From Cymodocea nodosa (Eukaryota > Streptophyta > Magnoliopsida > Alismatales > Cymodoceaceae), in NCBI GenBank assembly GCA_036874045.1, contig CM072340.1, forward strand, positions 5,967,001 to 6,031,000: DNA of 64,000 nucleotides, in the 5' to 3' direction. Under the pieces are notes generated by a model, which saw only the letters and a list, made by a program, of their open reading frames with translations, made no database searches and was not told the origin of the DNA. The translations under genes and the position numbers were made by a program. Every line of letters begins with the position of its first letter. Within the stretch, counting starts at the first letter, position 1. Shown in pieces: positions 1 to 64,000 of this stretch.

Positions 1-25
1 TTTGTCATTATCAAAAGGAGAAAAT
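1..25 (+). promoter_or_regulatory. Polypurine tract region of Sirevirus-like element I
   Basis: The text tttgtcattatcaaaaggag followed by aaaat, directly before a TG LTR start, is the usual Sirevirus pattern of a purine run abutting the 3' LTR. The tract is degenerate compared with the copy before 26355. Its position means the body of this element lies to the left of the window. Confidence 0.7.
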
Positions 26-1470
26 TGTTAAAACCCTTGTGTTTTGATAATGCAAAAATTCATATGAGGAAATAATTTGTATTTCACAGGACAACTATAG
101 TTCAACACACTGTAGGCTAGAAGAAAGAATCAAAAGGAAGGCAAATACAAATAGCTCAGTAAATATTGCTAGAAAAAAATAAGAATTTCAAACAGTTTAA
201 AAATAGGTCAAAGCTTAAGTATTCGAAAGAAGAGGAATATCAGAATATTACCAAACTAACTATCCAAAATAGGAAGCCCTTCAGAAGGTTAGAAAAATAA
301 TTGTTCAAGTTTTTCGAAAGGTTACAACAGGTAACTATTCGAAAATACAATAGAATCGAAAAGTTAACAAGGACAACTATCCAAACAGTTAAAAAACATG
401 TAAGGAACTTAAAGAAACACGTGACGAGCAGTTAGAAGCCTTAAAGGATAACTGTTCGAGTTTTTCAGAGAGTTACAAGATAACTATTCGAGTTTCTCGA
501 AGAGTTACAGAATAACTATTCAAGTTTTTTGGAAAGTTACAAACTCAACTATTCGAATTTGAAGACATACGTGCAGAACTTAAAGGATCACGTGATGAGT
601 ATAATTGCTCAAGTTTTTCAGAGTTACAAAATAACTATTCGAGTTTTTCAAAAAGTTACAAACCCAACTATTCGAACTTGAAGATACATATGCAGAACTT
701 AAAGGATCACATGACAAGTATAACTGTTTGAATTTTTCAGAGAGTTACAAAACAATTGTTTGAGTTTTCAGAATGTTACAATAGTTAACTATCCAAAAAT
801 CAAATAGAATTGAAATGCTACATAAAGGACAATATACAAAATGGTAACTTACCATTTTTAGGACTAACTGCATAGTAAGTATAACAAGACAAATTCCATT
901 GGAAGAAATATGATTGTTATACCTCTTGGTATAAATATGATTAGTAAAGGGAAGATAAAGATAATGATTATCATATACTTTTGAGAGCTACACCAAACAT
1001 TCCATGACGCATTTTTTAGCAAGTACTAAAGAAGAAGAAAAGCAAAAGCTTATTGAAGTACTAAAAGCTCTCTACGCACAAACTCTACAAGAAAGAAAGA
1101 AATTGTTGGTTCGTGACCTTGCACCTGAAAGCTCACTATTGGTTAAGAGCTTACACTAGAAAGCTTGAAGGAAAGGTTGGTTTAGAGCTTTTACCTGAAA
1201 GCTCGAGTGTTGGTTCTTGCTTCTACCAGAAAGCAAGTGTTGTAAGTGATAACTTACTTAGTGAAACCCAAGTGAATCTTAGGGGTAGACTAGCCGAGTT
1301 GGTGAACCACCTAAAAATTTCTTTGTGTTGATCACTTATCACTGCTGTGCATGTTTATTTTATACTTGTGTTTACTAGTTAATCAAATCAATCAATTAAA
1401 TTAGAAAAGAATCAAAATTACACATAGATCACCATTCATCCCCCCTCTCGTGAGTCATACGATCCTAACA
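26..1470 (+). repeat. 3' LTR of Sirevirus-like (Ty1/copia) element I
   Basis: The segment starts TGTTAAAACCC and ends GATCCTAACA, giving TGTT...AACA termini. Just inside the right end is the C-rich run (cccccctctcgtg) typical of Sirevirus LTR ends. A degenerate polypurine tract precedes it and no primer-binding site follows, so it is a 3' LTR. The interior is rich in variants of aactattcgagttttt. The next sequence, 1471 on, is a Harbinger transposase exon, so the element inserted into that transposon. A small ORF at 1113-1331 lies inside the LTR and has no recognisable product. Confidence 0.75.
541..785 (+). repeat. Tandem duplication inside LTR I, period about 119 bp
   Basis: Two diverged copies begin with caactattcga at about 546 and 665. 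Each continues through a gaagacatac-like stretch, cagaacttaaaggatcac and agtataa. The units contain TCACGTGA-like (G-box) cores and the AACTATTCGA word that recurs across the window. Confidence 0.7.
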
Positions 1471-1615
1471 ATAAGTACATGATGTAATCTAATTATTACA
1501 TTGACAATCTCATTGAAGTGTGTGCTAACTATTCAAGAAGATCAATGGAATTGCTCAGTTGTTATTCCATACTGTTGGTTTTGACCAATCACAACCAAAA
1601 AAATTGATATTTTCT

Positions 1616-3613
1616 TATTCAGAATGAAAAAGTGCATAATATTAACGTTAAATGATGGTTAATTGCATAATATTTAGCTTATCATATGAGAATTAAGCCA
1701 TTATGTTATAATTTCACTGTTATATGCTTTAATGAAAGAATCTACATAATTTCAGGAAATTAGTGTTAATTAAGTACATTTCTGAACTGTCGATGAATTA
1801 CAGGCTTTGAAATTCCTAGGTATCCGAATTTTCTGTTATTTCAGAGAGTTACACTTTATGTACCAGACAGTTATGTTTTAAATGCTTGAAGAATATTTTA
1901 TTATTTCCTAGAGTACACGTATTGAAACATCAATGCATGACTTAAGTGGATTTTTGGTAAGTTACCTGCTAACTATCCGAAATGTATATGAGCATTAGAT
2001 AGTTAGGTTTGTAAGTATCTGGAATATTTGAACTCGTTAAGTTAGAATTATGCACGTGTTGAATTTAAATGTTTTATGATGTCACATGAGTTGTACATGC
2101 ATAACTCGTTAAGTCAACATAACTATACGTGTAGAGTTACTTGAATATGCACTAAGGCAACATGTTGTGTTAGTGCTATAAACTTATAAATTATTTCTTT
2201 ATTGCATGTTTTATAGTTGAATCAACAAAGTAAGTCTGTTGAGTTACACTAACTCCACAGACCATTTATTTTCTAACATGCCACTATAGCGATTGTAAAA
2301 ACAAGAAATTCGAAGGAAAACCATGATTGCATGTATCACGTAGAAATTCACTCATGGAATAAAGAAGAAATCACCATCATTGATATGAATGAAAGAAATC
2401 CAACCGATCATTTAAGCAGAAGCAGTTATTATTGAAAGAAATATAAAAGAAGAGGAGAAAGATGAAGTGTGTGTGAGTGTGGAGAATCACGCTAACTGCA
2501 GGAAGTATCGAAAGTTCCTAGTAGCTCCACCACACCACCAAAATCACCAACCATCAGAAGTCTGTGAGGATACTTTCTGGATGACGAGTCGATTCCGAGC
2601 CAAACACAGTGGCTAACAACCACTGTGATGAGTGATCACGTCATAGGAAGGGAAGCAATTTTCACCAAGCACCGACTCATATCTTAGGAGATCGTAAAAC
2701 TTTTAGCTTTGGTTTCAAGTTGATGCGAGTATGTTGAAGAGGAGATCATCTTACAATTCTTGGTTTGCAATTCTATAGGGAGAGGAGGCAAGATTGTAAG
2801 TGATTAAGTTTTCAATGGTATAATTGTGTCGCATGTAGTGACGTAAGTTTTTACTATCGATAAAGATTTTTACATTTCACCCTTCGCTCATCTTCAAGAA
2901 CATATCAAAACAAAAATATCAAAAACAACTTATTATCTGTGTTTACATTTAGTATTAAAGTGTTGTATTGTTTGTTTTGTATCGTGATTAATGTTATCAT
3001 TGCTAGTATTGTGAATGTTGTATGTTTGTTTGATTTAGAAAATAGAAAATAGTTTTACAATTTACTGAAATTGAATCGTCCCAGATACCTAAAGATTTTA
3101 ATGGTTACTATTTGAAATATCTGAATGTTAGTGTTCTAATATTAAATATCTGATAAATCTAATATTAACTAACATTAAAGAGCTTAATTGATGTTATTTA
3201 CATTCTGTGGAACCGTCCAATGGTTGGCCAAATTCCTCTATAAATAGCTGTATTTAACTGGAAAGATAGGCTCATGGAGTTAACTTAAGTCCACGAGGTT
3301 AGTCAGTTTAGTTAACCATAACTCCACAAACTAAGTCCGTTAAGTTAATTGTAACTCAACGAAGTGCTTAACAGAACACACATAAACTCCAATATAAAAA
3401 TCGAAATAATACACAATTCTTACTCAATCTCTGTGGGATCGACTTGTACTTGCACACAAATACAATATACACTGTGCACTTGCAGTTAAAATATAAATTG
3501 AACTTAATATTTAATTTGTGTGAAAGGTTGTTTGTTTACTTCTAAAAGAATTTATTAATATAAGCATAAAATTTAACCGAACAAGTTTTTGATTTAACTT
3601 AACAACCCAAACA
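1616..3613 (+). repeat. Solo LTR A of the Athila-like family
   Basis: A 1,998-bp LTR of the family that dominates the window. It starts TATTCAGAATG (the family start is TGTTTAGAATG) and ends CCCAAACA. It is flanked by perfect 5-bp duplications TTTCT at 1611-1615 and 3614-3618. The same Harbinger reading frame continues across both flanks, so this is a solo LTR left by recombination. Compare the copies at 3895-5870, 16837-18949, 27878-29868, 31408-33444, 35700-37856, 50662-52834 and 63045 on. Confidence 0.9.
3217..3247 (+). promoter_or_regulatory. Candidate LTR core promoter (CCAAT and TATA boxes)
   Basis: CCAAT at 3217 and TATAAATAG at 3239 have plant-like spacing. The CCAAT part is kept in sister LTRs, while the TATA part has drifted to TGTAAATAG in several. 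If used, transcription would start near 3270, putting the CGTTGAGTTA-type inverted repeats (3290-3370) in the RNA leader. A second TATA-like word, TATAAAAG, lies near 2444. Confidence 0.5.
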
Positions 3614-3894
3614 TTTCTCTTCTATACTTATACTTCGACTATCTTCTATTACTCTTTCCCTTCTAAGTAATCCACAAAATTGTATGAATACATGTTGACT
3701 CATGCGATATATTTTTCGACAATTGTTTGCTTGGTAAGGTAATGTAGGATCTAGCAACCTCCTTATATAAATTTGTCCTTCATTACTATATATTTGTTCT
3801 ATTGCTTGAGGAATGAAATCAATATAAGGTGCAAGTGTTGTTGACAATTATGCAAGTAACATGAGTAGATTACATGATCTTTGTAGTTGCCTTT

Positions 3895-5870
3895 TGTTTG
3901 GGTTGTTAAGTTAAATCAAAAACTTGTTCGGTTTATCTTTATGCTTATATTAATAAATTCTTTTAGAAGTAAATAAACAACCTTTCACACAAATTAGATA
4001 TTAAGTCGAATTTGTATTTTAACTACAAGTGCATAGTATATATTTTATTTGTGTGTAAGTACAGGTCGATCCCACAGAGATTGAGTAAGAATTGTGTACT
4101 ATTTCTCTTTAAATTGGAGTTTATATGTGTTCAGTTAAGCACTCCATTGAGTTACAGTTAACTCAACGAACTTAGTTTGTGGAGTTATGGTTAACTCAAC
4201 GGACTAACCTTGTGGACTTAAGTTAACTCTATGAGCCTATCTTTCTAGTTAAATATTGCTATTGATAGAGGAATTCAGTCAACCATTAGGCAATTCCACA
4301 GAATGTAAATAACATCAATTAAGCTCTTTAATGTTAGTTAATCTGAGATTTATCATTAAGCAACACTAACATTCAGATATTTCAAATAGTAACCATTAAA
4401 ATCTTTAAGTATCTGGGACGATTCAATTTCAGTAAACTATAAAACTATTTTCTATTTTCTAAATCAAACAAATATAAAACATTCACAATAATGACAATGA
4501 TAACATTAATCACGATACAAAACAAACAATACAACACTTTAGTACTAAATGTAAATACAGATAATTAGTTGTTTTTGATATTTTTGTTTTGATATGTTCT
4601 TGAAGATGAGCGAAATGTAAAATGTAAAAATCTCTATCGACAATAAAAACTTTTGTCACTACATGCAACGTGATTACACCATTGGAAACTTAATCACTTA
4701 CAATCTTACCTCCTCTCCCTATAGAATCACAAACCAAGAATTGTAAGATAATCTCCTCTTCAGCATACTGGTATCAACTCGAAACCAAGGCTAGAAGCTT
4801 TACAATCTCCTGAGATATGAGTTGATGCTTGGTGAAAATGGCTTCCCTTCTTGTGACGTGATCACTCTTCACAATGGTTGTCTGTCATTGTGTTTGGCTA
4901 GGAATCAACCTGACATCTAGAAAGTATCCTTACAGACCTCCGATGGTTGGTGATTATGGTGGTGTTGTGGAGCTTCAAGGAACTTCTGACGTTTCCTAAA
5001 GTTAGTGCGGTTCTCCACCTTCACACACACACTTTTCATCTTTCTCCTCTTTTTTTATATTTTTTTCAATAATAATTGCATCTGCTTAAATGATCAGTTA
5101 GATTTCCTTCATTCATATCAATGATGATGATCTCTTCTTCATTCCACGAGTGAATTCCTATGTGATACGTGCAATCATGGTTTTCCTTCAAATTTCCTGT
5201 TTCTGTAACTACTATAGTGGCATGTTAAAAAATAAATGGTCTGTAGAGTTAGTGTAAATCATTGGACTTACTTCGTTGATTTAATTATAAAACACGTGCA
5301 AATAAGAAATAACGAGTTCAGATGTTTCAGATAGTTACAACTATAAGTATCCAAAACTTATATGCATTTCGTATAGTTAGCACTTAACCTTCCGAAAGAT
5401 AACTTAAGTCAAGTTTCCAAATCGTGACACATGTCCTCAAGCTGTTTTATGATAAAAAGATATTACAGATACTTGCAAACCTAACTATCCGATGCTTAGA
5501 CACATTTTGGATAGTGCAGATAACTTACCGAACATTCACTTAAGTCATGCATTGATGTTTCAACACATGTACTCTAGGAAATAATAAAATATTCTTTAAA
5601 TGTTTAAAACATAACTATCTAGTACATTAAATATAACTCTCCAAAATAGTAGAAAATTTGGAGACTTAGAATTTAAAGAGCTTGTAATTCTCCGACAATT
5701 CAGAAATGTACTTAATTAATGCTAATTCCCTGAAATTATGCAGATTCTTTCATTAAAGCATATAATAGTGTAATTATAAGATAATGGCTTAATTCTCATA
5801 TGATAAGCTAAATATTATGCAATTAACCATCATTTAACCTTTAATATTATGCACTTTTTCATTTTAAGCA
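3895..5870 (-). repeat. 3' LTR of Athila-like element B
   Basis: A 1,976-bp reverse-complement copy of the family LTR. Its minus-strand start is TGCTTAAAATG at 5870 and its minus-strand end is CCCAAACA at 3895. It lies in inverted orientation to solo LTR A across a 281-bp Harbinger spacer, so together they form a large imperfect inverted repeat. Confidence 0.85.
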
Positions 5871-5884
5871 CTTCCCTCATACTT
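5871..5884 (-). promoter_or_regulatory. Polypurine tract of element B
   Basis: The minus strand reads aagtatgagggaag directly before the LTR start. It corresponds to aagtataggggaag at 16823 and aggtataggggaag at 50648 in sister elements. Confidence 0.8.
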
Positions 5885-6779
5885 AAATTTTGCTAGTCCC
5901 TTAGCAAACTACTAAGATCTAACTAGTTGGTCTTTCTAATAAGTCATTTCCTTTTTGTTCCATATGTTCTTGTTCAGCTTCTTCTGTTTTGTCTTCCTCC
6001 TAACTACCAATCTGCATTGTCACTGTTCTTTCTGATTCTATGGTAGATTGGAATGGAGTCACGGGCAAATTAGCTTCTACCCTAACTTCAATTTCTTCTA
6101 TTTGTATAGGTTATAGACTAATTTCAGCCTGTTTTCCTTTTCCTCTTTGCTATTGCTGCTATTGCTCCTACTCCTCATATTCAGATAGCAGATTAATAAA
6201 AATGGGCTCTTTAGGCCCTATTGATATTATAGGCTCAAGTTTAATTTCTGCTTGAGCTTTAGGCACTATCTCTTTTCCATTTCTTTTTTTAATTAACTAT
6301 GCATGTTCTTCCTCTTCCTCTTTTGAGACTAAGGTCCTGTTTGTACATTTGGAATTTGAATTTCGTAGAATTTAAATTCTAATGGAATTTGATAGAAAGA
6401 ATTCAAAATCTAGGTGTTTGTGCACATTTAGGAATTTGACAGAAATTGAAATTTAAGTGTTTGTGCACATGATAGAATTAGAGGGAATTGAATAGAATTG
6501 ATTTTTAATAAAATTAAGTAACAAATTAAAGTAATTAGTGAAAATGTAATTAATTTATTAATGAATTATTTACATTAATAAATGAACATATTATTAAATT
6601 AAATGTTTATATATCATTTATCAATTAATTAAATATATCATTATATAAAATAAATCAAAAATTACAGAAATTGATAACTTTTAAGTTATATTACATATTT
6701 AAAACAACAAAAGGTTAATTATAAATTCTATATTCCTTGTAATGCTAAAAAAATGTATATTACAAAAAATCTACTTATT

Positions 6780-7190
6780 ATGATGTTTGTAATATTCTCA
6801 TTCACGACCATCCCACATTTCATACATAATATTTTCACGAAATTTATCTACAATTTCTTTTCTTTGCTCTTGCGTGTTGTTTCCAATAGTGTTAACTATT
6901 TCATATTGTCTTTCTACATTTGTAGAGTCTTCAACTTGTATTTCACGTTCATATAAGCCAATCAAATGTTAAATTTAAATTTGAAAAAATTCAACTAACC
7001 ATAACAAATGCATCCCAAACTTCTTTTGCAATATTAGTATGTCCATGAATTTAGTTCCATCCCCAACCACTTTGTGCACAAATCTCGGTATAAATCTTAT
7101 ACATTTGTCGCCATGTTTTCATTCGACTATCAATATTTTGCTAAAAAGATATATGCAAACATCTAACTCATCTTTGTATTGTGTCATTTT
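6780..7190 (-). pseudogene. Harbinger coding relics (Myb/SANT-like domain and a second exon)
   Basis: On the minus strand, 7145-6990 reads like the Myb/SANT-like DNA-binding protein of Harbinger elements: DSRMKTWRQMYKIYTEIC, then GWGWN, then KEVWDAFV. Further down, 6960-6785 gives an acidic tail ending KFRENIMYEMWDGRE, similar to the end of Harbinger-type proteins. A gap, probably an intron, and stops separate the two parts. No complete gene remains. Confidence 0.5.
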
Positions 7191-7239
7191 GCTTATATCA
7201 AATATTAATGGATTTCAATCATGTGAATAGTAGCATTAC

Positions 7240-7765
7240 CTTCCACTAGCGAGGGTGAGGACGAGTGTCTCGTGCAAGGGTGCGGGCGAGCATGAGGGTG
7301 AGGTCGAGCAGGAGGGCGAGCAGAAGCACGAGGTTCATACCTTCGATCGGTGAGTGTGAGGGCGAGCGTTGACCACGAGGGTGCCGGCGAGCGTGAGGGC
7401 AAGCGTCGACCTGGAGGGTGCAGGCGAGCACGAGGGTGTAGGTGACCACGAGGGTGTCGGTGAGCACAAGGGTGTTGGCGAGCGCGAGGGTGCACGCGAG
7501 CGCAAGGGTGCAGGCAAGCACAACGATGCATGCGATTGTAAGGGTGCTGGTGAGTGCAACGGTGCAGGCGACTACAAGGGTGTAGTTGACCGCGAGGGTG
7601 CAGGCGAGCGTGACGGTGCAGGCAACTGTGAGGGTGCTGGCGAGCACAACGGTGTAGGCGAGCGTGAAGGTGCAGGCGAGCGAGAGAGCTCAGGTGAGTG
7701 CAAGGGTGAGCGCGTGGCATGGGCAAGGGCGAGGGCGAGTGTCAAGGGTGCAGGGGGCAACCGAG
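7240..7765. repeat. GC-rich 18-bp minisatellite
   Basis: About 17 or more degenerate copies of an 18-bp unit such as gagggtgcaggcgagcac run from about 7370 to 7700, with related GC-rich sequence on both sides. Because 18 is divisible by three, long ORFs open in several frames on both strands (for example 7369-7803 plus and 7205-7726 minus). They encode hexapeptide repeats and are best read as by-products. The block has very high GC and many CG dinucleotides in a strongly AT-rich setting. Confidence 0.85.
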
Positions 7766-8706
7766 CAATCTGTCGGAAAATGAATTCTGACCTTTTGGGT
7801 TAGGAATTCGTTTTCCCAACCTTTACACATGATTGGAATTCAAATTCCTTAGGAATTTGGAATTTGAATTCCAAATGGCATAAACACCTCATGACTCAGA
7901 ATTTGACAAAAAAAATTTTCAATTCTATCAGATTTCGAGTGCACAAACCCCTCCTAAGTCAACAAAACTAGCCTTTGTAGGCCCTCGAACCACAAGTACT
8001 AGCTCTTCCTGTTTCACTGTTTCTAAAATTACTAGTCTCGAAGGACCAACTTTAGTTTCTCTTGCAGCCAGTGATCTAACTACTTCTTGAGTTGTTCTAC
8101 TTTAATTTTATACTGGGCTTTCAACTTTTCTTTAGCCCTTTTCTTACAGAGTGCATCATATAGTAAATGTGTCTTTGCCACAGCTATATCTTTAGAATTT
8201 CCTTGGCTCTTAACAACTTTAACAAGTTCTGCAAATTCTCTCCATTCCTTTGGCATTGATGGCCCCAAAAATGCTACTCTTTCTAAAGGCCTTGGTAGTG
8301 GAATAGATGATTCTGGTTGTTGTTCCTCGATAATAGGTCTTTCAGCAGCCAGCTCTTCAGTTGCAGGTTCCTCTGTTGCTTTCCTCTGTTGCTCCTTGAT
8401 TTCCCACCAGGCTTATCTAGCAATATGTCTTACAAACCATAGTCGTGACTTACGTCGAATCAACTCTAGGGCAACCTCATTATTTGGTCTAATTTTTCTT
8501 TCTCTATTTACAGCTACTTTTATTTCTACTATTTGAGGTATTCTAATATCTAAATCCACAAAAACTTTTCTCCAATAGAAGATATCAGATTCTACCTTTT
8601 CTAATTCTTTCTCCTATGTCGTGTTCCTGATCTTTTGTTGTGTATGCCATTCCTTTGACTCTTTGAGAAATCTTGTAGTGTCAACTTATTCCCAGAACTC
8701 TAGCAT

Positions 8707-9420
8707 TATCTTGTCTTCGTGGTGTGATGGAATAGAACAGAACGGTTTTGATCTCTCCTGTCCTAAGTTCTAAATAATTGCTGTGGATAATGCCCCTAAA
8801 TCTTAAGTTTTAATATAAATAAACCCTAAGTTTTTGGTGGGTAATCAAGTCATTTCTCTGCGCAAACTCTCGCTATCTTATTCACTTCTTTGTGGAGTTA
8901 CAATTAACTCCACGGACTAAGTTCGTGAACTTAACTACAACACTTCGTTGAGTTATAGTTAACTCAATGGAGTAAGTTCATTAACTTATATTAGACTCAA
9001 CGGAGTAAGCTCGTTGAGTTAAGTGTAACATAAAGGATTTTATGTAAAGTTATAACTAATAAAAATACTTATAATAATAATTTTTAATTCGATCAAAATC
9101 GAAGAATTTCTGGTCTAATTGACTCTTAATTTTTCAACCTTTTAAAATTTCGATCAAACCGTTATATTTCCTCGGTTGAACTAAAATTAAATACTTTTTT
9201 TCTACCGGTTGAACCGATACCATGCTTCGGTAAAACTGACTTTTTTACTTAATATAATATATATATATATATGTTTTTATGTTACGGTTAAACCAATGGA
9301 TCCTTTCGGTGTGACTGTAATAGTATTTTTCTTTTAATATATGCTTTGGTAAAATCGATAATTTCTTTCGATTGAACCGCTATATTAGAATAAGTTTTTT
9401 ATTTATCTAATATCTATTTC
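8707..9420 (-). other. Integrase-ORF3 spacer of element B with inverted-repeat words
   Basis: No ORF. Positions 8880-9030 hold inverted copies of the CGTTGAGTTA / TAACTCAACG word (for example ggagttacaattaactcc and cgttgagttatagttaactc). Positions 9090-9400 hold a second class of words built on TCGGTTGAACCGA (ccggttgaaccgat at about 9203), plus an AT run at 9256-9272. The same two blocks recur in the equivalent spacers of E2 (42547-43093) and D (62185-62922). Confidence 0.75.
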
Positions 9421-9925
9421 TTACTTAATAAAGCTCGAGTAGTCCTCTACTCTTACTTCTTCTATAATTCCAAAAGAACTTTTTGAAAATTTCAGAATAG
9501 GTCTAAGTCTTTGTCCATTTACTTTAAATATATTCTGATTTTTAGGATTTACAATTTCAATAACTCCATAAGAATAAATATTTCAAATTATGTAAGGTCC
9601 TGCCCATCTAGATCTCAATTTTCCTAAATGGTTATGAAGTCTAGTCATGTAAAGATATACTTATTGGCCTACTTCAAAAGTTTTTGGAATAATTTTCTTG
9701 TCATGTCAAAACTTCATTTTCTCTTTTTCTTTCACAATTTTCGAATAAGCTTCATTCCTAAATTCTTCTAATTCAATCAATTACATTTTTCTGCTTTCAG
9801 CAGCTTGATTTAAATTAGTATTCAGAGTTTTTAATGCCCAATAAGCTTTATGTTCAATTTCAGCTGGTAAATGACACCTTTTTCCATTTACTAGTTTAAA
9901 AAGATGGCATACATAACCTTGTCTT
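9421..9925 (-). pseudogene. Integrase C-terminal part, element B
   Basis: Minus-strand sequence homologous to 42085-42546 of E2, the end of the Ty3 integrase. It covers the KAYWALK and LNTNLN region, the KFWHD region and the carboxy end reaching DYSSFIK, with a stop at 9421-9423. The core with the DDE motif is missing because the segment breaks at 9925, where plus-strand 3' UTR of another element starts. Stops and small shifts are present. Confidence 0.7.
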
Positions 9926-10568
9926 TTATGAATTTTGCTGTAACTTTTTGAAATTTCTTATAATTATCTGAAATCTTTCGATAGTTGAAACTGAAAATGT
10001 TTTTTTTTGAGAATTGTAACTACCTAAATGTTATATTTAGAATCTTATATAAGATGCTACAAAATTTTACTATTAATACAAATCTAGATATAGTATCTTA
10101 TGTTTTTACTGAATTTTATGAGTTTAACAGTTTTACAATTTTAAAAAGAAATTAAAATGCTTAACTAAAACTCAAGAAATTATTTGAAATCCTAAAAGAG
10201 CTGAGATGTTGATTTTGGATTAAATGAAACACAATGATCAATGATACATTTAATTTGATTGATTAAACTTGTAGAATGACTTATGTATAAATCTTATTAA
10301 ACTACAGAAAAGTATGAGCTTATTGATATGGATTCATAATTTTCAATAGATTGTAGAAGCAAGATTATATGAGATTTGTGTTTTATTACATCTATATTAA
10401 TGAAATACATATATATACTATGTTGAAAAGAAAAAAAAAGAAAAACTTTGAGAGTTTATTGATTTGTTTGATCACGAGCATTTTGTACTTGAGTGGATAG
10501 GTATGCAAGGATTGTTGACCTAAAAAAAGACTATTTAAATCTTGCAACCTAAGATCATAATCAAATCT

Positions 10569-10584
10569 AGGGCTACGTTTGGTA
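10569..10584 (+). repeat. Left terminal inverted repeat of M
   Basis: gggctacgtttggtag, preceded by target duplicate CTA. The last 14 bases match the right end at 11 positions. Confidence 0.7.
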
Positions 10585-11859
10585 GAAGAGCTGGAGCGGG
10601 CCTCTACATTGGAACGTGTGTCAAGAGCGTGCTTTAAACAAACAGTCGAGCTCTTCATCGACGTTAGAAGCGTTGGAGCTGCAGCGATGGCCAACAAAGC
10701 ATATTTTTAGGCGTTGTATTTTCCCAGCTCCAGCAAGGTGTCATCGATCGAAAGTTTAGAATACCCTCGTCACCTCCACAGCGCCTCTGCGACTTTCACC
10801 CTAAACAGCGCCTCTATCGATCTACAATGGAGTAAGCTCCTCTTTCACCTTCGTCAATCTCCATCGATCTGGTTTTTTCTTTTGTCGATCTGCGACCATC
10901 GTATATTTGAAGCTTCTTTTGTCTATCTGCGACAAAAGTATATTTTAGCTTTCTCCTATTAAGTGGGTTCATGCAATTTTATCCTTGTCGTTATTTTTCT
11001 ATTTTTTCCTACAATTTTAGTGCATTGTTTTCATATGTTTTCATATGCATATGTAAGGGTTAGTAGAGGATTTAATCTATAGTTAATCGTGTATTATTGC
11101 TATTAATTTTAGTGATTTCTTCAATGTTTTCAACAGCATATTTATTGGCAAATGTAAAGATTCACTTACTATCATAAAAATATCTAAAAATGGTACAGAA
11201 TCGAATTATGATTTTCAATTGATTAGAAGTTTTCTTGAAAGATCAACCAAATATCTATTAGTAGCTATTGGTTTTGTTGGATTTCACTTAATATTGAGGG
11301 AGTTACGAAGATTTCAAGTTAGAGGTGTTTTAATATTTTTATTGGAACAACCATGTTGCCACCCTCTAATATTTGTGCTACCGCTTGTGAATGATTAAGT
11401 GATTTACTTAGAAAATATTTTTCCTAGTTAGAGGACTTTCTCCTCATATGATCTACGACCATCGTATATGATTGCTGTTAATTTTAGTGATTTCTTTTGT
11501 CTTCTGTGTAACCTTGAGCTTTTTTTTTTTAGCATTTTCTCCTTTGCTTGAGAGGAGAAATATTTTAGACAATAAGAAGAAATAGTAGTGGTAGTAGTAG
11601 TAGAAAAAAAAGTCTATGGATTGGATAAGAAATCTATGCAACTTGTAAAATTTTAAGTTATGTTGTTTCCTTATTTTTATTAAATGAATATGGAAATTAT
11701 ATTTTTATTGATGGGAGTCATATGAATCATGCTTATTTTTATTTGAATGTTTTCAATCACTAGTTTATTTGAATAGTTTTTATTTGAAATCATTTTGTGT
11801 TTGTTTCATGCAATTATATCTAAACTTACACTATCCTATTTTCACATTTGTTTAGTACA

Positions 11860-13043
11860 ATGGAGAAATTTTTAGAAACTGGTGATTTGATGGAACTTGA
11901 AGTTGAGGAAATTTTTGAGTTACTTCTATTGTTTTATGCATACATAATACAATTGTTGCAAACTTATAATTCAACCAAAAGGCAACGAGTGCATAGCATG
12001 CCTTATTCTGGAAAAGATGTTATTGACAACATGTTAGAAGGATATTAGAGGGTTTGTTTTGACATGTGTCGTATGATCCCATCCACTTTTATCATTTTGT
12101 GTCAAATATTGAGGGGGAAAAATCTTTTGGAGAATGAGAGGTGGGTTACTGTTGAGGAGCAAGTGAAGATTTTTTTGCGTTACTATTATAGGCACCTGAG
12201 TTTATTCAGCCTAAGGAATCTTTTAATGAAACACCACAATTTCTTAAGGACAACCCTAGATTTATGCCATATTTCGAAGATGCAATAGGAGCACTTGATG
12301 GTACACATGTTCATTGTGTTGTTAGGAAAAATAAACAAATCTCATTTAGATGTGGTAGACAACTCAAAATGTATTGGGCGTATGTGACTTCAACATGCGA
12401 TTCATTTTTGCATCAACTGGGTGAGAGGGCATTGCACATGATTGTCGAGTACTTAAGCGTGCAATGTCTGATCCACGTCACAAATTTCCTAATCCACTTA
12501 CAAGTACTATATTTTCAATTTATTAAGAACATTGTAAGTCTACCTTGAACATATTTTTGAATTAATATTGTTGTCAAATTTATAGGTAAGTACTACTTGG
12601 TTGACTCTAGCTATCCAAATGCAGTTGGTTTTCTTGCACCATACAGGACCATTAGATATCACTTACCAGAATTCCAATCCTCACAACCACACGGTGCAGA
12701 GAAGCATTTCAATTATTTACATTCTTCTTTGAGTAATGTTGTTGAGCGTGCATTTGGAGTATTGAAGAGGAGGTGGCACATTTTGAATCATATACCGCCA
12801 TTTCCATACACTACTCAAGTAAAGTTAGTGGTCGCTTGCATGGTCTTACACAACTTCATAATTGATCAAAAGTCTATAATGGAACAAGAAGCATTATCGA
12901 TCAATCAAGATGAAGAACATGTTGAAGTTCATGATCAAGAAATGTTAACAAGTACCAACTATGAAGTTCCTGTTATGTTAGACGAGTTGGACATGGGTAC
13001 TATGTGTGACAACATTAGGGATCTAATAATGCAAAATGAATGA
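11860..13043 (+). pseudogene. PIF/Harbinger DDE transposase of M
   Basis: The ATG at 11860 follows a likely splice acceptor (ttgtttag). The N-terminal helical region is in frame up to a TAG at 12046, then resumes (RVCFDMCRMIPSTFIILCQ, VEEQVKIFL). A segment between about 12180 and 12200 is missing, with a frame change: the family's region after VEEQ is shortened. The catalytic core follows: first Asp in GALDGTH (about 12292), second in AHDCRV (about 12437, reached by a frame shift and past a TGA), and Glu in ERAFGVLKRRW (about 12750). An intron of about 80 bases ends before the exon that begins GKYYLVDS at about 12587. The family cuts and pastes DNA with a TWA-like target. Here the stop, shift and deletion make it inactive. 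Confidence 0.85.
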
Positions 13044-13256
13044 TTTATTTGATAACTCAAATTTCAAACATTTTATTCCATTGTTTTGTTATTTCTATTG
13101 TTTAAATGTTATCTTTATTGTTCAAATATGATTTGTAGTATAAATTAGTTTGTATTGTTATTATTCCATTATTGAATGTCATTTCTATTGCTTAAATATT
13201 TTCAATGTTTGAATGTTATTTGTTATTGTTGGACTTCTCTAATGTTTGCTAACAGA

Positions 13257-14068
13257 ATGTACGTGAATCTCTTAAGGGGAGAGCAAGCATCAAAACGTGT
13301 CCCAAAGACAAGTGCTCCTAGAATAGCATGGGAAGATGATCTAGTTTCTACATTGCTAGATATTTGCATAGAGTTTACTGACTTGAGACACAAACCTAGC
13401 ACACACTTGGATGCAAAAGGATATGACTTATGCGAATAAAAATTATTGGAGAGGACAGGAATGAGGCGAACAAGATCATACTTAAAGAATAAATTGGAAA
13501 AATTAAGGAAAGATTGGCAATTGTGGAAAACAATTGGCTCTCAAACAGGTATCGGATGGAATCCTACAACCAAGACTTGGGAAGGTGCAGATGACACATG
13601 GTGGGAAAATTTTCAAAAGGTATGTAATTGTTCTATAATAATTTTGTTTGATAATTTTAATTTATTTCATTATTCACCAACTTATTTAATAATTTTGTTT
13701 GATACATGTAGGTCAAACCAAATTGTGAGAAATTTCGCTATCGAGGCATAAAATTTGTTGGCAAGTTGGAGAGACTTTTTGATGGCACTGTTGTAGTAAG
13801 TGAGTCTATTTATATCTCAAGCTTTGAAGTAAATCCATCCCAAAGTAGTGAGCAGATATCTGTAGAGGATTTGAATGTGGAAGTGGACATTAACACACCC
13901 ATTGTTGGAAGTACACCAACGTCAACATCCACTACATCTATAGGTAGAAGACGTCAACATGTTGCAAGCCTAAATGATCGAATTGATTCATTAGAGTCAA
14001 TCATTTTGAAATTTGAAGAACGTAAACAGATGTATGATTATCCTCAATGCATTAAGAACTTCGGTTAG
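13257..14068 (+). pseudogene. Myb/SANT-like DNA-binding protein of M (Harbinger accessory ORF)
   Basis: The ATG at 13257 follows a splice-acceptor-like gctaacag. The Myb/SANT-like domain is visible as IAWEDDLVSTLLDICIE, then LKNKLEKLRKDWQLWK, then TGIGWNPTTKTWEG and DDTWWENFQK. This is the usual partner that carries Harbinger transposase to the nucleus and the transposon ends. A stop at 13437-13439 breaks the frame just before the LKNKL helix. An intron with a good donor (AAAAG|GTATGTAA, 13620) and acceptor (catgtag, 13711) separates the domain from a tail starting VKPNCEKFRYRGIKF. The tail is Ser/Thr-rich and ends in a short coiled-coil-like stretch. It follows the transposase on the same strand, an arrangement known in plant Harbinger elements. 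Confidence 0.8.
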
Positions 14069-14479
14069 GTCACAGAAATATGGGTGTATGCCATGTTGAA
14101 GTTTGAGAAACAAGTCACTTGAGAAAGCTTTCTAAAGGTAGAACCAAATTCAGTGAACGTCCAATGGCTAGAAATGACCTTCATGAATTGGAAGAGAATG
14201 GAGACGATATGAAGACTTTTAGTTACATGCATAAACATCTAAAAATTAGAAGACTTTAATATTTTCAAGACATTTCTACTATTAGAAGACTTTAATGTTT
14301 TAACTTTAATTATTTCAACTTTATTACTTGTGTTTGAATGATTCATGAATGAAGACTTATGTTTGATGTTCATATATTTATAAATTTATTAATGTGTTTG
14401 AATGATGAATTGATTATTGAATAATGTTGTAATTTTTTTATTTTAATTTAAAATAGAAAATGTAAAAAATAAAAAATGT

Positions 14480-15275
14480 CAATCCAACTAAATTTAAGCT
14501 TCGATCAAACCAAAGGAAAAAATACCAAAAATAAAAAACATCGCTTTGACTAAAGCCTATATTTTCAATCAGACTAATGACACAAAAAAAAACTTTGGTT
14601 AAGTCTAACTGGAGTTGAGATATGGTTAGACCAATGAATAAAATAAAAAATGTAAAAAATAAAAAACATCGATCCAACCGAATTTAAGCTTTGGTCAAAT
14701 CGAAGGAAAAAATACCAAGAATAAAAAATATCGGTTTAACTGAAGGTGAGATTCTGTCAGACCAATAAAAAATAAAAAAAATAAAAAAAATAAAAACTTC
14801 GATCTGACCAAAGTTAAGATACGATTAGACAGATGAATAAAATAAAAAAATAATAAACTTCAGTTAGATCGAAGAAAAATAATAATAAAATGTTTAAAAA
14901 AATCAAAAACTTCTGTCGTATCGTAGTTGGGTTAGACCAAAGAAAAATAATAATAAAATGTTTAAAAAAATCAAAAACTTCGGTCGGACTAAAGTTGGGC
15001 TTTGGTTAGATCGAAGAAAAATAATAATAAAATATTTAAAAAACTCAAAAACTTCAGTCCAACCAAAATTTTAATTTATTTATTTCTTTCTCAATCTAAT
15101 TGAAGCTCAACTTCGGTTGGACCAACCGAAGTTGATGATTTTTTTAAACATTTTGTTATTATTTTTCTTCAATCTGACCGAAGATAATCTTTGGTCCAAC
15201 CGAAGTGTTTTATTTTCTTTATTTTTTCTTCGGTTGTACCAAATCTTAACTTCGGTCCAATCGAAGTTTATTATT
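14480..15275. repeat. Inverted and tandem repeat block with CTTCGGTTGGACC words
   Basis: Three tandem copies, about 70-78 bp apart (near 14870, 14939 and 15017), each contain gaagaaaaataataataaaa. They are followed by inverted counterparts to about 15270. At the centre, near 15110-15138, is an almost perfect 29-base palindrome (14-base arms around one unpaired base) reading outward from ggttggaccaacc. Words of the type CTTCGGTYGGACC occur about a dozen times. The block could fold into a long hairpin RNA. Confidence 0.75.
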
Positions 15276-16170
15276 ATTATTATTATTTTTTTGCTTTTAA
15301 ATTAAAGTAAAAAAATTAAAAATTTACCTTTTTCAACTCTCACAAATCTTCATATATGTTTTATCTAAATGCATTTGATGTAATTTCACATATATAGTTG
15401 TCATTCTTGTTCAGATTCTTTCTTTCACTATTATTTATTTAACATTACGATTATTGATTCTTGTCATTCTATTACATTAATTATTTTCGTTCTTCTGTGA
15501 TTATAATAAGTTATTATTTATTAGAAGACTTTAACATATTTATATTTATTAATAATTATATTTATTATACATTATGATTATTTGTTATGTTGTTATAAGG
15601 TTAACTTATAACGCATTTATTACTGTTAACATTGATACAACTTATAATTATATTGTATTATTTATTTATTTAATGTTAACGTATTATAAATAAATAATGT
15701 ATTATTGATTAAATGTTTATATAATAAATTATGAATTTTTATTAGTATGTATCGTCGATTTAATAAACTTACATATTGAAACCTTAATCTTATTATGTGC
15801 TACATTACCGTAATCTTATAAATAATGATCACTATGTATTAAAAAGTTGGGTTGGACGAGGCTAGCCCATAATGGCCCAGCCCAATTGACACTTTTAGAC
15901 CGAAGTCAAATTTTGGGTTGGGCCGGGCTACCTCAAAAAAGTTATTTACACAATATTTTGATGTTTTGATACATCATATTTATTTAAGTACAAATAGTAA
16001 GGGTATAATCGTCAAAAGATATAACATTAGTTAAAAAAAAATAAAAATAAGAGCTGTGGCATTAGTAGTCCCAACCAAATGACTATTGAGAGCTCCTCAA
16101 GAGCTGGAGTTGGAGCCAACACGTCTTCCAAAGTTAAGCAGCTCTAGCTCCTTAGGAGCTGAAATTGGTA

Positions 16171-16184
16171 CTACCAAATGCAGT
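16171..16184 (-). repeat. Right terminal inverted repeat of M
   Basis: The plus strand reads ctaccaaatgcagt, followed by target duplicate CTA. Its reverse complement is actgcatttggtag. Confidence 0.7.
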
Positions 16185-16187
16185 CTA

Positions 16188-16822
16188 GGATTATTGACTA
16201 AAAGCTCAATACATAGGTACACTAGAAAGCTCTTGTATGATTCAAGCTTTTCAAATTAAATTTTAAAGTAAAAATATGCATATACTGTTCTGAAAAGATA
16301 AAAGTGTTTTGTGAAGATATAGATATCTTTTGAATTGAGTATATTCTTTGTTGTTTATGATTACTGAAGTATGAATCTAGAATTAGACTTTTGAAGTTGT
16401 TTATTTGAGATACAATTCATTATTCTTCTTGTTTTAATCATATTGAGTTGAATTGTATTTTGATTCGTGTGTAGTTGAAATTTATTTTAGAAATCATATT
16501 AGAAAATTTAGGATAACAAATGTTTGAAAGAAAAATTTGATAATATAATTACCAACTATGTGATGCTAGTATATTTTGTATGTAATTTACATATGTTTAA
16601 AATATATTTGCAGGTTGGAGAGGAAAAACAATGTTAAATTAGATTACTAAATTATATAGAATATCTTTATATTAATCTAATTTTAGTATTCTAAAGATAC
16701 AAAATGAAGAAATATTTTTTTTCATAAGGAATACTGATGTATGAAGGAAAGAATTAGTTTTAGCACTTTAGAAAGACCTGTTAACTAGATCATATGAGTT
16801 TGCTAAGGGACTAGCAAAAGTT
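16188..16822 (+). other. 3' UTR of element H, distal part
   Basis: Non-coding and homologous to 50070-50647 of E2. It includes the conserved segment tagaaagacctgttaact shortly before the polypurine tract. No ORF. Confidence 0.7.
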
Positions 16823-16836
16823 AAGTATAGGGGAAG
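16823..16836 (+). promoter_or_regulatory. Polypurine tract of element H
   Basis: aagtataggggaag immediately before the 3' LTR. Confidence 0.85.
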
Positions 16837-18949
16837 TATTTAGAATGAAAAAGTGCATAATATTAACAATTAAATAATGGTTAATTGCATAAATTTAGCT
16901 TATCATATGAGAATTAAGCCATTATGTTATAATTACACTATTATATGCCTTAATGAAAGAATTTACATAATTTTAGGAAATTAGTGTTAATTGAGTACAT
17001 TTCTAAACTGTTGGTGAGCTATAGGCATTGTAATTCCTAAGTATCTGAAATGTCTGTTATTTTAGAGAGTTACATTTCATATATTGGACAGTTATGTTTT
17101 GAATGCTTAAAGAATATTTTATTATTTCATAAAGGACACATGTTGTAACCTTAATACATCATGACTTAAGTGGATTTTCGATAAGTTAAGATGATAACTA
17201 TCCAAAAGGTGTTTGAGCATCAGATAGTTAAGGTTGCAAGTATCCGAAATACCTTTTTTATCATAAGAATTACTAAGGACATGTGTTGCAATGTGGAAAC
17301 TTGATTGAAGTTATGTTTTGAAAGGTTTGGTGCTAACTATCTGAAATGCATATAAGCATCGAATACTTATAGTTTTTAACTATTCGAAATATCTTGTTAT
17401 TCGTAAGTTAGAATTATGCATGTGTTGAATTTAAATGCTTTATTATGTCACGTGAGCTGCACATGTTTAATTCATTAAGTTAGCGTAACTATACATGTTG
17501 AGAGTTACTTGAAAATACACTAAGGTAACGCGTTGTGTTAGTGTTATAAACTTACAAGTTATCTCTTTATTGCACGTGTTTTATAGTTAAGTTAGCATAA
17601 CTATACGCGTTGAGTTACACTAACTCCACAGACTAGTTATTTTCTAACATGCCACTGTAGCAGTTGCATAAATAGAAAATTCAAAGGAAAACCATGATTG
17701 CATGTTTCACATAGGAATTAACTCGTGGAATGAAGAAGAAAGCACCATCGTTGATATGAATGAAGGAAATTCAATCGATCATTTAGGGAAAAGTAGTTAC
17801 TATTGAAAGAAATACAAAAGAAAAGGAGAAAGACGAAGAGTGTGTGTGTGAAGGTGGAGGACCATGCTAACTACAGGAAGCATTCAAAGTTCCCTAAAGC
17901 TCTACAACACCACTAAAATCACCAACCATCGGAGGTCTGTAAAGATACTTTCCAGATGTCGGGTCAATTTCGAGTCAAACACGGTGACTAACAACTACTG
18001 TGAGGAGTGATCGCGTCGCAGGAAGGGAAGCCATTTTCACCAAGCATCGACTCATATCTTAAGAGATCATAAAGCTTCTAGCCTTAGTTTTAGGTTGATG
18101 CCAATATACTGAAGAGGAGATCAACTTACAAGTCTTGGTTCGCGATTCTATAGGGATAGGTGTGATTGTAAGTGATTAAGTTTTCAGTGGTGTAATCGCG
18201 TCGCATGTAGTGACATAAGTTTTTACTATCGATTGAGAATTTTTACATTTCACCTTTCGTTCAACTTCAGGAACATATCAAAACAAAAATACCAAAAAAC
18301 TAATTATGTGTGTTTGTAGTTAGTATTTATGTGTTATATTATTTGTTTTGTATCGTGATTAATGTTATCATTGTTAGTATTCTGAATGTTTTATGTTTAG
18401 TTGATTCAAAAAATAAAAAACAGTTTTATAGATTACTGAAATTGATTCATACAGAATACTAAAAAATCTTAATGGTTACTGTTCAAAATATCTGAATATT
18501 AGTGTTGATTAATGATAAATCTTAGATTAACTAACATTAGAAAGTTTAATTGATGTTATTTACATTTTGTGGAATCGCCCAATGGATGGTCGAATTCCTC
18601 TGTGAATAGTAGCATTTAACTAGAAGTTACTAGGTAGGCTCGTGGAGTTAAGTCCATGAAGATAGTCTATTGAGTTAACTATAACTCCACGAACTAAGTT
18701 CGTTAAGCTAATTGTAAATCAATGGAGAGGAGGTTAATTGAACATATATAAACTCTAATATAAAAAATCAAAATAGTACATAATTCTTACTCAATCTCTA
18801 TAGGATCGACCTATACTTGCACATAAATACAATATACACTATGCACTTGCAATTAAAAATAAAAATTGGACTTAATATCTAATTTGTGTGAAAAGTTGTT
18901 TGTTTACCCTAAAAGAATTTATTAATATATACAACAAACTCTTTAAACA
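16837..18949 (+). repeat. 3' LTR of Athila-like element H (LTR C)
   Basis: It starts TATTTAGAATG (family TGTTTAGAATG, with G to A at the second base) and ends CTTTAAACA. It is 2,113 bp. The segment 17405-17590 (ttagaattatgcatgtgttg ... ttattgcacgtg) is the part shared with the Sirevirus-like LTR at 26820-27005. Confidence 0.8.
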
Positions 18950-18956
18950 AGTTGAA

Positions 18957-19842
18957 AGGTAGGAATCTCTGAATTATTTTCAACCAAATACAACAACAAG
19001 CTCAGCAACTTGAAGAAGAAATTCAAGAACAAACCCCTCTAGAGCAACAAATCCAAATTCCTAACTCATCTGAAGTAACAATTCTGAATGAAGTTCACTT
19101 TTAGAGTTAGGAAGTATATAACAAGTATCAAAAAATAAAGGGGTATGACATAATTTATAGTAGGCCAGTAGACTGAATTGGAATGGAAGATATTAGAGAA
19201 TTATTTGAATTTCAGGGTTTACTGGAATTTATTCCAAAGACTAAAGGGCATGCAATATATGAAAATATAGTGCCCTGTTTCTATGCAAATTTGAGAGAGG
19301 AAGAAAGAGAATTAATCTCAAATGTGGAGGAAGTTAATATTTAGATAACACCTAAGCTTCTTGACAACATTTTTGGATTTAAAAATGAAGGGATTGAAAT
19401 TCTTGAAAATACAACTGCAACTAAATAGACAGACCAAGAAATCAAAGAATGTTTGACCATCGATCTAAGTCATAACCATGATATAGAACTAAGTCAATTT
19501 GTCAAATGGGCCGCCACGTATGCAGTTGTAAATAAAATTCAAGTTAACTAGTGTCAAGTCTTCCTATCAAAGATTAAATTTGCAAAGAAGAAATTATTTT
19601 ATGCGGACTTGATACCAATACTAATGGTGGAAGGAATAGACTTCACGAAATGGACATCCAAGAAGATAAGATCTAGAATCATTTTTGCAAAGGAGTATAA
19701 AAATTATAATGCTGTTGTTGCTGCTACTAGGATTGTTGGACCTTTTGGAGAATTTATAGGAGCTATAGAACATATAAATCAGTTAAAGCAATAATTAAAA
19801 AAGCTCTAGAAGGAAGTAGATGAATTAAGGAATACAAATTAA
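18957..19842 (+). pseudogene. ORF3 C-terminal part, fragment G
   Basis: Matches E2 ORF3 from about 44400 on. It includes a Gln/Glu-rich linker (QQAQQLEEEIQEQTPLEQQ-like) and then the conserved domain with DIIYSRPVD, IRELFEFQGLLEFI and FYANLREEERELISNVEE. After that come DLIPILMVEGIDFTKW and a C-terminal Leu/Lys heptad region ending ELRNTN before the stop at 19840. In-frame TAG/TAA codons interrupt it (for example at the Trp and Gln positions near 19101, 19342 and 19426). The beginning is lost where element H inserted. Databases usually call this domain a putative plant transposon protein; the biochemical role is unknown. Confidence 0.75.
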
Positions 19843-20874
19843 TTATATTATTCATCTATTTGTACAGAAAAATATATGATTGTATGTAATTGTAAACTAT
19901 TTATATATATGAAGGTTTGAACATTAGATGTTTCTGAATTCGTATGATTGTGAATGAATGATTTAATTGAGAATTGTATTGAATACTTATTTAAAGCCTT
20001 GAAGGACAAGTTTTAAAATTTTATGAATGATGTGGTTAAATGCACGATGATTTGATAATGTTTGAATATATCTGCATAGTAAAAAGTAAAATTTAATTTT
20101 TGCATAACATGAAATGAACTGTAAGTTAAATATGCATATAATGTTCAGATTTAAATGAGTTTAAATTGGAACACTACATTAATGAAATGTATTTAACTTT
20201 ATTTAAGTTGATAAAATGCAAAAAAAAAAAATATAGAAGTTAAGATGAGAAGTAAGTTTTTTAGGAAAATTTGCTAAGTGTTAACTCAATGAAGTTAGAT
20301 CGTGGAGTTAACCTTAACTCCATAAAGTCAAAAATAAAATATAGGGTCACTCCGTTGAGTTATCTGTAACTCAACGAAGTTAGTCCGTGAAGTTAGCAAA
20401 TAGAAGACAAAGCTAGTCCATTGAGTTAGCTATAACTCAACGAGGTTAGTTTGTTAAGTTAGGAATAGTAACTTAGGTCACTCTATTGAGTTATCTGTAA
20501 TTCAACGAAGTTAGTCTGTGGAGTTAGCTTAACGGTTATTCTTTTCTTCAAAAACAATACTTTGTGGGTTTAGTAGTTACTGAAATTTAAAAATAAGAAG
20601 TGGAACATGTATCCATAAAAATAGAAACCATACCACACGTTACAAGATACATTCTTGCAATGAGATTCATTTACTTTATGAACGTGCATTATAAATATAA
20701 AATAGAATGTTATTTACTGGTTACTAGCAATTAAGAAGAGGAAAGAGAATTTGTTAGGGAACTGGAAGGAAAAGTAGTTGATTCAACTTCATATGTCAAC
20801 AACTTTTTATTGAGAACAAAGCTTCAGACTGGTATGTAATTAATCTTCTATATTTTATTTTATGTTAAGAGTTT
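19843..20874 (+). other. ORF3-gag spacer, fragment G, with inverted-repeat array
   Basis: Non-coding. Positions 20278-20540 carry four rounds of paired words such as ccgttgagttatctgtaact followed by caacgaagttagtccgtg. Each can fold into a hairpin with arms of about 8-10 bp. A GTATGTAA donor-like site occurs at 20832. The same array lies at 45725-45915 in E2. Confidence 0.75.
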
Positions 20875-22215
20875 ATGAGCACATGGACTCATTCTCTTAG
20901 CACTAAATGATTAGTAAGAACACCTACACAGGATTATTCAACATAGAAGCATACTAAAATATTTTCTGAATTGGACTATAACAAAATCCTTAGGGGTGTA
21001 GCTAACCTTTCTTTAAACAAGAATGAAGATATGACTGCTCCAATAGAAAAATCATTAGGAGAAATTTTGTATCCTAAATTAGTTGATGAACCTTCATGTA
21101 TTTGATTGCCAAACTTTGAGAAAGATAGGTTTGAATTGAAATCTAATTATATTAGTCAATTGTCGCACTTTCGTGGATTAGAAAGAGAAGATGCCTATTA
21201 TTTCCTTAGAGAATTTAATGAAGTTTGTCAAATGATGAAAATGTCAAATATGAGTATTGATGCTATTAAACTTAGATATATTCCTTTTGCTTTAAAAGAC
21301 ACACCTAAGAGATGGTTATATACTCTATCGCTTGATTCAATTTCTACATGGAGTAAATTTTGCTTTGTTTTTCTGAGAAAATATTATCCAACATATCAAA
21401 CGATTAAAAAGAAAAAGGGAATATTATTGTGTAGCCAAAAATAGGGAGAATCATTTTGGAAATATTTTGAACAATTTAAAGATTTACTGACTCAATGTCC
21501 ACATCATGCAATGAATAAAGTACAATTAATAGGTATAATTTATTAATGCATAGATGTTTCAACTAAATCTTTATTATAATCTACTTGTTAGAATGGATTT
21601 TTGAAACTTAGTGAAGAAGCATGGACATACTTAGAAAACTTTGCAAAAAGAACTACTTAGTGGGAAAATTCAGCTGAAGCTATTATAGATAAAAGAATAT
21701 TACTAAGGGGAATATATGAAATAGATTCAAGCACTATACTTGAAGTTAAATTAACTGAGTTAACAAAGAAAATAGAGGAGTTATCATTAAATCAAAAACT
21801 AGTAGAAAAGAATGTAAATATTAATGACTTGGATATTATTTATGCTAGAAACCAAAAAGATAACTTTGGAAATTCTTATAACACTAATTGGAGAAATCAC
21901 CCAAATTTATCTTGGAGAAATAATAATTTCCAAGGAGAAGAAAATATAAACGACAAAAATATAAGTTATGAAGCATTAATTGAATAAAGATCTAGAATAG
22001 AGAAATTAGAAAAAATAATTCAACAATTAAACAATCATCTAGATCATGTATTTGGAAGTGCTGCCAATCAAAATATGAATAGAAATATACCCCCTAGATA
22101 GAAGGAATCAATAGAAGTTAGACCTATTGGAAGACTGCCAATTCAAGCAGTACTTAACCCTTTGAACAAAACTATTAATAAAATTGATACCTCCTATGGG
22201 AGGGAAGCTAAATGA
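20875..22215 (+). pseudogene. Athila-type gag capsid protein, fragment G
   Basis: ATG at 20875, stop at 22213-22215, about 446 codons. The capsid region is very clear: LPNFEKDRFELKSNYISQL, EDAYYFLREFNEVCQMMKM, AIKLRYIPFALKD, RWLYTLSLDSISTWSKF, ESFWKYFEQFKDLLTQCPHH and SYEALIE. A Leu/Lys coiled-coil-like segment follows. This is the Athila version of the retrotransposon gag (capsid) family, which packages the element RNA. No zinc knuckle follows. In E2 the knuckle is at the start of pol, 8 kb away. Stops at CAA/CAG/TGG positions and small indels interrupt it. The gene is preceded by the hairpin spacer and followed by an F-box gene. Confidence 0.85.
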
Positions 22216-22434
22216 AGTAACACAATTGATAGCAACTATGTATAATATAGTAGTAGAAAAATATAAAAAGAAAAAAATGAAAGTTTAATTATAGTTAGTA
22301 ATATCGTAGAGTTATTACTTAACGAACTTAGTCTGTTGAGTTATGACCTAGCTCCACGAAAGTATGTAAGTAGCTATGTTAATTTTATCTCTGTTTAATT
22401 TTACTTATGTTGTTGAAATATAGAATCACAACAG
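22216..22434 (+). other. gag-F-box spacer, fragment G
   Basis: Short AT-rich non-coding spacer. Positions 22305-22370 contain the TTGAGTTA / TAACTCNACG-type words (gtctgttgagttatgacct), as in the equivalent places in E2 (47635-47700) and D (34970-35040). Confidence 0.65.
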
Positions 22435-22762
22435 ATGGAATTGAAGGAATTACCATTGGATGTACTAAGGGAAGTATTAAGTAACTTATCAGCTAAAGAT
22501 CTATACAGATTGTGTTGTGTGTCAAGACAAATTAAAGAATGTGTCAGAAAAAAATATTTTCATGGACTACAAGCTGCAAAGATGACTAATATTAGAGGTG
22601 GATTTTTATGGAAGTCATTTAATTGTAGTTCAATCAATTATGAATATCTGAACAAAGATGAAACTATTAGAATTCCACCCAATACATTAGAAGGAATAGA
22701 TCATGTTATGGGGATAGAAGAAGGATTGATTGTTTATAGAACCAAACTAAGGTATGCTATTC
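22435..22762 (+). pseudogene. F-box protein, 5' part, fragment G
   Basis: ATG at 22435. The first 45 residues are an F-box: LPLDVLREVLSNLSAKDL followed by YRLCCVSRQIKECV. The LP, the L..L spacing and the CVS all match the canonical motif. The next stretch (FLWKSFN, IPPNTLEGIDHVMGIEEGL, IVYRTK) is shared with the copies in D and E2 and resembles the start of F-box-associated domains of plant F-box proteins. The frame is free of stops up to the junction at about 22762, where Sirevirus LTR sequence replaces the rest. The last eight or so residues of the ORF (MEKEKM) are LTR-encoded. Confidence 0.75.
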
Positions 22763-22920
22763 TGTTTATGGAAAAAGAGAAGATGTGAAGAGTGGAAAAC
22801 TGATAATGATTAAATGTGGAGGATATGCATGAAGTGAATATATAGTATAAAAGACATAGAATTCTCATTGATCAATTAATCCTTGCACACCAAATGAAAT
22901 ATATTTTTAGGGATCAAAAC
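22763..22920 (+). repeat. Fragment of J-type Sirevirus LTR
   Basis: Nearly the same sequence as 27185-27340 in the J 3' LTR (gagaagatgtgaagagtgga ... gatcaaaacacc). Only this middle part is present. It is joined on the left to the F-box gene and on the right to a different LTR, so it is a recombination remnant, possibly of J's 5' LTR. Confidence 0.75.
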
Positions 22921-23965
22921 ACCTGACGGATAGTTAAGTTATTTCACGTGTGTTTTTAATGTTTTAAGTTGTCATGTGTTTTCCATGTGCGTTTGGTAAT
23001 AAAAATCGAAGAGTTAGATAACTGTTCGAGTTTTTATATGCATGATAGATAATTGTTCGAGTTTTATAAAATGACTAACAAATAGATAAGTTTTTTTTGT
23101 TTAGTCACGTATTTTGCAAGTACAAAAACTCGAAAAGTTACATATAAGTGTTCGAGTTTTTACAGGACTTAAAAGATAAGTGTTCGACTAAAGCGGTGAT
23201 TTAGAAGATATTCTACAAATCTCCAAGAAGATAAAGTTTCAGTGAATCTACAAGTGGAAATCATGGAAATTTCAAAATGATAGTGGAGAAAGTGGAAATT
23301 TCAAAATGATAGTGGACATAATGGAAATTCAAAAAGATAGTGGAAATCATGGATAATTTGAATTCAAAATTAGTACATGAATTATGGATTAAGTAGATGA
23401 ACATGTTGAACATGAAGTTAGAGTTCGACTACTAAAAATAGAGGATACGAGCTGCATTACGATCATCTTGATTACAATCCCTAATCAAGATCAAGTCTGA
23501 ATATTCAATCTTAAGTCTCAAATATCTAATCTGAATATTCAACTGTATATCAAATCTAGAAAAAAAATTCTCCAACATTAGAAGAAGTTCGGAATTCCAA
23601 GCAATTTTAAAAAAGGAGGTGTAAACGCAAGAAGTCTAAAAATTCGACAACTAGAGAAGAGATATAGAAGTTGAGCAAAAAGAAAGAAAATGAGCTACAT
23701 GCATAAAGATCAAGTTTCATACAATTTGAAATTAGCTTTGAATAAGGGCTTCATTTTCTATTTGAATTGTATATCAGACATTACTATATCAAAACCAACA
23801 AGAAGGGAATTGAACTAAAAAGATATTGTAAATTCTTTCTTTAAAGTTTATAAAGAATAGAATTTTATTTATGAGTGTTTTGTGCTTTTGTTTTATCCAC
23901 TGGTAATTTTAATTACTAAAGACACAATTCACCCCCCTCTTGTGATACAATGATCCTACATACTT
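22921..23965 (+). repeat. Partial LTR of a second Sirevirus-like family (K)
   Basis: The right end is a Sirevirus-type terminus (caattcacccccctcttgtg ... gatcctaca). The interior has gttcgagttttt words like LTR I and short repeats of atagtgga...gtggaaat around 23260-23350. I see no TG start, and neither a target duplication nor a primer-binding site follows 23965, so it is a truncated or recombined LTR. Confidence 0.6.
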
Positions 23966-25893
23966 AGAAAAAAGAGTAGGTTCATCTAATAGAATTCCTC
24001 AAATTCCTATAATGGAACTAGATTACAATCATTTGAGGAAGAACATGACTTTGTAATCCCTACACCTTTGTTTTCAAAGGAAAAAGAAACAAATATTGTT
24101 GTTGATAAGAGAAAAGTTGACAGTCTTCGAAAGGCAATAGCTATAGAAAGTGCATTTGAAGAATTAAAATAGAAAACTTTTTTGGAACAGATTCAGAAGA
24201 AAATAGCAACAATAGCTGAAGAACAACTGACTTGTTACAAGAGATGAAGAGTAAGACAAATTGTTTCTAAGGAAACAAATGTTGTTGAAAAAGAAAAATT
24301 AGATGATGATTTCATTCCAAAGGACAATGTTTTTCTAGACATTGTACTAAGACAATGCATCTAACAAGCTCATCAGTTTAGAACACACTGAAACTGATGA
24401 TGATGATGAGACTTTATTCTCTTTTTCTAGAAAACTTGAAAAGAAATAAGAGAATCAAATTAGTTCAAGTTTTTCTATAGTTTTAAGCCTTGATGATAAG
24501 GACATTGAAAAATCAAAGCATCAGGCAACTGATATTGAACAAGTTATTATAGATGTGCTTGATAATATTGAGGTAGTAACTAGTTCAAAGGTTGGATTGT
24601 TTGGAGTGTTAACTATTAAAAAAGATAAGACTTTAAAAGAGCTTCATGTTGATCAACTTATTTCAGAATCTATAGAACTAGAGTCTGAGAATTCATAGCA
24701 TGTACAAATGGAAATATCTGTTGAAGAAAATGCAAAATTATAGACAGATACATAGGTTGATGAATTTGTGGAAAATTTGAACTCTGAATATTCTATAGAA
24801 ACTGAACTTATGAATGTGGCAGATATTGAAAATGTTCCTCACTCTATTGAAGCTGAAAAATGAGGCTTACCTAAGTAGCTTCAAGAAAATCTTTTGACAT
24901 AGGAACACAATGACATTCATTTTGAAGAAGAGATTCTTGAAGATGAATTAAATTCTAAATTAAGGCTTCAGGTATCACGTTCTTTATATAGAATACTACC
25001 AATTCAAGGAAATTCAATTTATTTTAGGTTTGAGGAAGCATTGCAGAAATACAATAATTTGATTACTTGTTAGATTCTGCATGCTCGATTAATAAAATTT
25101 AGAGGTTTACTTCAAATAAGAGATCTATTTGAGTTTCAAGGCTTAATACAATTCTTGCTAGTTGGAATAAAATGGACGCAATATAAATAGCTTTTTATAG
25201 CAATCTAGTCAAGAATGACAATATGTTGACAACTCAAATACATCAACAAAAGTTTACTTTATCTCTTGAATTGATTTTTGGAGTTTTAGGTTTAAGGAAT
25301 GAAGGTGTTGTTTATTACTAACAGATTTGACATTGTTAGATAGATGGAATGGGACATTCAGTCATTATCATAGATTCTAGATGTATATTTAGAAATGAGA
25401 TTAATGGAAAATCTGAATGCAAAGGCAATGTTTATTGCAAATGTTCTACATGCCAATTTATTTCAAAGAGTTGGACATAATCTAGAAGTTGTTTATATGC
25501 AACTTATGGCCTCCTAAACAGAATTCAAATCAATTGGTTTGATATCTTTGTTTTGCAACTATAGCATATGAGTTCAAATTTATTTTTTGGTGATGTTGTA
25601 TGTCAAATTCTTGCAAACCAATTAACTTCATCTGATTGGTCCTCTGAAAATAAAGGCATGAGAGAATTTAGTATCAAAGATTTGCAAAAATACCAGTCTA
25701 TGCAACAACAGCAACAACAACCTGACATTATATAACAACTACCACAACAGCAAAACTATTCAGATCAAGTACAACAACAAATAGATCTACCTCCTACCTT
25801 AGATGTAGTGTTGAATGACATCAGAATTGATTTTAGGCATCTAAGAGATAAAATTTGTAATGCTATTAATGATGTCATTAGGAGGCATAGATA
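23966..25893 (+). pseudogene. Accessory (env-position) ORF of Sirevirus-like element J
   Basis: A long decayed reading frame. It begins with a charged region (FEEEHDFVIPTPLFSKEKE, KVDSLRKAIAIESAFEELK) and continues as an acidic segment rich in Glu and Asp. It then reaches a domain related to ORF3 of the Athila-like elements: FEEALQKYNNLIT, IRDLFEFQGLIQFL, FYSNLVKNDN and LELIFGVLGLRNEG. A Gln-rich stretch (25700-25790) and a short tail (DFRHLRDKICNAI) end it near 25893. Many stops and shifts are present. By position, between the lost pol and the polypurine tracts, it fills the slot where Sireviruses keep an extra ORF. Its function is unknown. Confidence 0.6.
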
Positions 25894-26086
25894 AATGTAT
25901 TGACATTTGTCTGTTTACTTGATTTCTGAATACAAAATGTAATGTTTGTATTTATTGTTTGACTATTTGAATAATACATTTTTTTTCTATAAATGTGTTT
26001 TCACTCTTATTAATGTTTACAGAAAGTTGAGTTGTACATACTTGTCTCTTGGATTTTTATACTGTGTAATCATCTTTTTAATTAAT

Positions 26087-26144
26087 GGCAAAAAGGGAGA
26101 GATGATTATGTATTTAAATTGCATATATATTTAAAAGGGGGAGA
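26087..26144 (+). promoter_or_regulatory. Two extra polypurine tracts of element J
   Basis: ggcaaaaagggagagatgat at 26087 and aaaagggggagatgattatg at 26133. Repeated polypurine tracts upstream of the 3' LTR are a known mark of Sireviruses. Confidence 0.75.
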
Positions 26145-26340
26145 TGATTATGTAATCATTGAAATATTTTGTCTGAGAAGTTTTATTCCTAAGAGATGTT
26201 TTTCACACAAACAATAGATATAATCTTAAGTGAACTTAAGTCAACAAACTTATTTGTTGAATTAAAACTTAACCCAACAGAGGTGTTTCGTTGAGTTAAA
26301 CATATTTCATAATTGATTTAATATGATTTTTGTCATTATC

Positions 26341-26354
26341 AAAAAGAGGGAGAT
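26341..26354 (+). promoter_or_regulatory. LTR-proximal polypurine tract of element J
   Basis: aaaaagagggagat directly before the LTR, preceded by tttttgtcattatc. The LTR then opens with ttttgttttgatgatg, the mirror-like pairing typical of Sirevirus junctions. Confidence 0.85.
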
Positions 26355-27761
26355 TGTTGAGTATTTTGTTTTGATGATGTGTGCTAAACGAATGTAATCA
26401 TATTTACTCAATTACTATTGTTTATGAAAGTAAATTAAGAACATCAATTAATACAGAAAAGGTTTACTAATATAAATACTTGTCTGTAATGGATCTAAAA
26501 TTATACTAAGATAAATAACTAGTCGTTAAGTTATACTAACTTTTATTTTAACTAAACGTTAACTTAACGTGTGTTTTTATTGTAAAGCATGATATGTTTT
26601 AAAGTTATATTTCCTATATCATGTATAGTGCACGTTAAGACAACTCGTTGAGTTAGTACGTTATTTGTATAAAGGTCACGTGAGAACTCGTTGAATTATA
26701 GACTTAAAGTTTAAAATAGGTCACGTGAGAACTCGTTGAGTTATAGGCTTAAAGTTTAAAATAGGTCACGTGAGAACTTGTTAAGTTAGTGAGTAAAAGA
26801 GCAATAGGAAGAGACAAACTCGTTAAGTTAGTATTATGCACGTGGTGAAATTAAGGTTTATGAATGTTATATTGTATCACGTGAGTTACACATGTTTAAC
26901 TCGTTAAGTTAACATAACTGCACGCGTTGAATTGCTATATTGAACACTGAGGCAACGCATTAGGTTAGCGTTATAAACTTAAAGTTATTATTCTTTCACG
27001 TGGTAAATACTTTATTGTTTAAAACATTTGTTTATTACTGGTTCATTGAGTTATTAGTAACACAATGGAGTTAGTTCATTGAGTTAACTGTAACACCACA
27101 AAGCTGGTTCGTTGAGTTAGCATATCACCATGGACTTAGTTCAGTGAGTTAGAAAAACGTGGGTCAGAATGTGTGTATTTTGATGAAGGAAAAGAGAAGA
27201 TGTGAAGAGTGGAAAACTAATAGTGATTAAACGTGGAGGATATGCATGAAGTGAATATACAATATAAAAGGCATAGAATTCTCGTTGATCAATTAATCTC
27301 TGCACACCAAACGAAATATGTTTTCAAGGATCAAAACACCTCTTTGGAGAAAAGCTCTCAGATAGAAGAAAATTCAGTGAAGCAGAGAAAGTCCAATATA
27401 TGTCATTGAAGATTTCAAGAAGAAAGTAAATTCGGTGAAGCAAAGAAAGTCAGAATTTGTCACTGAAGAATTGTAGAAGAGAAGAAGAAAAATCTCAAAC
27501 AAGGAGAAATGTTTTAAATTCTGCAAATTAGTTTTCTCTATTTGTAGTTATGAAATTGATTAGATGAAACATGGTATCGTTATATAATTGCATCTACAAT
27601 TTATGACGAGAATTGAATTGTATATTGTAATTGAAACCTTGAATAAAATGATTTGATTAAAACAATGTCTTGACTTATTTTTAATTTTGAAGTTTTAATT
27701 ATACTTAAATATGTTGAAAAACACAATTCACCCCCCTCTTGTGTAGCCATTCGATACTACA
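26355..27761 (+). repeat. 3' LTR of Sirevirus-like element J
   Basis: A 1,407-bp LTR starting TGTTGAGTATTTTG and ending CGATACTACA. The C-rich end signature (aattcacccccctcttgtg) lies at 27725-27743. Positions 26820-27005 are homologous to the Athila-like LTR (17405-17590), including ttatgcacgtg, tcacgtgag, cacatgtttaactcgttaag and an aacgca...gcgttataaac block. Inverted CGTTGAGTTA-type words occur at 26650-27150. The element inserted into an Athila-like LTR, whose remainder follows at 27762. Confidence 0.85.
26684..26795 (+). repeat. Tandem repeat with G-box cores in LTR J
   Basis: About two and a half copies of a unit of about 50 bp that begins ggtcacgtgagaactcgttg and ends aaagtttaaaata. 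Each copy has a CACGTG core next to a CTCGTTGAGTTA word. LTRs often carry such promoter repeats. Confidence 0.75.
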
Positions 27762-27877
27762 ATTTGTAAGTTAGAATTATGCACGTGTTGAATATAAATA
27801 CTTTATTATGTCACATGAGCTGCACATGTTTAACTCGTTAAGTTAGCATAACTATACACGTTGAGTTACTTGAATAT
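27762..27877 (+). repeat. Athila-like LTR fragment (L)
   Basis: Matches family LTR positions equivalent to 17400-17515 (gtaagttagaattatgcacg ...). It is bounded on the left by LTR J and on the right by the 3' LTR of element D. It is therefore the target of both insertions. Confidence 0.75.
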
Positions 27878-29868
27878 TGAAAAGTTAAATCAAAAACTTA
27901 TCTACTAGTCGGTGCTAGAAAACTTATATTGATTTGTTTTTATGCTTATATTAATAAATTCTTTTAGAAGTAAACAAACAATTTTTCACATAAATTAGAT
28001 ATTAAGTCAAATTTATATTTTAGCTGCAAGTGCATAGTGTATATTGTATTTGTGTGCAAGTATAGGTCGATCTCATAGAGATTGAGTAGGAATTGTGTAC
28101 TATTTTTATTTTTATATTGGAGTTTACATGTGTTCAGTTAAGCACTCCGTTGAGTTATAATTAACTCATCGAACTTAGTTCATGGAGTTATGATTAACTC
28201 AACGGACTAACCTCGTAGACTTAAGTTAACTCCACGAGCCTACCTTCCTAGTTAAATATTGTTATTTATAGAGGAATTTGGCGAACCATTAGGCAGTTCC
28301 ATAGAATGTAAATAACATCAATTAAGCTCTTTAATGTTAGTTAATATTAGATTTGTCATTAAACAACACTAACATTCAGATATTTCAAACAGTAACCATT
28401 AAGATTTTTAAGTATTTACGACGAATCAATTTCAGTAAATAATAAATCTATTTTCTATTTTTCTGAATCAAACAAACATAAATCATTCACAATACTGACA
28501 GTGATAACATTAATTACAATACAATACAACACATTAATACTAAATGTAAATATAGATAATTAGTTGTTTTTGGTATTTTTGTTTTGATATGTTCCTAAAG
28601 ATGAACGAAAGGTGAAATGTAAAAATCTCTATTGACAGTAAAAACTTCTATCACTACATGTGACACAATTACACCACTAAAAACTTAATCACTTACAATC
28701 TTGCCTCTTCTCCCTATAGAATTGTGAACGAAGATTGTAAGTTGATCTCCTCTTTAGCATATTGGCATCAACCCGAAACTAAGGTTAGAAGCTTTACGAT
28801 CTCCTGAGATATGAGTCGGTGCTTAGTGAAAATGGCTTCCCTTCCTACAATGCGATTACTCCTTATAGTGGTTGTCAGTCACCGTGTTTGGCTCAAAATC
28901 GACCTTTCATCTGGAAAGTATCCTCACAGACCTTTGTTGGTTGGTGATTTTGGTGGTGGTGTGGAGCCTTAGGGAACTTCCAATACTTCTTGCAATTAGC
29001 GTGGTTCTCCACCTCTCTCCCCACACTTTTTCTTTGTCTTTCTCTTCTTTTATATTTCTTTCAACTTCTTTTGCTTAAATGATCGGTTGGATTTCCTTCA
29101 TTCATATCAATGATGGTGATTTCTTCTTCATTCCATGAGTGAATTCCTACGTGATACGTGCAATCGTGGTTTTCCTTCGAATTTCCTATTTATACAACTT
29201 CTACAGTGGAAAATAAATGGTATGTGGAGTTAGTGGAACTTAACGAACTTACTTCGTTGATTTAACTATAAAGCACGTGCAATAAAGAAATAACTTATAA
29301 GCTTATAACACTAACACAATGCGTTACCTTAGTGTATATTCAAGTAACTCAACATGTATAGTTATGCTAACTTAATGAGTTAAATATATGCAACTCACGT
29401 GACATAATAAAACATTTAATTTCAACATGTGTATAATTCTAACTTAACGTGTTCAGATATTTCGGATACTTGCAAACCTAACTATCCAATGCTTAGACAC
29501 ATTTCGGATAGTTAGCAGTAACTTATCGAACATTCACTTAAGTCATGCATTAAGGTTTCAACATGTGTACTCTAAGAAATAATAAAAAATTCTTTAAGCA
29601 TTTAAAACATAATTGTTCGGTATATGAAATGTAACTCTTCAAAATAACAGACAATTCAGATACTTAAGAATTAAAAAGCTTGTAACTTACCTATAGTTCA
29701 GAAATGTATTTAATTAACGCTAATTCCTTGAAATTATGTAGATTCTTTCATTAAAGCATATAATAGTGTAATTATAACATAATGGCTTAATTCTCATATG
29801 ATAAGCTAAATATTATGCAATTAACTATCATTTAATTGTTAATATTATGTACTTTTTCATTCTAAACA
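27878..29868 (-). repeat. 3' LTR of element D
   Basis: A 1,991-bp family LTR in reverse orientation. Its minus-strand start is TGTTTAGAATG at 29868 and its minus-strand end is AACTTTTCA at 27878. Near its end the minus strand has aagttttctagcaccgact, one copy of the unit that is triplicated at the E2 LTR/primer-site junction. Small ORFs inside (for example 28872-29078) have no support. Confidence 0.85.
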
Positions 29869-29882
29869 CTTCCCCCATACTT
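29869..29882 (-). promoter_or_regulatory. Polypurine tract of element D
   Basis: The minus strand reads aagtatgggggaag directly before the 3' LTR. Confidence 0.85.
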
Positions 29883-31407
29883 AACTTTTGCTAGTTCCTT
29901 AGCAAAGTACTAAGATCTAACTAGTTGGTCTTTCTAAAGTGCTAGAACTAAGTCTTCATTTTGTATCTTCAAAATACACAGATTAGATTAATATAAAGAT
30001 ATTCTGTATTTTTCAGTAATCTATTTTAACATTGTTTTCTCCTCTTCAACCTACAAATATATTTAAATATACATACAAAATATACTAGTATTACATAGGT
30101 GGTAGTTATATTATCATTTTTTTTTCTCAAACATTTGTTTTCTTGAACTTTCCAATATGATTTCCAAAATAAATTTCAACTACATACAAATCAAAACATA
30201 ATTTAGCACAATATGATTAAAACAAGAAGAATAATGAATTGTATCTCAAATAAACAACTTCAAAAGTCTAATCTAGATTCATACTTTAGTAATCATAGAT
30301 AACAGAAAATATACTCGATTCAAAAGATTTCTGTATTTTCACAAAACACTTTTATCTTTTTAGAACAATATATGTATATTTTTACTTTAAAAGTTAATTT
30401 GAAAAGCTTGAATCATACAAGAGATTTTTAATGTACCCATGTATCGAGTTGTCAATCAACAATCATAGATCTGATCAAGATCTTAAGTTGCCAGATTTAA
30501 AGAGTCCTTTTTCAGGTCAACAATCCTTACATATCTATCTGCTTAAGTACAAAAGGCTTATGATCAAACAAGTCAATAAACTCTCAAAGTTTTTCTCTTT
30601 TTTTCCTCTTTTTTTCTTTTCAACATAGTATATATGCGTATTTCATTAATACAGATGCAATAAAACACAAATCTCATATAATCTTGCTTCTATAATTTAC
30701 TAAAAGCATGAATCCATATCAATAAGCTCATACTTTTTCTATAGTTTAATAAGATTTACACATAAATCATTCTACAAGTTTAATTAATCAAATTAAATGT
30801 ATCCTTGATCATATGTATTTCATTTAATTCAAAAATCAACATTTTAGCTCTTTTAGGATTTCAGATAATTTACTAAGTTTCAGTTAAGCATTCTGATTTC
30901 TTTTTAAAATCGTAAAACTATTAAACTCGTAAAATTCAGTAAAAACATAAGATACTATATCTTGATTTGTATTAATAGTAAAATTTTGTATCATCTTATA
31001 TAAGATTCTAAATATAACATTCAAGTAGTTACAATTCTTAAAATTTTTTTATAGTTTTAATTATTAGATAGTTACAAGAAATTTCAGTTAGTTACAGCAA
31101 ATTCATAAAAATTTTTCAGTTTCCATAGAAATTTGCAGCACCATCCTAGTTCAACACAATCCTAGTTCCTCTAATTAACAAGATTACTTGGATTTTAATC
31201 TAATTACCTCTCCCCATACCTACATTTTGCATTGTCTTTAATGTAATAGGTTTTACAGTAAATGTTAGCAGACATGAATATTATTTCGTTGACTTAACAC
31301 CTAACTCAACAAATTAAGTTCGTTGAGTTAATGAATAACTCCACAAACTGAGTTTGAATGTAAATTTTGGATAAGTAATCAATTACATACCTCATCCTTT
31401 TATATAT
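29883..31407 (-). other. 3' UTR of element D, distal part
   Basis: Non-coding, about 1.5 kb, homologous to 49200-50647 of E2 and to 9926-16822 of H. It holds a TTGAGTTA-word cluster at 31285-31345 and T-rich runs, but no supported ORF. The ORF at 30431-30628 lies in conserved UTR sequence and is not conserved as protein. Confidence 0.7.
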
Positions 31408-33444
31408 TGTTTAGAATGAAAAAGTGCATAATATTAACGATTAAATGATGGTTAATTACAGAAATTTAGTTTATCATATGAGAATTACACCATTATGTTA
31501 TAATTACACTGTTATATGCTTTAACGAAAGAATCTACATAATTTCAAGGAATTAGCGTTAATTAAGTATATTTCTGAACTATCGATAAGTTGCAGGTTTT
31601 TAATTCTTAACTATCCAAATTTTCTTTTATTTTGAAGAGTTATATTGCATGTACCAGACAGTTATGTTTTAAATGCTTAAAGAATATTTCATTATTTCCT
31701 GGAGTATACATGTTGCAACCATAATGCATGACTTAAGTGAATGTTTGGTAAGTTATCTAGTAACTATCCGAAATGCATCTGAGCATTGGATAGTTAGGTC
31801 CGTAAGTTATCTAGTAACTATCCGAAATGCATCTGAGCATTGGATAGTTAGGTACGTAAGTATTCAAAATATTTGAACTCGTTAAGTTAGAATTATGCAC
31901 GTGTTGAAATTAAATGCTTTAGTATATCACGTGAACTGCACATGTATAATTCGTTAAGTTAGCATAACTATATGCATTGAGTTAATTGAATATACACTAA
32001 GGTAACGCGTTGTGTTAGTAAACTTATAAGTTATTTCTTTATTGCATGTGTTTTATAGTTAAATCAATGAAGTAAGTTATTTGTAACTCCATGGACCATT
32101 TATTTTCTAATATGCTACTATAGCAATTGTAGAAACAAGAAATTCAAAGGAAAACCACGATTTCACGTATCATGCAGGAATTCACTCGTGGAATGAAGAG
32201 GAAATCATCATCGTTTATATGAATGAAGGAAATCCAATCAATCATCTAAGCAGAAGCAGTTACTACATAAAAAAATATAAAAGAAGAGGAGAAAGACGAA
32301 GAAAAAGTGTATGTGTAAATGTAGAGAACCGCGTTAACTGTAGGAAGCGTCAGAAGTTCCCTAAAGCTCTACACCACCACCAAAATCACCAACCATCGAA
32401 GGTCTGTGAGGATACTTTTCTGATGTCGGGTCGATTCTGAGTCAAACACGGTGACTAACAACCACTATAAGGAGTGATTATGTCGCGAGAAGGGAAACCA
32501 TTTTCACCAAGCACTGACTCATATCTCAGGAGATCGTAAAGCTTCTAACCTTGGTTTCAGGTTGATGCTAGTATACTGAAGAGGAGATCATCTTACAATT
32601 CTTGATTTGTGATTCTATAGGAAGAGGAAGCAAAATTGTAATTGATTAAGTTTTCAATGGTGTAATTGCGTCACATGTAGTAACAAAAGTTTTTATTGTC
32701 GATAGAGATTTTTACATTTCACCTTTCATTCATCTTCAGGAACATATCAAAACAAAAATACCAAAAACAAGTAATTATCTGTGTTTACATTTAGTGTTAA
32801 AGTGTTGTATTGTTTGTTTTGTATTGTGATTAATATTATCATTATCACTATTTTGAATGTTTTATATTTGTTTGATTTAGAAAATAGAAAATAGTTTTAC
32901 AGTTTACTGAAATTGAATCGTTCTAGATACTTAAAGATTTTAATAGTTACTATTTGAAATATTTGAATGTTAGTGTTGCTTAATGATAAATCTAATATTA
33001 ACTAACATTAAAGAGCTTAATTAATGTTATTTACATTCTATGGAACTGCCCAATGGTTGGTCAAATTCTTCTGTAAATAATAGTATTTAACTGAAAAGGT
33101 AGGCTCGGGAGTTAACTTAAGTCCATAAGGTTAGTTCGTTGAGTTAACTATAACTCCACAAACTAAGTCCGTTGTGTTAACTGTAACTTAACAGAGTGCT
33201 TTACTAAACACATATAAACTCTAATATAAAAATTGGAACAGTACACAATTCTTACTCAATCTTTGTGGGATCGACCTATATTTGCACACAAATACAATAT
33301 ACACTGTGCACTTGCAATTTAAAATACAAATTGGACTTCATATCTAATTTGTGTCAAAGGTTGTTTATTTACTTCTAAGAGAATTTATTAATATAGGCAT
33401 AAAAAAATAAGCAATTTTATGATTTAACTTTTCACAACAATACA
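31408..33444 (+). repeat. Solo LTR E of the Athila-like family
   Basis: A 2,037-bp LTR starting TGTTTAGAATG and ending AACAATACA. Both flanks are 3' UTR of element D in the order seen uninterrupted in E2 at about 49210. The flanks tatat (31403-31407) and tatct (33445-33449) are a near-perfect 5-bp duplication. An internal tandem duplication of about 60 bp, taactatccgaaatgcatct and its surroundings, occurs at 31745-31860. Confidence 0.85.
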
Positions 33445-34048
33445 TATCTCTTTCAACATCTTTTGACTTTTGATTCTGAAAAACTTTTCATTCACAAATA
33501 AAAGCAGAATATATAACAAAATAACATTTAACAATAAAACATAAATTGTTAAATCAATGTCTTGTGTGAACCCAAACTCCTACGCATTTGGTGGCTTACA
33601 AGCTAGCTAGTTGATTTTCTAAAATAGATACCAACAAATTGGATTGATATTTTGTTTGTTTTTTTTATTATAAAATAAAACAAAAACTAAAAAATTTTCT
33701 TTATTTTCTAAAAATAAATGCAGAGTACACACAACATTAAAAGTACAAAATCACAATTTAAGATTATAATTGAAAAGTAGTGACAAATGGAATAAACGTG
33801 TCAATCCAAGCAAACTTTTTAGGTATAATTCTTATTACCATTAATTCTATTTTAATGTAGTCTGCTTTCCTTTTTAACTTGTAAACTTACGGTATGTTAT
33901 CAATAGTAAATATAAGGGTATTACCATTAATGAATTGAAATGCAAAAAGAGATCCTTTTCTGTTCCTAGATAATGTAGTTGTTTCTATTTCTATATATAT
34001 TTCAATATATTCCTCTTTCCACTTCCATTCATTTAGGTCTTTCATAAT
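33445..34048 (-). other. 3' UTR and F-box tail region of element D
   Basis: Homologous to 48594-49215 of E2. The part next to 34048 probably encoded the last 50 or so residues of the F-box protein, reading on past a TAG at 34049-34051 where E2 keeps a Trp codon. The rest is non-coding, A/T-rich 3' UTR. Confidence 0.6.
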
Positions 34049-34897
34049 CTATATTTGAAATTTCATCAGTTCATCCCACCATCTTATTAGACATAAAGTA
34101 GGATCATCATATTCATTATACCACACTCTTAATTGAATTTTATCATGTTCTATAGACAGTGGTTTAGCTATATCATTAGGTATAGGCAATATTTCTATAA
34201 AGTCATCATCATAAGTGTTTATGCTTACTATGTATAAATCAGATCTAAATGCAACTGATATATCTTTGACTAAATATATATATTCATCAAGTATAACATG
34301 TATGTTGTTAATTAATGTTTTCTGTCCTAGATATATCATAGTGTTTTCAGTCCAAGATCTATTCAAAAAATTATACACACTTAAGCATAAATCCTCATCC
34401 CAATTTTCCATTGGTTTCTAATAATACAATTTTTTAGGAATGGTCGAATTTTTATCAGAAAAAGTTAAAGGTGACCCATAATTTTCAGGTGGTACTTCAA
34501 ATCTATTAGGCCTTCCTATATTCCATTCTTCTCTAGTGATAGAATTTCTAATCAAAATATCAGGTAATAGAATTGCATACCTTGGTTTTGTTCTGTAAAT
34601 AATTAATCATTCATCTATCCCCATAATATGATCTATTCCTTCTAATGTATTGGGAGGAATTCTAGCATTTTCTTCCATATTCAAATATTCATAGCTAATT
34701 GAACTATGATTAAATGATTTCCATAAAAATCCATCTCTAATATTAGTCATCTTTGCAGCTTGTAGTCCATGAAAATATTTTTCTCTAACACATTCTTTAA
34801 TTTCTTTTGACATACAACACAATCTGCACATATCTTTAGTTGATAAGTTACTTAGTACTTCCCTCAATGCATCCAGTGGTAATTTCATCAATTCCAT
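34049..34897 (-). pseudogene. F-box / F-box-associated protein of element D
   Basis: ATG at 34897. One frame runs 282 codons to 34049 with no shift and only two stops, TGA for a Gly codon (34607-34609) and TAG for a Trp codon (near 34403), so this copy is the best preserved. The F-box comes first: LPLDALREVLSNLSTKDM then CRLCCMSKEIKECV. Next is IPPNTLEGIDHIMGIDE, then LIIYRTKPRYAILLPD and SITREEWNIGRPNR, like the 'glory, in YR, LLNPITREW' start of F-box-associated domains. It ends DDPTLCLIRWWDELMKFQI; beyond the stop lies IMKDLNEW. F-box proteins link substrates to SCF ubiquitin ligases through Skp1. The carboxy part would be the substrate-binding half. It lies between gag and the 3' UTR of the retroelement. 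Confidence 0.8.
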
Positions 34898-35111
34898 CTA
34901 TTGTGATTCTGTATAACATAAACAAAATTTAGTAGAGATAAAATTAACATAGCTACTTACATATCCTCGTGGAGTTAGGTCATAACTCAATAAACTAAGT
35001 TCATTAAGTAATAACTCTACGATACTACTAACTATAATTAAACTTACATTTTTTTTCTTTTTATATTTTTCTACTTACTATATTATACATAGTTGCTTCA
35101 ATTATACTATT
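34898..35111 (-). other. gag-F-box spacer of element D
   Basis: Non-coding. Positions 34970-35035 hold the inverted words (cgtggagttaggtcataact, then ttcattaagtaataactcta), matching the spacers in G and E2. Confidence 0.7.
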
Positions 35112-35699
35112 TTATTCAGCTTCCTTCCCAAAGGAGGTATCAATTTCATTAACAATTCTATTGATAAGGTTAGTCACTACTTGTATTGGCAATCCTCCAA
35201 TAAGTTTAATTTCTATTGGTTCCTTCTATCTAGGGAGTATATTTCTATTCATATTATAATTCTGAATGGTAGCATTTCTAAATACATGATCTAGACGATT
35301 GTTTAATTGTTGAATTATCTTTTCTAACTTCTCTATTCTAGATCATTGTTCAATTAATGCTTCATGTCTTATATTTTTGTCATTTATATTTTCTCCTCCT
35401 TGGAAATTGTTATTTCTCCAAGAGTGATTTCTCCAATTAGGATTATAAGAATTTCCAAAGTTATCTTTCTGGTTTCTAGTATAAATAATATTAAGTCATT
35501 AATATTTGCATTCTTTTCTGCTAGCTTTTGATTTAATGATTATTCTTCTATTTTCTTTGTTAAACTCAGTTAATTTAACTTCAAGCATAGTGCTTGAATT
35601 TATTTCATGCATTCCCCATGGCAGTATTCTTTTATCTATAATAGCTTCAACTGAGTTTTCCCACTGTGCAGTTCTTTTTGCAAAGTTTTCTAAGTATGC
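35112..35699 (-). pseudogene. gag of element D, C-terminal part
   Basis: Continuation of the gag gene that begins at 53591 and is split by E2. On the minus strand it reads the segment equivalent to AEAIIDKRILPRG, then ELTKKIE, NINDL, the NW-RNH region, and the coiled-coil-like IEKLEKIIQQLN. It ends GKEAE before TAA at 35112-35114. There is no zinc knuckle. The last five bases (35695-35699, TATGC) are the target duplication of E2. Confidence 0.8.
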
Positions 35700-37856
35700 T
35701 GTTTAGAATGAAAAAGTGCATATTATTAATGGTTAAATGATAGTTAATTACATAATATTTAGCTTATCATATGAGAATTAAGCCATTATGTTATAATTGC
35801 ATTGTTATAAGCTTTAATTAAAGAATCTGCTTAATTTGGGAGAATTAATGTTAATTTAGTACATTTTTGAACTGTCGATAAGTTGCAGGCTGTGAAATTC
35901 TTAAGTATCCAAATTTTCTGATATTTCATACAGTTATGTTTAACATACCGAACATGTATCAGATAGTTATGTTTAAACTACCGAAAAGTTATGTTTTAAA
36001 AGAATAGTTTACTATTTCCTGAAGTACACGTGTTAAAACCATAATGCATGTGTTAAGTGAACTTTCAGTGAGTTATCTATAACTATCCGAAATTGTAGTT
36101 GGGCATCAAATAGTTAGACCTGTAACTCTCCGAAATGTTTCTTTTATTATTAAACTGCTACTAACACGTGTCGTAATCTGGTAGATTTACTTAAGTTATA
36201 TATCGGTGAGTTAAGTTTGTAAGTATCCGAAATGCACCTAAGCATCGGATAGTTAAATTTATACACGTATTGAATTTAAATGCTTTAGTATATCACATGA
36301 GATGCACATGTTTAACTCAAAGTTAGCATAACTGTACGGGTTGAGTTACATGAATATACACTAAGGTAACACGTTATGTTAGCGGCTTATTTCTTTATTG
36401 CACGTGTTTTGTAGTTAAATCAATGAGGTAAGTCCGTTGAGTTATTTGTAACTCCACGGACTATTTATTTTCTAATATGCCACTATAGCAGTTGTAGAAA
36501 TATGACAGTTTGAAGGAAAAACCACGATCGCACGTATCGCTTAGAGAGAAGAAATCATCGTCGTTGATATGAATGAAGGAAATCCAACCGACCATTCAAG
36601 CAAAAGCAGTTACCACTGAAGAAATATAAAAGAAAAAAAGAGAAAAAGAAGAGGGTGTGATCGATGGGTATGGCCAGTGTGTACAAAGAAGCACCGAGCT
36701 TTCTACAGACAGTGTCAGTAATTCTCCGAAGTACCACACCAACCATTATCACCACCACATTATCACTGCCTTATCACCAACCATCAGAGATCTGTGAGGA
36801 TACTTTCCTAATGTCGGGTCGATTTCGAGCCAAACACAGTGCCTCACAACCACTATGAGTGATCGCGTCGCGGGAAGGGAAGCCATTTTCACCAAGTGCC
36901 GACTCATATTTTAGGAGATCGTAAAACTTCTAGCCTTGGTTTCAGGTTGATGCCTGTATGTTGAAGAGGAGATCATCTTGCAATTCTGGACTCGCGATTC
37001 TATAGGGAGAGGAGACAGAATTGTAAGTGGTTTAATTTTCAATGGTGTAATCACGTTGCATGTAGTGACAGAAGTATTTACTATCAGTTGAGATTACTTT
37101 ACATTTCACCTTTCACCCATTTCCATGTTCATATTAAAACAAAAATACCAAAAACAATTTATCTGTGTTTGTATTTTGTATTTGAGTGTTGTATTGTTTA
37201 TGTTGTATCGTGATTAATGTTATCTTTGTCAGTGTTGTGATTGTTTTATGTTTGTTTTAGTTTAACAATTTACTAAAATTAGTTCGTTCAAAAGACTTAA
37301 AGATTTTAATGGTTACTGTTTGAAAGTATTGCTTAATGATAAATTCAGTGTTTACTAATATTAAAGAGCTTAATTGATGTTATTTACAATCTATGGAATC
37401 GCCTAATGGTTAGCTGAATTCCTCTGTAAATAGCAATATTAAAAAAGAAGATAGGCTCGTGGAGTTAATATAAGTCCACGAGTTTAGTTTGTTGAGTTAG
37501 CCATAACTCAACGAACTTTGTCCGTTAAGTTAACTGTAACTCAATGGAGGGTTTATTGAAGATATAAATTTGATTGTTAACAAACGGAACAGTTCTCAAT
37601 TCTTAAGCAATTTCCTGTGGTATCGACCTGTACTTGCACACTAATACAATAGATACTATGCACTTGCAATTAAAATACAAATTGGAATTAATATCTAACT
37701 TTTATTAAAGGTTGTTTGTTTACTTCTATATAAAAAAAAGAATAGGCATAAAGATAAATTAACTAAGTAAAAATAGAAGTTAACAAATCCAAGTTTTTCT
37801 AGTGCGTTGCTGGAGATCCAAACAAGTTTTCTAGTGTCGTGCTAGCCAAGCAAACA
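35700..37856 (+). repeat. 5' LTR of E2
   Basis: 2,157 bp, TGTTTAGAATG ... CAAGCAAACA. It matches the 3' LTR at 50662-52834. In the first 120 or so bases I count about seven differences, mostly transitions. Its right end carries two units of an approximately 33-bp repeat that continues into the primer site. An ORF at 36664-36858 lies in the LTR and is not supported as a gene. Confidence 0.92.
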
Positions 37857-37887
37857 AGTTTTATGGTACCGTTGCTGGGGAATTGAA
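37791..37887 (+). repeat. Tandem triplication across the LTR / primer-site junction
   Basis: Three diverged units of 32-33 bp start with aagtttt at 37791, 37824 and 37856. The first contains gtgcgttgctggagatc, the second gtgtcgtgctagcc, and the third is the functional primer site. Units one and two are part of the LTR, because both recur at the end of the 3' LTR (52769-52834). The first resembles a primer site with one base deleted. Confidence 0.75.
37864..37881 (+). promoter_or_regulatory. Primer-binding site, tRNA-Asp type
   Basis: tggtaccgttgctgggga lies seven bases after the LTR. It matches the reverse complement of the plant tRNA-Asp 3' end except at C-to-T positions (the two sites expected to read tggcgcc and gccgggg). 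Athila elements use this tRNA. Confidence 0.8.
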
Positions 37888-37938
37888 TTAATATAAGCAA
37901 CTGTTAGAGCTATTTCGTTTTAATAGCCAAAGTGTTGT

Positions 37939-39099
37939 GTGTTTTTTTCTATGATTGAGATTATGTCATATGCTTATGCTCAAAGATTTTTGAAACTTGT
38001 AGTTAGCATATGTGAATTCTGCAATTCTGAAGGATACGACATTTCTGACTGTTTGAAACTGAGACGTTTGCAGATGGTTAGATCCCATGAACAACAAATG
38101 AATTATCCTCAGTATAATAGAGCCGAGTATGAGAATCCTATAGTTTACCCAACTGATGATCAGTATAGAATGTATAATATGTTGAGAGACATTGAAGTTT
38201 GGGATAGGTATGACAGACTGGAACGTAGTATAGAGCAAAACCTAGACAAACTAGAATACTTTATGTGTCAGCAACAAGAAGTCAACCAATTAAACTATAA
38301 GGAAGCATATTCAGAACCTAAAAAGGATATAATTTTTGAAACTGAAAAACCCATAATGAAAATTGATCAAAAATTGAATACAATGAGATTAGATGATCTG
38401 GAAAGAAAACTAAAAGCATTGGACAAATATACAATGAAAATACAAGTTATGCAACAGGACAATGAAAATTATAATGTTATAGACTTGCATAATTTGCAAA
38501 ATATACAGCAAATATAAAATATTAATGCAAGAGAATTTAAAGAATGCACTTTAAAACTAAAAACAATTGAAGATCATAATCACGAAAATGATATACCAAA
38601 ACATCATGAGAGTAATGAAAATCTGGAAGATGTATATGTAACATTAAGATCTAGAACTAATATACCACCAAGAACTCAAAATGAAAATAATATGAAGGTG
38701 GATAAGTGTAAAAATCAAAATGATAATGAAAATGTAATAGCTGAAAATCTAGAAATCACTGAATAACAATCTGAATCTACTAATGAAGGTAAAAATGATC
38801 AAACAAATCAAACAAAAGAAAAAGAATCTTTTAAATCACAATCTTTAGCACCCTATCCTGAAAGATTACAACAAACAATACCTGAAAAGCAAGAAAACAT
38901 CAGAGAAATTTTTGAAAAAGTACAAGTTAACATTCCTTTGTTAGATCTATTACAAAAAATGCCACATTGTGCTAAATTTCTGAAGGATTGGTGTACTAAG
39001 AAAAGAGAGCAAAAAGTTCTTAGAAAGCTCTTTTTAGTTGAGCAAAGTAGTTCCCTATTTCTACCATAAATTCCTAAAAAGTTATCTGATCTTGGAATT
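37939..39099 (+). pseudogene. E2 pol N-terminal part: zinc knuckle and linker
   Basis: The frame opens at ATG 37939, just after the primer site. Residues 24-37 are CEFCNSEGYDISDC, a retroviral CCHC knuckle (CX2CX4HX4C) with His replaced by Tyr. A long charged linker follows (RDIEVWDRYDRLERSIEQNL, then an Asn/Glu-rich stretch). It then reaches the block found ahead of Athila proteases: LAPYPERLQQ, VNIPLLDLLQKMP and AKFLKDWCTKKREQ. Stops at 38515, 38764 and 39067 are TAA; the frame itself does not shift. In other Athila elements capsid and knuckle belong to one gag. Here the knuckle heads pol while the capsid is encoded at 46245, so gag is split. Confidence 0.75.
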
Positions 39100-39858
39100 C
39101 ATGTTATATCATGCACCATAGGAAATATCATTCTAGAAAGAACCTTAATAGACTTAGGTGCAGGTATAAATGTTATTCCAAGTGATATATTTGCATCCTT
39201 AGGATTAGAAGGCTTAATTCCTACTAGTACGGTTATTCAATTAGCTGATAGAAGTATAAGATACCCTAAAGGAAAAATAGAGGATGTCTTAATTAAAATA
39301 AAAAACTTTATATATCCTATTGATATTGTAATTTTGGATTCCCAACAAATTAAGTATAAAAATAGTGATACATCTTTAATTTTGGGAAGACCATTTTTAG
39401 CATCATCAGGGGCTGTTATAAATTGTAAAACTAGAGTAATGAAGTTAGCATATGGTAATGAGGATACTCAACTAAATATTTTCAAACCAGAAAGGTTTGA
39501 CGAGTTAAAAATGTCCTTATATGCCATAGACTTTTTAGAGGATGAAGGAGATATGTTAGATGATGTGATTCAAGAAGAATTAAATAAGCAAATCAATTCT
39601 AAAACTTTAGAGGAAAGTGAAAGCATAAATATAGAACGAGATCAGGAAAAAATTAATTTAGAAAATGATGATATTCAATTAGGAGCTCTTGCTTCTGATG
39701 GGCAACATTTAGAATTAAAACATTTACCTCCTGAATTAACCTATATATTTCTGGAAGAGAAACGAACCTGTCCAATCATTATTGCTTCAGATTTAAAAGA
39801 GGATCAAATAGATAAATTAAAAGATGTAGTAAAAAGTTATAAAGAAGCAATAGGATAG
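39100..39858 (+). pseudogene. E2 aspartic protease region
   Basis: Same frame as the knuckle. The active-site loop is LIDLGAGINVIPSDIF (about 39148-39195), the Athila form of the D-S/L-G-A motif. The second conserved element is LILGRPFLASSGAVI (about 39376-39420). This enzyme would cut the polyprotein. A linker of about 110 residues (rich in Glu, Asp and Asn) follows, with LKHLPPELTYIFLEE near its end, a known bridge to RT in Ty3 elements. The stop at 39856 (TAG) replaces a Trp codon. Confidence 0.85.
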
Positions 39859-41330
39859 ACTATGACTGATATAAAAGGGTTAAGTTCAACTTTATGCTGT
39901 CATCACATATATTTAGAAGAGAATGCTAAACCTATTAGAATTCCTAAGAGGAGATTAAATCCAAACCTTAAATAAGTAGTCAGGAAAGAAATAGTGAAAT
40001 GGTTAGATAATGACATAATTTATTCGATTTCTGATAGCTCATGGGTTAGCCCAATCCATGTAGTTCCCAAGAAATCAGGATTAACATTTATTAGGAATGA
40101 AAGTCAAGACTTGATACCTACTAGAATTCAATTAGGCTGGAGAGTATGTATAGACTATAGAAAGCTAAATGCTTTGACTAGGAAATATCATTTTCCCCAA
40201 CCTTTTATAGATCAAATGTTGGAAAAATTAGCAGGGCAAGAATATTTCTGTTTCCTAGATGGGTATTCAGGTTATAATCAAATTCTAGTAGCATTAGAGG
40301 ATCAAGAGAAAACAACTTTCACCTGTCCTAATGGAACTTATGCTTTTAAGAGAATACCATTCAGATTATGTAATGCACCAACTACCTTTCAAAGGTATAT
40401 GCAGGGCATATTTACTAGAATGACTGAAGATTTTTTGGAAATATTTATGGATGATTTTACTATATATGGCAACTCATATGAAGTCTGTTTAAAAAAATTA
40501 GACTTAATATTAAAACGCTATGTGAAAAAAAATCTGGTTTTGAATTGGGAAAAATGTCACTTCATTGTTAAACAAATAGAAGTAATTTCTAATCTACCAG
40601 AACCTAAATCAATAAAAGATATTAGATCCTTTCTAGGACATGTTGGTTTTTATAGAAGATTTATTAAAAACTTTAGCAAAATAGCTAGACCTTTAACTAA
40701 TCTATTAAAAAATGTCCCATTCAACTTTGATAAAAATTGCGATGAAACATTTTTCAAACTTAAATCTAGCTTAATTTCAACTCCTATAATTCAAGCACCT
40801 GATTGGAGTCATACATTTGAATTAATATGTGATGCATCTGATTTTGTTGTAGGAGCAGTATTGGGATAGAAGATAGAAAAATCTCCTAGAGTGATTCATT
40901 ATGCAAGCAAAACCTTAAATGATGCTCAAGTTAATTATACAACTATTGAAAAAGAACTATTAGCTGTTGTGTTTGCCTTAGAAAAGTTTAGATTATATCT
41001 GATTGGAGCTAAAGTAATAGTATACATGGATCATTCAACTTTAAAACATCTAATAACAAAAAAAGAGACTAAGCCGAGATTGATCTAATGGATATTATTA
41101 TTACAAGAATTTGATTTAGAAATTAAAGATAAAAAAGGTTGTGAGAATGTAGTAGTAGATCATTTATCAAGATTACAAATAGAAAAATCAAATATTGAAA
41201 TTAAGGATAATTTTCTTGATGAACAATTAATGACCATCAACACAATACCTTGGTATGCAGACATAGTTAATTACTTAGTTACTAGTTTAACACCTAAGGA
41301 TTGGAATAGATAGGATAAGAAATTGTTTTC
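39859..41330 (+). pseudogene. E2 reverse transcriptase and RNase H
   Basis: Ty3-type RT: RRLNPNLK, then VRKEIVKWLDNDIIYSISDS, SWVSPIHVVPKK, GWRVCIDYRKLNALT, FCFLDGYSGYNQI and the catalytic FMDDFTIYGNS (about 40447). After KCHFIVKQ the sequence jumps directly to IEVISNLPEP (about 40579). The connection usually found there (a GIVLGH..S..G..VD segment of about 20 residues) is gone, an in-frame deletion. RNase H follows: first Asp in ELICDASDF, Glu in [16 protein letters not shown], Asp in [10 protein letters not shown] and last Asp in VVDHLSRL. Stops at 39973, 40867, 41086 and 41311 fit single-base transitions of Gln, Glu or Trp codons. Together these enzymes copy the RNA into DNA. Confidence 0.9.
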
Positions 41331-42546
41331 TCAAGAGTAAAATATTACAATTGGGAAGACCCATACTTATTTAAGAAATGTCCTGATCTGGTTTTAAGGA
41401 AGTGTGTTCCAGAAATTGAATATCAGAGCATATTGTCTTTCTGTCATGACCAAGCTTGTGGAGGGCATTTTGGCTCTAGGAAAACAACTGCAAAAATTCT
41501 GTAATGTGGATTTTATTGGCCAACACTATTCAAAGATGCTCATAAATATTGCTTAAGTTGGGATGTCAACAAATAGGAAGAATATCAAAGAGGAATATGA
41601 TGCCTCTTAATCCTATTGTTGAGGTTGAAATCTTTGATGTGTGGGAAATAGATTTTATGGGTCCATTTCCTATGTCTAACCAATTTAATTACATATTGTT
41701 GGGGGTGGATTATGTATCTATATGGATAGAAGTTATTCCTATAAAAACTAACGAGAACAAAGTGGTAATACAATTTATAAGAACCAATATATTTGCCAGA
41801 TTTGGAATACCTAAAGCTATTATCAGTGATAGAGGAACTCATTTCTGTAATAGAAGTTTTGAAGCCTTAATGAAGAAATATGGAGTAAACCACAAAATTG
41901 CAACATCATATCATCTACAAACAAGTGGACAAGTATAAAGTGCTAACAAACAAATTAAGTTAATCTTAGAAAAAGTAGTAAATCCTACTAGAACAGATTG
42001 AGCTAATAGATTGATAGATGCACTTTGGGCTTATAGAACTACTTATAAAACATGCTTAGGTATGTCACCTTTTAGGCTAGTATATGGAAAAAGTTGTCAT
42101 TTACTAGTTGAAATAGAACATAAAGCTTATTGGGCATTAAAAACTCTGAACACTAATTTAAATCAAGCTGTAGAAAATAGAAAAATGTAATTAATTGAAT
42201 TAGAAGAATTTAGAAATGAAGCTTATTCGAAGACTGTAAGAGAAAAACAGAAAATGAAATTCTGGCATGATAGAAAAATTATTCCAAAAAACTTTGAAAT
42301 AGGACAAGAAGTATATCTTTATATGGCTAGCTCCATAACCATCTAGGAAAATTAAGATCTAGATGAGCAGGACCTTACATAGTTCGAAATATTTATCCTT
42401 ATGGAGCTATTGAAATTGAAAATCTTAAAAATCAGAATATATTTAAAGTAAATAGACAAAGACTTAGACCTATTTTGAAAACACCAAAAAGCTCCTTTGG
42501 AATTATAGAAGAAGTCAGAGTAGAGGACTACTCGAGCTTTACTTAG
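41331..42546 (+). pseudogene. E2 integrase
   Basis: The HHCC zinc-binding domain is visible: CHDQACGGHFGSRKT with a following Cys pair near 41550. The catalytic core has Asp in WEIDFMGPFP (about 41650) and Asp in ISDRGTHF (about 41825). The third catalytic residue, the Glu normally after TSGQV, is a TAA stop (41936-41938). Downstream are [23 protein letters not shown] and a C-terminal end IIEEVRVEDYSSFT before TAG at 42544. At least two frame shifts occur. The protein would insert the DNA copy and make a 5-bp duplication, consistent with the TATGC flanks. This copy could not have done so in its present form. Confidence 0.85.
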
Positions 42547-43093
42547 TAAGAAATTAGTTTTTATGTTGATATACAAAATAATAATAATAATAATTTAAAT
42601 TTATAAAATATAAAAAATCGTTGCAGTTCAACCAATCGGATCCAACGGTATGATCGGAACATAAAAATATCTATATTAATTTTAAGAAAAAATGTTGGTT
42701 TTACCGAAACATACTATCGGTTCAATCGAAAAAAAAAAAAGGTCTGACCGAAACATAGTATCGGTTAAATCGGTAAGAAACAGAGAAACTATTATCTTAA
42801 GTATTTTTATTATTATATATATTTGTTTGTACAGGAAGTCCATTGAGTTATGCTTAACTCAACGAGCTTACTCCGTTGAGTCTTGAGTTAGTCAACGAGC
42901 TTAGTCCATTGAGTTAATTGTAACTCAATGGAGTACTGTAGCTAAGACCGCGGATGAGAGAGTAATAGTTGGTTCAGAAAATGACTTGATTACTTGCCTA
43001 AACTTAGGGCTTATTTAAACTAAAACCTAGGGTTTTGGGGGCATTATCCGGCAAACCATTTGGAATTTAGAACAATAGAAATCAGAGCGATTC
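42547..43093 (+). other. Integrase-ORF3 spacer of E2
   Basis: Non-coding. Positions 42610-42780 have TCGGTTNAACCGA-type words (tatcggttcaatcgaaa, gtatcggttaaatcggt). Positions 42838-42935 have inverted CGTTGAGTTA / TAACTCAACG words (gagttatgcttaactcaacg). Near 43020, ctagggttttgggggcatta precedes ORF3. Equivalent to 8707-9420 and 62185-62922. Confidence 0.8.
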
Positions 43094-45320
43094 GTGCTGT
43101 TGTGTAACTCCACGATGAGGAAGATGACACTTGAGTTCTGGGAAGATGCAGTTGACATAACACAGTTTCTGAAGGAATTAGAGGAATGGCACACGTGCCA
43201 AAAGATTCGGAATATGATAAGAGAAAAAGAGTTACAGAAGATAGAATTTGAACTTTTTAGATTAAGAAGAATGTTAGTAGATTGTGGTATACAAATACCC
43301 CAGATAATGGAGACACGAATCAGAGTAGCAACAGAAATTGCAGTTAGTAAAGAAAGAAAAATCAGGTCAAACAATGAAGTAGCCCTAGAGCTAATCTAGT
43401 GCAAGGCAAGATTATGGTTCAAAAGGTGCATTGCTGGTCATGGAAGTTGGGAAATATGGCGCTAGCAACAAGCAGGAGAACGGGAAGAACCAACTGCTGA
43501 AAGACCTATTCCTGAGGAACAACAGTCAAGACCTCCAGTTCAACCAACAAAGCCATTGCCACGAGTAGCATTTGCTTGGCCGAGAACTGTTGAAGAAGAG
43601 AAAGAGTTTGCTAGCTTGGTCAAAACAACAAGAGACCAAGGTGACGACGAAAGAATAGCTACATCTAAGGTACATATTTTATATGATGCCATTAAGAAAA
43701 GAAGGGTCGAAGAAAAGTTGAGGGCCCAGTACAAAATTAAGGTTGAACAACATCAGGCAGCAGCTAAATCAAGTGGTGCAAAAGAAGCTGAAGCTAGTCC
43801 TTCGAGACCAGCAATTATTGGAAAAATTAAATAGGAAGAGCTAGTACCTGTGGTTCAAAGGCGTGCATAGCCTTTATTTTTATATTTAATCTCAGATGAA
43901 GAAGAGGAAGAACAGGCACAATAATCACACGAAAGGAAAAGAGATAGTGCCTGAGTATCAAAAAGAGATTAAATCTGAGGTACCAATGTCAACAGGGCCT
44001 GTGGAGCCAATTTTTATAAACCTGCTATCTGATTTTGAGGAGGAGCAACAGTAGCAGGAGCAAAAAGAAGAAGAAAAACAGGCTAAAATTAGTTTGCAGC
44101 CTATACAAGAAGAAGAAACAGAAATTAGGGCAGAAACTGAATTGCCCGTGACTCCATCCCAATTTGCCACAGAATCAGAAAGAACAATGACAAAGCAGAT
44201 TGGTAGTCAGGAGGAAGAAGAAAGAGCAGAAAATGAAGAAGTTGAACGAAGCTATTTGCACAAAAATGACTTTGCAGATTCCATTGAAGAGCAAGAAACT
44301 CTTCAGCAATTTATGGAAAGAATTCAAGATAGAGTGGAGTGTTCTACCGGCTCACCACCATAGACAAAAGTAGAAGCAAAAATTCAGGAATCTATAGAAC
44401 ATGTTCAAGTGCGGCAAATGGTAGAGGAAGATCAAGAACAAACCCCTCTGGAACAACAAAGTCACATTCTTGACTCGATTGAAATAACAGTTTTGAATGA
44501 AGTATATTTTTGGAGTTAGGAAGCTTATAATAAATATCAAGAGATTAGGGGTTATGATATTATTTACAGTAGACCAGTAAATTGGGATGGAATGCAAGCA
44601 ATCAAAGAATTATTTGAGTTCCAAGGTCTACTGAAGTTTATTTATCAAGAAAGAGGGCATGCAGTATATGAGAATCTAGTGCCCTATTTTTATGCAAATT
44701 TGAGAGAAAAAGAAGGAAAATTAATTTCCAACGTGGAGAAAGCTGATGTACAGATAACACTAGAGCTTCTCCACAACATTTTTGGATTGAAGAATGAAGG
44801 ACAGGAAATGTTGGAAAGTACAACTACCGTTGAATGGACAGAATAGGAAATCAATGACAGTTTGGCTATCAATCCTAGTGTGCCTTTATTAAATAGACTG
44901 AAGCATTTAAATGGTAAAGCACACATGGTAGCCAACATTTTGATTAAGAATGTCTATCAACGACAAGACCATGACATAGAATTGAGTCAATTTGTCAAAT
45001 AGGCCACGTTTACAGTTGTCAATAGAATTCCAATAAATTGGACTGCAGTTTTTATCTCCAAGCTGAGAATAGTGAAGAAGAAATTGTTTTATGGAGATTT
45101 GATTCCACTACTGATGGTGGATTGTATTGATTTCACGAAATGGGCATCAAAGAGAATCAAATCAAGAACCATTTCAGTGAAAGAGTACAAAAATTTTGTA
45201 GCTACAGAAATAGTCGTATCTTCTGGAGGAATTACAAGAGCTGTAGAGAGAATTAATCAATTAGAGCTACAATTAGAAAAACTCCAGAAGAAAGTAGATG
45301 AATTGAGGAATAGAGACTAA
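43094..45320 (+). pseudogene. ORF3 (accessory protein) of E2
   Basis: About 740 codons, with one frame shift (between 43834 and 44094) and several stops. N-terminal block: LEFWEDAVDITQFLKELEEW, then RKIRSNNEVALELI and RLWFKR. A Pro/Glu linker leads to PRVAFAWPRTVEEEKEFASL and a basic helix (KKRRVEEKLRAQYKIKVEQH). The middle is strongly acidic and Gln-rich (44070-44480). The conserved domain follows: GYDIIYSRPVNWDGMQAIKE, LFEFQGLLKFI, YANLREKEGKLISNVEKADV and LLHNIFGLKNEG. After DLIPLLMVDCIDFTKW comes a short coiled coil (INQLELQLEKLQKKVDELRN). It resembles the 'putative plant transposon protein' family. It occupies the env-like position of Athila, but no signal peptide or membrane span is seen. 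Copies exist in B, D and G, and a relative in J. Confidence 0.8.
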
Positions 45321-46244
45321 ATTGTATTGTTCGTCTACTTGTATAGAATTGTATGAAGATTGTATGATGTAATTGTAATATAAATTGATTCATATTAATG
45401 AATATAAATTTTTCAGATGTACTGTTCATACATGTTTTAAATGTGAAATGAATGGAATTTATTGAATGTTATATAATTTGTGGAACATTATGAATGAATG
45501 TTTAACAGATTTACAATTTGCTGAATGACAGGATGATGCTTGAAAATTTCTGCATGTTGCAAGGTAAAATGTAAATTCTGCATAACATAAAATGACTTGC
45601 AAGTTAAATATTTATATAATGTTCAGATTTAAATGAATTTTGAGTAGAATGATGCATTAATGACAAAGATTTAACTTTATTTCAATTAGCAGAATGCAAG
45701 AAAAAAAAAAAAACCTTAGAAGTTGCTAAGTGTTAACTCAACAAAGTAAATTCGTTGAGTTAAATGTAACTACACGAGGTCAATAATATAATATAAGGTC
45801 ACTCCGTTGAGTTATCCATAACTCAACGAAGTTAGTCCGTGGGGTTAGCAATAGTAACCGACATTATTTCGTTGAGTTATCTGTAACACAATGAGGTTAG
45901 TTCATGGATTAAGTAGAATGGTTATTCTTTTAATCACGAACGAAACTTCGTCGGTTTAGCGGTTACCAAAATTTGAAATTAATAGTGATACACATACCCA
46001 TAAAAATAGGAACCATGCTGCACATTGCAAGACACGTTCTTGCAACGAGATTTATTCACTTTATAGATGTGTTATATATATAAAACAAAATGTTATTTAC
46101 GAGTTATCAACACTTTTAAAAGTAAGAAGAAAAGCGTTGGGGGAACTAGAAGGAGAAGCAGCAGATTCGACTTGATCCGTCAACAAATATTTACTGAATG
46201 AAAAGCTTCAAACTAGTATGTAATTAATCTTTTGTTATTTATTT
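45321..46244 (+). other. ORF3-gag spacer of E2
   Basis: Non-coding, 0.9 kb. Positions 45725-45915 hold the inverted-repeat array (tccgttgagttatccataac followed by tcaacgaagttagtccgtgg, and relatives). A donor-like gtatgtaat at 46217 is conserved in G (20832) and D. It may mark a splice site or only conserved leader sequence. Confidence 0.75.
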
Positions 46245-47584
46245 ATGAGCACATGGACTCGTTCTCTAAGCACTAAACGATTAGTAAGAACACCTACCTA
46301 GGAATATTCAACACAGAGGAGTACTGAAACATTTTTTGAATTGGACTTTAACGAAATTCTTTGGGGTGTAGCTAACTTTTCTTTAAAAGAGAACGTAGAG
46401 ATGACTACTCCAGTAGAAAAACCATTAGGAGAAATTCTGTATCCTGAATTAGTTGATGGACCTTCATGTATTTGATTGCCAAACTTTGAGGGAGATAGGT
46501 TTGAACTGAAATCTAATTATATTAGTCAATTGCCACATTTCATGGATTAGAAAGGGAGGATGCCTATTATTTCCTTAGAGAATTTAACGAAGTTTGTCAA
46601 ATGATGAAAATGCCGAACATGAGTATAGATGCTATTAAACTTAGATATATCCCTTTTTCTTTAAAAGACATAGCTAAGAGATGATTATATACTCTATCGC
46701 CTGATTCAATTTCTACATGGACTGAATTTTGCTTTGTTTTTCTAGAAAAATATTATCCAACACATCAAACGATTAAAAAGAAAAAAGAAATATTAATGTG
46801 TAGCCAAAAACAGGGTGAATCATTCTGGAAATATTTTGAAAGATTTAAAGATTTACTGACTCAATGCATCATGCAATGAGTAAAGCACAATTAATAGGTA
46901 TAATTTATGAAGGCATAGATGTTTCAATGAAATCTTTATTAGAATCTACTTGTCAAAATGGATTTCTGAAACTTTGTAGTGAAGAAGCATGGGCATATTT
47001 AGAAAACTTTGCAAAAAGAACTGCACAATGGAAAAACTCGGTTGAAGCTATTTGTTGATAAAAAAATATTGCCAAGAGGAATGCATGAAATAGATTCAAG
47101 TACTATGCTTGAAGTGAAATTAACTGAATTAACAAAGAAAATAGAAGAGTTATTATTAAATAAAAAACTAGTAGAAAATAATGCAAACATTAATGATTTA
47201 GATATTATTTATGCTCGAAACTAAAAAGATAACTTTGGAAATTCTTATAATCCTAATTAGAGAAATCACTTGAATTTATCTTGGAGAAAAAACAATTTCC
47301 AGGGAGGAGAAAATGTAAATGAGAAGAATATAAGTTATGAAGCATTACTTGAATAAGGATCTAGAATAGAGAAATTAGAAAAGATAATCCAACAATTAAA
47401 CAATCGTCTAGATTTTGTATTTGGAAATGCTGCAATTCAAAATTAAAATAGAAATATACTACTTAGACAGAAGGAATCAATGGAAGTTAGACCTACTGGA
47501 GGATTGCTAATACAAGCAATACCTAACCCTGTCAATAGAACTATTAATGAAATTGATACCTCTACTAGGAGGGTAGCTGAATGA
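46245..47584 (+). pseudogene. Athila-type gag capsid protein of E2, located 3' of pol
   Basis: ATG at 46245 (MSTWTRSLSTKRLVRTPT, then a TAG), stop at 47582. Capsid motifs are EILYPELVD, LPNFEGDRFELKSNYISQLP, EDAYYFLREFNEVCQMMKMP, AIKLRYIPF, ESFWKYFERFKDLLTQC, AQLIGIIYEGIDVSMKSLLE and EAWAYLENFAKRTAQW. The later part has ELTKKIEELLLNKKL and IEKLEKIIQQLN, likely helical. There is no CCHC knuckle. Shifts occur near 46545, 46865 and 47055. The protein would form the particle shell. Placement after integrase and ORF3 is very unusual for a Ty3 element: it would need its own spliced or internally started RNA, or internal translation. Its length (about 446 codons) equals that of the copy in G. Confidence 0.9.
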
Positions 47585-47759
47585 AGCAGCGTATCTAAAA
47601 CAACTATCTGTATATATATGTTTTTAGTATCGTAGAGTTAGTCCTTAACTCAAGGAACTTAGTCCATTGAGTTATGCCTTAAACTCCACGAGGGTGTGCA
47701 GTAGTTATGTTAATTTTTGTTTCTGCTAAATTTTTGTTTGTGTTATACAGAATTGACAA
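47585..47759 (+). other. gag-F-box spacer of E2
   Basis: A 175-bp non-coding gap. Positions 47630-47695 hold cgtagagttagtccttaact, tccattgagttatgcct and ctccacgagg, the same word family as in the other spacers. Confidence 0.7.
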
Positions 47760-48758
47760 ATGGAATTGATGCAAGTATCGTTGGATGCACTAAGGGAAGT
47801 ACTGAGTAAATTGTTAGCTAAAGATCTATGCAGACTATGTTGTGTATCAAAGGAAATTAAAGACTGTATTGAAGAAAAATACTTTCAGAGACTAGAAGCT
47901 GCAAAAATGACTAAGATTAGAGATGGATTCAAATGAAGGTCATTTAATTGTAGTTCAATTAACCATGAATATCTGACTATGGAAGAAACTACTAGAATTC
48001 CACCTAATACATTAAAAGGAATATATCATATTATGGGGATAGATGAAGGATTAATCATATACAGGACGAAACCAAGGTATGCAAGTCTATTACTTGATAT
48101 TTTGATAAGAAATCCTATAACAAGAGAAGAATGGTATATAGGAAGACCTAATAGATATGAAGTACCAACTGTAAATTGTGGGTCGGCTTTAATATTTTCT
48201 GATAAAAATTCTACAATTCCTGAAAAATTATATTATTGGAGACCTACAGGAAATTGGGGTGAAGATTTACGCATAAGTGTGTATAATTTTCTGAATAGAT
48301 TTTAGACTGAAAATATTATGATATATCTAGGACAAAATCATTAATTAACAATATGCATGTCATACTTGATGGATATGTATATCTAGTCACAGATATATCA
48401 ATAGCATTTGGATTTGATTTATACATAGTGAGCATAGACTGTTATGATGAATATATAGAAATTTTACCTATACCGAGAGATAGCTAAACCACCATCTGTA
48501 GAATTTGATAAAATTCAAATAGGAATTTGGTATAATGAATATGATGATCCTACTTTATGTTTGATAAGATGGTGGGATGAACTAATGAAATTTTAAATAT
48601 GGATTATGAAAGACATAAATGAATGGAAGTGGGAAGAGGAGTATATTGAAATAGATGTAGAAATAGAAACTACTACATTACCTTGGAACTGAAAAGGATC
48701 CCTTTCTGCATTTCATATCATTAATGGTAATAAATACACTTGTATTTGGAATTTATAA
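47760..48758 (+). pseudogene. F-box / F-box-associated protein of E2
   Basis: ATG at 47760. The intact gene would be about 330 codons, ending TAA at 48756. F-box: SLDALREVLSKLLAKDL then CRLCCVSKEIKDCI. Next come IPPNTLKGIYHIMGIDEGL, IIYRTKPRYAS, NPITREEWYIGRPNRYEVP, KLYYWRP and EDLRISVYNFLNR. A frame shift follows near 48340. The end has YDDPTLCLIRWWDELMKF, then IMKDINEWKWEEEYIEI, which strongly recalls the 'W-V-M-K-E-Y ... W.K' core of plant F-box-associated domains. TGA/TAA stops replace Trp or Gln codons (for example 47935, 48303 and 48594). Known F-box proteins pick targets for ubiquitination via Skp1/Cullin. Whether this one binds Skp1 is inference. It lies 175 bp after gag and is last before the 3' UTR. 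Confidence 0.8.
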
Positions 48759-50647
48759 TATATTACATGTTTACAAATTAAGAAGGAACAAGAACTGCAT
48801 TAAAACAGAATTAATAGCAAGAAGAATTATGCCTAAAAAGTTTGTTTGGACTGACACGTTTATTCCATTTGTTTCTACTTTTCAATCATGTTCTTAAGTT
48901 GTGATTTTGTGTGTTTAATGTTGTGTGTAGTCTACATTAATTTTTTGAAAGAAAAAAGAAAAAATTTAGTTTTAGTTTATTTTATAAAAAAAAAAACAAA
49001 AACAAAATATCAATCCAGTTTGTTGGTATTTATTCTGAGAAACCAACTGGCTTGCTTGTGAGCCACTAAAGGCATAGGAGCTTGAGTTCCACACAAGACA
49101 ATGATTTATCAATATATGTTAAATGCTATTTTGTTATATATTTTGCTTTTATCTATGAATGAAAAGTTTTTCAGAATCAAAAATCAGAATATGCAAAAGG
49201 AGATACAAACGAAACAAGGTATGCAACTGATTACTTATCCTGAATTTAAATTTAAACTCATTTGTTGAGTTACGTGCTAAATTAACGAAACTGTATTCAT
49301 GCTTCCTACAATTATTGTATTTATTGTCAAATCTTTTACATTGAGGACAATGCAAAATGTAGGTATGGGGGGAGGTAATTAAAGTAACAGCCATGTAAGT
49401 TTGTTAATTAAAGGAATTAAAATGGTACTGCAAAGTTTGGTGGAAATTGAAAATTTTTATGAACTTGCTGTAGCTATCCGATAATTGAGACTGTAAAAAT
49501 TTTATAAACTGTAATTGCTTGAATGTTATATTTAGAAGACTATATAAGATGCTATAGAATTTACTATTTATGCAAATCTAGATATAGAATAAACTGTTTT
49601 TTCTGAATTTCATGATTTTAACAGTTTCACGATTTTAAAATGAAATCAGAATGCTTAATGAGAAAAATTATCTGAAGTCCTGAAGGAGTTGAAATATGAA
49701 TTCTAGATTAAATGAAGCACATATGATTAAAGATACATTTAATTTGACTATTAAACTTGTAGAATGATTTATGTGTAGATCTTATTAAACTACATAAAGA
49801 GTATGAGCTTATTGTTATGGATTCATATTTTCAATAAATGATATAAGTAGGACTATATGAGATTGGTGTTTTATTGCATATGTATTAATGAAATACGTAC
49901 ATATACAGTATGTGATTAATGTTTTTGTTGTGATTGAAAAAAAAAAAAATTTGAGAGTTTATTGACTTGTTTGATCACGAGCCTTTTGTACTTGAGTAGA
50001 TAGATATGTAAGGATTGTTGACCTCAAAAAGGACTCTTGAAATCTGGCAACCTAAGATCCTGATCAGATCTGGGATTGTTGACTGAAAGCTCGTTATATG
50101 GGTACATTAGGAAGCTCTTGTATGATTCAAGCTTGTCAAATTAACTTTTAAAGTACAAAAAAATACATATACTGTTCTGAAAAGATACAAGTATTTTGTG
50201 AAATACAGATATCTTATGAATCGAGTATATTTTCTGTTATCTAGAATTGCTGAAATATGAATCTAAGAATTGACTTTTGAAGTTGTTTTAATGGAGATAC
50301 AATTCTTTATTCTACTTGTCTTACTCATATTGAATTGGATTGTACTTTGATTCGTATGTTGTTGAAATTTCTTCTAAAAATCTTATTGGAAAATTCAAGA
50401 TGACAGATGATGAAAGGAAGAACAAATGATAATATAATTAATACCTATGTGATGATGATATACTTTGTATGTAATTTGCATATATTCTAAGTATATTTGC
50501 AGGTTGATTGCTGAAACATACAGAATATCTATATGATAATACTAGTTCTTATGCTGAACAGAAAAAAAAGGGGGGAAGAATTAATTCTAGCACTTTTAGA
50601 AAGACCAATTAATTAGATCTTAGTTTGCTAAGAGACTAGCAAAATTT
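48759..50647 (+). other. 3' UTR of E2
   Basis: About 1.9 kb, non-coding. It has a small TTGAGTTA word at 49262, T/A runs, and the conserved approach to the polypurine tract (tagaaagaccaattaatt). The equivalent in D received solo LTR E, and that in H received Harbinger M. Confidence 0.75.
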
Positions 50648-50661
50648 AGGTATAGGGGAAG
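50648..50661 (+). promoter_or_regulatory. Polypurine tract of E2
   Basis: aggtataggggaag directly before the 3' LTR. Confidence 0.9.
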
Positions 50662-52834
50662 TGTTTAGAATGAAAAAGTACATATTATTAACGGTTAAAT
50701 GATGATTAATTGCATAATATTTAGCTTATCATATGAGAATTAAGCCATTATGTTATAATTACACTGTTATAAGCTTTAATTAAAGAATCTACTTAATTTG
50801 TGGGAATTAATGTTAATTTAGTACATTTTTGAACTGTCGGTAAGTTGCAGGCTGTGAAATTCTTAAGTATCCAAATTTTCTGATATTTCAGACAGTTATG
50901 TTTAACATACCAAACATGTATCGGATAGTTATGTTTAAACTGCTGAACAGTTATGTTTTAAAAGAATAGTTTACTATTTCCTGAGGTACACGTGTCAAAA
51001 CCATAATGCATGTCTTAAGTGAACTTTTGGTGAGTTATCTATAACTATCCGAAATTGCAGCTAGGCATCGGATAGTTAGACCTGTAACTCTCCAAAATGT
51101 TTCTTTTATTATTAAACTGCTACTGACACGTGTCATAATCTGGTAGATTTACTTAAGTTATATATTGGTGAGTTAAGTTTGTAGGTATCCAAAATGCACC
51201 TGAGCATCGGATAGTTAAATTTATGCACGTGTTGAATTTAAATGCTTTAGTATATCATGTGAGATGCACATGTTTAACTCATTAAGTTAGCATAACTGTA
51301 CGCGTTGAGTTACATGAATATACACTAATGTAACGTGTTATGTTAGCGGCTTATTTCTTTATTCCAGGTGTTTTGTAGTTAAATCAACAAGGTAAGTCTG
51401 TTGAGTTATCTGTAACTCCATGGACTATTTATTTTCTAATATGCCACTGTAGCGGTTGCAGAAATAGGACAGTTGGAAGGAAAAACCACGATCGCACGTA
51501 TCGTGCAGGGAGAAGAAATCATCGTCGTTGATGTGAATGAAGGAAATCGAACTGACCATTCAAGCAGAAGCAGTTACCACTAAAGAAATATAAAAGAAAA
51601 AAAGAGAAAAAGAAGAGGGTGTGATCGATGGATATGGCTAGTGTGTACAGAGGAGGAGTACCAAGTTTTCTACAGACAGTGTCGGCAATTCTTTGAAGTA
51701 CTACACCAACCATTATCACCACCATATTATCACCACCTTATCACCAACCATCAGAGGTCTGTGAGGATACTTTCCTGATGTTGGGTCGATTCCGAGCCAA
51801 ACATAGTGTCTGACAACCATTGTGAAGAGTGATCGCGTCACGAGAAGGGAAGCCATTTTCACCAAGCGCCGACTCATATTTCAGGAGATCGTAAAGCTTC
51901 TAGCCTTGGTTTCGGGTTGATGCTTATATGTTGAAGAGGAGATCATCTTGCAATTCTGGACTTGCGATTCTATAAGGAGAGGAGACAAAATTGTAAGTGG
52001 TTTAATTTTCAATGGTGTAATCGTGTCGTATGTAGTGACAGAAGTATTTACTGTCAATTGAGATTACTTTACATTTCACCTTTCGCCCATTTCCATGTTT
52101 ATATTAAAACAAAAATACCAAAAATAATTTATTTGTGTTTGTATTTTGTATTTGAGTGTTGTATTGTTTGTGTTGTATCGTGATTAATGTTATCTTTGTC
52201 AGTGTTGTGATTGTTTTATGTTTGTTTTAGTTTAACAGTTTACTAAAATTAGTTCGTTCAAAGGACTTAAAGATTTTAATGGTTACTGTTTGAATTATTT
52301 GAATGTTAGTATTGCTTAACGATAAATTCAGTGTTTACTAACATTAAAGAGCTTAATTGATGTTATTTACAATCTGTGGAACCACCCAATGGTTGGCCAA
52401 ATTCCTCTGTAAATAGTAGTATTAAAAAGAAAAGGCAGGCTTGTGGAGTTAATATAAGTCCACGAGGTTAGTCCGTTGAGTTAACCATAACTCAAGGAAC
52501 TTTGTCCGTTAAGTTAACTGTAACTCAACAGAGGGTTTATTGAAGATATAAATTTGATTGTTAACAAATGGAATAGTTCTCAATTCTTAAGCAATTCCCT
52601 GTGGAATCGACTTATACTTGCACACTAATACAATAGACACTGTGCACTTACAGTTAAAATACAAATTGGAATTAATATCTAACTTGTATTAAAGGTTGTT
52701 TGTTTACTTCTATATAAAAAAAAGAATAGGCATAAATTAACTAAGTAAAAACAGAAGTTAACAAATCCAAGTTTTTCTGGTGCGTTGCTGGAGATCCAAA
52801 CAAGTTTTCTAGTGTCGTGCTATCCAAGCAAACA
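50662..52834 (+). repeat. 3' LTR of E2
   Basis: 2,173 bp, TGTTTAGAATG ... CAAGCAAACA, then target duplicate TATGC. It includes the first two units of the junction repeat (52769-52834), which shows that they belong to the LTR. Confidence 0.92.
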
Positions 52835-53591
52835 TATGCCCATGCTTCTTCATTACATAGTTTTAAAAGTCCATTCTGACAAGTAGATTCTAATAAAGAT
52901 TTAATTGAAACATCGATGCCTTCATAAATTATACCTATTAATTGTGCTTTATTCATTGCATGATATGGACATTGAGTCAGTAAATCTTTAAACTATTCAA
53001 AATATTTTTAGAATGATTCTCCCTGTTTTTGGCTACACATTAATATTTCCTTTTTCTTTTTAATCGTTTGATGTATTGGATAATATTTTTCCAGAAAAAC
53101 ATAGCAAAATTCAGTTCAAGCAAAAATTGAATTAAGTGATAAAGTATATAACCATCTCTTAGTTATGTATTTTAAAGCAAAAGGAATATATCTAAGCTTA
53201 ATAGCATCAATACACATGTTCGGCATTTTCATCATTTGACAAACTTCGTTAAATTCTCTAAGGAAATAATAGGCATCTTCTCTTTCTAATCCATGAAAGT
53301 GTGGCAATTGACTAATATAATTAAATTTTAGTTCAAACCTATCTCCCTCAAAGTTTGGTAATTGAATACATAAAGATTCATCAACTAGTTCAGGATACAA
53401 AATTTCCTCTAATGGTTTTTCTACTAGAGCAGTCATATCTTCGTTCTCTTTTAAAGAAATGTAGCTACACTCCTAAGGATTTCGTTAAAGTTCTCTTCAG
53501 AAAATTTTTTAGTATGCTTCTGTGTTAAATAATCCCATTTAGGTGTTCTTACTAATCATTTAGTGCTAGAAGAACGAGTCCATGTGCTCAT
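52835..53591 (-). pseudogene. gag of element D, N-terminal part
   Basis: Minus-strand ATG at 53591 (MSTWTRSSST...). Capsid motifs: EILYPELVDESLCIQLPNFE, GDRFELKFNYISQLPHFHG, EDAYYFLREFNEVCQMMKMP, AIKLRYIPFALK, and toward 52840 AQLIGIIYEGIDVSIKSLLE then KLCNEEAWAY. At 52835 it is interrupted by E2 and continues at 35699. The region between the two ORF pieces (about 52960-53115) is frame-shifted but aligned. Here too gag lies downstream of ORF3 (54078-56089). Confidence 0.85.
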
Positions 53592-54077
53592 AAACTCTTA
53601 ACATAAAGTAAAAATGCAGAAGATTAATTACATACTAGTCTGAAGCTTTGTTCTTAGTAAGTAGTTGTTGACGGATGAAGTTGAATCAGCTACCTCTTCT
53701 TCCAGTTCCCCAATGAATTTTCTTTTTTCTCCTCAAGTACTGGTAATTAGTAAATAACATTTTGTTCTATATTTATAATGCACGTCCATAAGGCAAATGA
53801 ATCTTGTTGTAAGAACGTGTCTTGTAACGTGCAGTATAGTTCCTATTTTTATGGACACTTGCTCTACTCATATTAACTTCTATATTTCATTTCCTACATG
53901 TCATCAACTCAAATAAAGTTAAATATAAAAGTTAGAATATGGAATTAGTGCTTTATATTTAACTTTCAGTTCAATACCAGCAATGTAGAAATTAAATTTT
54001 ACTTTTCAGTATATAGATATGTTCAGATATTATCCAATCATTGTGCATTTAACCATGTCATTCAATAAATTTTGAAA
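53592..54077 (-). other. ORF3-gag spacer of element D
   Basis: Non-coding and shorter than in E2 or G, because a deletion has removed the end of ORF3 and the inverted-repeat array. The conserved gtatgtaatt site before gag (minus strand, about 53635) remains. Confidence 0.65.
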
Positions 54078-56089
54078 TGGATGTCCATTTCGTGAAGTCA
54101 ATTCCTTCTTCCATTAATACTAGTATTAAATCTCCATAAAATAACTTTTTCTTTATTGATTTGAGCTTGGAGATGAATACTTTGAACCAATTTACTTGTA
54201 TTCTGTTAACAATTGCATATGTGGCTCACTTGACAAATTGACTTAGTTCAATGTCGTGGCATTGTCTTTGATAAATAGTCTTCACCAATATGGTTGCCAC
54301 CATGTGTGCCTTTCCATTTAATTACTTTATTCTATTAAGTACTGGCACACGAGAGTCACTAGCTAAACACTACTTAATTTCCTATTCAGTCCATTCCACT
54401 ACAGTTGTTTCTTCCAGGATTTCAATTCCTTCATTTTTCAATCCAAATATGTAGTAAAGAAGCTCAATTGTTATTTGAATATTAACTTCTTCCACATTAG
54501 AAATTAAATTTCCTTCTTCCTCTCTTAAATTTGCATAAAAGCAAGGCACTAAATTTTCATAAACAGCATGCCCTTTTTCTTTTGAAATAAAGTTTAGTAG
54601 GCCCTAGAATTTGAATAATTCTTTAATCTCCTCCATTCTAATCTAATCTACTGGCTTATTGTAAATAATATTATACCCCTTTATCTCTTGATATTTGTTG
54701 TATGCTTCCTGACTCCAAAAGTGAACTTCATTTAGAATAATCGCTTCAGATGGGTCATGAATTTGGATTTGTTGCTCTAGAGGGGTTTGTTCTTGAATTT
54801 CTTCAATTTGCTGAGCTTGTTGTATTTCTTGCTGAAAATAATCTGGAGATTCTTGCTCTTCTGCTCTAAATTGTTATGGAAAGGCTGTAGAACTTTCCAC
54901 ATTTTTATCTTGAATTTTCTCCATAAGTTGCTGAAGAGTTTCATTCTCTTCAGTGGAATCTATTGAATTCTTTTTTTCTTGTTCAACTTCCTGCTCAACT
55001 TCTTCTTGACTACTAATCTGCATTGTTACTATTCTTTTTGATTTTGTGGTAGATTGGGATAGAGTCACGAGCATAGTATATTTTGCCCTATCTTCAGTTT
55101 CTAATTCCTCAAGCTACAAACTAATTTCAACCTGTTTTTCTTCTTTTCTTTGCTCCTGCTCTTCCTCTTTAGATTTCGATAATAAATCCACAAAAATGGG
55201 CTCTTTATGCCCTACTGTAAACATTATAGGTTTAGGTTTAATTTCTACTTGAGCTTCAAGTACTATCTCTTTTCCTTTTCTTTTTCTTAATAGTTGTGCT
55301 TGATCTTCTTCTTCAGATAACAGGTCAACCAGAATGGGCTCTTTAGGCCCTCAAGCCATAGGTCTGGCTCTTCCTGTTTTATTATTTCTATAATTATTGG
55401 TCTCGAAGGACTAGCTTGTACTTCTTTTACAATTGTTGTTCTAACTGCTTCTTGGTGTTTTTCCACCTTAATTTTTTATTGGGCCCTCAACTTTTCTTCA
55501 GTTCGTTTTTTCTTAATGGCGTCATACAAAATATGTGCCTTGGCCAAAGCCATTTCCTCACTATCTCCTTGGTCTTTTGCTGTTTGACCAAGCTGGCAAA
55601 CTCCTTGTCTTCTTCTTTAGTTCTCAACCAAGCAAATGTAACATGTGGTAATGGTTCTGTTGGTAGAACTGAAGGTCCTACTTGTTGTGCTACTGTAGCT
55701 GGCATTTCTGCTTGCTCTCTTAACTGTTGCTACAAAGATTCAGGCCATTGCTCTTGTTTTTCTTACTCTCTTTGTTCTTTAAATTGTTGATAAGCTGCTT
55801 TTGCAGCTATCTTCTTTACAAACCACAATTGAGATTTCCTTCTTATGAGTTCTAGGGCAACTTCATTGTTTGGCTTGATTTTTCTTTTTCTACTTACAGC
55901 AATTTTAGTTGCTACTCATATTCTTGTTTCCATTAGTTAAGGTATTCTAACATTCAAATTTACTAGTTTTCTGATAAAGGAGAATAGATCATCATCTACC
56001 TTTTCTAGTTGCAGTTCTTTCGTGGTGTTTCTGATCTTTTACTTGGAATGTCATTCTTTTGACTGTCTAAGAAATTCGGTGGTGTCAAA
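54078..56089 (-). pseudogene. ORF3 of element D, main part
   Basis: Homologous to E2 ORF3 on the minus strand. N-terminal parts near 56000; PLPHVTFAWLRTKEEDKEFASLVK (55660-55590); the Glu/Gln-rich middle (55320-54780); the conserved domain with KELFKF, FYANLREEEGNLISN and LLYYIFGLKNEG (54650-54420); and LILVLMEEGIDFTKWTS near 54080. The C-terminal coiled coil is deleted. Stops and shifts are frequent. Copia P is inserted near its start, so the first codons lie at 62156-62184. Confidence 0.8.
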
Positions 56090-57098
56090 TGTTACTTTTG
56101 GAATGGATCGTTCAGTCAACTTTTTATGGCATGATTCAGAAACACTCACCTCTAAACTTACCGAAATTAGGAGTGAAGAGTAAAAGGAAGAAATAACACA
56201 AGGAAGACATAGGATTTACATGGTTTAGCAACAACCTACATCCACAGAGAGTTGAGGGTTCTTCTATGAGCTTCGATACAATCAACCACAATGTTTTACA
56301 ACATCATAAAGGTTTATATATTACCCAACTTAGGGTTTATAAACCTTTAATTACATACAAGCCATTATAGTAGAGAAATAATGTTTCGAAGAAGGGACTC
56401 TCAATTTTGGAGCCTTATCTTCTTATCTTTCTGAAATCTGCAACATTTTGGTTAGTTACAGACTTAACTATCTGAAGAAATTCTTCTTTCTAACGGGTAG
56501 TACTGTAGTAAGTTAACTGTCTGGAGAGATTTGGTATTTCAAATAGTTACAGACTTAACTATCCGAAAACCCACTTACTTCTCTCTTTGTCCGTTTAGAA
56601 GGTTCTACCGTTAACTCTCCAATAATTGCATGTCTTTCGGATAGTTACTGTCTTAACTATCCAAAAACTCACTTAAGTGTCTCTTCAGTCATTTTAGAAG
56701 GTTCTATCATTAACCTTCCGAAAACTTCTGATTTTCGGATAGTTACTACCTAACTATCCGAAGATCCACTTAAGTCTCTGCTTTTAGAATACTTGGCTTC
56801 TTAACTATCCAAAGATCCACTTAACTGTTTGACTTTCAGATACTTAGCTTCATAATTGTCCGAACGTCCACTTAAGTGTACTTTAAGTCATTCCAGATGG
56901 TTACAGCCAATAACCCTCCAAAATCTTCTAACTTTTGGATAGTTAGCTCAAAGCCTCCGACTAAAACTTTATTTTTGGATACTTAGGTCTGATAACCTAC
57001 GGAAAATATAAATTTGTCAGATACTTACTGTTAACAAGCTTTCAATTGAACCTGGACTACTTGTGGCATACTCCACACTTATACTACATGCCCTAACA
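56090..57098 (-). repeat. 3' LTR of copia P
   Basis: 1,009 bp, nearly the same as 61149-62155. Its middle (56440-57040) is an array of ggatagttac / taactatccgaa words alternating with atccacttaagt, many as inverted pairs. Confidence 0.92.
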
Positions 57099-57111
57099 AT
57101 CTCCCACACGG
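57099..57111 (-). promoter_or_regulatory. Polypurine tract of copia P
   Basis: The minus strand reads ccgtgtgggagat next to the 3' LTR, a short purine tract normal for copia elements. Confidence 0.7.
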
Positions 57112-57215
57112 AGTTTGACACAATGATTGAAAGAAAAATCAATCTCTACACTTAGCTTACAGATTATTACAACAGCTGCTCAAATAATCATCAACTCTTC
57201 ATCTCCTTCTTCTTT

Positions 57216-58137
57216 TCAATTATTCAAGAGACCAATTAAGGCCATACAGAGCCTTAATTTCTGTAGATTCAGAACTTTAGTTAACATATCTGCAGCATTT
57301 TCAGCACCGGCAATCTTCTGCAGATCTAACCTATTCTACTCTATCTCTTCCCTTATGAAATGAAATCTCATTCTCATATGCTTGGACCTTGAATGAAACT
57401 TTGAATTTTCAGCTAAATAAATGACACTTTAATTGTCATAGAACAGAATGCTTCTATTATGTTTGTGTCCTAATTCATCTAATACATTCTCTAGCCAGAT
57501 TCTTTCTTTAGCTGCCTCTGCTATTACAACATATTCAACTTCTATAGTCAAGAGTGCAACAATACTTTGCAGTTTGGATCTCTAGCTTATTACAGTACTT
57601 CCTATGCAAAACATAGCCTGAAGTACTTCTACTTTTATCCAACTTTCTTCCTAAATCAGCATCACAGTAGCTAATCAATTCAACTGGTCCTTTCTTGAAA
57701 TTCAGATCTACATCTAGGGAATATCTAAGATATCTGAGTATCTACAGTATTGCGGACCAATGCTCAGCTCTTGGATCTACCATATATTTACTGACTACTC
57801 CCACTACATGAGATATATCAGGTCTTATGCATATCATGACATACATTAAACTTCCCACTGTTGAAGCATATGGTATTCTGGACATTTTTGTCCTTTCTTC
57901 TTTAGTCTTAGCTGGCTAATCTTTAGACAACTTGAAGTGGGGTCCGAGAGGTAGTTCAGTCTTCCTCTCATTTGAGATATTAAATCTCCTTTGTATCTTT
58001 TCTAGATACTTCTTCTGATTTAATCTCAAAGTGTCTGCCACTCTATCTCGGATAATTCTCATATCCAAGATTTACTTGGCTTCTCCCATATCCTTCATGT
58101 CAAATTCTTTTGATAGTTATCTCTTTAATTGCTTAAT
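57216..58137 (-). pseudogene. Copia P RNase H region
   Basis: Minus-strand end of the polyprotein. Recognisable parts are a 'dAD(W)a' stretch near 57670, the EVEYVVIAEAAKE segment near 57530, DNQSVIYLAENSKFHSRSKH (about 57440-57390), HFIREEIE and ENAADMLTKVL, the standard Ty1 RNase H end. The stop is at 57216-57218. It is broken by stops at Trp and Gln codons. The enzyme degrades RNA in the RNA/DNA hybrid. Confidence 0.75.
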
Positions 58138-58750
58138 CTATTTCATACAAGAACAAGCAATTAACATATCATCTACATAAATCAGTAGAATAATGAAGCA
58201 ATCATTAAACAGTTTTATGTAGCAGCAATAGTCTGTATCACATCTTTTGAAGCCTAAGGTACAGATAAATGTATCAAATCTCTTGTACCATTGTCGTGGT
58301 GCTTGCTTAAAACCATACAGACTTTTTAGCAATCTACATACTGTCTTTCTTATCTTGCCAGTTACTGCAAATTCTTCTGGCTGCATCATGTAGAGAGTTC
58401 TTCCTACAAGTCACTATGTAGGAATGCTATCGTTACATCCATTTGCTCCAATAGCAAATTTTCTGCAGCAACAATGCTTAAAACTTTCTTATAGTATTCA
58501 TCTTCACAATAGGAGAGAATACTTCTATATGGTCTATGTCTTGAATTTGCTGAAAACCCTTGACGACAAGTTTGGCTTTATATTTCTTGCTACCATCTGG
58601 TTGTTCTTTCATCCTAAACACCCACTTGTTTCCTAGGATTTTCTTTCCTTCTGGTAATGAAGTTAATTCCCAAGTATTATTCTTCTCTAGGGACCTTATT
58701 TCTTCTTTCATTGCTAACTCCCATTTGTGTGCATCACTTGCATAGATTGC
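58138..58750 (-). pseudogene. Copia P reverse transcriptase
   Basis: Ty1 RT: MKEEIRSLEKNNTWELTSLP, NKWVFRMKEQPDGSKKYKAK, LVVKGFQQIQDIDHIEVFSP, then after a gap KSLYGFKQAPRQWYKRFD and the catalytic YVDDMLIA (about 58160). The frame breaks between 58478 and 58389. It makes the DNA copy. The wording is closest to Tork-group elements as I know them. Confidence 0.88.
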
Positions 58751-59002
58751 TTCCTGATATGTTTCAGGTTCACCATCATTTGTTAGTAACAGATAATTGA
58801 ATAATGGTACATACCTTTCAAGTTGTCTAGAAACTCTTCTAAATGTTCTAAGTTGTCTAGTGATAACTTCATCTTCTTGATCATCTAGATGTTCTTGATG
58901 TTCAGCCTCTGGAAGCTGAATTTCTTCTACAGGTTACTTCTAAGGTTGTTCAACATCATTATCTAGATTGATCTCAGCAGTACTTTCAAACTGAAGCTCT
59001 AA

Positions 59003-60000
59003 CTACTGTTCATCTACACTTTCTCTGTGCTTGTACATCTTGAATTCAATAAACATGACACCTTTTGCACGAATTATTTTCTTGATTTCTTCTACCCAGA
59101 ATTTGTAACCAAAATAATCCTTACTATAGCCAATGAAATAACATTTTTGTAATTTTGAATCCAACTTGTCTCTTTTGTCACTATTCAAGTGGACAAATGA
59201 CTTGGATCCAAAGACTTTTAAGTGAGCATAGTTGACCTCTTTCCGTGTCCACAGCTCTTCAGGGTTCTTAAGCCCCAATGGGATAGATGATCCTCTATTT
59301 ATTAGATAGCCAACTATATTGACAGCTTCTGCCTAGAATGTCTTGGGAAAGTTACATGTAGTCTCATGCATCTTGCCCGTTCATTCAAGGTCCTGTTCAT
59401 CCTTTCAGCAACTCCATTTTGTTGTGGAGTTCCAGCTACAGTCCTCTGCCTTCTAATCCCTTGCTCCTTACAGTAAACTATAAATTCATGGCTATGATAT
59501 TCTCCTCCATTATCTGACCTAATGGATTTGATTTTTTTTCCACTCTGATTTTCCACTTCTACCTTCCATTTATTGAAGACTTGGAAAACTTTAGACATCT
59601 GTTTCAGAAATAAACTCATACCTTCCTTGTACTCTCATCAATGAAGGTGACATAATAGAGAGCACCTCCTAAAGAATTGATAAGGGCAGGCCCCCACACA
59701 TCCATGTGAACCAGCTCCAATTTCTATGACTTAGGATCATGAGGAGTCCTAGCAAAGCTGACTTTCTTCTGCTTTCCCTCAATGCAGTACTCATATATCC
59801 CTAAATTGACATTCTTCAGCTTAGAGATTTTCCCTTCTGCCATTAAAACTTTCAGTCCATTCTCACTAAGGTGTCCCAATCTTTTATGCCATAAGTCAGT
59901 GTCTTCAGTATCATTGACTGCTGCAATAGAGTCATCTTGATCCGATGTTAGATATAAGGTGTCAGTCCTCTATCCTGAGGCAATAATTCTTGCACCTTTG
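59003..60000 (-). pseudogene. Copia P integrase
   Basis: HHCC region near 59880-59780 (HRLGHLSENG-like, then FGICEYCIEGKQKKV-like residues). The core has Asp in VHMDVWGP (about 59700), Asp in IRSDNGGEYHSHEF (about 59515) and Glu in QQNGVAERMNRTLNERAR (about 59405). Downstream are ELWTRKEVNYAHLKVFGSK, CYFIGYSKDYFGYKFW and a linker to RT. All three catalytic residues are present, but stops and shifts break the frame (for example at 59620 and 59290). Confidence 0.85.
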
Positions 60001-60035
60001 GCTACCTTCCATTTGCCTACACCAAAGGCAATCTA

Positions 60036-60420
60036 CTAACCATCATTGTCTAGGGAACTTATGGAAATTAATTGCTTTACAAGAACAGGAACATATCTGA
60101 CTTCTTGCAATTTCCATATCCCTTGTTTTATTTTGATGTGTACTTCTCCTATTCCCAACACATCCAAACTTGTGTTGTTAGCTAGGTACACTTTTTTCAC
60201 AGGAGTTGCACGATAATTGTGCAACAAATTCTTTCTATAGGTAGTGTGAAATGAAGCTCCTAAGTCCAGTACCCATCAGTCAATTGAACTATCTACACAG
60301 CATACTAGGGCATCATCTGAATCGTAGGAGACAACATTTGCAATTGCTCATTCTGATTCCTTCCCTCTGCTGTCTTTCTTGGGAGCCTTACACTGTGACT
60401 TGAAGTGCATTGATTGCAGT
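60036..60420 (-). pseudogene. Copia P protease region with remnant zinc knuckle
   Basis: At 60420-60370 a CWNC...H....C knuckle is recognisable in two frames: the Trp codon is TAG and one base is shifted. Near 60275 the protease loop reads LDLGASFHT, with Leu where Ser is expected (TCA to TTA). Then LLHNYRATPVKKVYLAN, LDVLGIGEVHIKIKQGIWKL, VRYVPVLVKQLISISSLDND is the usual region between protease and integrase in copia elements. The protease is probably inactive because of the altered loop. Confidence 0.75.
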
Positions 60421-60421
60421 T

Positions 60422-61111
60422 CTAGCATTTGATATCTGATCTTACTTTACTTGTACCTCTGGACTTTAACCTTCCTTTGGATTTAAATTGTTTTGATTTA
60501 CTTTTCCCTCTAATTTCAACACTAATGTTAGAAGTTGAAGCTGACAATTCACTTTTCCTGCGAATGTCCTCACTCAAAATTAAATCTTGGATGTCACTCA
60601 TCTTGAGCTTCTCATGACCTAGTGAACTACTTACACTAGTCACGATAGGAGACCAACTTTCTAGTAATGAGGATAATAAAATCAAGGCCCTAACTTCATC
60701 AAATACTATATCTACTAAATGCAGTTTATTCAAAATAGTATTTAGCTCATTAACGTGGTCTGTTACATTTCCACTTTCATAGATTTTCAGATTAAATAAT
60801 CTACGCATGAGAAATACCTTGTTAGTGGCTGATGGCTTCTCATACATGTTGGACTAAGCTTTCATTAAGTCAACCGTTGTTTTCTCCTTGGCAATGTTAG
60901 AATGAACATTCCTTGCCAATGACAACCTAACGAAACCTAGAGCTTTTATGTCCAGTAACTCCCACTCTTCCTGATCCATCTTCTCTGATTTTCTTCCTAA
61001 CAGAGGTTGATGAAGATCCTTTTGATACAAACAGTCTTCAATCTGAGACCTCCAGTATCCGAAATCTTTACCATCAACCTTCTTGATCCTGAGCTTTCTA
61101 TCGTTTGCCAT
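60422..61111 (-). pseudogene. Copia P gag
   Basis: ATG at 61111, 21 bases after the primer-site region. MANDRKLRIKKVDGKDFGYW is followed by CLYQKDLHQPLLG, MDQEEWELLDIKALGFVRLS and, after one TAG (60853), MYEKPSATNKVFLMRRLFNL, LNTILNKLHLVDIVFDEV, LILLSSLLESW and ILSEDIRRKSEL. This is the typical copia gag (capsid) family. A basic, Ser/Lys-rich tail leads to the knuckle. It is open over both segments with just the one stop. Confidence 0.9.
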
Positions 61112-61132
61112 TCTGTTAAACTGAAGAACCTT

Positions 61133-61148
61133 CAGCTCTGATACCAGT
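61133..61148 (-). promoter_or_regulatory. Primer-binding site of copia P
   Basis: The minus strand reads actggtatcagagctg. Its core TGGTATCAGAGC pairs with initiator tRNA-Met, as in most plant copia elements. Confidence 0.92.
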
Positions 61149-62155
61149 TGTTACTTTTGGAATGGATTGTTTAGTCAACTTTCTATGGCACGATTCAGAA
61201 ACACTCACCTCTAAACTTACCGAAACTGGGAATGAAGAGTAAAAGGAAGAAATAACACAAGGAAGACACAGGATTTACGTGGTTCAACAACAGCCTACAT
61301 CCATGGAGAGTTGAGGGTTCTATTAGCTTCAGCATAATCAACCGTAATGTTTTACAACATTATAAAGGTTTATATACTACCCAACTTAGGGTTTATAAAC
61401 CTTTAATTACATACAAGCCATTATAGTAAAGAAATAATGCTTCAGAGAAAGGATTCTCAATTTCAGAGTCTTATCTTCTTATCTTTCTGAACTCTGCAAT
61501 ATTTTGGATAGTTACAAACTTAACTATCAGAAGAAATTCTTCTTTCTAACAGGCAGTACTGTAGCAAGCTAATTGTCCAGAGAGATTTAGTATTTCAGAC
61601 AATTACAGACTTAATTGTCCGAAAACCCACTTACTTTTCTCTCTCTATCCTTTCGGAAGGTTCTGTCGTTAACTCTCCAAAAATTACATGTCTTTTGAAT
61701 AGTTATTGTCTTAACTATCTGAAAACTCACTTAAGTGTCTCTTCAGTCATTTCGAAAGGTTCTACCGTTAACCTTCCGAAAACTTATGATTTTCGGATAG
61801 TTATTGCCTAACTATCCGAAGATCCACTTAAGTCTCTACTTTTCGGATACTTGGCTTCTTAACTATCCGAAGATCCACTTAACTGTCTGACTTTCGGATA
61901 CTTAGTTTCATAACTGTCCGAACGTCCACTTAAGTGTGCTTTAAGTCATTCTGGATGGTTACAGCCAGTAACCCTTCAAAATCTTCTAACTTTCAGATAG
62001 TAAGCTCAAAGCCTCCAATTGAAACTTTATTTTCAAAACTTAGGTCTAATAACGTACTGAAAATATAAATCTGCTAGATACTTATTGTTAACAAGCTTCT
62101 GATTGAACCTGGACTACTTGTGGTATACTCCACACCTATACTACATGCCCTAACA
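61149..62155 (-). repeat. 5' LTR of copia P
   Basis: 1,007 bp, same ends as the other LTR. It carries the same ggatagtta / taactatccgaa array (61500-62000). Confidence 0.92.
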
Positions 62156-62184
62156 TCAAATTGATCCTAGAAGTTTGGCTCCAT
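62156..62184 (-). pseudogene. ORF3 start, element D
   Basis: The minus-strand ATG at 62184 opens MEPNF, then a TAG. It continues after the copia insertion at 56089 (FDTTEFLRQSKE). This aligns with LEFWEDAVDITQFLKELEEW at the start of E2 ORF3. Confidence 0.65.
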
Positions 62185-62922
62185 CTCTGTCTTCGTTGCT
62201 TTACAGAATGGAACAAAATCACTTTGACTTTTAATGTTCTAAGTTCTAAATGATTACTATGGATAATGCCCTCAAATCTTAAGTTTAGTTATAAATAAAC
62301 CCTAAGTTTTTAGCAAGTAATCAGGTCATTTTCCCATGCAAACTATTGCTTCTTACATATACTACTCCGTGGAGTTACGGTTAACTCCATAGACTAAGTC
62401 TGTGGACTTACCCTTAAGTACTCCATTGAGTTACGGTTAACTCAACGGAGTAGGCTCGTTAACTTATCCAATACTCAATGAAGTAAGTTCGTTGAGTTAA
62501 TCGTAACTCAATGGACCTCTCGTAAAGTTATAACTAATAAAAATAAATAACTATTACGATTTTATACTTGGTCAACACCGAAAAATCTCTGGTCTAACTG
62601 ACTCTTAATTTTTCTATTTGCTTAACTTCAGTCAAAACGTTGCTTTTCCTTAGTCAAACCGAAATTACAGAATTTTTTCTTTTTCTACTAGTTGAACTAA
62701 TACCATGCTTTGGTAAAATCGACATTTTTACTTAATATAATATATATATATATATATTTTTATATTTTTCGTGTTTCAGTCAAAATGATGGATCTTTTCG
62801 GTGTGACCGTAACAATTTTTCCTTTTACAATATGTTTTGGTAAAACTGATAATTTCTTTTGGTTCAACCTTGACTATATTTAAAATAAGTTTTTTTTTTT
62901 TACAAAACAAACATATGTATAT
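62185..62922 (-). other. Integrase-ORF3 spacer of element D
   Basis: Non-coding. Positions 62360-62525 have inverted gagttacggttaactcaacg-type words, in pairs. Positions 62560-62880 have TCGGT-type words and a TA run (62739-62757). Equivalent to the B and E2 spacers. Confidence 0.8.
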
Positions 62923-63044
62923 TTACTTAATAAAGCTCGAGTAGTCCTCTACTCTTACTTCTTCTATAATTCCAAAGGAACTTTTTAGAATTTTCAAAAT
63001 AGGTCTAAGTCTTTGTCCATTTACTTTAAATATATTATGATTTT
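62923..63044 (-). pseudogene. Integrase C-terminal end, element D
   Basis: Minus-strand sequence for the last 40 residues of integrase (FKVNGQRLRPI-like, then VRVEDYSSFIK), stop at 62923. It is cut by the LTR that starts at 63045. The element's RT and 5' parts would lie past the window. Confidence 0.75.
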
Positions 63045-64000
63045 TGTTTAGAATGACAAAGTGCATAATATTAAGGGTTAAATGGTGGTTAATTGTAGAA
63101 TATTTAGGTTATCATATGAGAATTATGCCATTATGTTATAATTGCACTATTATATGCTTTAGTGAAAGAATCTACATAATTTCAAGAAATTAACGTTAAT
63201 TAAGTACATTTTTGAACTGTTGTTAAGTTACATGCTTTTTAATTCTTAAGTCTATCAATTTTTTGTTATTTTAGAGAGTTATATTGCATGTACTAGACAG
63301 GTATGTTTTAAATGCATAAATAATATTTTATTATTTTCTGAAGTACACATGTTGTAACCTTAATACATGACTTAAGTGAATGTTCGGTAAGTTATTTGTT
63401 AACTATCTGAAATGTATCTGAGCATCGGATAGTTAAGTTTGTAAGTATTCGAAATATTTGAACTCGTTAAGTTAGAAGTATGCACATGTTGAATTTAAAT
63501 GCTTTAGTATGTCACGTGAGATGTACGTGTTTAACTCGTTAAGTTAACATAACTATACGCGTTGAGTTACATGAATACGCACTAAGGTAACATGTTATGT
63601 TAGCAGCTTATTTCTTTATTGCACGTGTTTTATAGTTAAATCAACGAAGTAAGTCCGTTGAGTTATTTGTAACTCCACAGACCATATATTTACTAATATA
63701 CCATTGTAGCAGTTATAGAAACAAGACATTCGAAGCAAAACCACGATTACATGTATCACGCAGGAATTTTCTCATGGAATGGAGATGAAATCACCATCGT
63801 TGATATGAATGAAGGAAATCTAACTGATTATTTAAGCAAAAACAGTTACTACTGTAAGAAATATAAAAAACGAAGAAAAATTGTGTGCAAAGGTGGAGGA
63901 CCACACTAACTGCAGGAAGCATTGGAAGTTCCCTAAAGCTCCATACCACCACCATAATACCAACCATCGGAGGTCTATGAGGATACTTTCTTGATGTTGG
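63045..64000 (+). repeat. LTR F of the Athila-like family, cut by window end
   Basis: Starts TGTTTAGAATG inside the integrase of D. The preceding five bases are atttt. It follows the family LTR to the end of the window. Whether it is a solo LTR or a 5' LTR cannot be told here. Confidence 0.88.

Follow-up and report, generated by a model that had tools for sequence, protein, structure and literature searches.

The E2 Element and Its Neighborhood

The window considered here, that is, the whole stretch of 64,000 nucleotides from Cymodocea nodosa, is rich in nested elements. By eye, the ORFs at 12192-13043 are DDE (Harbinger-type) transposase-like, and those at 58478-60853 on the minus strand resemble parts of a Ty1/copia element. 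At the center of this account is E2, a single LTR element, together with two relatives, D and G. Their features are as follows (positions are those of the window):

35700-52834, plus strand: E2, the whole LTR element, with an LTR pair and TATGC duplications
35695..35699, no strand: TATGC target-site duplication, left
35700..37856, plus strand: 5' LTR, 92% identity to 50662-52834
37864..37881, plus strand: tRNA-Asp-type primer site TGGTACCGTTGCTGGGGA, 3/18 mismatches
37927..38517, plus strand: start of the pol ORF with the CCHC (NC-like) module, ATG at 37963, capsid absent upstream
39070..39858, plus strand: protease region (Asp_protease_2 E 0.001, below the Pfam cut-off)
39976..40869, plus strand: reverse transcriptase and start of RNase H (RVT_1 E 7e-27, RT_RNaseH_2 E 3e-8)
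41546..42546, plus strand: integrase, core at 41546-41938, last frame to 42546 (rve E 5e-15)
43079..45320, plus strand: ORF3, broken (PF20167 below cut-off; dN/dS 0.11-0.32 among copies)
46072..46085, plus strand: TATA-like block upstream of gag, TTATATATATA or TTATAAATATA in 7/7 copies, altered in L063; putative promoter
46216..46221, plus strand: donor-like GTATGT before the gag ATG, GTATGTAATTAAT in 7/7 copies and in L063; putative splice site
46245..47584, plus strand: gag (capsid) gene behind integrase and ORF3 (Retrotrans_gag), premature stops
47760..48897, plus strand: F-box ORF, broken (F-box E 3e-7; E 9e-11 in L040)
50650..50661, plus strand: polypurine-tract-like stretch, read by eye
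50662..52834, plus strand: 3' LTR, 92% identity to 35700-37856
52835..52839, no strand: TATGC target-site duplication, right
52834..55688, minus strand: D, ORF3 (55688-54080) and first part of gag (53854-52834)
33445..35699, minus strand: D, remaining gag and F-box ORF, severed from the first part by E2
18997..22766, plus strand: G, with ORF3, gag and F-box

A first-pass annotation of this DNA had placed the capsid gene of E2 after integrase and ORF3, and the domain search agrees: the gag frame, from the ATG at 46245 to a stop ending at 47584, contains a Retrotrans_gag domain at 46685-46876 (E 3e-11), beyond the ends of integrase (42546) and ORF3 (45320). None of the three frames gag, ORF3 and F-box is intact in E2; the gag frame is open in L063 and, in L041, open from inside. 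The annotation also held that the ends of E2 are fixed and that it is not two elements assembled, which is borne out by the 92% LTR pair, by TATGC on both sides and by the recurrence of the order elsewhere. A repeated motif of the gttgagttaNNNNtaactcaacg type occurs both in the LTRs and in the spacers on either side of gag (45715-45960, 47630-47690).

At the 5' end, the CCHC frame is open from 37927 and has an ATG at 37963. The pol ORF, with CCHC first, lies within ∼100 bases of the primer site, leaving no room for a capsid between the two. In E2 a Tyr replaces the His of the knuckle, and conservation across the four CCHC positions is 29, 24, 27 and 20 of 29 relatives; across the six 5' modules compared, the C, C and H are invariant. 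The primer site was scored against an 18-mer that we take to be the tRNA-Asp-type reference, and its unmutated form, TGGCGCCGTTGCCGGGGA, is found in 3/29 relatives.

E2 is inserted within the gag of D. As the annotation had noticed, D (on the minus strand) and G share the order ORF3-gag-F-box, and both are among the seven copies that keep GTATGTAATTAAT and the TATA-like block ahead of the gag ATG. The gag places L062 and L063 are also E2-type, with gag fused to the F-box ORF or with the F-box ORF next: L062:632-2662 holds the fused gag and F-box frames as a single 677-codon open frame, and in L063 the F-box ORF behind gag (1987-2994) is open over 336 codons, stop to stop.

Position of gag across the Genome

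The search covered one genome of 374 Mb in 28 contigs, recognisable as a plant's by its elements. A 681-base query spanning the junction (end of the LTR, primer site and part of the CCHC ORF) was matched over nearly its full length at 40 places, the one in E2 among them, with 92-100% identity; a single 40-base fragment also matched (best 40 of 4217 candidates). The primer site runs unbroken into the CCHC ORF in 40/40 scored E2-type 5' ends, and a capsid-sized insertion occurs in 0/40; this continuity, together with the frame opening at 37927, upholds the claim that the CCHC knuckle sits alone at the start of pol.

Because these 40 5' ends had been picked by similarity to the same junction, 5' ends found via protease homology were also read. 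All nine of them (L047, L049, L050, L052, L054-L058) have an ORF that starts with the CCHC module, and capsid is absent upstream in the fetched stretch; L057 is the single E2-like case, and L051, another pol ORF, was left out of the nine with its start cut. A primer site with 0-4/18 mismatches is present in 7/8 scanned 5' ends and absent from L055 (L058 lay outside the scan). Relatives carrying gag next to the primer site, which the annotation had named as the finding that would speak against it, amount to 0/40 scored E2-type 5' ends and 0/9 others.

When E2-type copies were fetched by position, gag was as expected in 5/8 (L039, L040 with an insertion, L041, L043 and L045), and the remaining three (L042, L044, L046) run into other sequence. 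In L045, positions 4693-5001 are an LTR stretch in inverse orientation after the E2-type 3' internal end. E2 and most of the copies read are broken.

The relation of gag to protease was also scored directly, a linked pair being defined as both within 12 kb on the same strand, taken from the best 150 of 4640 gag and the best 81 of 6522 protease candidates. Gag lies downstream in 10/10 linked pairs, starting 2.5-4.0 kb past the protease match, and before protease in 0/10; with scoring confined to the best candidates (81 of 6522; 150 of 4640), gag-first relatives may be missed. The gag-first arrangement adjoining PR that marks Ty3/Gypsy and Athila elements was found in none of the elements examined here.

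Families That Share the Order

Could E2, D and G derive from one rearranged locus? They do not, as the order is found at other E2-type loci and in three further families, named I, II and III in a grouping of our own. None of the eight top Retrotrans_gag loci (L001-L008) is E2-type, and in each of them integrase lies immediately upstream of gag. Family I comprises L001 and L003-L006, with L049, where gag is again behind integrase; family II comprises L002, L007 and L008, with its 5' half in L047; family III is represented by the 5' ends L055 and L056 and by L060 and L061, 3' ends of the same elements, in the same order with gag behind integrase. In families I-III gag follows INT directly, whereas E2-type elements have ORF3 between (PF20167 below cut-off). 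A CCHC of its own is present in the 3' gag of families II and III and absent from that of the E2-type and family I.

The gag proteins of the E2-type and of families I, II and III are 42-56% identical and colinear, and RT identity among E2, I, II and the L050 element is 57-71%. The CCHC module of L050 resembles that of family III (55/132 identical). A family-I element on contig C3 has LTRs 94-96% identical and GTTAA on both sides, with pol first and gag last. Two LTRs, a target-site duplication and a primer site, the marks of an LTR retrotransposon, are found both in this element and in E2. The Ty3/Gypsy order PR-RT-RNase H-INT is present in E2, L047/L002, L049 and L067. In L049, a 409-base tandem duplication (4567-5383, 99% identical) lies in the RNase H/integrase part of the family-I element.

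One type departs from this pattern. The L052/L067/L053 element (contig C8) has an LTR pair and a CCHC-first pol complete to integrase, and no capsid was detected in it (best gag E 0.12); it would need Gag in trans. A small ORF stands before its 3' LTR (L053:311-640).

Selection on gag and the Other Frames

Between the diverged family-I copies L005 and L001, gag has a dN/dS of 0.05 at a dS of ∼2, and the differences by codon position are 38/23/99 (p 6e-14). Gag thus works, or long worked, from its downstream position. For E2-type gag the values are 0.30-0.34 against G (the most diverged), 0.31-0.40 against D and 0.46-0.78 in closer pairs, near the spacer-frame background of 0.25-1.00. The pairs from families II (0.38) and III (0.35) are too close to tell. 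The 5' ORF gives 0.27 and 0.35, codon-position counts being uninformative in its near copies, and the F-box ORF gives 0.40-1.32, a range that does not demonstrate selection.

Silent-site divergence against G is 0.27 for gag and 0.85 for ORF3 (E2-type subfamilies, with different reference copies). That gag is the less diverged of the two, in a comparison of 43079-47584 with G and D, suggests that the gag block was exchanged between E2-type subfamilies.

Public Relatives and the Breakpoint

For the start of family-II pol, 1448 public relatives were found, and 13 of the best 120 carry YNPxWRN, a motif of the gag end. In 13/13 carriers it lies upstream of protease within one ORF, and CCHC is present in 9/13. 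Most of the eleven public relatives compared run on from YNPxWRN via PNP and TLRSGK to protease; the 3' gag described here stops shortly past a PNP-like motif, with the pol ORF picking up again close to TLRSGK or APYPxRLR. The start of the 3' gag resembles public gag starts (M..W.RD..T.RL), which marks it as a whole unit. The expression "split gag", used in the annotation, calls for caution: the 3' gag is whole, from start codon to PNP-like end, and the 5' CCHC is a separate NC-like module. A homology between this module and the C-terminal half of gag is at most weakly indicated (one tblastn match, E 2e-4, and alignments).

Public proteins similar over PR are mostly without a family name. For residues 1-190 of the family-II pol ORF, 0 relatives at E 0.001 were found among 61 candidates in a short-exact-word search, which distant relatives could escape. 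A gag search with L063 gave four matches at E 0.001 among 4538 candidates, in contigs under 4 kb, and searches of plasmids and viral contigs gave no match.

How Gag May Be Made

The gag frame begins some 220-480 bases beyond the integrase frame in L005, L002 and L061 and 3.7 kb beyond it in E2, with stops between the two, which makes fusion or frameshifting an unlikely general route of expression. Gag is probably made from a separate RNA, with motif-level hints of splicing or of a promoter: besides the elements upstream of E2-type gag, acceptor-like CAG sites occur in the spacers of families I and III. The donor-like GTAAGT of the LTR is intact in 18/23 copies, which is an ordinary rank and no special conservation. 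Had gag arrived with its own leader, a relict primer site might stand before the 3' gag; none was found in six spacers, where the best candidates have 9-10/18 mismatches, as in shuffles.

Comparison with Known Systems

Several systems share part of this picture. Foamy viruses make Gag and Pol from different RNAs and have an internal promoter, as is proposed for the elements here, but gag is their first gene, and their spliced RNA gives Pol, not Gag. Ty3 elements with other changes of order, such as the Gmr1-like ones, altered their domain order while the element spread; there, however, INT moved within pol and gag remained first.

The closest likeness is to Athila, Calypso and Diaspora, plant Ty3/Gypsy elements with long LTRs, a tRNA-Asp-type primer site, the order PR-RT-RH-INT and, in some, an env-like or other ORF behind INT. 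The difference is that their known members are gag-first, whereas gag is behind INT here. Of the marks of the Athila lineage, the tRNA-Asp-type primer site is found here. It is reported for both Diaspora and Calypso (PMC1142308), Diaspora has one gag-pol ORF (PMC1142308) and Arabidopsis Athila is listed with gag before pol (PMC2410132), in line with the annotation's statement that known Athila elements have gag first; the Ty3/gypsy order is likewise given as GAG-PROT-RT-RH-INT (PMC6317226). As to expression, BARE1 of barley, a Ty1/copia element, offers a precedent in a plant retrotransposon, with a spliced subgenomic RNA encoding only Gag (PMC3735527), although its gag stands first, in a single ORF, and it does not belong to Ty3. 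Searches of the open-licence literature brought up no description of gag behind integrase, and priority is uncertain.

Interpretation

Taken as a whole, the evidence makes it likely that E2 is a decayed representative of an Athila-like clade of Ty3 LTR retrotransposons whose order is NC-PR-RT-RH-INT-(ORF3)-Gag, with Gag coming from its own subgenomic mRNA. The element would read LTR-PBS-[CCHC module-PR-RT-RNaseH-INT]-(ORF3)-gag-(F-box)-LTR. Gag would have been transferred whole to its place behind integrase, a move whose direction and mode we infer, and the CCHC module would be what remained before protease; in this order pol is the first ORF of the genomic RNA. The Gag mRNA could be spliced from an LTR transcript, or an internal promoter could give rise to it in E2-type elements, and the Gag:Pol ratio would then be set at the RNA level.

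Other explanations have to be weighed against this one. That E2 arose in the assembly, or is two elements nested one in the other, might be suspected in a window where nested elements abound, yet it is hardly credible given its LTR pair and TATGC duplication and the same order at other loci and in other families, one with its own GTTAA duplication. A more substantial proposal is that the capsid-less 5' end belongs to non-autonomous elements, the 3' gag being a captured passenger and Gag being supplied in trans by gag-first elements that the searches missed. Parasitic gag-less elements are known, as PMC3735527 describes for BARE2, the L052/L067/L053 element would need such a supply, and E2-type gag shows little selection between close copies. 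Even so, this is improbable: gag stands behind integrase in the E2-type and in families I, II and III, colinear at 42-56% identity, it precedes protease in none of the ten linked pairs, and its dN/dS in family I is 0.05.

It may also be that the order is real and that the full-length RNA itself serves for translation of Gag, through internal entry or reinitiation, with no separate RNA. The short spacers of families I-III, some 220-480 bases from the INT frame to the gag frame, would suit such a mechanism, and the splice and promoter signals are unproven. Against it are the 3.7 kb, including ORF3, that intervene in E2-type elements and, at the level of motifs, the TATA-like and donor-like sequences kept before gag and the acceptor-like CAG sites in the family I and III spacers, and we regard it as unlikely.

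A broader form of the preferred reading, a gag-pol inversion throughout the clade, has about an even chance of being correct in all its parts. An NC-Pol polyprotein would be made from the genomic RNA and Gag from a subgenomic one; one branch would have added ORF3, an internal promoter and the F-box gene around gag, and the L052 branch would have lost gag and be living on Gag in trans.

Implications

To our knowledge, retroviruses and LTR retrotransposons in general have gag first, an order bound up with the way their Gag:Pol ratio is fixed. Pol-first elements may be scored as gag-less where annotation looks for GAG upstream of PROT; in a 2019 survey, GAG was not identified in 159 of the Ty3/gypsy elements, and this was ascribed to divergence and mutations (PMC6317226). 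Pol-first families with a selected gag in last place mean that the gag-first order is breakable in elements still spreading, and they offer a test case for control of the ratio at the RNA level.
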